The notes below the pieces were generated by a model. It was not told where the DNA came from. It was given only the letters and a program-made list of their open reading frames with translations, and did no database searches. From Frischella japonica (GTDB lineage Bacteria; Pseudomonadota; Gammaproteobacteria; Enterobacterales; Orbaceae), in the NCBI RefSeq assembly GCF_014489845.1, contig NZ_JABURY010000018.1:1-64000 (forward strand): a DNA stretch of 64,000 nucleotides. The letters run 5' to 3'. Below are positions 1 through 64,000 of this stretch, piece after piece (within the stretch, counting starts at the first letter, position 1; each line of letters starts with the position of its first letter). Position numbers and translations under genes: made by a program.

Positions 1-1
1 T

Positions 2-460
2 AAATACAACCACGAGCATTTATTGGGATATGAGTTTTGCGTGTTACAGTCCAAACAATCACTTTACCCCGATTGTTTTGTTACCATCGTGCCAAGAAAT
101 CAATATATTGGGGTTCATTTTATCGATAATGAAGGAAGAACATATTTAAAATATCATTTTGGAGAAGTAAAAGAAGACCGCACCCTATTTTTAGAAGAAG
201 TTTGGTTTACGCAATACATTGTAGGAAACAGCAGTGAAGACGAAGAGTACCGGATTCACTTTGCATTTGATCAGGACGGAAACTATGCAGCCCGAAAATA
301 TATCGATTCTAAGAGGAAATACGAAGATTACGAAGGCAATCAAACACTGGACTTTTCCGGCTTATACGAAAAATATCCCGAATTTGGACAATACCAAGGC
401 ATCATCCAACTTGAACGCCCAGTATTGATTGATATAATTTCAGGGCATAAGCAACGATAA
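2..460 (+). CDS. Partial hypothetical protein, possible immunity-type protein (5' end outside window)
   Basis: The reading frame is open to the left edge of the window, so this is the C-terminal part of a longer gene; the first in-window start-like codon (TTG at 23) lies inside what looks like continuous coding sequence. About 152 residues are visible. They are acidic and aromatic-rich with no signal peptide or membrane segment, ending in SGHKQR. I recognise no family. Small acidic cytoplasmic proteins beside Rhs-like debris are often immunity proteins, and the Rhs-type fragment at 1322-1414 is nearby, so that role is possible but is only an inference from context. No terminator hairpin is obvious after the stop. 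Confidence 0.6.
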   Translation, partial: KYNHEHLLGYEFCVLQSKQSLYPDCFVTIVPRNQYIGVHFIDNEGRTYLKYHFGEVKEDRTLFLEEVWFTQYIVGNSSEDEEYRIHFAFDQDGNYAARKYIDSKRKYEDYEGNQTLDFSGLYEKYPEFGQYQGIIQLERPVLIDIISGHKQR

Positions 461-604
461 GGTTGCTGGGCTTTATCTATTGTTGAGAAGTGTAAAAACT
501 GGCTCAATAAGATATTCAGCCTGCATTTTTGAGTTGTATAAGCCAAAACATTCTGCTAATAGTTTTTTTCCATGTCATTTTGTTGTTGAATAGATGTTTT
601 CCCA

Positions 605-721
605 TCACCATTTATATTTGCTTTCGCGAATAGTTAACAAATTGTTTTTTTTATAAAAATTTCCCCGATCTTCAGGTGGGTAATTTTTGCCTTTATAGGT
701 CTTATATATGGTATCGTTTTT
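605..721 (-). pseudogene. Gene fragment, unknown family
   Basis: Between two stop codons the minus strand reads about 38 residues of protein-like sequence (including YKGKNYPPEDRGNFYKKNN and TIRESKYKW). It has no start codon and no ribosome binding site. The composition is much more protein-like than the surrounding AT-rich spacer, so I read it as the remnant of a small gene downstream of the lipoprotein gene at 736-1317. No family is assigned. Confidence 0.35.
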
Positions 722-735
722 TTATGTGTCTTTGG

Positions 736-1317
736 TCAAAAATATACAACACCTTCATTTCTAAATTCATTCCTCGCCCAGTCCTCATTTTCGATTATTG
801 GATAATATTTTTTTAATTTTTCATAAAATTCATCATTAGGTGGATAGGCTTCTTTATTTTCATAATGGTCATAGACTTCTTTATAATTTATACAATAAGC
901 ATTTTTACCCTTTATTTTTAAAGTATAAACATAAATTTCTTGGTAACGACTATATCTTAAAAAAGAATATCTATATTTTAATTTTTTTAATAAATCTGTG
1001 TCTGACATAACTGTCAATTCTCGTTGTAAATCTTGCCTATCTTTAGTTGTAAAATTAGGGATATTTTTCATAGCCCAATTGGGTAATTCCTGCCTGATTT
1101 CTTGTAATTGTTGCGGATCAAAAGCTTTGGGTTTAGGATTCCATAAAAGCGATTCGCTTAAACATTCGCAGCCTTCTTTTTCTATTCTTTCAGTAATATC
1201 ATAAGGAGTGGTTCCCCATATTTCATATCTTCCATCTTCTGTTTTGCACCACATATTTTTCATATAGCAACTGTTTAATAATGTGATTAGTAATAATATT
1301 AATAAAATATTTTTCAT
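736..1317 (-). CDS. Hypothetical lipoprotein
   Basis: A 193-residue protein beginning with a short basic start, a hydrophobic stretch and a lipobox-like LLNSC, so it is probably exported and lipidated at Cys17. The mature part is rich in Lys, Glu, Tyr and Asn and has several cysteines (CKTEDG, CECLSE). I do not recognise a domain. It lies immediately 5' on the minus strand of another gene fragment (605-721) and 3' of Rhs-type debris (1322-1414), which suggests a toxin-immunity neighbourhood where exported lipoproteins sometimes act as immunity proteins. That role is inference. Confidence 0.6.
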   Translation of the reverse strand: MKNILLILLLITLLNSCYMKNMWCKTEDGRYEIWGTTPYDITERIEKEGCECLSESLLWNPKPKAFDPQQLQEIRQELPNWAMKNIPNFTTKDRQDLQRELTVMSDTDLLKKLKYRYSFLRYSRYQEIYVYTLKIKGKNAYCINYKEVYDHYENKEAYPPNDEFYEKLKKYYPIIENEDWARNEFRNEGVVYF

Positions 1318-1321
1318 TGTT

Positions 1322-1414
1322 TTATAATTGAGGCTTAAAAGTTTTCATATCATTAGGTACACCCACAGGAGTTGAAGCACCTGTTATCGGATGCCTTGCT
1401 CCGTCGGCAGCAAA
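1322..1414 (-). pseudogene. C-terminal remnant of an Rhs-type polymorphic toxin
   Basis: A 30-residue open stretch, preceded directly by a stop codon, ends at TAA (1322-1324) four bases upstream of the lipoprotein start. It contains DGARHPITGASTPVGVP followed by NDMKTFKP. This DGxRHPxTGxxTPVGVP type of ending is, as I recall it, shared by C-terminal nuclease tips of Rhs and other polymorphic toxins. The rest of the toxin gene is absent, so it is a displaced toxin tip or degraded remnant, and it marks the left end of the window as a former Rhs/toxin array. Confidence 0.5.
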
Positions 1415-1431
1415 TCAGGCACCATCTATTT

Positions 1432-1566
1432 TTATTTATTAAATTCTATTTTTTTCCATTCTTTCCATCTCTTTTTTTCTGTAGGAGTATATTTTTGATT
1501 CAGCAAGTATTTGTATTTATCATTACATAGTTTATTATTCACTGAAGTTGCTTTATTTTTCTTGCT
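1432..1566 (-). pseudogene. Gene fragment, lysine-rich C-terminus
   Basis: An open stretch of about 44 codons follows a stop codon and ends at TAA (1432-1434). The product is Lys/Asn-rich with KYLLNQKYTPTEKKRWKEW near its end. No convincing start codon or ribosome binding site is present; a GTG inside the stretch is the only candidate. It sits directly beside the Rhs-type tip at 1322-1414 and could be part of a dead immunity gene. Function is not assignable. Confidence 0.3.
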
Positions 1567-1668
1567 TCATAAAATAGTTTAATACAATTTTTTTCATCAT
1601 TAATTACTCTTAAATTCCATCAAAGATGTGGGTGATATTTAAGGGAATCACCGTATGGTAACTAAAGG

Positions 1669-1796
1669 TTATTTTCCAATCTGAATATTATCCTTCAGGT
1701 AACATTCCAGACCGACAGGTATAAGCTTAATTTTTCCTGAGGGATAAAAACTATCTTTAAACACTATCATCCATATTTTTATTAATGTAAGAAATG
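1669..1796 (-). pseudogene. Possible remnant frame downstream of DKNYY-like lipoprotein
   Basis: Just after the stop of the gene at 1797, a different minus-strand frame stays open for about 40 codons. It encodes protein-like sequence (FYPSGKIKLIPVGLECYLKDN) ending at TAA (1669-1671). There is no ribosome binding site for an independent start. It may be the tail of a neighbouring lost gene or an out-of-frame extension. The evidence is weak. Confidence 0.25.
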
Positions 1797-2441
1797 TTAT
1801 TTTCCATCACCAAAATATTGTTCTCTCAATGCTGGATCTGTAAAAAGACATCTATCGTCAAATTCTTTATCAAACTCTTCACGACTTTTTATAGGCTTAT
1901 CAGTAATATAAATATAATTTTTATCTAAACCAATCGTTTCGTCCCATTCTGAATCATGTCGGATCTCATTTTTCGTTCTAAACGTATTAACATCGGCACC
2001 GTCTATTTTTTTTCCACCGTAGTAGATTGCATTTTCAACACGTAAGTAATCTCCTCCTAACACCGCATAATCTGAAGATGAGCCAGCTATAAAAAGTTCA
2101 CTATTGACTTGAGAATAGCAGGTATAAATATAGATATAGTGTTTATCTTTGAAATAATACTCACTTTGCATACCTTCGTTATATCTTAGATAGTAATTAT
2201 TATTAATCTTTTTTCTATCCTCTATGTCATTAAACAGCAAATCAAATGTTTCTATATCAATTGTTTTGCTTACGGGTTGATACATTTTCGTTTTTGGATT
2301 ATAAATTGTTGAATAATAGAGTGTATCTGTTGTTTTTTTTGCACACCATGAATTAGGAATTTGAATATTCCATTCGTTACCATTCTTAACAAGAAATGTA
2401 GAACGAGTTTTTGTAACAGCATTATCGCAGGCTGTTACCAA
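1797..2441 (-). CDS. DKNYY-like lipoprotein, signal peptide out of frame
   Basis: A 214-residue frame whose first usable start is TTG at 2441, giving MVTACDNA. This is clearly the end of a lipoprotein signal peptide (lipobox LVTAC), so the true start should lie upstream. The mature part has repeated Lys/Asp-Tyr elements (FKDKHYIYIYT, GLDKNYIYI) and YGGKKIDGADVNTF, typical of the DKNYY family of exported proteins, often found as toxin-associated or immunity-like lipoproteins. The gene at 2600-3250 is a likely paralogue. Whether this copy is expressed depends on the shifted start region (see the next entry). Confidence 0.6.
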   Translation of the reverse strand: MVTACDNAVTKTRSTFLVKNGNEWNIQIPNSWCAKKTTDTLYYSTIYNPKTKMYQPVSKTIDIETFDLLFNDIEDRKKINNNYYLRYNEGMQSEYYFKDKHYIYIYTCYSQVNSELFIAGSSSDYAVLGGDYLRVENAIYYGGKKIDGADVNTFRTKNEIRHDSEWDETIGLDKNYIYITDKPIKSREEFDKEFDDRCLFTDPALREQYFGDGK

Positions 2442-2484
2442 AAAAATGGATAGTAAATAGATGATTATTTTTTTTATTTTTCAT
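2442..2484 (-). other. Frame-shifted start of the DKNYY-like lipoprotein
   Basis: Upstream of 2441 the same frame continues as KIKKIIIYLLSIFLVTAC, a perfect lipoprotein signal peptide. It is closed by TGA, and that TGA overlaps an ATG at 2484 which is in another frame. Removing one A from the A-run after the ATG would give MKIKKIIIYLLSIFLVTAC. This is either an inactivating indel, a phase-variable tract or a sequencing error in a homopolymer. Confidence 0.55.
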
Positions 2485-2599
2485 AATTAGTTGATATTAA
2501 ATATCTCTCCTTAATAATAGTAATTCGTTCCACTTTTACCAAACCAAACCCCCTTTTCAATATGATAATGAAAGATCATTTGGATTGGCTCCTAATAGA

Positions 2600-3250
2600 T
2601 TAGTTCTCTTCTGGAAAATATTGTTGTTTTAACTTAATTTTAATAGTACTTTCAATATCTAAAGAATTAAATTCAGAATAGGATAATCGCTCATTCCTTA
2701 TATAAAGATATTTTTCATCATAACCTAATTCTGGATGATTCGCATTTGCTGGTATAACATTAAAATATTTAGCTTCAACGTCTAATAACTGCCTTGCATT
2801 CCAAAAAACGGTCTGGTTATCTTTAATATATTGTCCTACAACTTTATAGTTTGAAAATTGCAGAGGTAAGATAGAGATATTAATATCTGTAGCAAAATCA
2901 GCAATAGCATATATATTTTTATTATCAGAAAAATATTCAGTTGAATCTATACGATGAAAACTACTTTCATTCAAAACATCATTAAGTAATTTTATTTTCA
3001 ATTCAGGAAAGTGTAAATCGTAAACTCTATTTTGATAACCATAAGCAATTGTTCCTCTGGGATATCCAGGATATTTATATTGTAAGTAATAATTACCTTG
3101 TTTATCTTTATATAGGATATCTTTTACCTGAATATATTCAGAATTAACTTGTTCTAAATGTATTTTTTGTGTTTTTATATCATTTGAACGGCTGTTACAT
3201 GAAATAGTTAGTAACATTAATATAAAAATTATTTTTTTTGCATTTTCCAT
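2600..3250 (-). CDS. DKNYY-like lipoprotein
   Basis: A lipoprotein of about 216 residues. The open frame reaches 3289, but the internal Met at 3250 gives MENAKKIIFILMLLTISC, a textbook lipoprotein signal peptide, so I choose that start; no strong ribosome binding site favours either. The mature protein has the DKNYY-like pattern of short repeats (YKDKQGNYYLQY, SDNKNIYAI, YDEKYLYIRNE) seen in the neighbouring gene, so the two are probably diverged duplicates. Family members are exported proteins of unknown role that I associate with toxin or conflict loci. Function is not assignable from sequence. Confidence 0.6.
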   Translation of the reverse strand: MENAKKIIFILMLLTISCNSRSNDIKTQKIHLEQVNSEYIQVKDILYKDKQGNYYLQYKYPGYPRGTIAYGYQNRVYDLHFPELKIKLLNDVLNESSFHRIDSTEYFSDNKNIYAIADFATDINISILPLQFSNYKVVGQYIKDNQTVFWNARQLLDVEAKYFNVIPANANHPELGYDEKYLYIRNERLSYSEFNSLDIESTIKIKLKQQYFPEEN

Positions 3251-3377
3251 AGTTTTATATTTATTGGTCCGTATTTGTTTTATCATCATAAACCCAAAAA
3301 TCTTCAGAATTATCTAACAATTTACCTAATGTTCAACTTGCCACAAAAACAAAATAACTTTCCAGAAGATACTGTTT

Positions 3378-4727
3378 TTAGATTTTTTTAGAAGATAAAG
3401 TTTTATGCTCCGTCGTTTTTTGTAAAGAATCAATTTCATCTGATATAACAGATTTTAAAGGAACGGCACCAACCGGCAATGCTTTTTCAATAATTAATTC
3501 TGAACCTTGTTTTGCTAGCCATTGCTGTAATTTGGTAAAATCACTACACCAAAGGGTTTCAATATCACTATCACGTTGTTGATTGTTTTCGGAAGTCAAT
3601 TTAACTGCTCGTACCTGCATGCGTGCCACCTCAGCGTTAGCGGCTAACTCTATGCCGTAACCAGGTGTAGAAGGATTACGCAAAACTAATCGCCCATCTT
3701 TCGCCCACTGTGTATCCATTCCGTGTCGTACTTCATATCCTAAGCTAGCCAGTCCCTGTAAAATAACTTGCTGTCTGTACATCGCTTCGGTTTTTTCTGT
3801 GATTTGTGCCAGCGTATGTTCGCAATTATCTATTAATATTTTCAATTCTTTAACACTCATCGTGTCAAGTTTATTAAAATCAAAATCTAAAGGCTCCGTT
3901 GTTTTTTGTTGTAATTCAGCGATTAATAATTCCAATTGTGCTTGTAAAACTCCACGTTCCTTGGCCTCATTAACCGCTTGAGCTAAGTCTAGAATAATAC
4001 TATCCAGTAGTAGTTTCTTACGGTTAGGTTGTAACTCCTGCTCAATGTTGTTTAAGCGCTCAATAAATACATCATAAACTTCTTTTTGTTCAAGTGATAA
4101 TTCTGCAAGATAGTGTTCAATTTTTTGTATATAAGGGTCTTTTTGCAATGCAATATTTTGTTGTTCTAACCAGCTTGCAAAGGTTTGCGTGGTGTTATCA
4201 ACCACCATACGATTGAGCAAAGCTTGTTGCTTTTCGGAAAGTTCTTTGGTGTTTTTAGGCATGAGTAAATTAAAGGCTTTCGTTAAAAGCTGATTAACAT
4301 TCCCCTGATATTTACCTTTAATCGCTTGCTGTAATTCGTTATTGAATTGATCGGAGCGAACAACTTGTTTATTATTTAATAAATTAATGAGAGCTTTGAT
4401 ATTTTCTTTTGCTTGCTTTTCTTCAATAGCTTGCTGACTTTTGGCAGCGACCTTTAATTGTCGACGTTGTGCGATATCGTCACTTAGACTGGTTATTTCA
4501 ATCGGTACAAGTCTTTGTATGTCTGAGAAACGTTGCTCTTCTAACATTTGATCAAAGGTTTTTCGTTTTGCAATGATTGTTTCATAAAACTTTTCATCTG
4601 TTTCATTCAGCTTATCCATTGCTTTTTGCCATTGCTTAATCGATTGATCCAGACGGGCCAAATGCCCTTTGCTGGTAGCCATCATTTCTTCTAGCGTAAC
4701 AATTCTGACAACTTTTGGGCCACTCAT
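3378..4727 (-). CDS. Coiled-coil protein, last gene of operon A
   Basis: 449 residues, almost entirely helical with long heptad-like stretches rich in Gln, Glu and Leu (about residues 20-320). A short globular tail (about 325-430) includes GYEVRHGMDTQWAKDGRLVLRN and an aromatic/charged segment ending in EHKTLSSKKI. The N-terminus MSGPKVVRIVT is distinctive, and I recall similar starts in uncharacterised proteins. It has no signal peptide or membrane helix. Its ATG overlaps the stop of the 2085-residue helicase gene by four bases (ATGA), implying translational coupling and probably a stoichiometric partner. I infer an adaptor, sensor or structural component of operon A; no enzymatic motif is visible. 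Confidence 0.7.
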   Translation of the reverse strand: MSGPKVVRIVTLEEMMATSKGHLARLDQSIKQWQKAMDKLNETDEKFYETIIAKRKTFDQMLEEQRFSDIQRLVPIEITSLSDDIAQRRQLKVAAKSQQAIEEKQAKENIKALINLLNNKQVVRSDQFNNELQQAIKGKYQGNVNQLLTKAFNLLMPKNTKELSEKQQALLNRMVVDNTTQTFASWLEQQNIALQKDPYIQKIEHYLAELSLEQKEVYDVFIERLNNIEQELQPNRKKLLLDSIILDLAQAVNEAKERGVLQAQLELLIAELQQKTTEPLDFDFNKLDTMSVKELKILIDNCEHTLAQITEKTEAMYRQQVILQGLASLGYEVRHGMDTQWAKDGRLVLRNPSTPGYGIELAANAEVARMQVRAVKLTSENNQQRDSDIETLWCSDFTKLQQWLAKQGSELIIEKALPVGAVPLKSVISDEIDSLQKTTEHKTLSSKKI

Positions 4728-7700
4728 TGACTTACCTCGGATGTTAATACAGTTTCAACCAACGTTTTTAAACGTTTCTTTTCTTGTTCTTTATTTTCAT
4801 ACCAATTATGTGATGAAATACGTATGATATTAGGAATTGCACGTTTTAAAACCGATTGTCGCCAAATTTCACGCGATCTAGCATGATTTAACAATGAGTG
4901 AATTGGTGCATCACATTCAATCCCAATACTGTATAGTTTCGTTGCTGGGTCTTCAATCGCAAAATCTAACGCGAATACACCATTACCTGATTGACGCATA
5001 TACCCTACCCCCAAAGACTGGATATAGGCTTCTACATCATCAAGAAAAGCATCTTGTTGCATAGTCTCTGTTCTATCAATAACAAACTGGCTATAACCCG
5101 TAACTCGATTAAGTAGATCTTTACTGTAGTCAAATTTACCTTCTGACAATGCTTTAGCATAAGCTAAATAGCATTGTAAATAATCCCTAGGTGTAGTTGG
5201 GCTCTGTTTGCCAGATAACATATCAGAAATATCGTCTATCGGCATTGAGGAGACTAAAATTATTTTCTTACGAGCTCGTGTAATGGCCACATTAAGCCGC
5301 CTTTCTCCCCCCTGTTGTCCTAATACGCCAAAATTACGTCTAAAGATTCCTTTCTCATTGCATCCAAAAGTTGTCGAGAACACAATAATGTCACGTTCAT
5401 CGCCTTGTACATTTTCAACATTTTTAATAAAAATGGACATATCTTCGCCGTTGTCCATACGTTGATTTTCTTCTTTGAAGATGGTGGCAAACGTTTCATC
5501 TTCAGCTGCTTTTTCATAAAAGAACTTTTCAATTAAGTCTGCTTGCTTTTTATTAAATGTAACGACGCCTATAGAAGGACGTTTGCCCGATGACTGCTGC
5601 CAAATATTGTCCACCACTTGAACAACTTTTTTGGCCTCTTTTAAATTTGTTTGTTGTTCATATACTCCATTAGCCCATATATACTCTAAAGGCTGTGCTT
5701 GTTTAATCGTTTCTAACGGATGCCGAACGGGTATATTTAGTTGATTCATATAGAAAGCAGCATTCGAATAATCAATTAACTCTCGATATTCCGAACGATA
5801 GTGAATTTGCAAGCCTGTAGTTGGTAATACTGAACGAGCAAGTTGTAATAAATCAGGACAATCCGTAATTTCTTTTGAGTCCCATTTGCCTTGTAATACC
5901 TCTTGTTGTTCTTCATCGGTTAATTCAGCGCTTAAATTAAGATCTAAATCTTCCTCAAGCTCTGCTTGAGCACTAAAGAAAGAGCTAGGTGGCATTTGCT
6001 TTTCATCCCCACTCACGACAGCCACTTTAGCGCGATAAAGTGATGGTATTGCATATTCGACAGGCATTTGTGAAGCCTCATCAAAAATGACCACATCGAA
6101 CAAGCCTGCTTTTAAAGGCAATAGCCGACTCACAATATCAGGATTCATTAACCAAATGGGTCTTAAACTCATAAGCCCTAACTGCACACCTTGTTCTACA
6201 AACTCACGCAATCTTCTTGCACGCTGCCCGGTTAATCGTGTAATATCTTCCCATTCTCTAGCACTCGCTAACTTACCGACAGGAATATTGTGCGTAAATA
6301 AGGTTTTATTTAATTCACGGATCTCTTCATCAGCTGAGGCTAAAGCCTGAATTTGTTGTTGAATTTCATCCTCATTGGTTAGCAGTACAGGATTATCTTG
6401 CTCAATACGTGCTTTCCATGTCTGTTTAGCCTCATAATTTAATAGCTGTCTAAAACTTTTATCAAGCGCTGTCATAGGTAAATGAGTTAAGTCTTCCTGA
6501 TAAAGCCTTAAACGTTCAAACAACTTAATAGCTTTGGCTGATAATTGTGGAACACGTTTTCTAAAATATTGGTAAGCTTCAAGAGTATCAAGTGCACGGT
6601 TAATTTCTATCAGCAATAGAGGAGAAATTTCATTTTTTTCGATAGACGTTTTGCAGTTTTCATAGAGTGTATCTTCAAAATAACTTACTAACGGCAATAA
6701 TGCCTCTAAAGAAGCTTTACGTGAAGCATATCTTTCAAAAGCGGTATGATAATCATTTAATAAGTGTTCGAATGCCACTTTACTTCGTAAGACTGACTTT
6801 TCAACTTCTTCACAGTGAGGTGCCGACATAATTCTTTTAGCCCATTCTTTTACCTCTTGCAAACTTGTTAATGTTTCATTGACGACATTTTTTATATTCA
6901 GGTTTGTACGATTATCAGGTACTGGCAATTGTAGTCTAGCGCATATAGTTTGTATCTCTTGACGAATAGGGCGATATTCTTGCTCAAGCAACAATGCATT
7001 ATAAAGTTTAGGAATGACCTCCAAATTCGGCAACTCACCTTGTAATGCTAAAAATGCTAATAATGCCTGTTTTGATCTATAACGTTTAATACTTAAGAAA
7101 CTATACCATGACCTAGGCATTAACATCAGTCGAGCTTTGTTTGATAAATCATTTAACTCATTTAACTCTAACAAACAAAGTTTAAGGGATAAATCACACC
7201 AACTGCTTTCATTTAACAGTGCTAAGCGCTCTTTCAATAGAGTCAGTTGGTTAATTAGTAAATCGCCTTCTAACACAGCGGAAGCATCAGCACCCAGCTT
7301 AAAAAAAGGCAACCATTTTACTAAACGTGCGCGAATACTTTCTGTGATCGCCAGAAAATGATTCCCCTCTGCTTCAATCCATTGCTGGTAGGGTTTTGGG
7401 TTGTCTACTTCAAAGCGCGTATGATTAGTCAACTGACTCATTCTTAGCTGTTCAACACTTAAAAAATGGCTAAAGAATTTTTTAAAATCTTCTAGTGTAG
7501 CTAAATCATGGGAAAATACTTTTAAATGAATTAGAGGACTATTTTCGTAACAGGCAGGCAACCAAAAACGCACTAGTGGTGCACACTCATTTTCTAATGT
7601 TATTAACTGTTGTGGATCGCAATCACTTATCACTGATCTTATTTGAGGCGCTGCAAATAACTGATAGTTTTTATCAATACCAATTAAATCAGCAATCAAT

Positions 7701-10700
7701 TCTCTATAACTTAACCCCGTTTGAGGATCTTGTTGATGTAGTGCCTCGTGATGATTATCTAAACGATTTTCTAAATCTGTAATTTTGGCTGCAACTAGTT
7801 TACGTTTTTCGATCCAATCCGTTCTTTCAGGGAATTTAAATAATAATCCCAGTTGTTCTCGTATACTACTAATCACCGAATTTCTATTTGCATTAACATC
7901 ATTGACCATAATACTGCGAGAATCTAGCCCTTCCGCGGCTAAGCGTTTATATACTACCTCTAATGCTGCTTTTTTCTGGCAAACAATCAACACAGTTTTA
8001 TTTCGGCCAATCGCGTCGCCCACCATATTTACAATGGTTTGGCTTTTTCCTGTCCCTGGTGGTCCTTCAATTAAGAGTCCTGAGTCTTGTCGTGCTTGCA
8101 AAACGGCATTTTCTTGCGAAGGGTCACTGGACACTGAAAAATAGCGATCTAACTCTGCCGGCTTTTCAGGAATTTCAGCAACTGCTTGATAAGGCTTTAA
8201 ACGTAGTGCTGTTTCTAACGCAGTATTAACAGGTGATAATTTCTTTAAACGGTTAAGTTCTTCACCGATGGATTGACCTAAAAAGTTTACATCAAATAAC
8301 ACAGCCGAACATGCAATGCAGACTTCACTAAGTTCAGTGTCAAAATTAATAGGTAGATTTTGCACTTGCCGAGACGATACACTCCCCAAATTAGTTAATG
8401 TATCCATAACTTCGAGTGTCGTCAGCGCAGATCTCGCTAATAACTCATCTATAACGCTTTTCCAATCTTCATACAACGCCTTTCCCAACATACCTTCTAA
8501 TGCAGGATTAACCCTGATTTCTTCACGTTCATTATCAAATGCTAAAGTAATACGATTGGGAACGCCCATATCATAATTAAGTGTAATGGGCCAAAGTAAT
8601 AGCGGAGCAATACGAGGTAATCGATTGCTATTAGGCTCTTGATAAAGCAAAAAAGGGAATCCCATGTACAATCCATTAATCCCTGTATCTCTTCTACAGA
8701 GATTAGATTGACGGTATAAATTACGCAATTGATACTCGATAAAGTTGTTGGCTTGAAAGGCTTCCAGATCAATAGCTTGCGGTCGGCTATTGCGCTGTAC
8801 AATATGATCTAACAATTTATTGGCAGACGTTCTTTCTGTACCTAATAAATTAATATCGACACGCGCAGTGTACATTCCTAGACGCATTCTCACTAAAGGG
8901 CCTTTTAATATAGATGTAGTGACTTTTTTATGGAAAAAATCAATAATCTGAGAGGTATACTGCCGTTTGTGGGGCTTAACCCATTTTTCAGGTCCAATAC
9001 TTAATAAAACCAACAATTTCGGTAATGGCATGCGTTTTTCAAGACGGTATTGTTCTGCCCATTGGTCGACTTCATCCAAGCCCGTGCTGGCAAATCCCTC
9101 TATTCGTTCATTTAACTGTTGATAAAGCGTCAAACGCGGTTGCGCGATTAACCTTCTTAACGCCTCATCATCAACCATATCAATGTTTAATTTCTTTCCT
9201 AATGTGAGTGACTCTTTAAGTACTGTATCTAATGATTTAAACTGCCCAAGCTCAGCACTGAGTAAAACAATGAAATCCTCTTCGCTAATGCTGCGCCGCT
9301 CTAATAATGACAGTAGCCCTGCGTTATTTGCATCCGGAAACAGGGCGTTTTTTTCCGACCATATGGCTGCTAATTGGGCTCGAGAAGCCGAGAGCAAATG
9401 GATTCTTAAAACTTCTTCATCCAGTTTTATTTGTAAGTTCAAAGCTCGCTGACGAACCGTATTAGCTCGCTCATGTAAATGCCATAACCACACCTCAGAT
9501 GCTTTTAGTATACTTGGAATACCCCCTGAAATAAGCTGGTATCCGTCACTAGGATGTTGCAATAACCAATTTGGCGTTACAATATTACCGGCTATAATGA
9601 GTGGCATATCAGGATTTAAAATCTTTAATACCACCATCAATTGCATATCCGATGTTAAATCCGGCTTACGCATAATCTCTCTGATAGTGGCTAGACTCGT
9701 GGCATCAAAATCTGTTTGCTCTAACCATGTCACCAAATTACCTCGAGACAAAAGCTCGGTCGCCTCTTGCCAATTAACCGGGTTAGCTGCATTTAATGCA
9801 AATACTTTAACTCTATGGTAACTTTTTCCACCCAAGGAAATACTTCTATCGAGATCAACTTCTTGCGCAGTCGCTTGCACCATTTCGGGAGCAGCTACAT
9901 CCTCGCCGTTAATCCACGCTTGAACTTCAGACCATTGCCAGCGACGATGATGATCTTTAGCCAATAGTCCTCTTAATAGCAACTGTAGCCGAGGGTCTAA
10001 TGTGGTTGGAATATCTACACCACTGGCCAGTACTTGAATGATAAACGCTTGTGTATTTACGCCCTCAAAGCATTTACCTTGTGTCAATTGCTCTAGTAGA
10101 ATAACGCCCAAGCTCCACCAATCAGAAGCGACACTTACACCACCTGCTACAACTTCTGGCGCAGTATAAAAAGTAGTTGCCAAAGGCGATATAACTTCTA
10201 GATCAAACTCTGAGAGCCTTGCTGAACCAAACCCCGTAATCACTAAATCCAGAGGTTCTTTTGTACGCACTAATAAGTTATTAGGTCTTAAATCACAATG
10301 ACGTAAACCGGCTGCGGTAAACGCATTTAGTGCTTGACCTAGCTCTGTCATGACATGGCGAATAGTATCCATATCATTAATGACCATACCCAGATCAGCT
10401 AATACTCCACCTGTTAATTCTTCTGCTACAACATAAGCTTGATCGTTCCAACGACCTTTAGTAATAATTTCTGGCACATGCTCACGAGGAAGGTTACGCA
10501 AGACTTCATATACATCAATATTTGGCTCAGCACCGGTATGATAGAGCGTTAGAACTGCACGTTTTTCATCATGTAATCTTTTGACCAAATAACGTTCACG
10601 CACGCCATCGGTTTGACTAATAAGTTGCAGTAACTGCCAATCATCAATGGTGGTAATATCAGACTCTGTTATGGTTTCTTCTTGGTTAGAAGGTATTCGT

Positions 10701-10981
10701 TCTGGATTTTCTGAATTATCTATCTCAGCTAAATCAGCACCACACTCCATGCAAATTAAATCACCTGTATCCATGATATGGCCATTCACACAGTGTGCCA
10801 CAGTGATTTCTGGCAACACATCATTGACCGTTACAACGCTCTGGGGGCGCCATCCTGTTTCACTAATAGTTACCGATGACAAATCCCAACCACAGAGTTC
10901 ATCATTAATAGTCCCTTCACAGAAAATCTCATGAAGAGATCGCTCTGTTTGACAATTAGGACAAAACCGCATCATGGCCAT
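4724..10981 (-). CDS. Zinc-ribbon / pseudokinase / SF1 helicase / REase-like fusion protein
   Basis: A 2085-residue multidomain protein. Residues 1-90 carry two zinc-ribbon-like Cys clusters (C7-x2-C10, C21, C30; C64, C77-x2-C80). About 113-360 is a Ser/Thr-kinase fold with HCDLRPNN (Asp230) and TAPE (274-276), but DFG reads GFG (250-252) and the VAIK lysine position reads VLTL, so it is probably a pseudokinase. About 640-950 resembles the region before the helicase in COG1112/DUF4011 proteins. The SF1 helicase follows: Walker A GPPGTGKS (973-980), DEAS (about 1634), GDEKQMPPS (about 1657), the HYRS motif, and VAITRARKK (about 1900). The last 130 residues resemble the Vsr/MTES_1575 endonuclease fold (LDFAIED, GIECDAP). 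The ribosome binding site AAGGA lies 7 bases before the ATG. Domain layout resembles kinase-helicase proteins such as Mokosh type I, but no PLD nuclease is seen. Confidence 0.85.
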   Translation of the reverse strand: MAMMRFCPNCQTERSLHEIFCEGTINDELCGWDLSSVTISETGWRPQSVVTVNDVLPEITVAHCVNGHIMDTGDLICMECGADLAEIDNSENPERIPSNQEETITESDITTIDDWQLLQLISQTDGVRERYLVKRLHDEKRAVLTLYHTGAEPNIDVYEVLRNLPREHVPEIITKGRWNDQAYVVAEELTGGVLADLGMVINDMDTIRHVMTELGQALNAFTAAGLRHCDLRPNNLLVRTKEPLDLVITGFGSARLSEFDLEVISPLATTFYTAPEVVAGGVSVASDWWSLGVILLEQLTQGKCFEGVNTQAFIIQVLASGVDIPTTLDPRLQLLLRGLLAKDHHRRWQWSEVQAWINGEDVAAPEMVQATAQEVDLDRSISLGGKSYHRVKVFALNAANPVNWQEATELLSRGNLVTWLEQTDFDATSLATIREIMRKPDLTSDMQLMVVLKILNPDMPLIIAGNIVTPNWLLQHPSDGYQLISGGIPSILKASEVWLWHLHERANTVRQRALNLQIKLDEEVLRIHLLSASRAQLAAIWSEKNALFPDANNAGLLSLLERRSISEEDFIVLLSAELGQFKSLDTVLKESLTLGKKLNIDMVDDEALRRLIAQPRLTLYQQLNERIEGFASTGLDEVDQWAEQYRLEKRMPLPKLLVLLSIGPEKWVKPHKRQYTSQIIDFFHKKVTTSILKGPLVRMRLGMYTARVDINLLGTERTSANKLLDHIVQRNSRPQAIDLEAFQANNFIEYQLRNLYRQSNLCRRDTGINGLYMGFPFLLYQEPNSNRLPRIAPLLLWPITLNYDMGVPNRITLAFDNEREEIRVNPALEGMLGKALYEDWKSVIDELLARSALTTLEVMDTLTNLGSVSSRQVQNLPINFDTELSEVCIACSAVLFDVNFLGQSIGEELNRLKKLSPVNTALETALRLKPYQAVAEIPEKPAELDRYFSVSSDPSQENAVLQARQDSGLLIEGPPGTGKSQTIVNMVGDAIGRNKTVLIVCQKKAALEVVYKRLAAEGLDSRSIMVNDVNANRNSVISSIREQLGLLFKFPERTDWIEKRKLVAAKITDLENRLDNHHEALHQQDPQTGLSYRELIADLIGIDKNYQLFAAPQIRSVISDCDPQQLITLENECAPLVRFWLPACYENSPLIHLKVFSHDLATLEDFKKFFSHFLSVEQLRMSQLTNHTRFEVDNPKPYQQWIEAEGNHFLAITESIRARLVKWLPFFKLGADASAVLEGDLLINQLTLLKERLALLNESSWCDLSLKLCLLELNELNDLSNKARLMLMPRSWYSFLSIKRYRSKQALLAFLALQGELPNLEVIPKLYNALLLEQEYRPIRQEIQTICARLQLPVPDNRTNLNIKNVVNETLTSLQEVKEWAKRIMSAPHCEEVEKSVLRSKVAFEHLLNDYHTAFERYASRKASLEALLPLVSYFEDTLYENCKTSIEKNEISPLLLIEINRALDTLEAYQYFRKRVPQLSAKAIKLFERLRLYQEDLTHLPMTALDKSFRQLLNYEAKQTWKARIEQDNPVLLTNEDEIQQQIQALASADEEIRELNKTLFTHNIPVGKLASAREWEDITRLTGQRARRLREFVEQGVQLGLMSLRPIWLMNPDIVSRLLPLKAGLFDVVIFDEASQMPVEYAIPSLYRAKVAVVSGDEKQMPPSSFFSAQAELEEDLDLNLSAELTDEEQQEVLQGKWDSKEITDCPDLLQLARSVLPTTGLQIHYRSEYRELIDYSNAAFYMNQLNIPVRHPLETIKQAQPLEYIWANGVYEQQTNLKEAKKVVQVVDNIWQQSSGKRPSIGVVTFNKKQADLIEKFFYEKAAEDETFATIFKEENQRMDNGEDMSIFIKNVENVQGDERDIIVFSTTFGCNEKGIFRRNFGVLGQQGGERRLNVAITRARKKIILVSSMPIDDISDMLSGKQSPTTPRDYLQCYLAYAKALSEGKFDYSKDLLNRVTGYSQFVIDRTETMQQDAFLDDVEAYIQSLGVGYMRQSGNGVFALDFAIEDPATKLYSIGIECDAPIHSLLNHARSREIWRQSVLKRAIPNIIRISSHNWYENKEQEKKRLKTLVETVLTSEVSQ

Positions 10982-10991
10982 GCTAAAATCC

Positions 10992-11639
10992 TTAATACTT
11001 TGTTTTATCAGCAGTCACTTTTATCTGATGCCCTTGTTGCTTTAAAAGAGTTTGTAATTTTACGAAATCATCACGCCTAGGGATGCCGGCAAACCAGACA
11101 ACCCCTTCTGCGTCAAACATGACATCTAATACTTTATCCTCAGTTGTAACTGCTTGCTGATAATAGGCAAATTTTTCTACAGCTTGTGAGGTAAAACAAT
11201 GTAACCTTTGATTATCACTACCTCTTAACCTTAAAGTTTGTGAACTCTGCCGTTGAAAGGGGTCACTGATTAACACATCAATGTAAGGTTTAATTTGCTG
11301 TAACTGATCGGTAATATCTTCAACGCCATACCCTGTGTACACTAAAATATCGACCTTTGTTCTTTCGCGTAACTGAACCACAATAGCCAACAACGCCTCA
11401 AATTGATCGAACGGTTCCCCGCCAGAGATAGTAATCCCATCAATCAAAGGTAGGTAAGAGGAAAGCTTCATCATCAGTTGTTCAATTGGAATTAACGTTT
11501 TTGCTGTTGCCCATGTATCAACTGAAATACAACCCTCACAACGTAAACTACAACCTTGAAACCAAATACCAAGTCGCCTACCTGGTCCTAGTGTTGTTAC
11601 TGGAAAATGAATACGCGAGATACCAACTGTTAACACCAT
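10992..11639 (-). CDS. Radical SAM protein, NrdG/PFL-activase-like
   Basis: 215 residues. The motif GCSLRCEGC (Cys30, Cys34, Cys37) is the CX3CX2C ligand set for a [4Fe-4S] cluster, and SGGEPFDQ is the SAM-binding GGE motif, both typical of the small activases for anaerobic ribonucleotide reductase and pyruvate formate-lyase. LGIWFQGC before the cluster fits the 4Fe-4S single-cluster subgroup. The last 60 residues extend beyond the minimal NrdG fold. No glycyl-radical enzyme is nearby; instead it lies between an AAA+ ATPase and a helicase-nuclease. Its ATG abuts the ATPase stop (TAA ATG), so the genes are cotranslated. The substrate is unknown; modification of a protein or nucleotide within operon A is inference. 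Confidence 0.85.
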   Translation of the reverse strand: MVLTVGISRIHFPVTTLGPGRRLGIWFQGCSLRCEGCISVDTWATAKTLIPIEQLMMKLSSYLPLIDGITISGGEPFDQFEALLAIVVQLRERTKVDILVYTGYGVEDITDQLQQIKPYIDVLISDPFQRQSSQTLRLRGSDNQRLHCFTSQAVEKFAYYQQAVTTEDKVLDVMFDAEGVVWFAGIPRRDDFVKLQTLLKQQGHQIKVTADKTKY

Positions 11640-13460
11640 TTACTCCAAAATTAATTGCCCTATTTGCAACTGAGTTACCACTAATGTTTGACCTGTTTGA
11701 GGGTTTAACTTAAACAACTCACGAGCCAATGGATTTAATAAATAAGCCTCAATGTGATTACGTATTCCTCGACCACCATTTGATAAATCAGCTAAAGCAA
11801 TGTTTTTCAAACTGTCTAATGCTTCTGGGGTAAAGGATAAAATTAACCCTTGTGATTGTAAATCTTCAATCACACCATCGATCATTTGTTGGAATATTTG
11901 CTCCGCCACATCAGGACGAATAAAGTCAAAGACAATAATATTTTCGCCTATCCTATTCAATATTTCGGGGCGATTTAAAACAAATTTAAAATGCCGCTCA
12001 ATTTCATTTTTTACTTTTGCTTGAACATCATCAAATTGAACATTAGCAGTAACGTTAGGAATGCGCTCACCTGTTTCGGTCAGTTTATAAATTCCAAGAT
12101 TGGATGTAAAAATGATGAGTGCCTCTGAAAAATAAACACGCTCACCTCGACCAGAAGTTAGAACACCATCATCTAAAATTTGTAAAAATTTATCCATAAC
12201 CCGAGGATGAGCTTTTTCAATCTCATCAAATAATACGACACTAAACGGTTTTTCTCGTATTGCATTGGTTAGCTCCCCTCCTACATCATAGCCCACATAG
12301 CCGGGAGGTGAACCAATTAAACGCTGATCGGAAAATTCTGAACTAAACTCAGACATATCAAAGCGAATGTATGCGCTTTCATCATTAAAGAGCAAACTGG
12401 TAACTGTTTTGGCAAGCTCTGTTTTACCTACACCTGTTGGACCTGCTAAAAAAACTACGCCACGGGGTCTATTTCCTCTTCGGTTAGCACCAATACCCGT
12501 AATTGCTCGCTTTATAATATCGAGCATATGGACAACCGCATGATTTTGTCCTTTAACTCGTTGATACACAAAGTTATCTGCTTGTGCTATTTTTTCACGA
12601 TCAATTTTCTGCCATGGATCTTCCGTTACACCTACTTTATAGCGCCTTACGGCATCATTGATATCATCAATGCTCAATTTCTCTACTCTTGCCAATGTCG
12701 TAATAGCATTCATATCCAGCAATAACATCCCCTCTGTACTGTTAACAAAGGTTGTTTCCGCTTTTGCCAGCAATTCTGGCGAAGTTTGTTGCGAACCAGA
12801 AATACCTTTTATTAATCCAGAGGCTAATGCTCGACGAGCAGCGCTGTCTGGTTTAGAAACTGGAATATGACGAATTCGTGGATTATTTACTAATAACCAG
12901 TCAGGTAAATCCCCTTCTTTTTCTACCAACCAAAGTACAGTATTAAAAAAGGGCGTACGATTTGTACCAGCTGGTCTTGCATTCACTCGATGAGAGAGTA
13001 CTAATGCCCGCGTAAACAGCTGATGTTCTGCTGTACTTAAGTTATCTGCACGAATGGTCAGTTGTGAGGCAAAATCAATAATTAATGCAACAGGCTCGTC
13101 ATTAAGATTAACAAAATTTTCTAATGCATTTCCCAATAAATCAATGCCTGCAGCAGCCCGCCCTTTTTCTGGCGTTAATCCTACTTGTTGTAATAATTTA
13201 TCAATATCAATAGCTGGTAAATCAGGTGTTTGTAAACCATAAAACCCCGATAAAGGATCCCAAATCAGTACTTGACTATACCCCACACCGCGCAGAGCAC
13301 GATATAACGCTAACTCAAATGTTTGTGGTGTAATAACCCCTGGCTCCACTTCACACGCTTGTAAATCCCTAATATTTCCTGACAATAAAAACTGGCTCTT
13401 TAAATGTAAAAACCTAACTAAATCACGCATCCAACGTGGCTTACTAAACTGATAAGTCAT
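11640..13460 (-). CDS. ClpB-D2-like AAA+ ATPase, first gene of operon A
   Basis: 606 residues. The C-terminal half (about 300-600) is a class II Clp/HSP100 type AAA+ module: Walker A GPTGVGKT (340-347), the pore-loop region GSPPGYVGYDVGG, Walker B VVLFDE (408-413) followed by IEKAHP, sensor 1 IIFTSN and a C-terminal small domain. Residues 1-280 look like a degenerate AAA-like domain (FLLSGNIRDL, VALIIDFASQ) with no Walker A. I infer one active and one inactive module, and a protein-remodelling role. It is the promoter-proximal gene of the four-gene operon, with ribosome binding site AAAGGA 8 bases before the ATG. It is not housekeeping ClpB or ClpX, given its length and divergent N-terminus. 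Confidence 0.85.
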   Translation of the reverse strand: MTYQFSKPRWMRDLVRFLHLKSQFLLSGNIRDLQACEVEPGVITPQTFELALYRALRGVGYSQVLIWDPLSGFYGLQTPDLPAIDIDKLLQQVGLTPEKGRAAAGIDLLGNALENFVNLNDEPVALIIDFASQLTIRADNLSTAEHQLFTRALVLSHRVNARPAGTNRTPFFNTVLWLVEKEGDLPDWLLVNNPRIRHIPVSKPDSAARRALASGLIKGISGSQQTSPELLAKAETTFVNSTEGMLLLDMNAITTLARVEKLSIDDINDAVRRYKVGVTEDPWQKIDREKIAQADNFVYQRVKGQNHAVVHMLDIIKRAITGIGANRRGNRPRGVVFLAGPTGVGKTELAKTVTSLLFNDESAYIRFDMSEFSSEFSDQRLIGSPPGYVGYDVGGELTNAIREKPFSVVLFDEIEKAHPRVMDKFLQILDDGVLTSGRGERVYFSEALIIFTSNLGIYKLTETGERIPNVTANVQFDDVQAKVKNEIERHFKFVLNRPEILNRIGENIIVFDFIRPDVAEQIFQQMIDGVIEDLQSQGLILSFTPEALDSLKNIALADLSNGGRGIRNHIEAYLLNPLARELFKLNPQTGQTLVVTQLQIGQLILE

Positions 13461-13505
13461 GCCGAAAATCCTTTAATAATAAACCTCCAATAATCACTAC
13501 CATGT

Positions 13506-13511
13506 ATTATA
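13506..13511 (-). promoter_or_regulatory. Candidate -10 box of operon A promoter
   Basis: A TATAAT on the minus strand about 45 bases upstream of the AAA+ ATPase ATG. The best -35 at 17-base spacing (CTAGTT) is weak, so activation or an alternative start is possible. Confidence 0.4.
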
Positions 13512-13651
13512 TAGAAACATATTGATATAACTAGCCTTAATAATTAAAGATATGTAATGTTGATAGTAATAAAATAAAACTACTTAGTACTTGAGAGGGA
13601 TTGGTTGACATTTTATAGGTTTTAATAAATAAAAACACTATTTTTATATAT

Positions 13652-13741
13652 ATTGAAATCTATCATATTTGTGTTCGTTGTCATTCAGCCAACGGTAAGA
13701 TATCGCCAGAGCAATATGAAAGCATTATTATAAAAACATGA
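13652..13741 (+). pseudogene. IS3-family transposase C-terminal remnant
   Basis: The plus strand encodes VRCHSANGKISPEQYES followed by IIIKT and a stop. The pattern RxHSANGxxSPxQYE is the highly characteristic C-terminal end of IS3-family OrfB (DDE) transposases. Only about 29 codons remain and no terminal inverted repeats are recognised, so it is a relic. It marks past insertion-sequence activity right beside operon A. Confidence 0.6.
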
Positions 13742-14398
13742 AATCATATTGGGCAGGATTATTAATGGAGGACGATGAATCATTCTTAACAAAACCTAAA
13801 TATTCTTATAATTCAGCATTTCAGAGTTGCTTTATAGTATGTTTTTGAGCATAGTTGAAAATTAATTTATATCTTGTTCCGTTTTAATTTTAGCCGTTAA
13901 TATTGAATTTCTTTTGTTATCAATAAATCCTTAGAATATATCTAATTTGGATTTACACAAAATTTAATACAGTTTCGCACAGAACCATCTTGCAAGATAC
14001 ATTATCAGATTACTTTTGGAAAACTATACAATTTAGACCAGAACTAATCTGACAGAAACCTTTCAAAATCATATACTGTAAATGCTGGTCTAAACGTATT
14101 CACATTATTAATATTCTATATCTTGATTCATTGTTTGATGAATATCGACTTTAATATTACCATCAAATTTGTTGACTAACCAAATATTCAAATTAACACT
14201 CTTAATAAATTCATATAATCTATTTATACCATTAACTAGACTTTTAGGTCTCGTTGTAGCCACAAATAGCTGTTTCATAAATTTTTCTTGATTACTCAAT
14301 GGTCTTTTTTGGCGGTAATTGCTTTATTCCCATTAACAATTATGATTAATTTATTCCTTTTCATCTAGCTTCTTTAATTCTGTATAAATTAATGCAAA

Positions 14399-15034
14399 TT
14401 ACTTTTGAAATGTAATATCACAAATATCAACTCTTTCCATATAATTTGTAGAAACCGAAGAAAATATGATTTTTTTATTTTTATCAATAAAATAAGTTGC
14501 AGGAATAGGTAATTTATGGCTTTTATCATCATTAAATAATTCTAGATCTGCACCCAGGTTTTTATAAATTTTACGAATATTTTCTTGTAGTATGTAGGCA
14601 AGCCCATATTTATCAGCGATTTCGTTACCTTTATCTGAAAGTATTCTAAAATCAAGGTTATTTTGTATCGTTATATCATGATTAAAACGGATAGTTTGAG
14701 GGGTTATTGCAATAACCGTTGTACTATCGATAAGATTGTTATTAATAGCTTCTTGATAATGTGCTAGTTCAGCCATACAAAACGGGCACCAATTACCTCG
14801 AAAAAAGCTAAGTATTACGGCATTATCTTGTAATACATCATATAGTGAAACAGGTAATCCTTCGGCATCTGGCAACGTAAAATCAGGAGCTATATCACCG
14901 ACTTTAAGAGCATGATGTTCTAAATTTTGCTCAATTAAGTTCTGAAGTGATTGTCTAAGTGCATTTAAAATATCAACAGGTACATTTTGAGCCATCTCTT
15001 TTTGTATAAGCTGAAGTTTTTCATTTAATTTCAT
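14399..15034 (-). CDS. Peroxiredoxin-like protein (AhpC/TSA family)
   Basis: 211 residues. A helical N-terminal segment (1-45) is followed by a thioredoxin-fold AhpC/TSA domain starting at GDIAPDFTLPD. The active-site region is NWCPFC (Cys83, Cys86), a CxxC arrangement typical of the peroxiredoxin-like subgroup rather than classical 2-Cys AhpC. It has no signal peptide and is presumably cytoplasmic, reducing peroxides with a thiol donor. It is the last gene of a leftward operon with a DNA alkylation repair protein (2-base gap) and a MarR regulator, suggesting a coordinated response to an electrophile or oxidant. The order and spacing support cotranscription; the inducer is unknown. Confidence 0.85.
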   Translation of the reverse strand: MKLNEKLQLIQKEMAQNVPVDILNALRQSLQNLIEQNLEHHALKVGDIAPDFTLPDAEGLPVSLYDVLQDNAVILSFFRGNWCPFCMAELAHYQEAINNNLIDSTTVIAITPQTIRFNHDITIQNNLDFRILSDKGNEIADKYGLAYILQENIRKIYKNLGADLELFNDDKSHKLPIPATYFIDKNKKIIFSSVSTNYMERVDICDITFQK

Positions 15035-15036
15035 TG

Positions 15037-15894
15037 TTATTTTCCTTTATGTGGCATATTAATTGTACGCATCGCTTTTTTAACAATACGCTTTGTAAAT
15101 TCTGTATTACTTTCAAATACCCATCGTTCGCATAGATCTGAGACCCAATTTGGTCGAGTTTTACTTGCATCATTTAACCAATTTGCAACCGAATCTTGGA
15201 CATATTTTTCTGATTCATTTTTTAATGGTTCAAGTAAAGGAAGCGCAATATCAGGTTGTGTTTTTAACTCGGTAATATGTTTACACCAAACCCCTCTAGG
15301 TCTCAAACACTCAACAGCAAACCGTCTAATGTAGGGATTCGGATTTGTTACCCAAGAAGATAGTAATTCGATAGAAACAGTTAAATCTGAACATAGTTTT
15401 TCACGAACCGCCATCCAAGCCCATTCACGAACACCGAAGTGGTTATCTTTAGCATAAGGTTGAATCTGGATAAGTAATTCTTGTAGTGATAATGGGGGTT
15501 TCTTTTCCGGAAGAATAAAACATGCCCATCCTCGGGCTGTGTCAGATATATGTTGTGATAAACAACGGTATATTTCATCTTGTATGTTATAACTAACGAA
15601 TGTGTCAGCAAGTACTTTCCCTATTATTTTCATTTTAGACAAAATACCAGATGCAGTATTATTCATATTCATAACTGACAACATTTTGTTTAATAATTGT
15701 TCATTACAAAATGGCGTAAGAATCACTTTAAATAAATGTTCTTGGTCAACCTGTAAGCATTCATTGAGATGAGTTGTGGCTTCAAGCCCGTTATTTAACA
15801 TGTCAATACGATTCATTATTCGTGATGTCCTAGTTATGAAATTGTTGCGTAATAGGATCTTTTTAATCTGTTTAATTAACTTTCTATATGACAT
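15037..15894 (-). CDS. HEAT-repeat DNA alkylation repair protein (AlkD-like)
   Basis: 285 residues, all-helical. The segments GVREWAWMAVRE, PYIRRFAVECLRPRGVWC and YVQDSVANWLNDASKTRP are characteristic of the COG4335/AlkD-like family of alkylpurine DNA glycosylase-related proteins, built from HEAT-like helical repeats. The RRFA and RPRGVW motifs lie about residues 199-212. Such proteins bind and excise alkylated bases in the cytoplasm, though many members are unproven as glycosylases. It sits between marR-like and peroxiredoxin genes in the same leftward operon, so it probably belongs to a stress regulon. The start MSYRKLIK was chosen as the first ATG in an otherwise closed spacer. Confidence 0.85.
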   Translation of the reverse strand: MSYRKLIKQIKKILLRNNFITRTSRIMNRIDMLNNGLEATTHLNECLQVDQEHLFKVILTPFCNEQLLNKMLSVMNMNNTASGILSKMKIIGKVLADTFVSYNIQDEIYRCLSQHISDTARGWACFILPEKKPPLSLQELLIQIQPYAKDNHFGVREWAWMAVREKLCSDLTVSIELLSSWVTNPNPYIRRFAVECLRPRGVWCKHITELKTQPDIALPLLEPLKNESEKYVQDSVANWLNDASKTRPNWVSDLCERWVFESNTEFTKRIVKKAMRTINMPHKGK

Positions 15895-15954
15895 GTCACT
15901 TATAAAATACTAACTTATAATGACGGTATACAGTCGGTGTAAGTAATAATTAAA

Positions 15955-16437
15955 TTAATCCTCTTTAAGTTGAAACATTTTATTTAAAATACCAATGAGT
16001 GTTTCAATTTCAGAATCAGTGAGATTTTGTGTAATGCTAGCAATCCAACGACTGTGATCTTTGAATATTTTGTGGATTAAAACTTGACCTTTATGGGTCA
16101 GAGTTATATTAATTTTTCTTCCATCAACAGGGGCATCAGTTTTATTGACTAATTCATCTTTAACTAAAGAATTAATTAAAGATGTTATCGTCGGTTTTGT
16201 AACGCCACTTAAAGTAGCAATTTCTTGCGGAGTGAGCATTTTATACTCAAATAAAAGAACGAGCACCATAAAACGACCTTCAGATAACCGAAAATCACTC
16301 AATCGTTCAGAGCATTGCTTGTCTATTTTCTTTCCTGTAGAAAGTATGCTAAAACAGGCTTCTACTGCTGATATATTAGCCACTTTGTGTTTTTTAATAA
16401 TACTCGCTAAAGATGTGTATTTTTTTTCCAATTTCAT
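15955..16437 (-). CDS. MarR-family transcriptional regulator
   Basis: 160 residues with the winged-helix core of the MarR family: LTPQEIATLSGVTKPTITSLINSL is the helix-turn-helix (about 90-115) and DAPVDGRKINITLT the wing with the conserved DxR-type residues. The flanking helices would form the dimer interface. It is the first gene of a leftward operon with a DNA alkylation repair protein and a peroxiredoxin. A perfect palindrome lies 20 bases before its start between promoter and ATG, which strongly suggests autorepression relieved by a small ligand or oxidant. No conserved sensing Cys is obvious near the N-terminus except Cys27 and Cys40. Confidence 0.9.
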   Translation of the reverse strand: MKLEKKYTSLASIIKKHKVANISAVEACFSILSTGKKIDKQCSERLSDFRLSEGRFMVLVLLFEYKMLTPQEIATLSGVTKPTITSLINSLVKDELVNKTDAPVDGRKINITLTHKGQVLIHKIFKDHSRWIASITQNLTDSEIETLIGILNKMFQLKED

Positions 16438-16457
16438 GATTATTTCTTCTTTGTAAT

Positions 16458-16477
16458 ATAGTTAGACGCCTAACTAT
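16458..16477. promoter_or_regulatory. MarR-type operator palindrome
   Basis: The perfect inverted repeat ATAGTTAG-ACGC-CTAACTAT sits between the MarR gene start and its promoter. TAGTTAG-type half sites are typical MarR/SlyA operators, so this is the likely autoregulatory site. Confidence 0.7.
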
Positions 16478-16507
16478 TTTTGATAGAATCTAATAAAGTA
16501 TATTTTT

Positions 16508-16513
16508 TGTCAA
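16508..16513 (-). promoter_or_regulatory. -35 box of the MarR operon promoter
   Basis: A perfect TTGACA on the minus strand. At 17-base spacing the -10 (GATTCT) is weak. The MarR palindrome lies just downstream, where a bound repressor would block transcription. Confidence 0.5.
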
Positions 16514-16923
16514 GAAATATTTAGCAATTAGTTAATTACATTTAAACAGGAAGTTTATAAAAGAATTGATATAAATCATCTAAACATAATGAACATGATA
16601 TGAACCTCATAATTTTTTTAAGGCTTTTGTGTTTTGAAACAAGTGTAATAATGCCCTAATGTTGGCTAAATTATATCCTTCCTGGCATATCCACACTTTT
16701 TCGTTCTAAAAGATAAAATTATTTTTTTTATTTTTATTCTGTATTAAATAATTTAATCAGAAATACAACGGGTTATAATTATTACGCTGAGTAAATGGCG
16801 ATTATGTCTATACAAATCACAAACAACAGCAACTCCAGTAATTAACCATACTTTTTCATATTATAAATTCAATCTAATACTGTGGTTATACAATAAAGTT
16901 GCCGCTATTCTTAAAATGATCTT

Positions 16924-17304
16924 TTATTCAAACTTTGAGGTATCGGTAGCACAAACACGGAGTCGATGACCATCAGGATCATTTCCTACAAATGTGTATC
17001 CAAAATCGAGCATTTGAGGTTCGAGTTCAATTTTGACGTTTAGTTCTTTCCACATCGCATAAATCTTATCTACTTCATTTTTTGTTACATCACTAAATGA
17101 CAGCTCAAAACCACCATAATGATTGGGTGCCTTTGGCGTTATTTTATCAGCCTCTTGAAGGCCAAAAATAAAATTATCATTTAATAAAAATACAGCAAAA
17201 CCAGGATAAGTTTTAACAGGTGGGCGCCCTAGTATTTTTGTGTAAAACTCTGTGCTAGCATCGACATCTTTGACATAAACAATAACGCTATTGGGTTTAA
17301 ACAT
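16924..17304 (-). CDS. VOC-family (glyoxalase/bleomycin-resistance fold) protein
   Basis: 126 residues, the usual length of a single VOC domain built of two beta-alpha-beta-beta-beta modules. MFKPNSVIVYVKDVDASTEFYTKIL is the typical first module, and GYTFVGNDPDGHRLRVC the typical last strand with DPDGHR. The family covers metal-dependent lyases, dioxygenases and antibiotic-binding proteins, so the substrate cannot be stated. It is transcribed divergently from a WYL regulator (127-base spacer), an arrangement that suggests local control by that regulator. Confidence 0.85.
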   Translation of the reverse strand: MFKPNSVIVYVKDVDASTEFYTKILGRPPVKTYPGFAVFLLNDNFIFGLQEADKITPKAPNHYGGFELSFSDVTKNEVDKIYAMWKELNVKIELEPQMLDFGYTFVGNDPDGHRLRVCATDTSKFE

Positions 17305-17430
17305 TTTTCTTTCCTTTTGGTGATAAAAATTAGTTTAAAGAATTTTAGTTATCTCTATTTTGATGTAGCATTGCTGACAACTGCATGTCATATTTAAAAT
17401 TCAATCTAAATTATTTTGCAAACATAAAGC

Positions 17431-18402
17431 ATGAAAATTAATCGTATAATTACTATCATCATGGTATTGCTTCAAAGAGAAAAAATAACTGGTAAAGAAT
17501 TAGCAGATAAATTAGATGTATCATTGCGTACTATTTACCGAGATATACAAGTTATCGAGAGAGCTGGAATACCCATTATTACCTTTCAAGGAAGTGCAGG
17601 TGGAATAAGTATTTTAAAAAATTATAAAATTAATAAAGGTCTATTCACTAAAGAAGATGTCATTGTTTTATTAAAAAGCCTTAACTTATTATCCTCACCG
17701 GTTTTAAAAGAAAGTGAAAATTTAAGAACACTCGAGAAAATAAAGAGTTTTTTATCAGAGCAAGAACTTGATGAAGTGACAAATAACTTAAATCAACTTA
17801 ATGTTGATTTATCACCTTGGTTTTCCAAACAAAATATTGATAACAAAATATCTATTATAAGACTGGCACTGAAAGAGCAACTGCTTTTATCGTTTGATTA
17901 TTTAAGTGTTAGGAATAAACAAGCCTCACGTTTAATTGAGCCATATCAACTTATTTTTAAGGAAAAAGCATGGTATTTACAAGCTTTTTGCCTAACTAAA
18001 AATGATTTTCGTGTATTTAAGTTGTCGAAAATGTCAAACATTAGAAAAACAAATACTAAATTTATTAGGCAGACAACGCCTGAAGTATTTTCTTTATTCG
18101 AAACGGATATGAAAAAAAAGATTTTTAAAATAAAATTATTAATAGATGAATCGCTTTTGGAACGTATTTTAGATTTTTGTGACGAAAAAGATATTAAGAA
18201 ATTAAATGCACAACAGTATCTCGTAAATTTTGACTTTATTGATGATGACTACAGTTATGGCATTTTACTAAGCTTAGGCCATAAATGTATTTGTTTAGAG
18301 CCTGAACGCGTACGTACAGAGATGATTGAACGTACGAAGCAATTAGCTCGCTCATATAGTGAAATTAACAAGTTATCTATATCAGATCATATGTTCAAAT
18401 GA
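17431..18402 (+). CDS. HTH-WYL domain transcriptional regulator (YafY/DeoR type)
   Basis: 323 residues. The N-terminal HTH (about 1-60) contains KITGKELADKLDVSLRTIYRDI, the HTH_11 type. A WYL-type domain spans about 140-230 (RLIEPYQLIFKEKAWYLQAFC), followed by a C-terminal WYL-associated region. WYL domains sense small ligands or nucleic acids, and these proteins act as repressors or activators. It is divergent from the VOC gene at 16924-17304, which is the most likely target. It is followed by a gene-poor, apparently decayed stretch. Confidence 0.85.
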   Translation: MKINRIITIIMVLLQREKITGKELADKLDVSLRTIYRDIQVIERAGIPIITFQGSAGGISILKNYKINKGLFTKEDVIVLLKSLNLLSSPVLKESENLRTLEKIKSFLSEQELDEVTNNLNQLNVDLSPWFSKQNIDNKISIIRLALKEQLLLSFDYLSVRNKQASRLIEPYQLIFKEKAWYLQAFCLTKNDFRVFKLSKMSNIRKTNTKFIRQTTPEVFSLFETDMKKKIFKIKLLIDESLLERILDFCDEKDIKKLNAQQYLVNFDFIDDDYSYGILLSLGHKCICLEPERVRTEMIERTKQLARSYSEINKLSISDHMFK

Positions 18403-19225
18403 TTTTATATTTATAACTTTTTAGCATAGAAAATTATAGAAAAATTAATAAATAGCTAGTATTGATAAATTGATGTCTGTAAAAGTCTATTACCTTTCAT
18501 GAAACATCATTCTAGAAAGTAGTTTAAACATCAACGATATAAAATCTGTAAATACGATTATTTATCTGTTTGATACTAAATAAAGTGATCGATATGGTAA
18601 TTGTCGAGTATGTTTAAGAATTAGTATTTTTCTTTTAAAACGTTTGAATGATAAAAGAAAATTTATAGATGAAAGAAGAAATTGTGGCGAAATCGACATA
18701 GAAGATTCTAGATGTTTTATCTTTATCACACATCAATAATGATAAAAATCATATACTAAATAAAAATAGCATTATATATGATTTAAAGAAACCGCTTAGG
18801 ATTAAACTTGCCCTTATCACTGACAGAAAATAATAAAATATGCAGAAAAAGCGATTGTCTATAGTGTAATTTAGATTAAAGCATCTAAGATTAAATCATG
18901 GTGCAAGGCTATATTTTACGTTCAAACACTAATTAGATTATCATAAGAATTTTTTAATCGTGTTTAATTATAAAAAGTTATCTTAGGTATTATAAAGTTT
19001 ATTTCGTGATGCTAAAGCTAAAAAATGAAGGATATAAAATATCAGAAATAAGGATAAGTTGTGTATCACGAAAATTAGCTTACACTGCAGGGTAGCAATT
19101 ACTTTGGAAAATCTTTTTATTTATTGAATAATTGACAAAAATAACTTCTATTGGCAGGTTAATCAATCAGCGATCATTTCCGCTGATTGATTATCTTGCA
19201 GAGCTTTTAATCTTTTATCTTTCGA
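18403..19225. other. Gene-poor, decayed intergenic region
   Basis: 823 bases with no intact gene. Short plus-strand stretches read like protein (for example KKPLRIKLALITDRK before a stop near 18,830, and LKNEGYKISEIR within 19009-19095, reminiscent of a helix-turn-helix such as a transposase N-terminus) but are too short to assign. A hairpin at 19161-19192 closes the region. Confidence 0.4.
19161..19192 (-). terminator. Hairpin downstream of the split spermidine-synthase-like genes
   Basis: A 12-bp perfect inverted repeat (AATCAATCAGCG / CGCTGATTGATT) with an 8-base loop, 33 bases after the stop of the gene at 19226. There is no long U-tract in either direction, so it is a terminator or RNA-stabilising hairpin. 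Confidence 0.5.
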
Positions 19226-19840
19226 TCAACTCTTTTCTATCTGTGCTTTTTTAAAAAATAGATAAGCAAGTATAGAAACAATAAAATTACCTATCGCAGC
19301 AAAAATGATTACCACATTCAACTCAAAATAGTTAAATAAAATAAAACCTGTTAAAGCCGCACCTATTGCTGCACCGCAAGTATTGATAGCATAAAGATGT
19401 CCGGTAGTTTGGCCAATGTTTTTCCAAAACTGCGCTATATAAGTGATTAATATTGGTAACGTAGCCCCCATTAAAACTGCAGGAACAAGGACTAATAAGA
19501 AATTAACAATCGCAACAATTAATAAATTATAGACAATAAAAATATCACCGAAAAATAAAATAAGTTGATAACTAATTAATCCAAATAACCCAATTCCAAA
19601 TTCACTAAAACAAAAAAACTCAAGTGCTTTATCAGGATATTTATCCACCACTTTCCCGCCGGCAAGTGCTCCTAAACCCAGACCCAACATAAATGCTGAT
19701 ACGATAATCGCAACTGAATCCACATCAGATCCAAAAGCCGAATAAAGTGCGCGTTGCCAAGCAACTTGGTAAGTTAAACCACTCATTCCGGAAATAAAAA
19801 ATAAAATACTTAGCAGTAGTAATCGTTTTTTGCTTAACAT
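19226..19840 (-). CDS. Six-helix membrane protein, half of a split MFS/spermidine-synthase-like system
   Basis: About 204 residues from the internal ATG (MLSKKRLLLL), preferred over the frame's upstream start at 19870 because it directly begins the first membrane helix. It has about six transmembrane helices. FFISGMSGLTYQVAWQR and FMLGLGLGALAGGKV match the N-terminal membrane half of fused MFS/spermidine-synthase proteins. The neighbouring 506-residue protein has a similar six-helix half plus the enzyme domain, so the two together probably equal one standard fusion. The stretches are consecutive on the same strand with 11 bases between them. A role in polyamine-related or other methyltransferase-fold chemistry is inference. 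Confidence 0.7.
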   Translation of the reverse strand: MLSKKRLLLLSILFFISGMSGLTYQVAWQRALYSAFGSDVDSVAIIVSAFMLGLGLGALAGGKVVDKYPDKALEFFCFSEFGIGLFGLISYQLILFFGDIFIVYNLLIVAIVNFLLVLVPAVLMGATLPILITYIAQFWKNIGQTTGHLYAINTCGAAIGAALTGFILFNYFELNVVIIFAAIGNFIVSILAYLFFKKAQIEKS

Positions 19841-19850
19841 AAAAGGTTCC

Positions 19851-21371
19851 TTATTTATTCCAAAGTCCATATTTATATTCAGTTATCATATTACTATCAG
19901 TAATGATTTCCGTATCACGATCTAAATTATAAAGTTTTTCAACTTCACCTAAGTTTAACAGTTTTGTTATTAATGTTTTTTTGTAAGCACCAGATTCACG
20001 TTGTTTGGACTCTTCACTAAATAACGGTTTACCGTCTAAAATTAACTTATTAAGATTAGCTTCAGCAACAACTTCATCAAGTTTGATCATCGAATCAGAC
20101 GCATAAATAAAACCGAGCGTCCCCCAATAAGCATATTTAAATACCGATTGTGCAGTTTTTAATGTGTCGGGTGAGCGCGTACTATTAAATGCCAAAATAC
20201 CATTAGGATTTAATGAATTTTTGACAATTTCCATCATCTCCTGCGACAAAAGATTAGTTACACCTGAACGCCAATGGTAAGTTGTATTCATAACGATTAA
20301 ATCATATTTTTTGTCACAATTTCGTTTAAGCCACCGTCGGCCATCATCAATGTAGATATTAATTTTAGGATCGTTTAATATTGGGGAAACTTCAGGATGT
20401 TGTTTAATAATGTCTAGATAACCTTTATTAATTTCAATAGCATCAATGGTTTGTAATGTTGGAAAACTTGACAAAGCGCGAGTCCATGCCCCACCACTAA
20501 CCCCAATAACCAATGCTTTTTTAGGACTAGGATGGACTGCTGCTAATAAATAAAGCCGATTTAGGTCATTTATATCATCGTCTGGATTGATACTTATAAT
20601 CCCATCATAAACATTATTACCTAGTACAATATTTTTTCTGCCTTTCTTATCATCATTAACAATATGAATTACACCATAGCGATTTTCAACATAATTATTG
20701 ACAGAGAGATTTTTAAAGGTATTTGCAAAAATATAATTAGTATGTTTATCTACTAAACCAATACAAATACTGCCAAGTATAACAACAGTTGTGACAGAAA
20801 CAGCTGTTTTTTTTATTATCATCAAACTGCCTAATGTGACACAAACCATACCGGTTATAATAAACATCGATGAAATAGAGATATAATCGAGAAGAACACC
20901 ACCAATTAATAAACTACCTAGCGTTGAACCAATTATATTAAAGAAGTAGACTTTAGAAACAGATGAACCAATTTTTCCATTAGCAATATTAGTACCTAAA
21001 TGGTGTACAATTGGAAATAAGATTGCCATTAAAGTGGCTAGGATAAATATTAAAATACAACATATGAAAAACGAAAATAGTATAGAGTTTTCTTGAAGTG
21101 TAAATTGTATTATAAATGGAATCATTATGTCAGTAAAGCCAGCAATAGTTAAGACTATTCCACCGACAAAGAAAAGATTTGAATAACGGGTACACATCAT
21201 CTTACCTCGCCCGGCCCCATAGGCAATACCTAATAGAAATAAAACCAATACCAAAGCAAAAGCAAAAGGTTGTCCACCCAAAATAAAGCTGAAGACTCTA
21301 AACCAGAGCATCTCTTGCCCTAAACTCATAAGTCCAACTAAAAGCGAAATGGACCAAGCAAAATATTTCAT
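19851..21371 (-). CDS. Membrane-anchored spermidine-synthase-like protein
   Basis: 506 residues. Residues 1-200 form about six membrane helices (VGLMSLGQEMLWFRVFSF, FLLGIAYGAG), and about 225-490 is a soluble Rossmann domain resembling spermidine synthase: SAM-site GVSGGAW, DAIEIN, and YIDDGRRWL. The catalytic region that in true synthases carries an Asp (the D(S/T)TDP type) reads VMNTTYHWRSG here, so aminopropyl transfer is doubtful. It is followed by a second six-helix membrane protein, giving an unusual split organisation. Likely inner-membrane location with the catalytic domain in the cytoplasm. Upstream 21372-22069 has no other operon gene. Confidence 0.75.
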   Translation of the reverse strand: MKYFAWSISLLVGLMSLGQEMLWFRVFSFILGGQPFAFALVLVLFLLGIAYGAGRGKMMCTRYSNLFFVGGIVLTIAGFTDIMIPFIIQFTLQENSILFSFFICCILIFILATLMAILFPIVHHLGTNIANGKIGSSVSKVYFFNIIGSTLGSLLIGGVLLDYISISSMFIITGMVCVTLGSLMIIKKTAVSVTTVVILGSICIGLVDKHTNYIFANTFKNLSVNNYVENRYGVIHIVNDDKKGRKNIVLGNNVYDGIISINPDDDINDLNRLYLLAAVHPSPKKALVIGVSGGAWTRALSSFPTLQTIDAIEINKGYLDIIKQHPEVSPILNDPKINIYIDDGRRWLKRNCDKKYDLIVMNTTYHWRSGVTNLLSQEMMEIVKNSLNPNGILAFNSTRSPDTLKTAQSVFKYAYWGTLGFIYASDSMIKLDEVVAEANLNKLILDGKPLFSEESKQRESGAYKKTLITKLLNLGEVEKLYNLDRDTEIITDSNMITEYKYGLWNK

Positions 21372-22069
21372 TATTTTTTCCTGACTTTTTTATTATTGAA
21401 TTATTGAAATTTTACATACTGTTCTACTAAAACTAAACACTTCCAATCGACGGAATTAAGTGGGTCATTAAACACCTAAATAATCACATTTACAAGACCT
21501 GTTTATAAAATATATACGCAGGTTATTAAATACCATAATAATTATTCTTTCAAATTGATTACGCCAAAGCATCCCTTTTTTGCATCTCTTTTTATTGTAG
21601 GAAATAGCGCTCTTTCAATGAAAAATACCCATGTTAAATAAATATTTAGAATCTGTATAATTGACAATCGGTTTAACGGTATTGTAAACATATGATTTAA
21701 ACTTTTTAAAATCATCAAGGCTACGCCCAATTCAGCTACGATTATAGAGCTGATAAGACGACAAATGAAAATGACTTGTGAATAAAATTCCACAATTGAA
21801 GTCAGTGCAAACTGATGACACATTATTTATGAATGGTGATAGCGTAAAATTGCTATAATTTACATTATGTGTGAATTTAATTCATGATATTATTCATAAA
21901 TTACTGCTTTATCTTGCTAATAATTAGCATTACAATCTATTCAGTTAATTAACAATATAGCTGCATTAAATATTTAGTAAATTTTTACCATCTCAATTAT
22001 GCAATTTGCGCTTTTATTCTATGATTTATCTGGATTGGCATTCATCGCTACTAATCACGCTAAAAAGTT
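21372..22069. other. Intergenic region between divergent genes
   Basis: 698 bases between the spermidine-synthase-like gene and the Bcr/CflA gene. It contains a 93-codon minus-strand frame (21542-21823) with hydrophobic stretches but no ribosome binding site or family; I do not call it a gene. The rest is AT-rich and presumably holds the two divergent promoters. Confidence 0.45.
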
Positions 22070-23287
22070 ATGAAGACGTTATTGAAAACAAACAAAACAT
22101 TCTATGATCGCATAGTTATGCTAATCCTTGCTACATTAATGGCAATGACATCATTATCGGTTGATATTTATTTACCAGCCATGCCACAAATGCAGCATGA
22201 TCTGTCAGGAAATATCGAATTAACTATAACTGGGTTTCTTATTGGCTTTTCTTTAGCACAATTAGTCTGGGGACCGATAAGTGATTGCATTGGTCGACGC
22301 AAACCACTTTTTATTGGCATAATATTGTTTATCATTGGCTCTGTGGGGTGTGCGCTTTCACAACACATTGAGCAAATCATATTTTGGCGGGTTTTTCAAG
22401 CTTTTGGTGCTTGTACTGGACCAATGATAGCTAGAGCTATCGTTCGTGATCTTTATCAAAAAAAGAAAGCGGCTCAGGTATTATCGACATTAATGATTGT
22501 CATGGCGATCGCTCCTATTGCCGGTCCATTGATTGGTGGGCAATTGATACAAATCAGTACTTGGCATAGTATCTTTTGGTTATTGACCTTGATTGGTGTC
22601 GTAATATTGTTGAGTATCTTTTTACTGCCAGAAACACATTTTCCCGAGAAACGAGTCAATCTGCAAATTAAAAACATTTTTGCCACATACTATAAGTTAT
22701 TAAGTCATCGGCAATTTATGCGCTATACATTATGTGTCACTTTCTTCTATGTGGCGGTTTATACTTTTATTGTCGATTCGCCCTTTGTCTATATCACTTT
22801 TTATGGTATTGGCGAACAATATTACGGTTGGTTATTCGCAATTAATATTGTTGGTATCATGACATTAAGTGTACTAAACCGTTATCTGGTTACCCAATAT
22901 AGTCTTAATTTTTTACTGCGTTCATCGACTATGATTGCAATGGCTGCATTAGTTATTTTAGTACTCTTATTCAATTGGCATATCGGGGGAGTTTATAGCA
23001 TCATCACCATGCTTTTCATTTTTTTTTCAATGAATGGTATCATTGCTGCATGTGCAACAGCGGCAGCGCTGGATCTGGTTCCTGAAATAGCCGGTTCAGC
23101 TTCAGCCCTGATTGGTTCTTTACAGTATGGTAGCGGGATTATTTCAACTTTACTATTGGTATGGTTTTCTAATGATTCTCCATGGGTAATGATTATTATC
23201 ATGACAATATTCATGTTTATGAGTGCTCTGATGATGCTGATACCTTTAAATCGCCAACATCATCGCCTTAACGTATCACAACTATGA
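22070..23287 (+). CDS. Bcr/CflA-family MFS drug exporter
   Basis: 405 residues with twelve predicted membrane helices. SVDIYLPAMPQMQHDL in helix 1, LAQLVWGPISDCIGRRKPLFIG (motif A) after helix 2, and RAIVRDLYQKKKAAQ are diagnostic of Bcr/CflA-type proton-driven exporters of drugs and other small molecules (for example bicyclomycin, chloramphenicol) in the inner membrane. The length is typical. It stands alone, divergent from the upstream genes and convergent with operon C. The substrate cannot be told from sequence. Confidence 0.9.
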   Translation: MKTLLKTNKTFYDRIVMLILATLMAMTSLSVDIYLPAMPQMQHDLSGNIELTITGFLIGFSLAQLVWGPISDCIGRRKPLFIGIILFIIGSVGCALSQHIEQIIFWRVFQAFGACTGPMIARAIVRDLYQKKKAAQVLSTLMIVMAIAPIAGPLIGGQLIQISTWHSIFWLLTLIGVVILLSIFLLPETHFPEKRVNLQIKNIFATYYKLLSHRQFMRYTLCVTFFYVAVYTFIVDSPFVYITFYGIGEQYYGWLFAINIVGIMTLSVLNRYLVTQYSLNFLLRSSTMIAMAALVILVLLFNWHIGGVYSIITMLFIFFSMNGIIAACATAAALDLVPEIAGSASALIGSLQYGSGIISTLLLVWFSNDSPWVMIIIMTIFMFMSALMMLIPLNRQHHRLNVSQL

Positions 23288-23594
23288 TTATTAAGGTAGA
23301 GATAAACAAGGTCTTCATCAATTGTATATGCCGTTTAACACCAATCATTACTGTCATTCGCTTAATGGCTGGTTATAGTTAAAGTTACATGAAATGAAAT
23401 TGCATTAAAACAATAAATTCATCATGATGACCTCTATCTCATCTTATAGCGATACTTAGAAAATCTTTTAAACGTTTGATTATGCCTGTAATCTTAAAAG
23501 TGAGCGAGATTGGCTTTTCAGTCAGAAAAATAGTCATCTTTTATCAAATACTATAACGTAACCTCACATTGAGACGGTAAATAAGCCAAAATAT
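23288..23594. other. Convergent intergenic spacer
   Basis: 307 bases between the Bcr/CflA gene and the end of operon C. I see no gene and no strong terminator hairpin. Confidence 0.4.
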
Positions 23595-24989
23595 TTAGAA
23601 GCTATCGGTAGTTCTAAATCCCCCACCACCTGATGAAGAGCTTGATGAAAAACCACCACCACTTGAAGATCGAGATGAGGAACTCGATGATGTTCTCCAA
23701 GACGAGCTATGTTCCTTTTTATTATTGGAAATAGACCAACCACTTCGATATTTTGTTGTTGATGAGACCGTTCTGTCTATTCGTATGCGATAAGCAATGA
23801 GTGCATGAACAATGGATTGAGGAAACACATTTTCATCGAATAAATTGTTTAAAATCTTATCAAGTCTAGACGGTGAAAGATCATATTCATAAAAGGAGCT
23901 TGGAATATTATTTTTGCTAAAAATATAAAGTACTTGGTTAAAACGGTTATAGGTATGCTCTAATCGTTGAATAGTTTGTTGCAATGCCGGGAGTCGCTCT
24001 TCAAGCTGCTGTATTTGCTTATCTGCTTTCTGAAGATTTTTCAGTAGAATATCATCTTCAGCTGATTTGGTTTGCAAGGTCAAATGCATAAGGGTGTATT
24101 GAGATTGTCGTTGTAAAAATTGCGCCAGTTGATTGGATATATCCTGAAATTGATTACTTTTACCCAATTTAGTATCATTGAAATCTTGATTGTTTTTTTC
24201 TTTTTGTTTTTTATAATGTGCTAACATCTGTTCCGTTTGTGCCAACTCACTTCTTAATTGAGGAAGGTGTAAGCTATTTTCAACGATACGTTCTTTGTTT
24301 TCTTTTGGTTCTAATGCAGCCTGATATAAGCCTTTTTTAATATCATAACGAGACTGAGACTCTTTTAGTAGTGCCTTAAGTATTTTTTGATTTTGATAAT
24401 TTTCACTAAAATTAACGCATCTCGCCGCCCAGGCATCTAACTTACGAAAAATCCCAAAACCTTTATAATTATTCTCACCAAAATTTCTTTTTAATAGATA
24501 GTTGTAACAACGGTTTTGACTATATTGAGCCAATTTTTCTGAAAATTCGTGTTGTGCTTGTTGAAAATTTATCGTTTCGTTATTAAGGTTTTCTTCTGCT
24601 TCTTTAAAGCGATTAAATAATGTTACATATTCAAGATCATTTTCTAGTTGCCTGACCTTCTGGATTGATAGTTCATCTATTCGTGCAAATAAGCTTGACA
24701 GGTTATGTTGACTATGTAGCATAAGTTGATCTAATTCTTGAGATCTCTTATTGAACATACTGAATAATTCTTGTAGTTGATTAATAAGAGATTGTATATG
24801 GGCATTATGATTATCAGGCGATTCCAATAAATAAATCGTGGCTATTTTTTGATAAATTTTCACCTGCTCATTTTTCAAGTTCAGCATTGTTTGATGAATG
24901 TTTTGCCGCTCTTTATTAGCCGAATTTAAAGAAGCCATAACATTGTTAGCTTTCAACTTAATACTATTTTCAATTTGTTTGGTCTGCAT
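23595..24989 (-). CDS. Coiled-coil protein with Ser/Gly-rich tail, third gene of operon C
   Basis: 464 residues. Residues 1-330 are long coiled-coil helices rich in Gln, Leu, Lys and Glu (QQTIQRLEHTYNRF and similar). A short conserved-looking segment (about 350-410) contains SFYEYDLSPSRLDKIL and PQSIVHALIAYRIRI. The last 50 residues form a low-complexity Ser/Gly tail (SSSSRSSSGGGFSS). Similar tails end TPM/YgcG-type proteins. It has no signal peptide. It follows the DUF6384-like gene by 3 bases in a three-gene operon, so it should be a complex partner. Function unknown. Confidence 0.7.
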   Translation of the reverse strand: MQTKQIENSIKLKANNVMASLNSANKERQNIHQTMLNLKNEQVKIYQKIATIYLLESPDNHNAHIQSLINQLQELFSMFNKRSQELDQLMLHSQHNLSSLFARIDELSIQKVRQLENDLEYVTLFNRFKEAEENLNNETINFQQAQHEFSEKLAQYSQNRCYNYLLKRNFGENNYKGFGIFRKLDAWAARCVNFSENYQNQKILKALLKESQSRYDIKKGLYQAALEPKENKERIVENSLHLPQLRSELAQTEQMLAHYKKQKEKNNQDFNDTKLGKSNQFQDISNQLAQFLQRQSQYTLMHLTLQTKSAEDDILLKNLQKADKQIQQLEERLPALQQTIQRLEHTYNRFNQVLYIFSKNNIPSSFYEYDLSPSRLDKILNNLFDENVFPQSIVHALIAYRIRIDRTVSSTTKYRSGWSISNNKKEHSSSWRTSSSSSSRSSSGGGFSSSSSSGGGGFRTTDSF

Positions 24990-24992
24990 ATT

Positions 24993-26357
24993 TTACCACT
25001 CCAAAATTCTGCCTGGTTTCACTGAACTTGGGCAAACAAAAGTCAATCGACCAATTGTTTTTTGACAAAGCAAGTTATTATCAATGTGTCCATCTTGTGC
25101 CTTATCAGCTCTTACCACGTTAAATATGTCTTGAGTAACTTGTTGACCAAACATACTGACTAATTTCATTTCACCAGTTTCGATACTTTTTACCCATATT
25201 GGCATTGCTATTCCAGACGGTAATGTTGGCGTAACAATTAAATACCAAGATTGACCATGAGTATCATCATGGGTTCGAACAATACCTGATTTATAATTTG
25301 GATTATCGACAACAATCAGATTTAACGGCGTTTGAGCAAGTTTAATATAGTAAGCTATCATCGTTTGATAATTCTCTACATTGGTGAAATTAAGTTCTTT
25401 TAAATCGGCTTTTAACGCGGTTTGTAGTGATGTAACCGGCGCCATATCAGACTCAGGTACATTAAGTCTATGCAATTGAATATTGTCTGCGCGTATTTTA
25501 TTTTTGATCGCTTCGGCGCGTTCAACTGTACTATAGAGCGTTTCTAGACGTGTAAGATCGACCGTCTTCTCACCACGATTAAGGCTATCAAGAACCGCAT
25601 CAACTGTAACTTGTAAAATTGGGTATTGCTTAGAGGCATTGATAAAAGGTTCACTCAAAATTAATTTAGCTAATTGTTGATCTGTAGCAAGTAAATTACG
25701 TAATTCCAATAATTTTGAGTTAATTTTGGCTAACTTATTGTTTACTGAAATATCGATCTGTTGAAGTTGATTAAGGGTATCTTTTTTAATAGCAGAAGAT
25801 GAATCAAATACCGGTTTAGTAAGGGGTGTAATATCGTCTTGATTAAGTGCTTCTACAATAATTGCCTTTAATTTTTTTGCCGGTACAAGCACAAAGTTAA
25901 TCGGTTGTTTATTCAGTTCAATAAACTCATTATTTAAAGCATCTAAAGATTGTTTGCTATCTTGAATATGATTATAAGTGGTATTAATATCATTTTGTAA
26001 TTGTTTTACTCGTCCAACTTTAGAAGAATGACTTACTGTACAGATAAATAAGACTATAACAACTAAAAAAACTATGATATTTCTGCTTATGTAACAGTAA
26101 ATCAATAAATCTTGAAACCATGAATGGCTAGGTGCATTAAATCGTAATCGCTTATCGAACCAAAGTTTAATTCCTTTCTCTATGGTTTCATCATTAATAG
26201 GTAAACCTTGAGTTTGATAGTAACTTTTGATATCTCGCTGTAAATTACGATGTAGTGTTTCCCGATCGAGGTGCTCAAGTAATAATTGCTGCTTTTGATA
26301 AAGTTCATCAATGATTGCCATTGCACCAAGTTGGTCACTGAGTTTAAATTCTGACAT
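24993..26357 (-). CDS. DUF6384-like membrane-anchored protein, second gene of operon C
   Basis: 454 residues. The N-terminus KLSDQLGAMAIIDELYQKQQ resembles the family I know as DUF6384. Residues 1-85 are helical; one membrane helix follows (about 93-110, IVFLVVIVLFICTVSH); then a coiled-coil/helical periplasmic or cytoplasmic stretch to about 310; and a beta-rich end (about 330-454) with NLIVVDNPNYKSGI and VCPSSVKPGRIL. This single-span layout suggests a membrane-tethered scaffold. The start codon overlaps the upstream stop by one base (TAATG), so the operon is translationally coupled. Function is not known for the family. Confidence 0.7.
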   Translation of the reverse strand: MSEFKLSDQLGAMAIIDELYQKQQLLLEHLDRETLHRNLQRDIKSYYQTQGLPINDETIEKGIKLWFDKRLRFNAPSHSWFQDLLIYCYISRNIIVFLVVIVLFICTVSHSSKVGRVKQLQNDINTTYNHIQDSKQSLDALNNEFIELNKQPINFVLVPAKKLKAIIVEALNQDDITPLTKPVFDSSSAIKKDTLNQLQQIDISVNNKLAKINSKLLELRNLLATDQQLAKLILSEPFINASKQYPILQVTVDAVLDSLNRGEKTVDLTRLETLYSTVERAEAIKNKIRADNIQLHRLNVPESDMAPVTSLQTALKADLKELNFTNVENYQTMIAYYIKLAQTPLNLIVVDNPNYKSGIVRTHDDTHGQSWYLIVTPTLPSGIAMPIWVKSIETGEMKLVSMFGQQVTQDIFNVVRADKAQDGHIDNNLLCQKTIGRLTFVCPSSVKPGRILEW

Positions 26358-27508
26358 TAAACATTAACCTTTAACAAAATATTATTAAAGCGTTCTTTCC
26401 CAACTTCTACGATACGATCAATTTCTTTAGCATTATTGATCGATTCATTTCTAAGCTCAGTAATCAACTGATGACTGGATTCTTGATAATTAACTATCGC
26501 TTCAACCAAAGAACGTAAAGAATCAGCTTTGATCGTTGATCCATATCCTGCTCTTAACCCTTCTTCAAGTTGCTTATTCCCCATTGAAGCAATACTTTCA
26601 ATGCCTTTATTCATACCTTCTTTCATTGCTTCTAACGTTTTAGTGCTTTCACTTAAACCTGATAATGATGTTATCGAAGCACTTAATGCCGTAAAAACAA
26701 TTTCATTTGTGGAAAAGAAACTGACACTTTGTTGATAAACACGTTCCTTAACAGATGTAGTTTGCTGTAATCGGGCAAAAACCGCTTCAGCCGAATTATA
26801 GGAAACGGTTAAGTTATTGGACAAATCTAAAACAATTTGGTAACGACTGTCTTCTTGTTGGACATTACGTAACGCCTCATCACGAGCAAGCTCTAAACGT
26901 GCTCGTCCAACATGATCATCTGAATGATATTCATCAACTGCCGCCATCGCCAAAGCTAATTTTTCTTTACACTGTTCGAGACGAGCTGCGGCAATTTGCA
27001 CCACCTCCTCTGCAGCGATTTGTGCTTGCTTTAAACCAAAACGAAAATCGATATAGGCATCTGAAATAACGCGCTCGCGCTCTATCTGATGATTGGTATC
27101 TTTAGATACTTCCAGATAGGTCTTTTTGATCGCATTAAAGCGATCAGGGATTGAGCCTCGTTGTAGGGTCATCCAACCTATTTTAACTTTTTCAAAAAAA
27201 TCTAAGCGTCCATCATCTAACCAACCGACCATCTTTTCCATATCGGTACGAATACTATCAAAATTACTGACAATTTTCGTGTAACGCTGAGAAACTGCCA
27301 TACCATCAATTTGCTCTCGCACCACTTCATTAAAAGCGCCTTGTTGTTGCAAAGTACGAGCAATAGCAACAATACGATTCTTATCAATTTCTGCAATTTT
27401 ATCTAGTAATTTTAAAACTGGAGCATCAGCTTGTGGCTTAATAGTTATACCCACTTTATTTAATGATTGTACCGCTCTATCAACGTAAGAAACTATATTA
27501 TTAGACAT
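26357..27508 (-). CDS. TelA-like/cell-surface coiled-coil protein, first gene of operon C
   Basis: 383 residues, all-helical. The N-terminal 100 residues (SLNKVGITIKPQADAP, MVGWLDDGRLDFFEKVKIGW) and the central helical part (AEEVVQIAAARLEQ) resemble toxic-anion-resistance (TelA)-type proteins, often annotated as 'cell surface protein', but I see no canonical signal peptide or membrane span, so a cytoplasmic location is likelier. It is the first gene of the operon and is preceded by a 436-base region that includes the terminator of the cupin operon. I infer that it forms a complex with the DUF6384-like membrane protein. Function unknown. Confidence 0.7.
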   Translation of the reverse strand: MSNNIVSYVDRAVQSLNKVGITIKPQADAPVLKLLDKIAEIDKNRIVAIARTLQQQGAFNEVVREQIDGMAVSQRYTKIVSNFDSIRTDMEKMVGWLDDGRLDFFEKVKIGWMTLQRGSIPDRFNAIKKTYLEVSKDTNHQIERERVISDAYIDFRFGLKQAQIAAEEVVQIAAARLEQCKEKLALAMAAVDEYHSDDHVGRARLELARDEALRNVQQEDSRYQIVLDLSNNLTVSYNSAEAVFARLQQTTSVKERVYQQSVSFFSTNEIVFTALSASITSLSGLSESTKTLEAMKEGMNKGIESIASMGNKQLEEGLRAGYGSTIKADSLRSLVEAIVNYQESSHQLITELRNESINNAKEIDRIVEVGKERFNNILLKVNV

Positions 27509-27944
27509 TTCACAATTCCTTGAAATTTTATAATTAATCGTATATTAAATGAGCATAAATTATATAGTAATAAATTTATTATTACCATTGATAGTCGCTT
27601 TCATGCGTGAATGTTTTTTAGATTCGACTAAATTTAATCATATTGATTTTTACCACTAGCTTAAAAAAGTTAATAAACGTTCAAAACTAGCCAAAACAAA
27701 CAATAATCCGTCAGGAATTGCCATTTTAGTATAATTGTTTTCCATTAAATAACATTTACATTATAAAATCGCTTTATCAATAAAAAACCCGTCAATAGTA
27801 TGATATTAACGGGTTATTTTTTACGAATAATGGCAACTCATATTTGATTATATATTAGTAAAGAGAATTTTCGCTTTGCTAAAGACACTTGGCTTTAACT
27901 TACCGTTAGACCAAATTGGTTATTATTTTCACTTTAATAACATA
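27509..27944. other. Intergenic region with operon C promoter and cupin operon terminator
   Basis: 436 bases holding the terminator at 27786-27822 and, between it and 27509, the presumed promoter of operon C. No gene is seen. Confidence 0.45.
27786..27822 (-). terminator. Rho-independent terminator of the hydrolase-cupin operon
   Basis: Stem AACCCGT / ACGGGTT with A-rich and T-rich flanks. Read on the minus strand, the stem is followed by TTTTTTATT, a good U-tract, and it lies 120 bases after the cupin gene. It could also work on the plus strand. Confidence 0.75.
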
Positions 27945-29054
27945 TTATTTATTAATCTCATTCCATACTTGATGCAAGTTTGTAAATTGTTTAGGACTAA
28001 CCTGAGTAATAAGTTGATTGATACCCGTTTCGGTTAAACCAAGGTTTCGTAATATGGTTAAATGTGAACGTAATTGTGGATTTACACTTGTGCCTAGTCC
28101 GATCAAACTTCCCAGTGTAGCCAATTCTCGTTCAAAATCACCTAAATTATCACGACTAAACTGGTAGCCAAATAATTGTGCTTTAATGGCATAATCAATC
28201 GCTGGGGCAAAATCGAAAATAGCTGTTTTAGTTGGACGATGAGTGAGTTGCGCTAACTTTTGTGTTCCCAGTTCATAATAATTAACACGCCCTAATTGGG
28301 TTGGTAGTGAACCTTGTGGATCATTGATACCTTGCTTAATTCGTTCTTCAAGCACCGTTTTCAAGGTGATCATAGCATTTAAGGTTTTAGGTGCGCCAAT
28401 ATAAGCAAACTGATGTGACACCAACTCTTTAAGTTCATTGACTGTCAGCCCTATTTTTAGCCCTTGTTCAATAAATTTTTTTACCGCAATTTGGTCGCCT
28501 TCGGTCACGGCGATCGCAAGGGGAACTACAACAAGTTGCTTAGCCGTTAATTGTTGATTATTGGTGGTTTCAATTTTTATGGGATTATTAACACTTTCCG
28601 GTTGGACTTTTTCCATCCAAGTAACCATATTATCCTTTGCCGGGCTGATTGCAATATGACTCATTGCTGTATATTCGCCGGCACCATGCCAGTGCTTAAC
28701 GTTTGGCGCAATCCATACCACATCACCTTGGGTGATCAGCTGAATTGGTTTTCCCCACTGTTGAAAACGTCCCGTCCCTTCTATCACAATTAAATACTGC
28801 CCTTGACTATGTGCATGCCAGTTGGTAAATCCATTTGGTTCAAAATGGACAATTGCTGGAGCTACATCACCGTGGCTAGGCATTAATGGATAACGGATAA
28901 AGGCTGCCTTGCCAGTAAAATGATCGCTATCAGCTGACTGTAAAATAAATGTATTACTTGAAGTTAATTGAGTATCCATTATTTCTGCCTGTAGATTTAG
29001 ATTAAATAGCAAAAAATAAAGTAATGTAAATAGTTTAACTGTTTTGATTGTCAT
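27945..29054 (-). CDS. Secreted cupin / carboxymuconolactone decarboxylase fusion protein
   Basis: 369 residues. An N-terminal signal peptide (about 1-23, ending LNLQA) directs export. About 45-150 is a cupin with PNGFTNWHAHSQGQYLIVIEG and VKHWHGAGEYTAM, the metal-binding His pattern of small cupins. About 170-369 holds two carboxymuconolactone decarboxylase/AhpD-like repeats (KIGLTVNELKELVSHQFAYIGAPKTLNAM). Cupin-CMD fusions are common and several are linked to detoxification or cyanohydrin-like chemistry, but the substrate here is unknown. The start overlaps the stop of the upstream hydrolase by four bases (ATGA), so both are made together, controlled probably by the divergent LysR gene. 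Confidence 0.85.
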   Translation of the reverse strand: MTIKTVKLFTLLYFLLFNLNLQAEIMDTQLTSSNTFILQSADSDHFTGKAAFIRYPLMPSHGDVAPAIVHFEPNGFTNWHAHSQGQYLIVIEGTGRFQQWGKPIQLITQGDVVWIAPNVKHWHGAGEYTAMSHIAISPAKDNMVTWMEKVQPESVNNPIKIETTNNQQLTAKQLVVVPLAIAVTEGDQIAVKKFIEQGLKIGLTVNELKELVSHQFAYIGAPKTLNAMITLKTVLEERIKQGINDPQGSLPTQLGRVNYYELGTQKLAQLTHRPTKTAIFDFAPAIDYAIKAQLFGYQFSRDNLGDFERELATLGSLIGLGTSVNPQLRSHLTILRNLGLTETGINQLITQVSPKQFTNLHQVWNEINK

Positions 29055-30118
29055 TTTAAGTTATCACCAAAAAATGTGGTTAATTTATCAGTTATCTGCT
29101 GCACATAAGGCTGTTTCCAATATGTTTCTATATGACTTGCATTTGGCACAAGAAACAATTCTTTATTGTCGGTTCCACTTGCGTTAGCAAAAACTTCTTG
29201 AGTCATATAGAGTGAATCCGCTTTCTCACCAGCAATCATTAATAAAGGTTGACTAATTAATTCAACATTAGTATTGACGTCAAACGCTATTAAATCTTGA
29301 AAACTATCGATCGTATTATTCGTTTGCGAGTTTGGATGAGCATGCGTATTGGCATAGTATTCATAACCTTGGCGATACATTTCAAAAGGTAATTCCGCCA
29401 CTTGTTCAGGAGTCATATTTTGACCAAATGAAGGAGAATATTGAATTTCCCCCCCCACGGCTTCTTGTGCCCGGACTTTGGCAATATCACTCAAACGCTG
29501 TTGGATTGTCTCTTTTTGACTACGCATAAAACCATTACGTCGCGCATCACCTGTATTAAACATACTCACCGTGGCCACAGCAATAAAACGCTTGTCGGTC
29601 TGAGCTGCTTTAATCGAGTATCCACCGCCACCACAAATACCTAACATACCTATGTGATGAGCATCTACACCAGGATATTGACTAATAAAATCGGCTGCGG
29701 CTCGAATATCTTCAATACGATTTTGTGGTTTGTCAGTATAACGTGGTGTTCCTGAACTTCCGCCTTGATAAGCCGCATCAAAAGCAATAGTAATGTAACC
29801 TTGCTCGGCAAGATTTTGTGCATACAACCCAGACACTTGTTCTTTTACACCACCATTTGGATGAGCCACGACAATAGCCGGATATTTGTTTATAGGATTA
29901 TAATTTGCTGGCGTATACACGTTTGCAACTACGTCAATATTAGTTTGGTGTTGTTTATATTTCACGGGATGTATATTAACTTTACCTGATTCATTTTTAG
30001 TTAAGGCATTTTCATACGTTAGTGTAAATGGATTATTTTTATAATCTTGAGCCATAGCATCGCCTCCTAATGTTGTCACTAATAGCGTGACTAATAGTGT
30101 TGTCTTTAAGTATCTCAT
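29051..30118 (-). CDS. Secreted alpha/beta hydrolase with Cys nucleophile
   Basis: 355 residues. The signal peptide is about 1-23 (TTLGGDAMAQ). The alpha/beta-hydrolase core carries PAIVVAHPNGGVKEQ (oxyanion region), GICGGGGYS with a cysteine at about 162 in the nucleophile elbow, and a C-terminal NASHIETYW (catalytic His). A Cys nucleophile in G-x-C-x-G-G is typical of dienelactone-hydrolase-like and related peptidase/esterase members. It is likely periplasmic, but substrate unknown. It is the first gene of a two-gene operon with the cupin-CMD protein, divergent from a LysR regulator across a 112-base spacer. Confidence 0.85.
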   Translation of the reverse strand: MRYLKTTLLVTLLVTTLGGDAMAQDYKNNPFTLTYENALTKNESGKVNIHPVKYKQHQTNIDVVANVYTPANYNPINKYPAIVVAHPNGGVKEQVSGLYAQNLAEQGYITIAFDAAYQGGSSGTPRYTDKPQNRIEDIRAAADFISQYPGVDAHHIGMLGICGGGGYSIKAAQTDKRFIAVATVSMFNTGDARRNGFMRSQKETIQQRLSDIAKVRAQEAVGGEIQYSPSFGQNMTPEQVAELPFEMYRQGYEYYANTHAHPNSQTNNTIDSFQDLIAFDVNTNVELISQPLLMIAGEKADSLYMTQEVFANASGTDNKELFLVPNASHIETYWKQPYVQQITDKLTTFFGDNLK

Positions 30119-30230
30119 TGTTTTATTCCCGTAAATAATGAATGTAATTTATTATAAGCAGACAACATTACCATGATAATATAAGATAATTAACATGGCT
30201 TTGTGAGTAAAATTCATTAATGGGATAACA

Positions 30231-31133
30231 ATGACTAGTCATAAACATTTCAATGATCTTTATGCTTTTTTGCAAATTGCTAAATTAGGTAGTTTTACGC
30301 AAGCTGCTGCAATCCTGAATGTACAACCCTCTGCCTTAAGCCATCGAATAAATGAGCTAGAAAGGCGGTTAAAAATAAAATTATTAAATCGTACCACTCG
30401 TGCAGTTTCGACTACCGAAGCAGGTCAACAATTATTGGAACGCGTTATGCCAATGTTCACCTGTATCCAACAAGAGTTATGTGCGCTTTCTGATTATACC
30501 CATAATATGAGTGGGAAAATTCGCATTAATTGTCCGGAACGTCCAGCTTTTGAATTAATTTATCCCAAAATTCATCACTTTTTAGCGCAAAATCCCGGTG
30601 TTGAAATTGAAATTTTTATTAATAATAATTACTGTGACATTGTGGCGGAACGGTTTGACTTTGGTGTCCGTTCAGGTAAAGACTTGGCTCAAGACATGAC
30701 CGCAGTACCGATATCAGCTGAAAATACGATGGCTCTGATTGCTTCACCTTACTATTTAAGTCAATACGGTGAACCCAAACAATTACAAGAAATTACCAAC
30801 CATCGTTGTATTGTGATCGCGCTTAATCCAGAATTTAGAGTCAGCGAATGGGAGTTTATTGAACAAAAACAATTACATAAAATACGTGTTCCAGAAAACT
30901 TAGTTTTCAATTCACAATATTTAATTAAACAAGCTGCCATAGATGGATTGGGAATAACTTGGCTACCACGTACCAGCGTACAAGCCGATATACAAGCGGG
31001 ACGATTGATTGAATTGTTAAATAAAACAGCCATTACTTATCCACCGATGTACCTTTATTACCCACCCAACAAACATAAAACTACGGCGATGACCGCATTC
31101 ATTGAATTATTGCGTTGGCAAAAAAATGAATAA
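30231..31133 (+). CDS. LysR-family transcriptional regulator
   Basis: 300 residues, the standard LysR length. The N-terminal winged HTH (about 5-65) contains FLQIAKLGSFTQAAAILNVQPSALSHRINELE. The effector domain follows, with RINCPERPAFELIYP, the typical start of a substrate-binding-like region. It is divergent from the hydrolase-cupin operon, the classic arrangement for LysR activators of a neighbouring operon. The inducer is probably related to the hydrolase substrate; that is inference. Confidence 0.9.
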   Translation: MTSHKHFNDLYAFLQIAKLGSFTQAAAILNVQPSALSHRINELERRLKIKLLNRTTRAVSTTEAGQQLLERVMPMFTCIQQELCALSDYTHNMSGKIRINCPERPAFELIYPKIHHFLAQNPGVEIEIFINNNYCDIVAERFDFGVRSGKDLAQDMTAVPISAENTMALIASPYYLSQYGEPKQLQEITNHRCIVIALNPEFRVSEWEFIEQKQLHKIRVPENLVFNSQYLIKQAAIDGLGITWLPRTSVQADIQAGRLIELLNKTAITYPPMYLYYPPNKHKTTAMTAFIELLRWQKNE

Positions 31134-31323
31134 TCCCATAAAAAGGTTATGTATATCACAAAAAATTTAATAGCGAAGACGTTAAATTTTAAATTTGGCT
31201 GCTAATTAAATAAAAAAATTATGTTACCAATAGATCAAAAGATTTATAAGCAGAATTGATTGGATTTTATACATTTTCCATGCAAAACTATACCAAAATT
31301 TATTTTCAGAAAAGGGGTCATTT

Positions 31324-33009
31324 ATGTCAAAAATAAAATTTCAAAAAAAAACGCTGGCACAAAATTTTATCTTAATATTATTAAGCGGAATATTAACTGC
31401 TTGTGGTAATGATTACTCGGAAAACAGTTCTCAAGCATCGAAAAAACCGGCTTACAATTCAGAAAACAGTTCTAACATATTGATAGAACCTAATTACCGA
31501 ATGGGTGAGTTTTCAGATACTCTGGTTACTAGCAATAGTTCGACACAAAGGTTTATTAATGACATATACATATCATCAGACACAGCGCAATATAAAAACT
31601 ATACTGATAATTCAATCAAACAAGTTGCCAACGAACCTGTAAGTACATTTAGTCTCGATATGGACACAGGAAGTTATGCTAATAGCCGCCGGTTTTTGTC
31701 GCAAGGCCGTATGCCTCATCCTGACGCAGTACGAGTAGAAGAGTTTATTAACTATTTTCCAAGTGCTCCAAATGAAGATCTAATACCGTTAGTAGGTTCG
31801 CCATTTTCAGTAGCTTATGAACTAACCCCAAGCCCATGGAATGCAGACAAAGTTTTATTAAAGGTAAATATTAAAGCTAACGATGTTAATTTTAAAAAGC
31901 TCCCACCTTCTAATCTTACCTTCTTAGTCGATACATCGGGATCCATGTATGGTCCTGACCGATTAGAATTATTACAAAAATCATTAAAGTTATTAGTAGA
32001 TAAGCTTCGTCCGGAAGATAAAGTGGCGATTGTAACTTATGCAGGAAGTGAAGGTGTTGCTTTGCCACCAACGTCAGGTCGTGATAAAGCAAAAATTTTG
32101 GCTGCAATTGACAATTTTGAGGCTGGTGGCAGCACTGCTGGTGGCGCAGGGCTTAAATTAGCGTATAAAATGGCCGAACAAAACAAAGTCGCTAACGGCA
32201 TTAACCGAATATTATTGGCGACTGATGGTGATTTCAATGTTGGAATTCGTAGTACCGAAGAGTTGAAAGCATTTGTTATCAGTGAAAAAGAAAAAGGCAT
32301 TACGTTATCTACACTCGGTTTCGGTGATGATAATTTCAATGAACAATTGATGGTACAAATTGCTGATGCCGGTAATGGCAATTATAGCTATATTGATAGT
32401 CTAAAAGAAGCCCAAAAAGTATTACAAGAAGAGATGAGTGCAACTTTAGTCACAGTAGCTAAAGATGTCAAAGCACAAATAGAATTTAACCCACAATACG
32501 TGTTGGATTATCGTCAAATTGGTTATGAAAAACGACAGTTAAAACAAGAAGATTTTAACAATGATAAAGTGGATGCTGGTGATATCGGTGCTGGTAAAAA
32601 AACCACCGTTTTATATGAGCTAACTTTAGTCGGTAATACGCCAAGTATTGATCCTTTACGCTACCAAGCAAAAAAATCTGAGCCAAATATTTCTATCAAC
32701 AGTAATGAAATCGCATTTCTCAAACTGCGTTGGAAAGCACCAAAGGATAAGAAAAGTAATCTAGTTTCTCTACCATTAGAAAAGAAAGCATTGGTTAGCA
32801 ACTTTGATAAAGCAAGTAGCGAAACGCGCTTTATAGCAGCAGTAGCTGCATTTGGGCAAAAGTTACGCAATAATCCTGAATTATCTCAAACATCTTATCA
32901 ACAAATAGCAAGTTGGGCTAATAACGCCAAAGGTAAGGATCCTCACGGATATCGCAGCGAATTTGTACAATTAGTGAGAAAAGCTGCAGCGTTAGATGAT
33001 AAAAAATAG
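31324..33009 (+). CDS. yfbK: YfbK-type vWA-domain lipoprotein
   Basis: 561 residues. It has a lipoprotein signal with lipobox ILTAC (Cys27). The region EPVSTFSLDMDTGSYANSRR and VEEFINYFPSAP is the conserved N-terminal part of the YfbK family. The vWA domain begins near residue 196 with a perfect MIDAS, DTSGSMYG (Asp203-Ser207), plus STAGGAGLKLAYKM and LLATDGDFNVG. The C-terminal DUF3520-like region ends in DPHGYRSEFVQLVRKA. It is probably anchored to a membrane facing the periplasm, with a metal-dependent adhesion-type interaction role; the biological role of YfbK is poorly defined. A ribosome binding site (AAAGGGG) precedes the ATG. A perfect 10-bp hairpin follows at 33021. Confidence 0.9.
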   Translation: MSKIKFQKKTLAQNFILILLSGILTACGNDYSENSSQASKKPAYNSENSSNILIEPNYRMGEFSDTLVTSNSSTQRFINDIYISSDTAQYKNYTDNSIKQVANEPVSTFSLDMDTGSYANSRRFLSQGRMPHPDAVRVEEFINYFPSAPNEDLIPLVGSPFSVAYELTPSPWNADKVLLKVNIKANDVNFKKLPPSNLTFLVDTSGSMYGPDRLELLQKSLKLLVDKLRPEDKVAIVTYAGSEGVALPPTSGRDKAKILAAIDNFEAGGSTAGGAGLKLAYKMAEQNKVANGINRILLATDGDFNVGIRSTEELKAFVISEKEKGITLSTLGFGDDNFNEQLMVQIADAGNGNYSYIDSLKEAQKVLQEEMSATLVTVAKDVKAQIEFNPQYVLDYRQIGYEKRQLKQEDFNNDKVDAGDIGAGKKTTVLYELTLVGNTPSIDPLRYQAKKSEPNISINSNEIAFLKLRWKAPKDKKSNLVSLPLEKKALVSNFDKASSETRFIAAVAAFGQKLRNNPELSQTSYQQIASWANNAKGKDPHGYRSEFVQLVRKAAALDDKK

Positions 33010-33020
33010 TTATTGCTAAT

Positions 33021-33049
33021 GTCAATGCAGATATTTACTCTGCATTGAC
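33021..33049 (+). terminator. Hairpin after yfbK
   Basis: A 10-bp perfect inverted repeat (GTCAATGCAG / CTGCATTGAC) with a 9-base loop just after the yfbK stop. It has no long U-tract, so it is a terminator or RNA-protecting hairpin. Confidence 0.55.
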
Positions 33050-33175
33050 CATCATCACTTCATATAAATACCTGATTTGATATATTATCAATAATTAAAT
33101 TTGTATTAATTTCATTAATGATTACAGATAATCTTTATCTGATAATGTGGACAGTGACGTTGAGTTATCTTTTGG

Positions 33176-33814
33176 GTGCTATTTGCTTTTCTTATTATCA
33201 AAAATAAATATCAAAATAGTATAATGACTAAATCGTCGATTACTATCATGATTAGCCAATTACCGAAGTTATTATTAGATAAACAACGCTTGGCAATTTA
33301 TTTTTGTTCTTTGTTTGTATTGTTAAGTTTTGTTGCGCTTTATTCTGTGCTGCACCAAAATTGGTTAAGTATTTATATATCAGAATTAAGAAATATCAGT
33401 ATTTTTACTCTGTTGTTTAGTTTGACAGCTAGCTTTGTCTACAAAAAAATAAGTCCATTATATGTATTAGTTATCGCATTGTGTTTAATGGCCATTTCTT
33501 TAGCGATGCATGCTTTTTATCTAAATAATCAGCAAAACCCCATTTACCTTTTGTTAATGATTCATTTTGTTTTTATTCTCGATCTTGCCTATGCTGTTCC
33601 CTCGATGATCACTTGTATTGCAATAAACTCTAGCATTCAAAATCGAGGCATGGCAACATCACTTTATACAAGTATATTATTTATTGGAGCAAGTTTAGGT
33701 TAGGTGTTACCAACTATGTTTAACTCAAACACATTAATCTTTTTTATTGTATTTTTTCTCATTTTTAATGCAGTAAAACTTATATTAAGTTTAAAAAATC
33801 GCACTTATCAATAG
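33176..33814 (+). pseudogene. MFS transporter remnant with in-frame amber stop
   Basis: The frame from a GTG at 33176 encodes about six membrane helices of an MFS transporter's C-terminal half (TMs near YFCSLFVLLSFVALYS, IFTLLFSLTAS, YVLVIALCLMAISLA, NRGMATSLYTSILFIGASLG). It is interrupted by TAG at 33701-33703, after which the same frame continues 36 codons (VLPTMFNSNTLIFFI to RTYQ) to TAG at 33812. An upstream frame at 33118-33207 in another phase (WTVTLSYLLGAICFSYY) may be a frameshifted beginning. The N-terminal half is missing. The gene is dead unless amber is suppressed. Confidence 0.7.
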
Positions 33815-33823
33815 CAATTTATT

Positions 33824-34489
33824 ATGAAAAAATTAATCACACTAATATTTATTATTGTTTTTTTATCTTCCCCCACTTTTGCTCAGGAATTAAGTAATAT
33901 TAAGGAAAATATAATGGATTCGACCACATTAAAACCGGCAAATATGATATTAGCTACCAATCTACAAAAATTGTTACACCAAGATGAAATGAATTTTAAT
34001 TTAGTCCTGAAAAAACAAGGCTCGCATAATCAACAACCGATCACATTAAAACGTTTTGAGCCTGAACAGACGACTCATCTTGGTCACCAACATATCTCTT
34101 TTGTAATCGATAAAAATTCAGATATGCTACTTGGATTTGTCAGACTATTACCTAAATATATTAGGTCAGAACAACAGGTTTCAAAAGTAGTCGCTTTTGA
34201 AATAACACTAAATTTTCTAAAAAATTATGCCCCTGATTTATTAGTCAACTATAAAAATAGTTGGATTGATACACATGATGAGACCATCATGGTTGCCGAC
34301 AAAAAAATCACTATTACTGGTATAAAGGTAAAATGTCGTGATTTAAACACAGGATCATATTTTTGGACCATTATCGCTCCAGATCAAAGTGTAATGGTTT
34401 TCGAAAGAAATATCGAATGGGACTTCATTAGGGCTGGTCGACAAACTCAGAAATGGTTACATGCTCAGTGGTTGAATAAAAATTTATAA
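33824..34489 (+). CDS. Exported hypothetical protein
   Basis: 221 residues. The signal peptide is about 1-21 (LIFIIVFLSSPTFAQ), so it is periplasmic or secreted. The mature part has no motif I recognise; segments such as FVIDKNSDMLLGFVRLL and TGIKVKCRDLNTGSYFW look like an alpha/beta fold. It begins 9 bases after the end of the broken MFS gene and is followed by two other exported proteins on the same strand, but the spacers (158 and 90 bases) leave operon membership open. Function unknown. Confidence 0.65.
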   Translation: MKKLITLIFIIVFLSSPTFAQELSNIKENIMDSTTLKPANMILATNLQKLLHQDEMNFNLVLKKQGSHNQQPITLKRFEPEQTTHLGHQHISFVIDKNSDMLLGFVRLLPKYIRSEQQVSKVVAFEITLNFLKNYAPDLLVNYKNSWIDTHDETIMVADKKITITGIKVKCRDLNTGSYFWTIIAPDQSVMVFERNIEWDFIRAGRQTQKWLHAQWLNKNL

Positions 34490-34647
34490 AAAATCATTTA
34501 ACAGATTATTGAATAAAATATGTTGATTAACTATATGGAAATTCCTTTTAAATACGATGTTAATGAAGTATTATTATTCTCATTATTAAACCAAATTTAT
34601 AAAATAGATTAGGTATTTTTAAAATGATAGATAGAGGAATATGAACA

Positions 34648-35058
34648 ATGAAATTGATGTATAAATTTTTAAGTATTTTTATGTTAGCATTTCTAGTGAC
34701 AGCTTGTAATTCTGACGTTAATACACCAGAAAATGTGTCAGAAAAGTTTATAACACATTTTTATGCCGGTGATGCGAGTGCTATTCTTAAATTGATACAT
34801 ATTAAAGATAGCGATAAAACTGATGATTTTGAAAAGTTATTTGTCTCAAAATTTGAGAAAATGGCGCAAGATGCCAAAAAATTTGCTGAAAAACACAATG
34901 GACTAGACAAAGTTGAAAATATTGCTACGGATTATACTAACGATGCTAAAACATCAGCAATGGTAAACACAAAGATAACATTTAAAGATGGCTTTACCCG
35001 AAATGAAAAAATTCCTGTGATCAAGATTGATAATAAATGGTTAATTAAACTTAAATAA
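34648..35058 (+). CDS. DUF4878-like lipoprotein
   Basis: 136 residues. The lipoprotein signal has lipobox LVTAC (Cys20). The mature part is a compact cystatin/NTF2-like fold: ENVSEKFITHFYAGDASAILKLI followed by IPVIKIDNKWLIKL at the C-terminus, the pattern of DUF4878 lipoproteins, small envelope proteins of unknown role. The family match is by pattern and length. It has the same orientation as its neighbours, with a ribosome binding site-like GAGGAA before the ATG. Confidence 0.7.
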   Translation: MKLMYKFLSIFMLAFLVTACNSDVNTPENVSEKFITHFYAGDASAILKLIHIKDSDKTDDFEKLFVSKFEKMAQDAKKFAEKHNGLDKVENIATDYTNDAKTSAMVNTKITFKDGFTRNEKIPVIKIDNKWLIKLK

Positions 35059-35148
35059 TAGGATGAATCAATTACAAAATATATCAGATTAATTTCAATT
35101 AAAGGGTGACAAAATAATGTTATCCTTTTTAATATTCAACTATTATCC

Positions 35149-35760
35149 ATGAAACTCCTCACTTATACTTTTATTTTAATCCTATTTATGAGCTGTTTTG
35201 GATTGGCTTGCCAGTTATCACATCCACCGCAAACAGTACCTAATCCCTCTTTAATAAAAATTGGGGATTGGATTTTCCGTAAAGGAACACAAACAGACAG
35301 CCTTATTGTCCGACAGATTAGTGGTGACGAATATTCTCATATCGGGATGGTTGTTGCTGTTGATCCAGAAATTCAAATCATTCATGCGACGACCGATGAT
35401 GATCATAATCATCCAAATCAAGTTATTATCTCAAGCTTAGCTGAGTTTATCACCCCTAAACTAGCAGAAAAATTTGCTATCGCCAGACCGAATTTCTTAA
35501 CCACAACCCAGCAACAACAAATTGTAAACTATCTTTTAACGCGAAAAGGCGCTAGCTTTATCATTGCGCCCAAAAAAGATGAGCATTTGTATTGTACTAC
35601 TTTGCTATCCGATGCTATTAGCCGTTATTACCCTGATTTTAAAGTAGAATGGCAGTATGTGAATTTCCCGTTACTCAATGGATTTTATCTTTTCCCAAGT
35701 GCGTTTGCTAAGCATGATGATATTACTTGGATATACCAATCTCCTGCTCAAACCAGATAA
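35149..35760 (+). CDS. YiiX/YebB-like NlpC/P60-type cysteine hydrolase, lipoprotein
   Basis: 203 residues. The signal ends in a lipobox-like GLAC (Cys21). The permuted papain-fold core begins with IKIGDWIFRKGT and DEYSHIGMVV (with His in YSHIGM) and carries LYCTTLLSDAI (catalytic Cys). This His-then-Cys order is the mark of permuted NlpC/P60-like YiiX/YebB peptidases/amidases. It could act on peptide or lipid amide bonds at the cell envelope; the substrate is unknown. It is the last gene before the DhaK locus. Confidence 0.8.
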   Translation: MKLLTYTFILILFMSCFGLACQLSHPPQTVPNPSLIKIGDWIFRKGTQTDSLIVRQISGDEYSHIGMVVAVDPEIQIIHATTDDDHNHPNQVIISSLAEFITPKLAEKFAIARPNFLTTTQQQQIVNYLLTRKGASFIIAPKKDEHLYCTTLLSDAISRYYPDFKVEWQYVNFPLLNGFYLFPSAFAKHDDITWIYQSPAQTR

Positions 35761-36113
35761 CACTCTATAAGTCATAATACAACAACACAATCACCACGTG
35801 GTTTTATAATTAATCTATATAACAAAACTGTAGATACAAAAATAAGTAATTATCACTATCCCTTTTTATAGCGAAATCAATCATATGAAATTAATCTTGC
35901 TATTTATTTTAATACTAAAACTAACTTATTTCATATACAACATTCCAGGTTGATTAGCATTATTTTGCTGATTTAAATACGTGGAACCACAACACCCTCC
36001 CGATGATGCGCAATGAAAAGGAGATTATTTGTCATTAATTGTATTCGTTCTAACCAGCGCTTTTTCCTACAATAAATACGATTAACAGTGATTAATTTAA
36101 AAAGGAAATAGCA
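35761..36113. other. Intergenic region upstream of dhaK
   Basis: 353 bases. It contains a 10-bp perfect palindrome (ACCACGTGGT, about 35794-35803). It is otherwise AT-rich, with a GGAAA ribosome binding site before dhaK. No gene is visible. Confidence 0.45.
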
Positions 36114-37118
36114 ATGCGTAAACCCAAAAAATTACTTAATGATCTAAATAATGTCAGACATGAAGTCATGCAAGGACTAGTTTATGCCTATAATGGCAAA
36201 CTAACTGCAATAACAGATTACTGCGCGGTCTATGGTAATCATATACAAGCTGATCAAGTTGTTATCATTTCAGGTGGTGGTAGTGGTCATGAACCAACCT
36301 TTGCTGGTTTTGTCGGTCAAGGAGGAATAGATGGTTGTGCTCTGGGTGAAGTTTTTACATCACCTTCCCCAGACCAAATTATCGAAGTAACGAGAGCGAT
36401 AGAAAAAGGAAAAGGCGTGCTATTTTTATATGGTAACTATTCTGGAGATGGTATGAATTTTGATATTTCTGCTGAAATTTTGGCGGAAGAAAATATCGTC
36501 TCGAAAACTATTCGGGCAACCGATGATATAGCTTCTGCTCCCTTGTCAAAAATTGCTGATCGTCGTGGCGTTGCTGGAATTATGTTTTTATACAAAATTG
36601 CTGGTGCGGCTGCCCAATTAGAAAAATATAATCTTGATGATCTTTACCGTGTCGTTAATAAAGCCAATACTTATGTTCGGACTATTGGGGTCGCACTTGA
36701 TGGCTGCGCATTACCACAATCAACAAATTTTAATTTTGAATTAGCTGCTGACGAACTCGAAATTGGTATTGGTATTCATGGTGAGGCAGGATTACGTCGA
36801 CAAGCTATGACATCTAGTGATGACATCGTCGAAGAGATGATCGATCGTTTGTGTGCTGATTTACCTTTCAATAACAATGACCGTGTTTGCGTATTAATTA
36901 ATAACTTAGGCGCACTCAGCAATACCGAATTACTGATTATAACACGCAAAGTAGGTATCGAACTTGATCGCCGCGGTATGATTAGTCACGATGTGGTAGT
37001 TGGCCATTATTGTACGTCACTTGAAATGTCTGGTTTCTCAATTAGTTTATTTAAATTAGATGACGAACTACAGCACCTCTATGATCTACCTTGTCATACC
37101 CTAGGATGGAGAAAATAA
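36114..37118 (+). CDS. dhaK: Dihydroxyacetone kinase subunit DhaK
   Basis: 334 residues, the expected size of the substrate-binding subunit. GGGSGHEP (about 54-61) and GIGIHGEAG with His222, which forms a hemiaminal with the ketone substrate, are diagnostic. DhaK works with DhaL, which supplies ADP/ATP, and in E. coli also with DhaM, a PTS phosphoryl donor. Here dhaL follows with one intervening base but no dhaM is visible. The phosphorylated ketone may be dihydroxyacetone, or possibly erythrulose, given the facing galactitol-type PTS and class II aldolase. It is cytoplasmic. Confidence 0.92.
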   Translation: MRKPKKLLNDLNNVRHEVMQGLVYAYNGKLTAITDYCAVYGNHIQADQVVIISGGGSGHEPTFAGFVGQGGIDGCALGEVFTSPSPDQIIEVTRAIEKGKGVLFLYGNYSGDGMNFDISAEILAEENIVSKTIRATDDIASAPLSKIADRRGVAGIMFLYKIAGAAAQLEKYNLDDLYRVVNKANTYVRTIGVALDGCALPQSTNFNFELAADELEIGIGIHGEAGLRRQAMTSSDDIVEEMIDRLCADLPFNNNDRVCVLINNLGALSNTELLIITRKVGIELDRRGMISHDVVVGHYCTSLEMSGFSISLFKLDDELQHLYDLPCHTLGWRK

Positions 37119-37119
37119 A

Positions 37120-37749
37120 ATGAATTTATTACAAGTACGAGAAATGATGTTATTTACCGCCGAAAAAATGGTAGAAAGTGAACCTGAATTAACCGCATTA
37201 GATCAAGTGATTGGTGATGGCGATCATGGGATTGGTATGAAACGCGGATTTGCTGCTATTATCGTATTACTACAAAACCCCAATTTTAACGCTATTGATA
37301 TTGGCGATCTCTTCAATCAAATTGGCACTAAATTAATGACCAGTATGGGTGGCGCATCGGGCGCTATTTTTGGCACTTTTTTTCGAGCTGGCGGAAAAAG
37401 TATTGCCGGAACAACGGATTTTAATGCTGAAACACTATCAAAACTACTTAATGATGGTTGGCAAGCAGTCTATCAACGAGGAAATGCCAAACCCGGCGAT
37501 AAAACCATGGTTGATGCACTTGCAGCCGCAGCAAAAACAGCAACTGAACTTACTAGCGCAAAATTGACTGATGCCTTACCGAAAATTGTCGAATCTGCCA
37601 TGCAAGGTGCTGAAAATACAGCTCAAATGATAGCGGTATTTGGACGAGCAAAGAATCTAGGGGAACGATCCATTGGTCATAAAGATCCCGGTTCGGTGTC
37701 AATGGCTTTTATTCTGAAATATATGAATGACTATTTACAAACAGCATGA
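37120..37749 (+). CDS. dhaL: Dihydroxyacetone kinase subunit DhaL
   Basis: 209 residues, all-helical. The ADP-Mg binding motif IGDGDHGIGM has Asp33, Asp35 and His36, the metal ligands of DhaL. GGASGAIFGTFF and GDKTMVDAL are further conserved. It pairs with the preceding DhaK to transfer phosphate to the ketone. As no DhaM partner is visible, phosphate could come from ATP directly or from a PTS protein elsewhere. It is followed 3 bases later by a strong terminator hairpin, so the operon is dhaKL only. Confidence 0.92.
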   Translation: MNLLQVREMMLFTAEKMVESEPELTALDQVIGDGDHGIGMKRGFAAIIVLLQNPNFNAIDIGDLFNQIGTKLMTSMGGASGAIFGTFFRAGGKSIAGTTDFNAETLSKLLNDGWQAVYQRGNAKPGDKTMVDALAAAAKTATELTSAKLTDALPKIVESAMQGAENTAQMIAVFGRAKNLGERSIGHKDPGSVSMAFILKYMNDYLQTA

Positions 37750-37751
37750 CT

Positions 37752-37786
37752 CAAACAAACCGCCGCTATAATCGGCGGTTTGTTTG
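37752..37786 (+). terminator. Terminator of dhaKL
   Basis: A perfect 14-bp inverted repeat (CAAACAAACCGCCG / CGGCGGTTTGTTTG, loop 7) immediately after dhaL. It is a very stable stem, though with only a mixed T-rich arm. Confidence 0.75.
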
Positions 37787-38027
37787 CGCTAACAATTCGA
37801 ACAAAGCGATTAACTTAATCTAAAACACTATACGCAATTTGCTGATTAATTTAAGATGATTTGGCAATCTTCTTTAATCGCAATATACATTTTTTACGCG
37901 GTTAAATTGACTCATCACGTATCCAAAATAACGAAATCAACAATTTTAGCATCCATGTTATAATTTGTTTATTGAGGTTTCATGAAAAATTGCTATCAAT
38001 ATTTATCAACAGCATAACTTTAACAAA

Positions 38028-38045
38028 CCGCCGTATGATCGGCGG
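38028..38045 (-). terminator. Terminator-like hairpin of the aldolase gene
   Basis: The stem CCGCCG / CGGCGG with loop TATGAT lies 25 bases past the aldolase stop. On the minus strand it is followed by TTTGTTAAAG. It terminates the galactitol-type PTS operon. Confidence 0.6.
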
Positions 38046-38069
38046 AATGGTGATTTATTTGAAATAAAG

Positions 38070-38732
38070 CTATATTTTAAATTTAATCTGCGAAGGATAT
38101 GCCCAACTTTGCAGTTCTTCCGGTGGAAAACCGCCAGGATCTTTACCACCATTAATCAATAAAGCATGATAATAAATCTCGGCCATTTCTTCGATATAAG
38201 CCGCTTTTAATACCGCTTCATAAGGATCTTTATCAACCGCAATTGCACCATGTTTCTCCATTAATATGGCATCAGCCCGCTTAATGGGTTCAATAACACT
38301 CGTTGAAAGTTCTGGTGTCCCAGGTCTTCCATATGGCGCTACAGGAATAATACCATCTTTTAAATTTAATATTGCACACTCATAAACAACAGCTGGAATT
38401 GGTTTTGCTAATACAGCAAATGAGGTAGCAAAAATAGAATGCGTATGTGAAATAGCAAAAACATCAGGACGTGCCTTATAAATCTCCAGATGCATTAAAC
38501 ACTCACTAGTTGGTCTTAAACCTGATGCAGCCTCTATCACATTAGCATCGAGATCCATTACGACAATATCACGTACGGTTAAGAGTTTTTTATCAATGGT
38601 GGTCGGTGTAACCAGAACATAACCAGTTTGTTTATCTCGCACACTTGAATTACCGGCCTTATGTTTACATAATCCCCATTCACTTGATTTTTTAGCCATT
38701 TCAATCACAGATTGTTTTTGAATTTCTAACAT
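38070..38732 (-). CDS. Class II aldolase (FucA/AraD-like)
   Basis: 220 residues, the size of an L-fuculose-phosphate-type aldolase. Zinc ligand positions are visible: HTHS (about 96-98) and KHGAI (around residue 159), with Glu at SECLMHLE (about 79). This is the class II aldolase/epimerase (Zn) fold that splits phosphorylated sugars into DHAP or similar and an aldehyde, or epimerises them. It is the last gene of the leftward PTS operon, downstream of the regulator, and faces dhaKL. The exact sugar is unknown; L-fuculose-1-P, L-ribulose-5-P or related pentose or tetrose phosphates are possible. Confidence 0.85.
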   Translation of the reverse strand: MLEIQKQSVIEMAKKSSEWGLCKHKAGNSSVRDKQTGYVLVTPTTIDKKLLTVRDIVVMDLDANVIEAASGLRPTSECLMHLEIYKARPDVFAISHTHSIFATSFAVLAKPIPAVVYECAILNLKDGIIPVAPYGRPGTPELSTSVIEPIKRADAILMEKHGAIAVDKDPYEAVLKAAYIEEMAEIYYHALLINGGKDPGGFPPEELQSWAYPSQIKFKI

Positions 38733-38759
38733 TTTATCGCTCCTTTTTTGGCAAAATAT

Positions 38760-40871
38760 TCATTGATAGTTAGCAAATAATTTCCATATTTCATGGTTAA
38801 GTTTTGCATTTCTGATTTGCGTGGCACCATCATGTAGTTCTAATAACTCATTTAATTGCGCTAACGCCTTAAGATGCTTTTGCGGGTTATTTGTTGCTAA
38901 AACAACAATTAGATCAGCTTGCATATAACCACAAATATCGATTTTGTTTGGTAATTTGAGTAACGACATCGCCACTTGCTTTACACCATCGTCAATCCCA
39001 GCATGAGCAATAATCAAACCATCAACTAACATGATGTAGGGTTGTTCAAACTGAATTTTATGTATCATCCTTTCCAGATAATAGGGTTCAATAAATTGGT
39101 TATTTAAAAGTGGCTGAGCAGCAAATTTTAATGCTTCTTGCCATGATATATTCGCTGTTTGAGCAATTATAATATGAGATTGTTGCATCAAATCCGCTAA
39201 AGACGGTATTTCCTGCTGAGTGATACGTAAAGGATTTTCATTAACTTCATCATGATAAAGATACGTCGTTAACGCTTTTTGTAATGTCTTTCGATCTTTA
39301 ATACTACTATGTTTTTCAACAATCGACATCAACTCTTCAACTTGAATAATACTGGGATCAATACCTTGTAAAGTCCCCATAACTTGATGACGAAAAGCAA
39401 TTTTATGTAGATTATTAAGTGAAGGATTAACAATAAATAATAATTTATCGGTCGTTAAATGAGAAGTTGAAAAAACAATATCATAATAGTGTTTATATTT
39501 TTCAAATTCACGTTTAGACATAGCATCAGAAAAGTGCAATTCTGGAAGTAAAACTTGTAAAGTCAGGTAAAGATAAGTCGATACTGTTGCACTATTCTCA
39601 CAAACGACAATCGCGATTTTTTTAGTTTTGATTTGATTAATTAGTCCCTCTCGTGTTAACCAGCCACCAAATAAGACAGTAATAAAAGCAATTTCTTCAT
39701 CAGGCATCTTACCATGTAAAATTTTTTCAAATGGGGTTATCGCTTTACGTACCATTTCATGCAAATGACCAAACTCTTGCAATACAATATCGTAGACACT
39801 ATTAATATTGTTAATATGATAACGAATTCGATAATATGCTGGCTTCCAATGCTGATAAATACGTTCAATGAGTTCATTTTTATCCTGAAAAGTAATACAA
39901 CTAATCTGTTCGAAATTAACAATGACCTCAACCACACTTTCTAATAACACCGCATCAAGATGAAAATATTTGTCGGAAAGCGTTTGAATATTTGAGCTTT
40001 GTACTAAAACCGTTAAAAAAATCTGTTCATTAACATCAACAATACCAAATTTTTCAATTAACTTTTTCATCAATTGAAAATCACGACTATTGACGACTTC
40101 GCTGTAAGTTTCCGGTAGATATTCAATTTTTTTATTACTTTCAATACGGCGTAACACAAAACAGATAAAATAGGTTAATTCTTGTAACTGTTCGTCAGTA
40201 AAGACAATTTTTAATTTTTTTTCTATTTCACTAAAAACGATACCGACTTGTTCTAAATTACCTTGAGGGATAATATTAGGTTGCCGAAAAATTTTATCGG
40301 CAACAGGCATGTTAACAATGCGATGAATTAATTTAAGTAATAGATAACGTTTATCAATTTCACTGCCAGTGATTCGATAACCATTTTCACGATCATAATG
40401 AACATGTAAATGATATTGCACAATCATGATTTGCACTTTTTTTAGATCATTAATCACGGTGTTTTGACTAACGATAAGTGCCGATGATAAATGAATCAAT
40501 GACAATCTTTCGGTTCTGGTTAATAAAAAAAATAGCAATAAATGAATACGTTCATCTTCTGAATAGATATAACGTTTGCTATCAAGAAAAGCCAGGTCAT
40601 CTCGAAATCTTTCAATTACAACTTTGGGTACACTAAATTTTCCAGTTTTGAAACGTTTTATTAATTCAAGATTAGAAGATTCCAGGAAATCATTAATCTT
40701 CTTAACAGTATAACTAAGTTGCTTACGAGTTAATCCAAATTCATTTTGCAACTCTACGCCACTCATACTCGGGTTTTTTATTAATGCATTTAAAACGGCA
40801 TGAATTCTTTTATCAACCACCATATCATTATCAGCCTCTTGCTTTTGACTGATGGCAATTTGATTCGCCAT
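38760..40871 (-). CDS. PRD-containing PTS regulator (BglG/MtlR-like)
   Basis: 703 residues. The N-terminal HTH (about 20-70) contains MSGVELQNEFGLTRKQLSYTV, and a second HTH-like region lies near 110-140. Two PRD domains follow (about 190-400). Then an EIIB-Gat-like domain with IAIVVCENSATVS (Cys) and a C-terminal EIIA-2-like domain with LIIAHAGIDDG (His). PRD regulators are phosphorylated by PTS proteins to sense sugar flux. It sits inside the galactitol-type PTS operon between EIIC and the aldolase, so it controls that operon. Confidence 0.88.
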   Translation of the reverse strand: MANQIAISQKQEADNDMVVDKRIHAVLNALIKNPSMSGVELQNEFGLTRKQLSYTVKKINDFLESSNLELIKRFKTGKFSVPKVVIERFRDDLAFLDSKRYIYSEDERIHLLLFFLLTRTERLSLIHLSSALIVSQNTVINDLKKVQIMIVQYHLHVHYDRENGYRITGSEIDKRYLLLKLIHRIVNMPVADKIFRQPNIIPQGNLEQVGIVFSEIEKKLKIVFTDEQLQELTYFICFVLRRIESNKKIEYLPETYSEVVNSRDFQLMKKLIEKFGIVDVNEQIFLTVLVQSSNIQTLSDKYFHLDAVLLESVVEVIVNFEQISCITFQDKNELIERIYQHWKPAYYRIRYHINNINSVYDIVLQEFGHLHEMVRKAITPFEKILHGKMPDEEIAFITVLFGGWLTREGLINQIKTKKIAIVVCENSATVSTYLYLTLQVLLPELHFSDAMSKREFEKYKHYYDIVFSTSHLTTDKLLFIVNPSLNNLHKIAFRHQVMGTLQGIDPSIIQVEELMSIVEKHSSIKDRKTLQKALTTYLYHDEVNENPLRITQQEIPSLADLMQQSHIIIAQTANISWQEALKFAAQPLLNNQFIEPYYLERMIHKIQFEQPYIMLVDGLIIAHAGIDDGVKQVAMSLLKLPNKIDICGYMQADLIVVLATNNPQKHLKALAQLNELLELHDGATQIRNAKLNHEIWKLFANYQ

Positions 40872-40914
40872 CAGTTTTATTAACTATCCTGCCAATCATT
40901 AGCTTTATCTGCAT

Positions 40915-42288
40915 CTATTGATTGGTTTCTTGTAAATATTCTTTTCGCAATTCACGCGCATAAAACACATACCCAATACACCAATACACCGCCAAGATTA
41001 AAGGCACAAAATAACCTTGTGAGCATTGCCATATAAAGGATGAAGCATAAGTAAATACCGGTGCATCGATTGAGCTGTTTGAAATCAGTTGATTAGTTGG
41101 AATATCAATCGCTTTGGTAGCAAGTCCTAAATCTGTGATAATTGGCGCAAACTGAGTACCCACAAATAAGAAAAACGGCACACCAATAATTGCTAATATC
41201 ACCATTCTTAACGTATTGCCTTTAGTTAAAATATAAGCAGGGACAACTAGTGCAATATTAATAATACCGGCAAATGGCAATAGTTTGTTTCCTGGTAAAA
41301 TAACCGCCCAAAGCAAAGTGCAAGGAATAGCGACAATCACCGTAAACCATATTTCACTAGCCCCACCCATGAACGGCCAATCTAAACCAACAAATAATTT
41401 ACGTCCGGCAAAACGTTTATTCATATAATCACTGATCGCTTCAGAAATAGGTGATAAGGCTTGCATGAATAGTTTAGAAATCATTGGGAATAGCATTAAT
41501 GCCGTAGCCGCTTGTATGCCTAACATTAATATCGCTGCAACATCATAACCAGCAATAATGCCAAAAGTCACACCCAGTAAAAAACCTATCACATGATTTT
41601 CGGCAAAAATACCCAGTTTAGACCGTAATGTTGCTGCATCCATGGGTTTGTTTAATGCCGGGATTTTACGTAGTAAGAGGTCAAAAGGATAATAAATTGC
41701 ACTAAAAAATAACATTCTATGTGTACATGTAACGCCCGGAATTCCAGTTAATTTTTCAATTCGATGTTGGTTAATATCGCCGGAATTGAGTTCCAATATG
41801 ATTTGCAATGTGGCAACAACAAATGCCAGAATGAGTGCGATAACAGAACCTAAAATAGGGGTTACAACCGCGACAACAATGAAAGCAGTAAAAATTTTTC
41901 CCCAAACATTCCATAAGTCGGCGTTAAACGTATCGGTTTTTTTTAAGACTAGCATTAAAATATTCACGCCAACCTGTAACGGAAACATTAAAAATGCATA
42001 AGGCCATGCCCAAGAGACATTTGCCATAGTAGTCCATCCACCGTCAACAATACTGAGCTCGATGCCTGTTCGCTCCATCATAGTTTGAGCAGCCGCACCA
42101 ATAGCATCAACCATAAAGCCAATCAACATACTCATTCCAACAAATGCGACCCCTAAGGTAATTGCCGCTGAAGCACCATCTCTCAGCTTCATTCTGACCA
42201 TTAATCCAGCAATCAACATTATGAAAGGAACAAATACCGGTGCTCCTAAATTCAAAATATAATTTATGATCGTTCCAAGAAATTCCAT
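40915..42288 (-). CDS. PTS galactitol-type transporter EIIC
   Basis: About 457 residues from the ATG at 42288 (MEFLGTIINYIL), chosen because of its ribosome binding site (AGGAG, 8 bases upstream). The upstream frame to 42336 would overlap EIIB. It has about ten membrane helices with the GatC/SgcC-type features GAPVFVPFIMLIAGLMVRMKLRDG and GLDWPFMGGASEIW. It is the inner-membrane channel importing and phosphorylating a sugar or polyol. Same operon as EIIA and EIIB. Substrate not determined; galactitol or a related polyol or pentose is likely. Confidence 0.88.
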   Translation of the reverse strand: MEFLGTIINYILNLGAPVFVPFIMLIAGLMVRMKLRDGASAAITLGVAFVGMSMLIGFMVDAIGAAAQTMMERTGIELSIVDGGWTTMANVSWAWPYAFLMFPLQVGVNILMLVLKKTDTFNADLWNVWGKIFTAFIVVAVVTPILGSVIALILAFVVATLQIILELNSGDINQHRIEKLTGIPGVTCTHRMLFFSAIYYPFDLLLRKIPALNKPMDAATLRSKLGIFAENHVIGFLLGVTFGIIAGYDVAAILMLGIQAATALMLFPMISKLFMQALSPISEAISDYMNKRFAGRKLFVGLDWPFMGGASEIWFTVIVAIPCTLLWAVILPGNKLLPFAGIINIALVVPAYILTKGNTLRMVILAIIGVPFFLFVGTQFAPIITDLGLATKAIDIPTNQLISNSSIDAPVFTYASSFIWQCSQGYFVPLILAVYWCIGYVFYARELRKEYLQETNQ

Positions 42289-42298
42289 AATTAAACTC

Positions 42299-42577
42299 CT
42301 ATTTACAGGCCTCGATAATTTTTTGTAATTCAGCATCCATGTTGATTCCTGTTAGAAATGCAATTCCATTAATCACTGGGATCGGATACTGTTTTTCAAT
42401 TTTTGTTATCGCGATATATGCTGCACTATTTTTTATATGGGTATCGACTGATTTAAGATCGACGACTTCTACTTTGATATCGTCAAGATTACGTTCTTTT
42501 AATAAACGCGTAACTTTACTTGCAACAGTTTGTGATGTAGCTACGCCACTACCACAGGCAACAATAACTTTTTTCAT
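42299..42577 (-). CDS. PTS galactitol-type EIIB
   Basis: 92 residues, the expected length of a GatB/SgcB-type IIB domain. The phosphocysteine sits in VACGSGVATSQTV (Cys8). It takes phosphate from EIIA and passes it to the sugar via EIIC. Its start overlaps the EIIA stop by four bases, and the EIIC start follows 10 bases after its stop, so all three are cotranslated. It is cytoplasmic. Confidence 0.88.
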   Translation of the reverse strand: MKKVIVACGSGVATSQTVASKVTRLLKERNLDDIKVEVVDLKSVDTHIKNSAAYIAITKIEKQYPIPVINGIAFLTGINMDAELQKIIEACK

Positions 42578-43062
42578 GATGACTCCTTAAAATTTATATT
42601 TGATTTTAATAGTTTAAGAATTTCAGATGTATTTTTTGCTTGATAAAGCGACGCTAAAAAACTTGGATTAACAAAACATGACATCAATTTTTGCAGTAAA
42701 TCGATGTGTCCATTTTTTTCTATAAAGCCAAGTAAAAAAATAAAATTTGCTTTTAATACATTGTCATTATTTGCCATTTCGCACCATGGCACAGCTGATT
42801 TAACCCGGGTAACAAAGATGAAAGGTTTAATAACATGTTCAATATCAGTATGTGGCATGGCAACTACATAAGGTTCGGTCGGCAATGCTGTTGGATAGAC
42901 AGATTCTCGGTATTTAATTGCCGTCAAAAAAGAGTCTTTCACATAACCACCCTTGCTTAAAATAGGGAAAGTAAAATCAAAAAATTGATCCGCACTGTGG
43001 AAGTTTTTATCTAAAAGAACTAAATCTTTAAAAAACCATTGATTGTTAGACTCATTCTCCAT
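42574..43062 (-). CDS. PTS fructose/galactitol-type EIIA
   Basis: About 162 residues from the second in-frame Met (MENESNNQW), preferred because GGAGG lies 5 bases upstream; the ATG at 43077 is the alternative. The active-site His is in VAMPHTDIEH. The PTS_EIIA_2 fold (FFKDLVLLDKNF, MPHTD) receives phosphate from HPr. It is the first gene of the leftward galactitol-type operon; its promoter lies in the region upstream (43063-43662). Confidence 0.88.
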   Translation of the reverse strand: MENESNNQWFFKDLVLLDKNFHSADQFFDFTFPILSKGGYVKDSFLTAIKYRESVYPTALPTEPYVVAMPHTDIEHVIKPFIFVTRVKSAVPWCEMANNDNVLKANFIFLLGFIEKNGHIDLLQKLMSCFVNPSFLASLYQAKNTSEILKLLKSNINFKESS

Positions 43063-43662
43063 CTTATCCTCCATCATTAAGTAACTAGCAAATTCAAATC
43101 ATTTGATATTTGCCATAATTCAAATGAATTCAATCTAATCTGATAGGGTTGATTTTAGGGAATTAAAGAAAATGAGACTAATTGATTTGCTACCAAATAA
43201 TATCCATGGTATTGCTCATCATAGGGATGAACATAACTATATGATAAGATAATCCAATCTTATATTAGCATGCATATTTACGAATATTGTTTAAAATAAT
43301 AAACTAAGTAACGCTGCTGTATTTTGTTTGTATTGCAAAATTGACGCCATAAAAAGCATTCATTTTAAAGAGATAACATCGTATAACAATGCAGTTATCA
43401 TGATTGATGATCGGTAAATTGCCTTACCATATTTAAAAGAAAATTCATAAAGCATACCGAAAACAGGCTATCACTTTTTACTAGAAAAAAGCAGTCAGGA
43501 AAGTAGTTATTAAATGTTATAAGCATTTATTATTAATTAATCAGATAAAATAGGTGTTAATAAACACTATTATCTTTGATAATTGCGAATTGATAACACA
43601 TAAAGATAATATTGGCTGACAAATTGCCATATTTAATCTTATTATCTTCATTAAGATCAAAA
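43063..43662. other. Intergenic region between operon B and the galactitol-type PTS
   Basis: 600 bases. It separates the end of operon B from the PTS promoter. AT-rich; a small inverted repeat (GTGTTAATAAACAC near 43554) is present. I see no gene, tRNA or clear terminator. Confidence 0.45.
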
Positions 43663-46617
43663 CTAAATTGAAAAAGAAGTTACTTCGCTTTCTTTGATAT
43701 TAACATGCAATAAACGACCTTTATCATCATAAAAATAGCATTGACCACCTACGCATCTTCCTGAAAGTGAACAACTACCAGACCAATCAATGGTAGCTTT
43801 TATCGTACCAGTGCTGTAATGATAAAAGTGAATATCCCAACCCGAACCATCATCTCGTTTAACTAACAATATTGTCAATAAACCACTTGAGAGCACAATT
43901 AAATGTTTTAATTGCTCGGGGGAAATCGTTAAAGGAATACCTATATATTGATACTGATAGTCACGCTTATACATCAATCTGCTTTTATATTTATCATATT
44001 TTAAATGAAAAACGATGTCTAATTCTGCATCAAGAAAAAAGCCATAATATTCTCCAACATAAGGAGTGCCATAAATATCTTCAATAAACTTAATATCATA
44101 TCGACGAGATAACCGATGCTGTGGAAGACGAAATGTAAATACTTCAAGTTTATTTTTTTGATTACGGATTACACGGGTTACATAAATTTCACGCAGCTCA
44201 TCCCTAACACCCTGTTCAATTTTATTAGGTGAAAGATCAACACGCCATACAACAGATAATGTACTGCCAATATTAATTACTTCAATACAGTTATTATTAA
44301 CAATGGTCCAGTTAATACCATCAAATTGCCGTTGACAAAACTGAAATTTGATCAAACCAAGGTCAACCGATTTTTCGGTTGTTAAATCAACTTTATGAAT
44401 ACGATAGTAACTATCACGTTTTATCAACGCTAAAACTTGTAACCGATTGTCTGAAATTACAAATGATTCCGCCGCAATCATAAAATGAGCCAATTGTTTG
44501 CCATTTTTGCTTACTAATAAAATCCCCGCTTCTCCCAAAGCAACTAAATATTTTCCATTAGCTAAAGCAACCATATCATGAATCGCTCGATAACCCATCT
44601 CAGGACAATGGTATTTAACAAGATCAATTGAGTCCATTAATGAATGCTGTTTGACCATAATTAATGATGAAATGGGAATATCAAATTTTAATGCTTTATC
44701 GCCTGTGAGTTCAATCAATTTTGCTATGTCAGCTCGAGTTAATTGATTGGGATAAGTAATAGCATCAGCAATGATTATGTTAATAAACATATGTAATAAA
44801 ACACGTAATTTATCAATATATTGCTGGTGCAACAATATCTGTTTACCAATATCAAATCTTAATTGATGTTCGTCAGGATTATTTTTTATGGATAATAAAC
44901 TGGTTTTAAGCTCAGCAATCGAATCAGGCATTAAAATAAAGCGTTTGACAATTGTCTTAGCATTGAGTTTTTCAGTATTGCTAAACCATTGCTCAGCAAG
45001 ATAACGATATTCAGGTAACGGCCAAATCGCATCGATCGCAGCTAACCATTCTGCCTTGTCAGCTAATGTTTTAGCCCATTCTACTCTTAATTTATTGGCT
45101 ATAGCCGGCTGTTCCTGTTCAAGTAGCAAAATCGTATTAGCAAATACATTATCTCGCCTTGCTATCATTATTGCTTGATTCCAATCATTTGCCAAACAGC
45201 AAAGTTTCACAATCAATTCGGGTTCAGCATCACGCGTAATCGCCAACTCCATAGCTTGTGCATAACGTTTATGCTGCACTAAAAATTCCAGTGCTTCATT
45301 TAAATTATTTAATAATTCAACTAACACAAAAACCGCGTCTTCGATTTTATTTTTTTTAGCCAATTTATCGAAACTCTGCCGATAAAGGACATTTAAATGC
45401 TCAATTAACTCTGGTGGCAGATAAATAGAGCTTGCTTCACCATAAATCGATTCGCTTAACGATAATTTACTACGTGGTTTAGGTACTCCAAAAGATTGAC
45501 CGGTTGAACATGCATTATCATTAATCGGAATGGCATAACGTAATGCATCTTGTAAATCGCCTTGCTCAAACTTTTTCAGCATAGTTTCGAGATATTTGCC
45601 TTGCCGAAAAGCAATCAATTGACTAAGTTTTGTAATTAGTGCAAATACGGTGAGATACTTACGCCAATTGCTCGGATTAATTATTTTCGGACGCTGACGA
45701 GCAGGTATTGTTGAATTTATCGAGTGATTATTATTTGGCGGTAAATCATTATTTTTAATTTTATAAGAAAATGTTTTTGCTTCTATAACGTTATCAAATT
45801 CCCCTTGCTTTACCATATTAGTAAACTTAATGATCTTTCTAATCACCTTCATAGTAACCAAACCAATAACACACATAATTAAGTAAGTAAAACCTGAACC
45901 ATTAAAGTCGATAAAAGAACCATAATAAAGTGAACTAAGATCCAAATTAAATAGGTGGGAAAAAATCAAAAACACAAAAAATGCATAGGCAATCCATATT
46001 AGCCTAAATTTTTTTGCTGCTTGAAAATGTGGTGGAGTATTAGTCTGTTGATTAGACTGCTTTTGCTTAGCGTTTTTTTGTAGTTGCTCGATATACTGCT
46101 GCATAAGTGGACTTGACAACGGCATTTTACCAGCAAATATTTGCTCAAGAGGCTTACTTTGTTCCATAAAATCAGGAACGTCATCATAAACCACATTAAC
46201 AGCATAAGTTTCAGTTGTGCATAATTGATATTCGGCTAAATCGACCCACTGCGCAGGATCAATTATGACAGCTTCATCATAATGATACATCGCCATTTGA
46301 TTACCAATAATTAATATCAAATGATAATCGGCAACTTTAGCAAAAAGTTTTTTAGGTAATTGAGTTGAACATAAGATGCCATTTTCTAATATCAATGGCC
46401 AACCTTCCAAATTATCACAATCACATGATCTTAAGGTTGGAAATCTAAGTAAATCACCATGTTCAAATTGATAGATTGTGCAACCTAAAAACCAATGTTT
46501 TATCAATAAACGCCGGCGTTGTATACTATCAAACCACTGGGTAGGAAACCATATTCCAGCGATGTATTGATCACCTTTTAAGGTTGGATTTGGTATAAAA
46601 TCAACAATATTTTCCAT
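43663..46617 (-). CDS. bpX6-like membrane-anchored beta-propeller protein
   Basis: 984 residues. About 1-140 is a bpX6-like N-terminal domain (FIPNPTLKGDQYIAGIWFP, RRLLIKHWFLGCTIYQF). Two membrane helices follow (205-224 and 242-257). A long helical repeat region spans about 330-640 (HKRYAQAMELAITRDAEPELI resembles TPR/HEAT-like stacking). A beta-rich C-terminal half follows (MVALANGKYLVALGEAGILLV, DDGSGWDIHFYHYS), consistent with a propeller. It is the last gene of the MoxR/propeller operon. The family name comes from the MoxR-vWA-beta-propeller ternary systems; the match is by pattern. I infer a membrane-associated effector or scaffold. Confidence 0.7.
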   Translation of the reverse strand: MENIVDFIPNPTLKGDQYIAGIWFPTQWFDSIQRRRLLIKHWFLGCTIYQFEHGDLLRFPTLRSCDCDNLEGWPLILENGILCSTQLPKKLFAKVADYHLILIIGNQMAMYHYDEAVIIDPAQWVDLAEYQLCTTETYAVNVVYDDVPDFMEQSKPLEQIFAGKMPLSSPLMQQYIEQLQKNAKQKQSNQQTNTPPHFQAAKKFRLIWIAYAFFVFLIFSHLFNLDLSSLYYGSFIDFNGSGFTYLIMCVIGLVTMKVIRKIIKFTNMVKQGEFDNVIEAKTFSYKIKNNDLPPNNNHSINSTIPARQRPKIINPSNWRKYLTVFALITKLSQLIAFRQGKYLETMLKKFEQGDLQDALRYAIPINDNACSTGQSFGVPKPRSKLSLSESIYGEASSIYLPPELIEHLNVLYRQSFDKLAKKNKIEDAVFVLVELLNNLNEALEFLVQHKRYAQAMELAITRDAEPELIVKLCCLANDWNQAIMIARRDNVFANTILLLEQEQPAIANKLRVEWAKTLADKAEWLAAIDAIWPLPEYRYLAEQWFSNTEKLNAKTIVKRFILMPDSIAELKTSLLSIKNNPDEHQLRFDIGKQILLHQQYIDKLRVLLHMFINIIIADAITYPNQLTRADIAKLIELTGDKALKFDIPISSLIMVKQHSLMDSIDLVKYHCPEMGYRAIHDMVALANGKYLVALGEAGILLVSKNGKQLAHFMIAAESFVISDNRLQVLALIKRDSYYRIHKVDLTTEKSVDLGLIKFQFCQRQFDGINWTIVNNNCIEVINIGSTLSVVWRVDLSPNKIEQGVRDELREIYVTRVIRNQKNKLEVFTFRLPQHRLSRRYDIKFIEDIYGTPYVGEYYGFFLDAELDIVFHLKYDKYKSRLMYKRDYQYQYIGIPLTISPEQLKHLIVLSSGLLTILLVKRDDGSGWDIHFYHYSTGTIKATIDWSGSCSLSGRCVGGQCYFYDDKGRLLHVNIKESEVTSFSI

Positions 46618-46620
46618 ATA

Positions 46621-48399
46621 TTAATTAGCTTTATATAATCTCAGGCGTGCGGATTGTGATACAAATGAATATAGAATTAATTCACCCATATTAGTCGTTA
46701 CAGAAAAGGATTGAGCTAACGAATTGTAACTATAGTTTATAATTTTATTTGGCGATCGAAAGCATACATCCATATTATTATTGCTATAATCAAATAATGC
46801 GACTTGCTTTCTGTCTTGATTAATTACCAAGAAGTCGGTACGATTTGTTTTGTTATCATAATATAGACCAAAAACTTGCCATTCATTAGGTATTGCTACT
46901 CTCTGGTAATCATTCTCGGCTGTATAAATTTGCCACTCTTGTGCCTGCCCTATAGCGAGTCGCCCAAATCCTTGTAGCCATAATGATTCGGCAGTTATAA
47001 AAAACTGTTGGTTTGACAAATTTGGCAACGTTGTTAAACAATAGAAAAAATGGCAATTAATATTATGACCGTTAATCAGTAGTTGTTGTTTATCATTGTT
47101 GTATAGATATAATGCCTGATGGTCACTCAATTTAAACAAGGCTATGACATTTTCAGCAATTTTATAAATCTTGGTGATTTTCTCTTGGCTTTTGGGAAGG
47201 AATGAAAGAACATATAGTTTATTTTCCGCATCAACAAATAGAATATCTGTACCATGTCCGTTAAATAGCCATAATAAAGCGATAACAACGTTGTTTTTAT
47301 CAACATGAATGACTTCAGCTATTTCAATTCGCGGTCTATTGGGTTGCCATATAAAAAATGTTTTATTGTCTTGAATTAAAGCAACAACATGTTTACCCAG
47401 TAAATCGAAACCTAACACTGGATAATTTAGATGGTAATGATGAATATGACAAATATTTTTCACCTTCATCAAATCGCTAAGATTGACAAAATAGATATGC
47501 GTATTGTCGCCATTATAGGTCAAAATACGATTACCATTTGCCGAAATGAGTGGCTTAAAGTTAACGTTAATTGGCACAATCGATTTTTTAACTATTTCAG
47601 CATAATGACCTGTAAACATGAACTGACCTAACACCATTTTGGCGCAAATGATTTCATTAGGTAAGGTTAACTGACAACATTTTGTCATCATATTACTGGT
47701 CATCTTAACTAATAGTTTATTATAATCTTCAATAGACCTTTCGATATTGACTTGATGAGTAACCAAGTCAATTTTTTGATGATTAGTGCCTATCAACCAA
47801 CACTCATCATAATCTAATTTAGCTTGCTGTATATAATTATGCCATTCATCTAGGTGGTTATTATCGACTAACTTAGTCGTGCGCGTATTTAATAGTAATT
47901 TAAGATCATTTACATCATGAAATAACTTTAATTTAGGGGAAGATTGAATTACGCCCCAATAAAATTGGCTACCCTGCGCATGCGATCGAATATCTAAAAG
48001 TAACATTAATATCAAATGCACTAACCGTGATACACCGAGTTGTAAAATACCACTATCAAACAGGGCAATAATCACCCCATTTGCTTTCGATTTTTCTTGG
48101 GTTGGAGCTAAAAACAAGTGTTCATAGGACACCGCCCGACGGATAAACTCGTCCGGCTCTTCTTGTGCAATTAACCATTCACTTGCTAATAAATTTGCGT
48201 AGCTGCCACGCTTATGTAAATCACCTAAACCGGATAATAACTGTTGGTCATGCCATTGGCTTTCCTTAACGGGGCCTAATAATGGATTGAGTTGCAACAT
48301 AAGATCGGCAATATTCGGTTGTAGACTGTCATTAAACCATGATAACCAAGGCCGCCAAGCTTGAAATGGTTTTGGTATTTGATTACAAGGCATATGCAA
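46621..48399 (-). CDS. Degenerate vWA-like plus beta-propeller protein
   Basis: 592 residues. The N-terminal helical segment (GDLHKRGSYANLLASEWLIA, PDEFIRRAVSYEHLFL) and the next block at about 108-235 (IIALFDSGILQLGVSRLVHL, SQFYWGVIQS) match the pattern I recall for the vWA-like partner in MoxR-propeller systems. The canonical vWA MIDAS (DxSxS) is replaced by DSGILQLG, so metal binding is unlikely. About 250-592 is beta-rich (LISANGNRILTYNGDN, LLGKHVVALIQDNK), consistent with a propeller. It overlaps the upstream 140-residue gene by 17 bases. Confidence 0.65.
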   Translation of the reverse strand: MHMPCNQIPKPFQAWRPWLSWFNDSLQPNIADLMLQLNPLLGPVKESQWHDQQLLSGLGDLHKRGSYANLLASEWLIAQEEPDEFIRRAVSYEHLFLAPTQEKSKANGVIIALFDSGILQLGVSRLVHLILMLLLDIRSHAQGSQFYWGVIQSSPKLKLFHDVNDLKLLLNTRTTKLVDNNHLDEWHNYIQQAKLDYDECWLIGTNHQKIDLVTHQVNIERSIEDYNKLLVKMTSNMMTKCCQLTLPNEIICAKMVLGQFMFTGHYAEIVKKSIVPINVNFKPLISANGNRILTYNGDNTHIYFVNLSDLMKVKNICHIHHYHLNYPVLGFDLLGKHVVALIQDNKTFFIWQPNRPRIEIAEVIHVDKNNVVIALLWLFNGHGTDILFVDAENKLYVLSFLPKSQEKITKIYKIAENVIALFKLSDHQALYLYNNDKQQLLINGHNINCHFFYCLTTLPNLSNQQFFITAESLWLQGFGRLAIGQAQEWQIYTAENDYQRVAIPNEWQVFGLYYDNKTNRTDFLVINQDRKQVALFDYSNNNMDVCFRSPNKIINYSYNSLAQSFSVTTNMGELILYSFVSQSARLRLYKAN

Positions 48400-48805
48400 T
48401 AAACTCTTTAGTTAAAGGCCACTTTTTTTCCAACGGAATTACCATTTGGGGATCATTCCACAACAGAATATGATTAAACTTAAATTTATAATTTATTGCT
48501 CTGGCTAAAAGTGTCGATGATATCGATGGCTTAGCATGACAAGGTAACCACAGTTGTGGCTCTTGACTATCAAACATCGCATACTGTACACCATCAATCC
48601 ATGGTAATAATGATGGTTCACCAATAATCACAATGAAATTATCACCTTTAACAAATTGATATTTGGATAAATCATATTTATGCAAATTCTGATTAAGATG
48701 AATTAACAGACGCCTGACAACATCATGCCATGCCACTACTGCAACGGGTGTAATCGCATCATTATTGGATTGCCAATGCCATTGTATATAGGAATGACTA
48801 TGCAT
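48383..48805 (-). CDS. bpX5-like small protein
   Basis: 140 residues. LPWIDGVQYAMFDSQEPQLWLP and LLARAINYK, then VIPLEKKWPLTKEFI, match the conserved pattern of the small bpX5-type protein in the MoxR-vWA-propeller family (as I recall it). Mostly alpha/beta; no signal peptide. It overlaps its neighbours by 8 bases upstream and 17 bases downstream, indicating a tightly coupled operon. Probably a complex subunit; no catalytic motif is seen. Confidence 0.6.
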   Translation of the reverse strand: MHSHSYIQWHWQSNNDAITPVAVVAWHDVVRRLLIHLNQNLHKYDLSKYQFVKGDNFIVIIGEPSLLPWIDGVQYAMFDSQEPQLWLPCHAKPSISSTLLARAINYKFKFNHILLWNDPQMVIPLEKKWPLTKEFIAYAL

Positions 48806-49892
48806 TTTGAGCTATCAAATTAATTAATTGCGCTCTTAACTGCTTGAGCGGTTCTGGTATGGTATTTGCGGCATAATTAGCATCAATTTCCCGTAATACA
48901 CTTTCAATGTGTATATCTTCATTATTTAAACAACCTTTTGCTAACTCAATTAACCTTTCTAAACGTGCATTGGGTTGTTGCGTTGCAGATTCAGCGGCAT
49001 TAAAAAGTTGAGAATTATTCGAAATCATAAAAATATCTTTTAAAATTTCTTGTCCTTGTTGCTGCATATCCATGGTTGGTATCACATAATACAATGGCCA
49101 CAAATCTTGTTTATCCGCTACAAAACGGCCATTAACTAATGCTGCTGCGGCAATAAGTTTTAATGTTTTTACCACTCGTCGATCAGATAAAACAATACCA
49201 TTTTGTCTAAGCAGGCGAATCGCATCAGCAAAAGGTGAAAAAATTTTGTCTAAATTTACTTTTTTAACTTGATCGCTCAGTGTTGAGAGCTCATCTAATG
49301 AAAGTGAAGTATCAATTGCCGCATATTCCGCTTGCCAGCCACCGGCCAACAAATCTTCAATAAAATTATCAGCTACCGGGTCAACAAAAAGATGAAGTAA
49401 GAAACGATCAGCAAATGCCGACAGTCCATCATCATCGGGCAAACTATTGGAAGCACCAATACAAATTTTTAATGGACAAATGATTTGTGTATGTCCACGT
49501 TTAAATTGTCGCTCATTTAAAATACCGAGTAGCGTATTAAGAATAGCCGTCGAACCTAAAAAGACTTCATCTAAAAATACAATTTCGGCTTCGGGTAGCA
49601 TTCCTGCTGTATCTGTTTCGACGGTTCCTTCTCGAAGCTTTTTAAGGTCTACTGTACCAAATAATTCCGATGGTTCAGTAAAGCGCCCCAAAAGATACTC
49701 AAAATATTGGCCATTTAATGTTTTAGCCATTCGCCGAACCACTGCACTTTTAGCCGTACCAGGCGGACCAATAACTAATAAATGTTCTTTAGCAATGGCG
49801 GCTAAAATAATAAGTTCAGCAAGTTGTTCACGACCAATAAAACCTTGAGTAGCAATTTTGATGCATTGACGAATTTTAGATGTGGTTTCCAT
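48798..49892 (-). CDS. MoxR-family AAA+ ATPase, first gene of operon B
   Basis: 364 residues. Walker A GPPGTAKS (42-49), Walker B IVFLDE (104-109) with LGSTAILNTLLGILNERQF, sensor 1 CIGASNSLPDD, and a C-terminal helical lid. Residues ELFGTVDLKKLREG are the MoxR signature region. MoxR ATPases remodel protein complexes, classically with a vWA partner. Here it starts a four-gene operon with bpX5-, vWA-like/propeller and bpX6-like proteins. It likely is the NTP-driven motor of the system. It is cytoplasmic. Confidence 0.9.
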   Translation of the reverse strand: METTSKIRQCIKIATQGFIGREQLAELIILAAIAKEHLLVIGPPGTAKSAVVRRMAKTLNGQYFEYLLGRFTEPSELFGTVDLKKLREGTVETDTAGMLPEAEIVFLDEVFLGSTAILNTLLGILNERQFKRGHTQIICPLKICIGASNSLPDDDGLSAFADRFLLHLFVDPVADNFIEDLLAGGWQAEYAAIDTSLSLDELSTLSDQVKKVNLDKIFSPFADAIRLLRQNGIVLSDRRVVKTLKLIAAAALVNGRFVADKQDLWPLYYVIPTMDMQQQGQEILKDIFMISNNSQLFNAAESATQQPNARLERLIELAKGCLNNEDIHIESVLREIDANYAANTIPEPLKQLRAQLINLIAQNA

Positions 49893-50301
49893 TCTGGATT
49901 TCGTTAATTATTTTAATTAGACAACATATATATTAAATGACTATATTGTCATTTACAGCAAATGTAAAGTATAAGATTAATGAGTTAAATAAAAACATAA
50001 CTTAATTAGGTTATGCTTATTTTTGTTAATGATTCTATAGCAGGTTTTTCATAGATTGAATATATTAAAAATTATATAATTAAACATCCGTTTTAATAAT
50101 TTTTTACTAATATAACGTAGTTGAGATATTTATATTCTATTAACCTATAATAAGCCAAATTAATATTCTTATTATCATTAAAAATAATCATTTATTGTTT
50201 AAAGAATCATTTCATGGCAAGATTAAAAATCGTCTTTTCAAAGCATCTTTTTTATTAGTTGCGATATTCTATTTATTAAAAAGAATCAAGGAAACTTATT
50301 C
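49893..50301. other. Divergent promoter region of operon B and the NSS symporter
   Basis: 409 bases, very AT-rich, between the divergent MoxR and symporter genes. It must hold both promoters, but I cannot single out boxes with confidence. No gene is seen. Confidence 0.4.
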
Positions 50302-51663
50302 ATGAGTAAAGGTACAATGAAAGAAAATCACTCACAGTGGAGTTCACGCATGGGATTCATGCTTGCTGCGGCTGGTTCTGCTGTTGGATTAGGTAACATT
50401 TGGAAATTTCCGTATATGGCAGGTGAAATGGGGGGCTCAGCATTTGTGCTCACGTATTTGCTTTTCATGTTCATTATTGGATTACCGATTTTAGTTTTAG
50501 AATGGTTAATTGGTCGTCGTGGGCAAAAAAATCCGATTCATACGATGGAAGATGTTGCTATTTCTGAAGGTCGTTCAAAAGCATGGCGTTGGGTGGGAAT
50601 CATTGGAGTACTGGGTTCGTTTTTGATTCTCTCCTTTTATAGTGTAATTGGTGGTTGGGCCACAGATTATATTGTTCTTGCCGCTCAAGGGGCATTTGAA
50701 GGTGCTAATGGTGAAATTACTGGACAGCTATTCACTGATTTCCTCGGTAACGTTAATAGTCTGTTAATTTGGCACACGGTATTTATGTTTGCGACAGCAT
50801 TTATTGTAGCAATGGGGGTCGGCGCTGGTTTAGAGCGTGGTTGTAAAGTCATGATGCCAGGTTTGGGTGTTTTACTGCTAGTATTGGTAGGTTATGCACA
50901 ATATGTTAGCGGCTCAGCTTTTTATGATGCGATTCAGTTCCTATTTACACCAAACTGGTCAGCAATTAGTGGTAAGGCGATATTAGCCGCTTTAGGACAT
51001 GCATTTTTCAGCCTTTCTTTAGGTATGGGAATTATGATGGCGTACGGTTCTTATCTTGGTAAAAATGTGAACTTATTATCAACTGCGAGTACTGTGGTTA
51101 TTTTGGATGTTATTGTGGCAATGCTATCAGGCATAGCTATTTTCCCACTGGTATTTGCTAATGGTTTACAACCCGGTGAAGGTCCTGGCCTGATCTTTGT
51201 AACACTTCCAATTGCTTTTGGTAATATGGCCGGTGGTAGTATTTTAGGTATTTTATTCTTTATCTTTTTAACGTTTGCCGCGTTAACTTCGTCTATTTCA
51301 TTACTTGAACCAACGGTTGAATTATTAGAAGAAAAAACTCATATGGGCCGTAAAACTGCAACCGTGGTAAGTAGTGTGGTCATCTGGGCATTAGGTATTG
51401 CTTGTATCCTTTCATTTAATGAATGGGCTGAAGTGAAACTATTTAATAAAAATATTTTTGATTTACTCGATTATTTGACCAGTAAAATTATGTTACCTAT
51501 CACAGGATTAGGAACGGTTATTTTTGGTGCATGGATGATGAACCAAAAGCTGATCTGTAAAGAGTTAAATTTAGATTCTTTCTGGTTTAAAGTATGGTCT
51601 ATATTAACTAAATTTATTATTCCTATTGCCGTTATCGTTATTCTGGTTTACGGATTTGCCTAA
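50302..51663 (+). CDS. Sodium:neurotransmitter symporter family (NSS/SNF) transporter
   Basis: 453 residues with 11-12 membrane helices. The N-terminal signature RMGFMLAAAGSAVGLGNIWKFPY is diagnostic of NSS-family sodium-coupled amino acid symporters (LeuT, Tyt1, MhsT type). GGSAFVLTYLLFM, LSFYSVIGGWATDY and FFSLSLGMGIMMAYGSY are further conserved parts. It imports an amino acid or related compound with Na+. The ribosome binding site AAGGA precedes the ATG. A terminator follows at 51688. Confidence 0.9.
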   Translation: MSKGTMKENHSQWSSRMGFMLAAAGSAVGLGNIWKFPYMAGEMGGSAFVLTYLLFMFIIGLPILVLEWLIGRRGQKNPIHTMEDVAISEGRSKAWRWVGIIGVLGSFLILSFYSVIGGWATDYIVLAAQGAFEGANGEITGQLFTDFLGNVNSLLIWHTVFMFATAFIVAMGVGAGLERGCKVMMPGLGVLLLVLVGYAQYVSGSAFYDAIQFLFTPNWSAISGKAILAALGHAFFSLSLGMGIMMAYGSYLGKNVNLLSTASTVVILDVIVAMLSGIAIFPLVFANGLQPGEGPGLIFVTLPIAFGNMAGGSILGILFFIFLTFAALTSSISLLEPTVELLEEKTHMGRKTATVVSSVVIWALGIACILSFNEWAEVKLFNKNIFDLLDYLTSKIMLPITGLGTVIFGAWMMNQKLICKELNLDSFWFKVWSILTKFIIPIAVIVILVYGFA

Positions 51664-51687
51664 TAATAAATCAGCAATAAAAATCCT

Positions 51688-51721
51688 CTTAAAAACCCTG
51701 CTTTATGGCAAGGTTTTTAAG
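51688..51721 (+). terminator. Terminator of the NSS symporter gene
   Basis: Stem CTTAAAAACC / GGTTTTTAAG (10 bp, with two more TG/CA pairs above a C/A mismatch), followed by CAATTTTTA. It lies 25 bases after the stop. Confidence 0.7.
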
Positions 51722-52166
51722 CAATTTTTATGGGAATGCATCCATTAGCTGTACACTTAGATTTGATTCTTAATACCTAACATATCTGCAAGCAACGCTA
51801 AATGCTATCACGCATATGTTTTTTTATTCTCTTGCAACGTCACCGTTTGCACGATTATAAAATTTTTTATTATGCGTTTAATATTGATTTGTTTATATAT
51901 TGTAAGATTATTTGCTTACCTCACGTTAGTAATTCCCTTTAACCACGGAATCCACAATAGTTAGCATACTGGTCTTGTTAACGTGATTTACCCGTTAACA
52001 ATTTGCTATTTGACATGTTACAAGTCATTAGTCAAACCAATTATAACCTTGATCTTTAATCCTATGTTGTAATTGAACTGTTTAATGAGTGATAGAGTCG
52101 TACATAATTTATCATAAACAAACGTAGAATAAGTCAATTATCGAAGTTATTATTGGCGGAAATAAT

Positions 52167-52205
52167 AGGAACACTAATGCGGTTATCCATTAACGTTCCT
52201 TTTTA
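52167..52205. terminator. Terminator hairpin, PTS side
   Basis: Stem AGGAAC / GTTCCT with an inner TAATG / CATTA pairing, followed by TTTTTATT on the plus strand. It probably also ends the leftward PTS operon, whose stop is at 52224. Confidence 0.6.
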
Positions 52206-52223
52206 TTCTATTATTTAAAATCG

Positions 52224-53573
52224 TTATTCTGTTACTGCTTCATTAGCTTGTTTATTTTGTTCTTCTCTATACAATTTATTATCATATAATTTCACAAAAG
52301 GCAGATAAATTAATAACGCTAAAATCGCTGAAAGTATTGCCACAATCGCCGCGCGATAATCACCGCCAGTACCAATAAAGGCCCCTAATCCCATTGGCGA
52401 TGGCCAAGGAACCAAAGCAATGATTGGATTCATAATCTCAGTATTTATTGCAAAATAACCGAGTGTACCACAAGCCATAGGTGCTAATAAAAATGGAATC
52501 GCTAAATAAGGATTATATACAATTGGCATACCAAAGATTATCGGCTCATTAATATTGAAAATAGCGGGTACTACCGAAGCACGGCCTAATATTTTCAATT
52601 GACTGGATCTGGCGAAAAACGCGATAAAGAAGGTCATTAATAAGGTTGAACCCGAACCGCCCAAAATTACCAATGAATTATTAAATTCACCTGCAAAGGG
52701 TATTCCAGCACCTGCCGTATTTTCCGCCATATTTGCAAGCATAATCGGTGTAATAAAAGCCCCAATAATACTCGCACCATGGATACCGACAACCCATAAA
52801 GCATGGATCAAAAATAAGATAACCATAACACCTAACCAGCTTTTGGTTAAGTCAGTAACAAACGCAAATGGAACACCAATAATATAAAATATATCAGTAC
52901 CCAAATAAATTAAGATGCCATTTATAATGATAATCGTAAAAGCAATCACAAAGGTTGGAATAAGTGCCGTAAATGAGCGAGATACGCCTAATGGAACAGT
53001 TTCAGGCATTTTCACTATCCAATTTCTTCTCACACACATAAAGTAGAGTTGGGTCGCAACAATCGCCATGATGATGGCGATAAAGATACCTGATGTACCA
53101 AGTCGGGAAATAAAAGGTGTTAAGCTTAAGCCATTAAACACTGATTTATCAGGATCATTTTGTAATACCATTGAGCCATTGTGCATAACTAGTTGTGGCA
53201 AAGTCATAAAGAAAGCAAAAACAGAGAGCATCGCACCATTAAGTGCATTAACTTTTAATCCTGTTTCTTCAGCTTCGATTTTAGTGAGTTCATAACCAAC
53301 AATGATATTAAAATACAGTGCTAAAATACCCATGGTTGCAGTATTTGCAATCATATAAAGATCACTTATTCTAAAAATTGTCTTTTCGAAAAGACCTTCT
53401 AAACTCGTAAAGGTCATTGGCAACGTATTAAAAACTAAAAACATCGATCCAACAATACAAAAAGGTACTGAAGCCATCCCAGCTGCCATAACCGCTCGCA
53501 CAATTTTAAATTGTGAAATCTTGGCCATCGGCGTCATTAAATACTTCTGTAAAATTACAAATCCCGTATTCAT
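52224..53573 (-). CDS. PTS cellobiose/lichenan-type EIIC
   Basis: 449 residues with about ten membrane helices. KISQFKIVRAVMAAGMASVPF, VVGIHGASIIGAF and FNINEPIIFGMPIVYNP are signatures of the CelB/ChbC (lactose/cellobiose/chitobiose) IIC family. It imports a beta-glucoside with phosphorylation. It is the last gene of a six-gene leftward operon with 6-phospho-beta-glucosidase, EIIB, PRD regulator, EIIA and a small membrane protein. Cellobiose or a related plant beta-glucoside is a likely substrate. The gene symbol is left blank because the sugar is unproven. Confidence 0.9.
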   Translation of the reverse strand: MNTGFVILQKYLMTPMAKISQFKIVRAVMAAGMASVPFCIVGSMFLVFNTLPMTFTSLEGLFEKTIFRISDLYMIANTATMGILALYFNIIVGYELTKIEAEETGLKVNALNGAMLSVFAFFMTLPQLVMHNGSMVLQNDPDKSVFNGLSLTPFISRLGTSGIFIAIIMAIVATQLYFMCVRRNWIVKMPETVPLGVSRSFTALIPTFVIAFTIIIINGILIYLGTDIFYIIGVPFAFVTDLTKSWLGVMVILFLIHALWVVGIHGASIIGAFITPIMLANMAENTAGAGIPFAGEFNNSLVILGGSGSTLLMTFFIAFFARSSQLKILGRASVVPAIFNINEPIIFGMPIVYNPYLAIPFLLAPMACGTLGYFAINTEIMNPIIALVPWPSPMGLGAFIGTGGDYRAAIVAILSAILALLIYLPFVKLYDNKLYREEQNKQANEAVTE

Positions 53574-53587
53574 TTTGTTTTCCTCAT

Positions 53588-54073
53588 TTAATTAATGATT
53601 TCTTCGTAAGCTCGGATTCTTTGGTAGTGTTTATCCTCATTACGTTGAATTTTATTTAGTTTTTTTAATATTAATAAAACAATTAATAAATTCGTTACAC
53701 ATAAAACCGTTAGCATATATAAAGCATCTTGTGAATGTTTTAAAAAGGGAAAGAAGGCATGAAACAAAGGAGTATAAATGGCAACCATTGATATAATATG
53801 GATTATCAATAATGCACGATAAAAAAGATTGGCATAAGGTAAGCGATTACTATGATTGCGATAAAGCTTGATTTGCTCAAAAGCAGTGAATCCACCCATT
53901 ATAAATAAAATGAATGGTAAAATCGCTGTTACAGATAATGAACCTAGCAGAAATATTGTCCAATAAAGATTAAGAAAAAGAAATAATGCTGTACTATAAC
54001 GTATTGCTAAAAAACGGTTAAAATAAAGATTATTAAAGCTGATTTTTTGCGCATCAGTCATTGGGCTATTCAT
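53588..54073 (-). CDS. Small membrane protein in the PTS operon
   Basis: 161 residues with about four membrane helices (FLFLNLYWTIFLLGSLSV, LPFILFIMGGF, ALLIIHIISMVAIY, ALYMLTVLCVTNLLIVLLIL) and charged ends. I do not recognise the family. It lies 3 bases after EIIA and 14 before EIIC, so it is cotranscribed with the beta-glucoside PTS and may be a transporter accessory or a sensor. It is not a PTS domain: no phosphorylation motif is visible. Confidence 0.65.
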   Translation of the reverse strand: MNSPMTDAQKISFNNLYFNRFLAIRYSTALFLFLNLYWTIFLLGSLSVTAILPFILFIMGGFTAFEQIKLYRNHSNRLPYANLFYRALLIIHIISMVAIYTPLFHAFFPFLKHSQDALYMLTVLCVTNLLIVLLILKKLNKIQRNEDKHYQRIRAYEEIIN

Positions 54074-54076
54074 TGG

Positions 54077-54427
54077 TTATCCTCGCATTTTTACTGCCAG
54101 TTGAGCGTTTTGTTCATACAAATAACTCATTTCGATCGCCATTTCGCGTAGGGTCATCGTTGTCATTAAATGATCTTGTGCATGAACCATAATAATTTCC
54201 ATGTCAATTTTTGTCCCATTGGCATAATTTTGGAGCAATTCTGTTTGCGATTTATGAGCTTGTAATATTTCTTCATTCGCTTCTTCCAGTAACTGATTAG
54301 CCGCTATAAAATCAGCCTTGCGCATCGCTTCAAAAGCACTGTGAATTTTCATTTTGGCATTACCACTATGCAAAATAATAGTAAAAGCAACGAGTTGAAT
54401 ATCCTCTGAGGTCATTTTTTCATTCAT
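54077..54427 (-). CDS. PTS lactose/cellobiose-type EIIA
   Basis: 116 residues, all-helical, the usual length of a trimeric IIA-Lac/Cel domain. The active-site region VHAQDHLMT carries the phosphoryl-accepting His82 and Asp85 (metal site). It passes phosphate from HPr to EIIB. It starts 2 bases after the PRD regulator stop. Cytoplasmic. Confidence 0.92.
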   Translation of the reverse strand: MNEKMTSEDIQLVAFTIILHSGNAKMKIHSAFEAMRKADFIAANQLLEEANEEILQAHKSQTELLQNYANGTKIDMEIIMVHAQDHLMTTMTLREMAIEMSYLYEQNAQLAVKMRG

Positions 54428-54429
54428 TG

Positions 54430-56439
54430 CTAGGCTCCTTTTTCAATAAGTTGGATAAAAAGTGGTTTAAATTGAGCAAAATTTTGACACTGCAACATGT
54501 CACTTTGCATCTGTAAGTCATCAATCAGCGCCACGATCGCTTTTGTCATCATGGCTAAATTTGGGTTTTGATAAATAGATGGTGAAATCATAAAAATAAA
54601 CTGCACCGCTGGGTAATTTACATCCCAAAATAATCCCTGTGGAATCATTGCGATACCTATTTTAGATAATTTACCTACAGGAATTGCGGGATGGGGTACC
54701 ACAATGGTTGAGCTGAAAAAGATTTCACCTAACTTCATGCGGTGTTGCATTTGTTGTTTCATTTCCGTTTTATAATTGTGTGCTTCATTAACCGCGAGTA
54801 AATCCAATAATTGCTCTAATACTCGTTCTCGTGCTGGTAATGTTTGACAAATCACAAACTGATCAGCGATTAAATCATCGACAATATGTTCCAAATGCGT
54901 TGTCGGTTGAGATGAATTTGCAGCTGAAAGTGCCAATAAAGGATCTGTACACGGTGTTATAAGCATTTTGCGCGAAGCAAAATAATGACGAATTTTTTGC
55001 ACATCCTCTTCAGTAAAAAAGACTGAAACATGAAAAACAGGGACCTTAAACACTTTTGCCGAGAGATCAATTGAAGAAATAATTAAATCAACTTCATTTA
55101 ACATTTCTGGTTCAATTTCATAATAACCTCTGGTCGCAACAATTTTAATTCGTTCATCAAATTCACTTTCAACGCGATTTTTTAGCAGTTGAGCGCTGCC
55201 TAACCCAGTAGCACAAATAATTAGCACTTTTGCCTTTTGCTCATTTTTCAATTTTTCTATTGAAGCAAGAAAATGTAACGTTAGATAACCCCATTCATCA
55301 TCATGAACTGTAAATTGACTCAAACTAGGAAGTTCAAGAAAATAATGTTTGACTAAAGCAAACACTTCGGGATATTTACGCTTAATTTCATCGAGTAATG
55401 GATTGTCTAATTTAATGTTTTGTTCTAACCGTATTAACATCGGTTTGAGATGTTGCAGAATACCGTTTTTTAATTGTTCATCTTTTAAGAAGAGATAGCC
55501 GGTTTCTTGTTGAATTTTTATCAATAGGTTGGTTAAAGATGAATAGAGTTGTGAATCTAAATTATGCTGAATAACGTTTGATTTACTCATCAAATGTAGT
55601 GTTAAATACATCTGCTCTTCTTTCGGAAAATGAAAGCCCGTTACAGTTTCTATTCGTTCAATTATTTTCTCTGCAACGCGATATTCCAATGCCATTTTTG
55701 TCGATGCCGGCATATGCAAATTTTGAATTGAAAGACCTGATTGAATGCGTTTAATACTTAAAGAAAGATGCAAAACGATATTTTGCATCATCACATCAGA
55801 TAGCTTTATTTTTGCTTCACGACACTCATCTAAAATAATGATCGTAAGCATATCAAAACTAATGATATCACTAAATTTATTCAAATAAGTTAACCGTTGT
55901 AAAAAGTTAATCGACTCTTCATGAAAGAAATAACTCATAATGAAATGTCGTTTAGCTCTTTCTTCACCATCAATAAAAATAAGTGCTTTATTTTTTTTAA
56001 TAGTTAATTCATAAGGTTGCAGTTGATTTTTTATTTCCTGAATATCTTTATTTAACTGAGATGAACTGATGTATAATCGTTCAGATAATTCTTCAACATC
56101 AATTTTTTGACTTTCTAGTAATAATAAATTAAGAATATAGTGTTTTCTTTCCGATACATCGCGACTGCTAGTTTGATCATCACTGCGATCTAAAAAATGG
56201 TGCTCGATGAGAAATAAATTAAATACTTTTCGATCATTTATTTGTAATCGATAGCCATAACCTTGTTTACTAACAATAATAGCACCATTGTTTTCAATGA
56301 TTGTTTTTAAATCTTTGAGATAGGTCCGTACGGTCCGATCAGATAACGCTAATTCGCTAGCAAGTTCCAGACTGCTTTTAAAGGTATTTTGACAACGAAC
56401 CAGTAAACTAATCAGCTCACGTTGTTTATTTTTTATCAT
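54430..56439 (-). CDS. PRD-containing PTS regulator (LicR/CelR-like)
   Basis: 669 residues. The N-terminal HTH is about 15-50 (SLELASELALSDRTVRTYL), with a second HTH near 110-140 (VEELSERLYISSSQLNKDI). Two PRD domains (about 180-390) follow, then EIIB-like CATGLGSAQLL (Cys), and a C-terminal EIIA-2 domain with VVPHPAIPVG (His). It is a transcription activator controlled by PTS phosphorylation. It sits in the operon between EIIB and EIIA, so it probably controls its own operon. A hairpin lies upstream (56538-56571). Confidence 0.9.
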   Translation of the reverse strand: MIKNKQRELISLLVRCQNTFKSSLELASELALSDRTVRTYLKDLKTIIENNGAIIVSKQGYGYRLQINDRKVFNLFLIEHHFLDRSDDQTSSRDVSERKHYILNLLLLESQKIDVEELSERLYISSSQLNKDIQEIKNQLQPYELTIKKNKALIFIDGEERAKRHFIMSYFFHEESINFLQRLTYLNKFSDIISFDMLTIIILDECREAKIKLSDVMMQNIVLHLSLSIKRIQSGLSIQNLHMPASTKMALEYRVAEKIIERIETVTGFHFPKEEQMYLTLHLMSKSNVIQHNLDSQLYSSLTNLLIKIQQETGYLFLKDEQLKNGILQHLKPMLIRLEQNIKLDNPLLDEIKRKYPEVFALVKHYFLELPSLSQFTVHDDEWGYLTLHFLASIEKLKNEQKAKVLIICATGLGSAQLLKNRVESEFDERIKIVATRGYYEIEPEMLNEVDLIISSIDLSAKVFKVPVFHVSVFFTEEDVQKIRHYFASRKMLITPCTDPLLALSAANSSQPTTHLEHIVDDLIADQFVICQTLPARERVLEQLLDLLAVNEAHNYKTEMKQQMQHRMKLGEIFFSSTIVVPHPAIPVGKLSKIGIAMIPQGLFWDVNYPAVQFIFMISPSIYQNPNLAMMTKAIVALIDDLQMQSDMLQCQNFAQFKPLFIQLIEKGA

Positions 56440-56537
56440 TATTATCGATATCCGTACGCGTTCGAACTACTCTGTTAAGCTATTCGGGTGTGTTATAACC
56501 TCACGACTATCTTGCTCACATTAGATAGCGTCATAAA

Positions 56538-56571
56538 GCGCCATCATATAACGTGAATCTTTCGATGGCGC
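56538..56571 (-). terminator. Hairpin between EIIB and the PRD regulator
   Basis: An 8-bp perfect inverted repeat (GCGCCATC / GATGGCGC) with an 18-base loop, lying 19 bases past the EIIB stop. On the minus strand it is followed by TTTATG. It may be a partial terminator that lowers regulator, EIIA and EIIC transcripts, or a stabilising hairpin. Confidence 0.45.
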
Positions 56572-56589
56572 ATAAATAATCAACTAATC

Positions 56590-56907
56590 TTAAGGGATAT
56601 TTTCCTCAACTAACTTTGCCAACTGTTCAATACCTGATTGAATGGGAATATAAGCTTGAAAAGGAATACTAACGACAGGTTTACTTACTTCCTCACCCAA
56701 TTTCTTCAGCTTATCGAACATCATCATGGTTTGTGGGCTAATTAAAAACAATGCAAAATCACTATTTTTAATCATATTACTGCCTTCCGTTGCCGAAACC
56801 GCATCTAACACAATCGCTTTATTTTTACTGGCAAAATATTCGCTCACTTTTTTGGCCATTAGTGATGATGACATGCCAGCAGCACAAATAATTAATGCTT
56901 TTTTCAT
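56590..56907 (-). CDS. PTS cellobiose-type EIIB
   Basis: 105 residues. The phosphocysteine Cys8 sits in IICAAGMSSSLMAKK, the hallmark of the lactose/cellobiose IIB family. It receives phosphate from the IIA at 54077 and donates to the sugar carried by the IIC at 52224. It lies 25 bases downstream of the 6-phospho-beta-glucosidase gene. Cytoplasmic. Confidence 0.92.
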   Translation of the reverse strand: MKKALIICAAGMSSSLMAKKVSEYFASKNKAIVLDAVSATEGSNMIKNSDFALFLISPQTMMMFDKLKKLGEEVSKPVVSIPFQAYIPIQSGIEQLAKLVEENIP

Positions 56908-56932
56908 AGATTCTCCTTAAGGTTGTTATCCT

Positions 56933-59464
<2,532 letters not shown>

Positions 59465-59692
59465 TCATTTTAACTGCCATTTACCGTTTTCATCTTTTCG
59501 ATAAACTTTTTCGACTGCAGACCATGCAACTCGAAACGCAATTTGCTCGGGGGAACTATTATCGCGTCGTTTTTGCGGATCTTGATATTGTTTTATCGCG
59601 TGGTTGAAAGCTTCTTTAAAGATGTCTTGGGCATGTTCGGGTAAAACGTGACGCACTGATTCAGGTAAATCATTTCGTGTTTGATATGGCAT
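59465..59692 (-). CDS. chaB: ChaB-family protein
   Basis: 75 residues from the ATG at 59692 (MPYQTRNDLP), preferred over a TTG-type upstream start as this is the conserved ChaB N-terminus. LPESVRHVLPEHAQDIFKEAFNHA is the family core, with a C-terminal VYRKDENGKW. ChaB was originally named as a regulator of the ChaA cation antiporter, but its function is not well established. It is alone here; no chaA is nearby. Small, cytoplasmic. Confidence 0.85.
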   Translation of the reverse strand: MPYQTRNDLPESVRHVLPEHAQDIFKEAFNHAIKQYQDPQKRRDNSSPEQIAFRVAWSAVEKVYRKDENGKWQLK

Positions 59693-60025
59693 AACGCATT
59701 CCCCCATAAATTAATTGACACGGCACTCGAAGATAAAATATTGTTTAAATACAATAATATAAGATTAAATTTAATCTTTTTTATCAAATAATACAAGTCT
59801 TAATTTATCAGTATTGATATTGCCAACAATCAAACTTTATTTAAGTTAAGTTCTACTAGTCCAGGTTCATATTATGCATGTCAATAATAGCAAAACTGAG
59901 ATATTTAGGGTAAATTGCACACAAATATTTTATTATTTTTTATAGCGAATTTGGATTATTAATTCAATAAATAACCCCTCATTCAACGAGAGCTAAATGA
60001 AGGGTTATCATTATTATCTCATTTA
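59693..60025. other. Intergenic region
   Basis: 333 bases between chaB and the AEC transporter. It contains the hairpin at 59971-60008. The rest is AT-rich with the chaB promoter presumably here. Confidence 0.4.
59971..60008 (-). terminator. Terminator of the AEC transporter gene
   Basis: A 13-bp stem with one mismatch (ATAACCCCTCATT / AATGAAGGGTTAT), 18 bases beyond the stop. On the minus strand it is followed by TTATTG. Confidence 0.65.
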
Positions 60026-61009
60026 TTATGCAACACCGGGTACAGTGAAATCCATAATGAGTAATAATGTTGGTAAAATAAATATTGATAAAATCGTTGA
60101 GGCAAAGAAAATACTTGATGCTTGTTCTTGTTCAACATTCCAATTGAATGCCAAAATGACGGCGGTCGATGCAGTTGGCATTGCTAATAAAAAGACCAAT
60201 TCTTCAGCTTCCATTCCAGTAATGCCAAAAAGATGTACTGCAATCAAAGCAACAATTGGGGTAAGAAAGCTTTTTAATATTATATTCACTATCAATGGTT
60301 TTGAAAAAGTCAATTTAACACCATAAATACCCACTCCAACCGCAATTAGAGAGATAAAATTACATGCATTAGACATAATATCAAACGTATTGAATATAAA
60401 GTGTGGCATCCACGTTGTACCATCTGTTACACTGACAATTAACCCAAGAATAACTGCTAAAAACATGGGTTTCATCAGTGAATTTTTCACTGCACTCAGT
60501 ACCATGGTTCCAGTAACTTTACCACCTGAGATTTTAGTATCACATAATTCTAGTAAGAAAATTGTCATTGGAATTAATGACAAAGCAACTACGAAATTCG
60601 CTATAGCAACAGAAATCGTAGAAGAGGCTCCCAACATCAGGGTTAAAAATGGCACACCCATTCCCCCCATGTTAGGAAAACAACATAACATTGAACTCAT
60701 TGCCGTTGCTTTTAATTCTTTATGTAATATATATTTGTTAGTTAAAAAACAAATTATCCATAAAAAAGACATTGTACAGAAAAAAGCGATCATCCAAGTA
60801 CCATTGAATATTTCTGATGGCTTAGCGTGGGAAGTATGAACAAACAGCAGTGCCGGAAAGACAAAATTTGAGACTAATCCAGATAATAACTTCTTAGAAT
60901 CTTTAGTAAATATTTTCTGTTGTACACATAGCCAACCAAGAAAAATTAACAAAAATACCGGAAGACAAGAACTTATTACTTGCCCAACTGCTGACCAAAT
61001 CAGATTCAT
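60026..61009 (-). CDS. AEC-family (auxin efflux carrier-like) transporter
   Basis: 327 residues with about ten membrane helices in two five-helix halves. FLGWLCVQQKIFTKDSKKLLSGLV, NFVFPALLF and FPNMGGMGVPFLTL are characteristic of the AEC/malonate-carrier MdcF-like family. Its members move organic acids or small metabolites through the inner membrane. The substrate cannot be told; nothing nearby suggests one. It is a single gene with a long 5' region and a terminator at 59971. Confidence 0.88.
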   Translation of the reverse strand: MNLIWSAVGQVISSCLPVFLLIFLGWLCVQQKIFTKDSKKLLSGLVSNFVFPALLFVHTSHAKPSEIFNGTWMIAFFCTMSFLWIICFLTNKYILHKELKATAMSSMLCCFPNMGGMGVPFLTLMLGASSTISVAIANFVVALSLIPMTIFLLELCDTKISGGKVTGTMVLSAVKNSLMKPMFLAVILGLIVSVTDGTTWMPHFIFNTFDIMSNACNFISLIAVGVGIYGVKLTFSKPLIVNIILKSFLTPIVALIAVHLFGITGMEAEELVFLLAMPTASTAVILAFNWNVEQEQASSIFFASTILSIFILPTLLLIMDFTVPGVA

Positions 61010-61911
61010 TTTTTAAAACTCCTAAAAATAACTTTAATAAAAATTTATATTCGGTAATAGGACGGTAATTTGTTATGGATTTATTTTTATAGACCGTGCA
61101 AAAATACAGGGAATAGATAAAATGTACTTGTCATAGCCAGTACATTTTTGTACTCTTAACTTGTTGAAATTTCAAATTACTAAACTCTGTTTTATCGTTA
61201 CTTTGATTAACTCAATAATTAATACCACATATATTTATGTGGATGGATTCATTAAATATCATAATATGTAACTATTATAACTTAATCTAAACATGCTTGT
61301 AAAAACTATACACTATTAATGTTATTAAAAAACAAAAACTTAGCAACATTTTATTTGACTTATCTCAATAATAATATGTTCTTATTATATCTAATAAAGC
61401 GTTATTTTTTGGTAAATAGAAGTGTTAAATTATAGTAAAAGTCAAAATTTAAGCTAATAATGCCTAATATTTAGTTGTTTCTGGATATTTTTAATGAGCG
61501 ATTATAAAAACATTTTTAATATGAATATAAAATTTGACTTTTGGGAAAAATAAGGCTATACTTTAGGAAAATAGATTATCTGTATTTAAAAAGTTGTTAA
61601 ATCCTTTCATAGTAACTTTTCTCAAAAACTTAAATCAATTATTAATGTTAAAAATAGAGTAAATTTATTGCATATATCATAATGAGTATAGCTATGTGTT
61701 TTCTATTTTAAAAACTCGTTAAGTTAATTAGATCCATCTATTAAAAATTATGTGCAATAGGTTAAGTATCATAAAAGCTATTAAATAACGACTAAATTTT
61801 AATCGTCAAATGCACTCAATATAACAAATTGAATCATATTATTAAAATTATTTTATCTTCTACTTTTTATTCGATTTTTAAAGTTCCGTTTGCTGCTTCT
61901 ATACAATTAAA

Positions 61912-61968
61912 TCATATGGAGTTTCGCTACTATATAATGCTATTAAGCCACTGTATTGTGGCTTTTTT
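61912..61968 (+). ncRNA. Candidate small RNA 1 in tandem repeat
   Basis: From about 7 bases after TATACA (61900-61905) to the T-run of the terminator hairpin, roughly 57 bases. The promoter-like -35 TTTAAA is at 61877-61882. Transcription is not shown; this is inferred from element order conserved in both copies. Confidence 0.35.
61945..61968 (+). terminator. Rho-independent terminator, repeat copy 1
   Basis: Stem AAGCCAC / GTGGCTT (loop TGTATT) followed by TTTT. No ORF precedes it on the plus strand. Confidence 0.7.
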
Positions 61969-62211
61969 ATTTAAAAACAGTAGGCTTCGATTTAAGCCAT
62001 AACAATGGCTAACAATCACTCTCCCAAATTATCAATCAAATTTTTAAAACAATTTTATATAACTACCGAGAAACATATTTTTTGGTAATTATATAAAAAT
62101 AAACGGCTATGCATCTGAAGTTTATTAAAAACAGAAATTACTCAGGTAATTTTTTAATCAACAATTTATTCGATTTTTTAAAGTTCCGTTTGCTGCTTCT
62201 ATACAATGAAT

Positions 62212-62269
62212 ACATATAGGGTTTCGCTACTATATAATGCTATTAAGCCACTGTATTGTGGCTTTTTTT
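62212..62269 (+). ncRNA. Candidate small RNA 2 in tandem repeat
   Basis: The same order of elements as copy 1 (TTTAAA at 62177, TATACA at 62200, hairpin at 62245). The 5' part of the putative transcript differs from copy 1, as expected for diverging twin small RNAs. Unproven. Confidence 0.35.
62245..62269 (+). terminator. Rho-independent terminator, repeat copy 2
   Basis: The same AAGCCAC / GTGGCTT stem with loop TGTATT and a seven-base T-run. It lies about 220 bases upstream of the lipase start, so lipase transcription must start downstream of it or read through. Confidence 0.7.
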
Positions 62270-62486
62270 ATTTAAAAACAGCAGGCTTCGATTTAAGCCA
62301 TAACAATGGCTAACAATCACTCCCCCAAATTATCAATCAAATTTTTAAAACAATTTTATATAACTACCGAGAAACATTTTTTTGGTAATTACATAAAAAT
62401 AAACGGCTGTGTCATCAGAAGTTTATTAAAAACAGAAATTACTCAGGTAATTTTTTAATCAACAAAAATCACATAAGGAATATATT

Positions 62487-63371
62487 ATGAAAGAAACTGC
62501 TAAAACTAAATATCCACTCGTTCTTGTACACGGTCTTTTTGGTTTTGATAAAATTATGGGCTATCCTTATTTTTTCAACATTGCCAAAAGATTACAAGAA
62601 GAAGGTGCTGTCGTTTTCACTCCTGCTATTTCAGCAACTAATTCAACCGAGGAGCGAGGAAAACAACTTTTAAAAGAGGTTAAGGATATTTTGAATGAAA
62701 CTGGCGCAGAGAAAGTGAATTTAATTGGCCACAGCCAAGGTGCCCCGACTTCTCGTTATGTGGCAGCTGAAGCACCTAATTTAGTTGCTTCTGTAACATC
62801 AGTTAATGGCGTTAATTTTGGTTTAGAAATTGCCGATCTATTGCTTGATGTTTATGAAGGGCGAATCGTTGGCGAAGCTGCTTCGGTTATTGTCAATGCT
62901 TTCATGGCATTTATTAGTTTATTTAGTACTAAACCACTTTTACCACAAGATTTCTATTCGGCAGTCAAAAGTTTATCAACTAAAGGCACTGCTGAATTTA
63001 ATAAAAAATATCCACAAGGGCTGCCAACGACTTGGGGTGGTGAAGGTAAAGAACTTGAAAGTAATGGTATTTATTATTACTCTTGGAGTGGAATTATTAA
63101 ACAAAGAGATATCTTAAATGAAGGCTTGAATAACCTTGACCCATCCCACGCTATCTTAATTGAATTAGGCAAATTATTTACTAAAGAAAAAGATCAAAAT
63201 GATGGAGTAGTTGGACGATTCAGTACTCATTTGGGTAAAGTGATCAAATCAGACTATCATATGGATCACCTTGATGCGATTAACCAAATTGGCGGAATGC
63301 ACCCAATCAATCCACATCCAGTCAATATCTATCTGGAACATGCTGCACGTTTAAAAGCAAAAGGTTTATAA
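62487..63371 (+). CDS. Family I triacylglycerol lipase (Proteus-type)
   Basis: 294 residues, alpha/beta hydrolase. YPLVLVHGLFGFD is the oxyanion region; GHSQG (81-85) carries nucleophile Ser83; Asp239 (NDGVV) and His261 (DHLD) complete the triad. The length and absence of a signal peptide and of a foldase match Proteus-type family I.1 lipases, which are often secreted by type I systems, but I see no type I exporter here. The ribosome binding site AAGGA lies 8 bases before the ATG. It is preceded by the tandem repeat and followed by a strong terminator. Confidence 0.88.
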   Translation: MKETAKTKYPLVLVHGLFGFDKIMGYPYFFNIAKRLQEEGAVVFTPAISATNSTEERGKQLLKEVKDILNETGAEKVNLIGHSQGAPTSRYVAAEAPNLVASVTSVNGVNFGLEIADLLLDVYEGRIVGEAASVIVNAFMAFISLFSTKPLLPQDFYSAVKSLSTKGTAEFNKKYPQGLPTTWGGEGKELESNGIYYYSWSGIIKQRDILNEGLNNLDPSHAILIELGKLFTKEKDQNDGVVGRFSTHLGKVIKSDYHMDHLDAINQIGGMHPINPHPVNIYLEHAARLKAKGL

Positions 63372-63395
63372 TACTTTTGTTAATATTCGTAATTT

Positions 63396-63420
63396 AAAAC
63401 CACCGTTTGGTGGTTTTTTA
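63396..63420 (+). terminator. Terminator of the lipase gene
   Basis: Stem AAAACCACC / GGTGGTTTT, loop GTTT, then a T-run. It is 25 bases after the lipase stop. Confidence 0.8.
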
Positions 63421-63490
63421 TTACAACATTTTTACTTTATAAGAATCAGATTATTTTTTACTTCATCTCACTTTTAGTAAGAATTCATAC

Positions 63491-64000
63491 TTATTTTGGC
63501 GAATAATCAGCATTGAAATAATGATAGCTTATTTCAGCCAACTTTCCATTGTGAATAATGTTTTTTATTCCTTGATTTAGATCTTGGGTTAACTGTTCAC
63601 CTTGCCCACTCTTACTCACTAATAAATAGCTATAGGGTAAACCTATACGCGCACTATCCTCAGCACTTAATTCAATACTCTTTAATTTTAATTGATGTTG
63701 ATCGATAAATTGTTGTAACATCGCACGATCGACTAATTGAAAATCATATTTACCACTTTCGACATGTTGTAATAATGCCAACAGATCGGCTTCACTATAA
63801 TCAATGTTGACAGGGTTATTAGGGTTTTGCTGGTTATATTGTTCTAAAGCTGTTGAATAATTTAATCCAGGCGTTGTTTCTGTTGATTTACCATGCAAAT
63901 CTTTAAAACTATTAATACGGTTATCATCAGATTTTACAGCGATAACATATTGGTTAAGAAAAATTGGATCAGTATAAAAATATTTTTCTTTACGCTGTTC
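63491..64000 (-). CDS. Amino-acid ABC transporter substrate-binding protein (C-terminal part)
   Basis: The frame is open to the right edge, so the N-terminus lies outside the window; about 169 residues are visible. YTDPIFLNQYVIAVKSDD and NRINSFKDLHGKS (hinge region), then DFQLVDRAMLQQFI and RIGLPYSYLLVSKSGQG, are typical of the second lobe of periplasmic polar-amino-acid-binding proteins (SBP_bac_3), similar to cystine-type FliY/TcyJ. The substrate is uncertain. It is convergent with the lipase gene. Confidence 0.85.
   Translation of the reverse strand, partial: EQRKEKYFYTDPIFLNQYVIAVKSDDNRINSFKDLHGKSTETTPGLNYSTALEQYNQQNPNNPVNIDYSEADLLALLQHVESGKYDFQLVDRAMLQQFIDQHQLKLKSIELSAEDSARIGLPYSYLLVSKSGQGEQLTQDLNQGIKNIIHNGKLAEISYHYFNADYSPK

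Follow-up and report, generated by a model that had tools for sequence, protein, structure and literature searches.

A four-gene operon of Frischella japonica with a Clp-like ATPase, a radical SAM protein and a pseudokinase-helicase-nuclease: a possible unfoldase-gated effector system

Introduction

Mokosh type I consists of an MkoA-type helicase and a separate kinase, MkoB. Antiviral radical SAM enzymes exist as well, viperin for example, and the substrates of two further radical SAM enzymes, NrdG and the PFL-activating enzyme, are proteins. For AAA+ MoxR-vWA and GTPase-centred conflict systems, the available portion of PMC7159879 proposes an NTPase chaperone that sets the threshold for diverse effectors. 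The genes flanking the defence hotspot cDHS1 are, according to the available portion of PMC10250203, present in every isolate of Pseudomonas aeruginosa and are used as boundary markers; that portion assigns them no function, describes no test of these genes and mentions no Clp-like gene. A literature search found no publication that names or tests the operon described here.

Results and Discussion

Layout of the locus

The window, i.e. the whole stretch of 64,000 nucleotides analysed (contig NZ_JABURY010000018.1 of Frischella japonica), carries four intact open frames on the minus strand in the order CLP, RSAM, HEL and CC:

11640..13460, minus strand: CLP, ClpB/ClpC-like double AAA+ protein, 606 aa
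10992..11639, minus strand: RSAM, NrdG/PFL-activase-like radical SAM protein, 215 aa
4724..10981, minus strand: HEL, zinc ribbons, pseudokinase, DUF4011, SF1 helicase and MTES_1575 nuclease, 2085 aa
3378..4727, minus strand: CC, coiled-coil protein with an alpha/beta C-terminal domain, 449 aa

The frames of CLP and RSAM adjoin directly, a gap of 10 nt lies between RSAM and HEL, and the last two, HEL and CC, share 4 nt; the four coupled genes of the original prediction, made from the letters of the DNA, were thus recovered with exactly the coordinates it had given. The GC content is 0.36-0.41 across 4001-14000, about 0.30 at 1-4000 and 14001-22000, and 0.33-0.39 at 22001-30000. One of the four neighbours at 23-3289 has a Pfam match (DKNYY).

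HEL and its relation to named systems

HEL matches the Pfam families Pkinase (3.9e-23), DUF4011 (1.7e-14), AAA_11 (8.7e-14), AAA_12 (4.3e-19) and MTES_1575 REase (1.7e-17), and its parts are arranged as follows:

10697..10981, minus strand: zinc ribbons, residues about 1-95, matching the ribbon half of a stand-alone zinc-ribbon-FHA protein
9911..10654, minus strand: pseudokinase, residues about 110-357, without the beta3 Lys and with GFG replacing DFG
9563..9865, minus strand: region 373-473, reached in BLAST by the kinases of several relatives, without a Pfam family
8486..8827, minus strand: DUF4011, residues 719-832 (Pfam)
5246..8125, minus strand: SF1 helicase, AAA_11 to AAA_12, residues 953-1912 (Pfam)
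4766..5047, minus strand: MTES_1575 REase-fold nuclease, residues 1979-2072 (Pfam)

The patterns for Walker A, motif III and motif VI were found in all 39 HEL open frames; the Walker B pattern was too strict and matched only nine of them, and a four-letter nuclease pattern, which could match anywhere, carries no weight. The beta3 lysine is absent from 41/41 helicase-fused kinase rows and present in 23/23 others (a few rows repeat one contig), so that the predicted pseudokinase is correct and holds throughout the HEL family. When the profile of the FHA protein was run on HEL, its best stretch was the ribbon half in 31/31 four-gene loci, a count obtained with an iterated profile that had itself absorbed HEL ribbons.

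HEL stays below every curated NCBIfam cut-off to which it was compared, with 331.3 bits for Hhe (NF042953, cut-off 2000), 529.5 bits for ProA (NF058533, cut-off 1500; a source of this name was not found in the literature) and 78.6 bits for the PLuB helicase (NF040671, cut-off 999), for which an Acinetobacter plasmid helicase reached 161.5 bits. PADLOC profiles come without cut-offs; PDC-S37 gave 499.3 bits with its best stretch at 949-2079 of 2085, and only parts of MkoA matched (157.1 bits, best stretch 1627-1913). The likeness to ProA, Hhe and PDC-S37 lies in the DUF4011/helicase/nuclease half of HEL, which differs from all three by its zinc ribbons, its pseudokinase and its companions CLP, RSAM and CC. 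Proteins related to this half carry anti-phage annotations, in agreement with the link between nuclease-helicase fusions and phage defence that the original prediction had drawn. The suggested resemblance to Mokosh type I is valid for the combination of helicase and kinase domain; the locus is nevertheless no Mokosh type I, as MkoA is matched in parts, the kinase lies inside HEL without its Lys, and CLP, RSAM and CC are additional. The view that no named system corresponds to the locus is supported by the NCBIfam cut-offs, none of which was reached, the PADLOC profiles having none.

RSAM

RSAM matches Fer4_12 (2.9e-27) and carries the motif of the radical SAM superfamily, to which it had been assigned in the original prediction:

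11529..11552, minus strand: CxxxCxxC cluster motif, Cys30, Cys34 and Cys37, invariant in 30/30 RSAM

Its NrdG-like sequence, with 92.2 bits in the NrdG test (TIGR02491), could mean that RSAM is a spare glycyl-radical activase of the anaerobic RNR or PFL type that lies here by chance. However, this score is under the cut-off of 126.1, and RSAM is dispensable for the NrdG role because the same genome has a separate NrdG (212.9 bits, over the cut-off) that adjoins NrdD. Furthermore, all 31 loci with HEL that were found by RSAM also hold CLP and CC, a glycyl-radical motif was not noticed by eye in any of the four proteins, and Pfam Gly_radical reached only E 0.23 on CC. A spare activase is thus very improbable. 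Viperin-type antiviral enzymes and a weak match of the RSAM profile to a viperin chain (E 0.0032) would be in line with a product such as a viperin-like modified nucleotide that either acts as a poison of viral synthesis or sends a signal to HEL, but RSAM is far closer to the PFL-activating enzyme (2.5e-17) and to NrdG, both of which act on proteins, and its partner CC has an invariant Cys; we consider this second explanation improbable.

CLP

Matches to AAA_2 (1e-47) and ClpB_D2-small (3.3e-07) confirm the ClpB-D2-like unfoldase that had been recognised before, and the predicted model of CLP aligns with NBD1+NBD2 of ClpC/ClpB:

12621..13460, minus strand: D1, residues about 1-280, AAA-like fold without Walker A (model alignment)
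11643..12611, minus strand: D2, residues 284-606, ClpB-D2-like ring with GYVG pore loop, Walker A/B intact

In D1, GxxxxGK[ST] is missing from 25/25 aligned CLP, while Walker A and Walker B of D2 are intact in all 25; judged by these motifs, the first ATPase ring is dead and the second intact. CLP is not a ClpB chaperone, as it reaches 267.3 bits for TIGR03346 (cut-off 1232.1) and D1 is devoid of Walker A. The locus shares with the MoxR-vWA systems, as far as these are described in the available portion of PMC7159879, an NTPase chaperone that would control diverse effectors. It does not belong to them: CLP is of the Clp type, a vWA or MoxR-type family over the Pfam cut-off is present in none of CLP, RSAM, HEL and CC, and a radical SAM enzyme is part of the core.

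CC

CC has no Pfam family over cut-off. Three features stand out:

4695..4727, minus strand: N-terminal MSGPKVVRIVT, residues 1-11, mean majority fraction 0.97
3465..3776, minus strand: C-terminal domain, residues 318-421 (model and conservation)
3546..3548, minus strand: codon of the invariant Cys394, 35/35 CC

MSGPK is invariant among the 28 four-gene CC. Tyr331 and Gly408 are, like Cys394, each kept in 35/35 CC, and Cys394 is also found in the five left-out CC references that extend to that region. Of 21 further CC-type proteins, 19 have a Cys-helix-Gly near the end, as judged by a permissive text search and visual inspection; it is missing in those of Calothrix and locus L067. On this conservation, Cys394 is a candidate site of RSAM action. 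The predicted model has a pLDDT of 84.6; the best Foldseek E-value was 0.49, and VIA rows over the alpha/beta part, including KA1-like ones, had a Z of 7.2 at most, and we claim no fold for CC.

In hhalign comparisons, window-type CC matched a mixed Geminocystis/Calothrix/plasmid set with 2.3e-4, this set matched DUF2997 with 3.8e-5, and plasmid CC matched DUF2997 with 1.8e-4; the direct comparison of the CC C-terminal domain to DUF2997 was not significant (E 0.58), and that of window-type to plasmid CC was weak (0.0061; whole proteins 0.016). Because these are seven single pairwise tests overall, with three sequences on the DUF2997 side, they give a hint that the two domains may be homologous. 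When four plasmid CC were searched with Pfam DUF2997, a single one matched (E 0.05), and the family had no match in two genomes, a Streptomyces and a Lachnospiraceae. A relationship of CC to DUF1257 (Ycf35), which had been prompted by the operon position, was dropped (hhalign E 0.82); DUF1257 had no match in 150 Pseudomonadota.

Relatives with exchangeable partners

With RSAM as bait 58 loci of relatives were gathered, and in 31 of these helicase-type HEL, CLP, RSAM and CC occur together, in Pseudomonas, Stenotrophomonas, Cupriavidus, Bradyrhizobium and others. Since the same set recurs across species, it is not a chance assembly. In other phyla, CLP and RSAM are found with a zinc-ribbon-FHA protein and a kinase that retains its catalytic Lys, in some cases also with a PP2C, and in plasmid relatives with a helicase and a PIN nuclease. 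In locus L052 the partner of CLP and RSAM is a fusion of kinase and Sel1 repeats, in L048 RSAM is accompanied by a kinase-FGE-sulfatase fusion, and Aristaeella has a separate DUF4011 gene beside a kinase, an MSGPK protein, FHA and a phosphatase. Of the 27 loci that lack the four-gene set, 23 have a separate FHA gene, as against 0/31 four-gene loci, and neither an FHA nor a PP2C gene was found near the helicase-fused branch. PP2C occurs in 5/58 loci, two of which (L067 and L068) have the same sequence; its absence from Streptomyces loci means little because the profile was built from three seeds.

Operons on Paenibacillus, Rhodococcus and Paenarthrobacter plasmids with an AAA protein, a gene in the DUF1257 position, DUF2997 and an NrdG-like RSAM resemble the locus in the ATPase, the related RSAM and the small partner proteins; they differ as modules without kinase or helicase, and homology of their DUF2997 to CC is merely hinted. 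The operon thus seems to represent a single branch of a wider, unnamed family with other effectors. As the effectors vary among relatives, the pair of radical SAM and Clp-like proteins looks like the core, with the helicase-nuclease exchangeable.

Proposed mechanism

We tentatively propose, with a probability of roughly 0.4, an unfoldase-gated helicase-nuclease effector system that most likely serves defence against phages or plasmids. The interactions, RSAM substrate, trigger and defensive role in this model are what we infer around the observed gene content, motifs, recurrence, changing partners, kinase-residue loss and invariant residues. The effector would be HEL, which as a helicase-nuclease would act on nucleic acid that is foreign or damaged, and CC may be an adaptor or sensor that either restrains or presents HEL. 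RSAM would modify CC, with Cys394 as the best candidate, and thereby render CC competent. Upon a trigger, CLP with its dead first and active second ring would remodel CC or the CC-HEL complex and the nuclease would be freed. The phosphorylation switch that relatives build from an active kinase, an FHA reader and in some cases a PP2C presumably decayed in the helicase-fused branch, where the pseudokinase, now part of the effector, would act as a scaffold.

A broader claim, which we consider unlikely, is that of a new immune or conflict class with a core of radical-SAM-modified adaptor and half-dead Clp unfoldase, in which a radical change at one adaptor Cys would license the release of interchangeable effectors, namely helicase-REase or helicase plus PIN, with Sel1 or FGE-sulfatase parts in the kinase branches. 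We know of no described defence system with such a modification as control. If the proposed mechanism holds, bacterial immunity would include protein-directed radical SAM chemistry as a control step, and a platform of effectors gated by an unfoldase, whose relatives are spread over proteobacteria, actinobacteria, clostridia and cyanobacteria, would receive its first outline. The family, with its active kinase plus FHA, its separate helicase and its fused pseudokinase, forms a natural series for studying the passage from a signalling relay to a fixed fusion protein.

Distribution and genomic context

HEL is patchy, being present in 9/43 family relatives (Orbaceae), among which the operon occurs in different contexts; RSAM is found in 9/398 Pseudomonadaceae, and relatives are carried by plasmids typed conjugative. 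These features, the anti-phage-annotated relatives of HEL and the adjacency to cDHS1 (PMC10250203, available portion) support defence by the proposed unfoldase-gated system. The plasmids would also suit a selfish or plasmid-competition module that keeps rival plasmids out or stabilises the element carrying it and is not directed at phages; we regard this as rather improbable, as several four-gene loci are on contigs of at least 0.5 Mb, including a complete 6.6-Mb chromosome. Viral contigs gave no relative with RSAM or DUF1257 as query, and phage records gave a single match, to the helicase half, with 28.9% identity.

Against the proposed system speak the gaps in Cys-helix-Gly, the weak likeness of CC to plasmid CC, its non-significant direct match to DUF2997, an unclear enrichment of neighbours and the reported core status in P. 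aeruginosa. At 1e-20, 67 PADLOC profiles matched neighbours of 18 operons (86 proteins), against 2 for the controls; a single protein, however, matches 40 profiles at 1e-15, and eight of ten singly checked neighbours match none; defence genes beside the 18 operons are not clearly enriched. The core status and these neighbours, together with the Sel1 or FGE-sulfatase parts in place of a nuclease in L052 and L048, would fit a general nucleic-acid or protein stress-surveillance machine, in which HEL processes stalled or damaged DNA or RNA, CLP and CC recycle HEL, and defence genes merely land nearby. The patchiness, the differing contexts and the conjugative plasmids argue against such a machine, and we hold it to be somewhat unlikely. 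Of the undescribed defence system put forward in the original prediction, the patchy, varied and plasmid-borne occurrence remains in favour, whereas the locus is a branch of a wider family and is reported as core in P. aeruginosa.

In Pseudomonas PA7 the operon is the right flank of cDHS1, with the same genes left unnamed in the available portion of PMC10250203. Presence in every isolate is unusual for a defence system, and the fixed core locus named in the original prediction as an argument against defence is reported within P. aeruginosa, yet it borders a defence hotspot there. Our results point to a function worth seeking in these boundary genes. A distance of about 19 kb separates CC, HEL and RSAM of PA7 from a tRNA-Pro that follows open frames read as pheS, pheT and merR.

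Recurrence and distribution of the four-gene operon

The operon of the original prediction is located at 3378-13460 on the minus strand with all four genes intact, and the parts of the predicted domain assignments are borne out by Pfam. It codes for a ClpB/ClpC-like AAA+ protein (CLP), a radical SAM protein (RSAM), a 2085-residue protein composed of zinc ribbons, pseudokinase, DUF4011, SF1 helicase and MTES_1575 nuclease (HEL) and a coiled-coil protein (CC). The nearest named RSAM relatives are those of uncultured Gilliamella MAGs (96% and 90%), from which a host within Orbaceae is deduced. A scan of genome contigs with RSAM as query yielded 58 loci, two of them (L067 and L068) with the same sequence; since RSAM served as bait, loci lacking it are under-counted. 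Classification was by BLAST of the four proteins against the open reading frames of these loci, the calls being rough for high-GC genomes. A HEL reading frame of more than 1500 aa was present in 31 of the 58 loci, and CLP, RSAM and CC were detected by BLAST in each of these 31. One further locus, L020, is a truncated copy.

Low match counts indicate a patchy distribution at the levels of family, class, Pseudomonadaceae and genus. HEL was matched at 1e-40 in 9 of 43 relatives of the window's family, and CLP, RSAM and CC sequence surrounds it in seven of these nine, the set being spread across two contigs in one genome (G041). Outside the family the gene set is present in genome G095. RSAM was matched at 1e-20 in 7 of 369 genomes of the class (source genome counted) and at 1e-30 in 9/398 Pseudomonadaceae. 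Within the genus of Pseudomonas aeruginosa PA7, RSAM and HEL each gave a match in one of 25 members.

Loss of kinase residues in HEL

The kinase alignment comprised 64 regions, namely 41 helicase-fused rows and 23 others, and includes duplicate contigs (L067/L068 are identical; L005/L021 and L018/L020 are apparently the same). The beta3 lysine is absent from all 41 helicase-fused rows but kept in all 23 others; the DFG aspartate is absent from 38 of the 41 and kept in L012, L046 and L047. The examined flanks of the 31 four-gene loci yielded neither a separate FHA gene nor a separate PP2C gene. In all 31, the best stretch of an FHA-protein profile on HEL was its ribbon half, with the FHA half unmatched; the profile was iterated and already included HEL ribbons, and its E-values on HEL are little informative. 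Because the kinase residues are gone, FHA and PP2C genes were not found and the FHA half is unmatched, it seems that the helicase-fused branch has lost the components of the phosphorylation relay together and retained its zinc ribbon. The Walker A, motif III and motif VI patterns of the helicase are present in 39 of 39 HEL reading frames.

CLP, RSAM and a candidate modification site in CC

The predicted CLP model (pLDDT 88.7) aligns over residues 5-606 with the ClpC/ClpB double ring (best Z 30.3, rmsd 7.2, 505 residues aligned). The first ATPase ring has no Walker A in any of 25 aligned proteins; Walker A, Walker B and a GYVG loop are present in the second ring (D2) of all 25. The cluster cysteines of RSAM are invariant (30/30), as are Gly140, Ser141, Asn143 and Gln144. 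A PDB profile search with RSAM placed PFL-activating enzyme at the top (2.5e-17) and viperin far lower (0.0032); the source genome carries its own NrdG adjoining NrdD.

Among 28 CC proteins of four-gene loci, residues 1-11 (majority fraction 0.97) and 318-376 (0.80-0.81) are conserved, and the middle is divergent (0.47-0.60 over 12-317). Met1, Ser2, Tyr331, Cys394 and Gly408 are invariant (35/35), and an equivalent of Cys394, one of two cysteines in the window's CC, is also present in five left-out references reaching that region. Since structural matches of the CC model link the strand at the N-terminus (from residue 2-6) to residues as far as 405-423, the model suggests that this strand and the C-terminal part form one composite domain. 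Of 21 additional CC-type proteins, 19 matched a loose text pattern (rather than an alignment) of a near-terminal cysteine followed 10-27 residues on by a glycine, at what we read as the apparent last helix. The same pattern was not found in the Calothrix protein; that of L067 has, by eye, the cysteine at this place without the glycine. We propose the cysteine as a candidate site of modification by RSAM, because it is invariant in CC, which constantly accompanies a radical SAM enzyme of the protein type.

In a possible mechanism, CC would be primed by RSAM and would tie CLP to HEL. Upon a trigger, CLP would pull CC, perhaps via its MSGPK end, and the helicase-nuclease would thereby be freed. 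Two reduced relatives, L010 (genome G032) and L011 (G042), consist of about 200 N-terminal CLP residues followed by HEL from residue 471-477 on, with neither kinase nor ribbons; within the stretch examined, RSAM, CC and CLP D2 were not detected, and the G042 copy contains a stop. The joint absence of CLP D2, RSAM, kinase and CC fits a coupled control module. It may equally be explained as decay.

Genomic context

The window was set against the flanks of five other operons from Orbaceae (reading frames of at least 90 aa, identity >50%). Three neighbouring genes or fragments are in common with G025, and one 93-residue gene with G036 and G040. The operon proteins of G014 and G016 are 97-98% identical on the compared pieces, yet zero neighbours are in common, the G016 flank being limited by a contig end shortly past CLP. 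GC is higher across the operon. The four-gene layout is present on one annotated Rhizobium plasmid, and RSAM matches at 47-52% comprise seven Rhizobium records and one Caballeronia record. When 86 proteins encoded next to 18 operons were compared with 90 controls, no clear enrichment of defence genes emerged.

Other features of the surroundings were:
Window 1797-3289, adjoining the operon: DKNYY-family gene and one neighbour, both common to G025 at 92-95%
Window 23595-27508, minus strand: three tandem genes, the middle one DUF6384 (1.1e-34)
Window 23595-24989, minus strand: one of these three, with a Ser/Gly-rich tail at its end
L100 and L101 (G036), around the operon: tandem arrays of similar genes (eight of ~160 aa, four of ~290 aa, five of ~270 aa)

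In P. aeruginosa, the left flank of the core defence hotspot cDHS1 is given as pheS, pheT, ihfA, merR and a proline tRNA, and the flank genes are reported to be present in all isolates (PMC10250203). In PA7 the operon forms the right flank of this hotspot, the order being infC, rplT, pheS, pheT, merR (our reading of the reading frames), tRNA-Pro (ARAGORN), ~19 kb and then CC, HEL, RSAM and CLP. We take PA2725-PA2728 to be this operon in PAO1. Changes in PA2727 are listed among clonal isolates in two studies (PMC4918941, PMC3697988).

Related loci with other partners

A CLP homologue of 32-45% identity was found in 20 of the 27 non-four-gene loci, truncated L020 not counted; L048, L050, L051, L064, L065 and L074 showed no CLP in the examined stretch or only weak similarity to an ATPase of a different type. 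The kinase is stand-alone or otherwise fused in 23 of the 27, with FGE-sulfatase (L048) and Sel1 repeats (L052) as other C-terminal parts. A zinc-ribbon-FHA gene is likewise present in 23/27; it was not found in L020, L050 and L064, which are cut by contig ends, or in L065. PP2C was found in five of the 27. In Aristaeella a separate DUF4011 gene adjoins genes for kinase, MSGPK protein, FHA, RSAM, AAA ATPase and phosphatase.

The gene order helicase, PIN, CC-like, CLP, RSAM occurs on plasmids of Moellerella, Acinetobacter, Leisingera and Photobacterium, with a CC-like protein weakly related to the window's CC. This five-gene operon (L091, L092, L094, L095) gave no NCBIfam model over cut-off for proteins from two of the four. 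On a Geminocystis plasmid (L093), RSAM and CLP are separated by ~9 kb, and a dCTP deaminase annotated as anti-phage is encoded in the vicinity; three genes between the two have a GTPase-like look by eye. Three further plasmids (L085, L087, L090) carry operons of AAA ATPase, DUF1257 (or an unnamed gene there), DUF2997 and NrdG-like RSAM; a DUF2997-ycf35-fed7 cluster is listed for Synechocystis (PMC4284462). The large reading frame at 1810-5346 of the Streptomyces locus L057 has an end that, by eye, resembles a CHAT-type protease.
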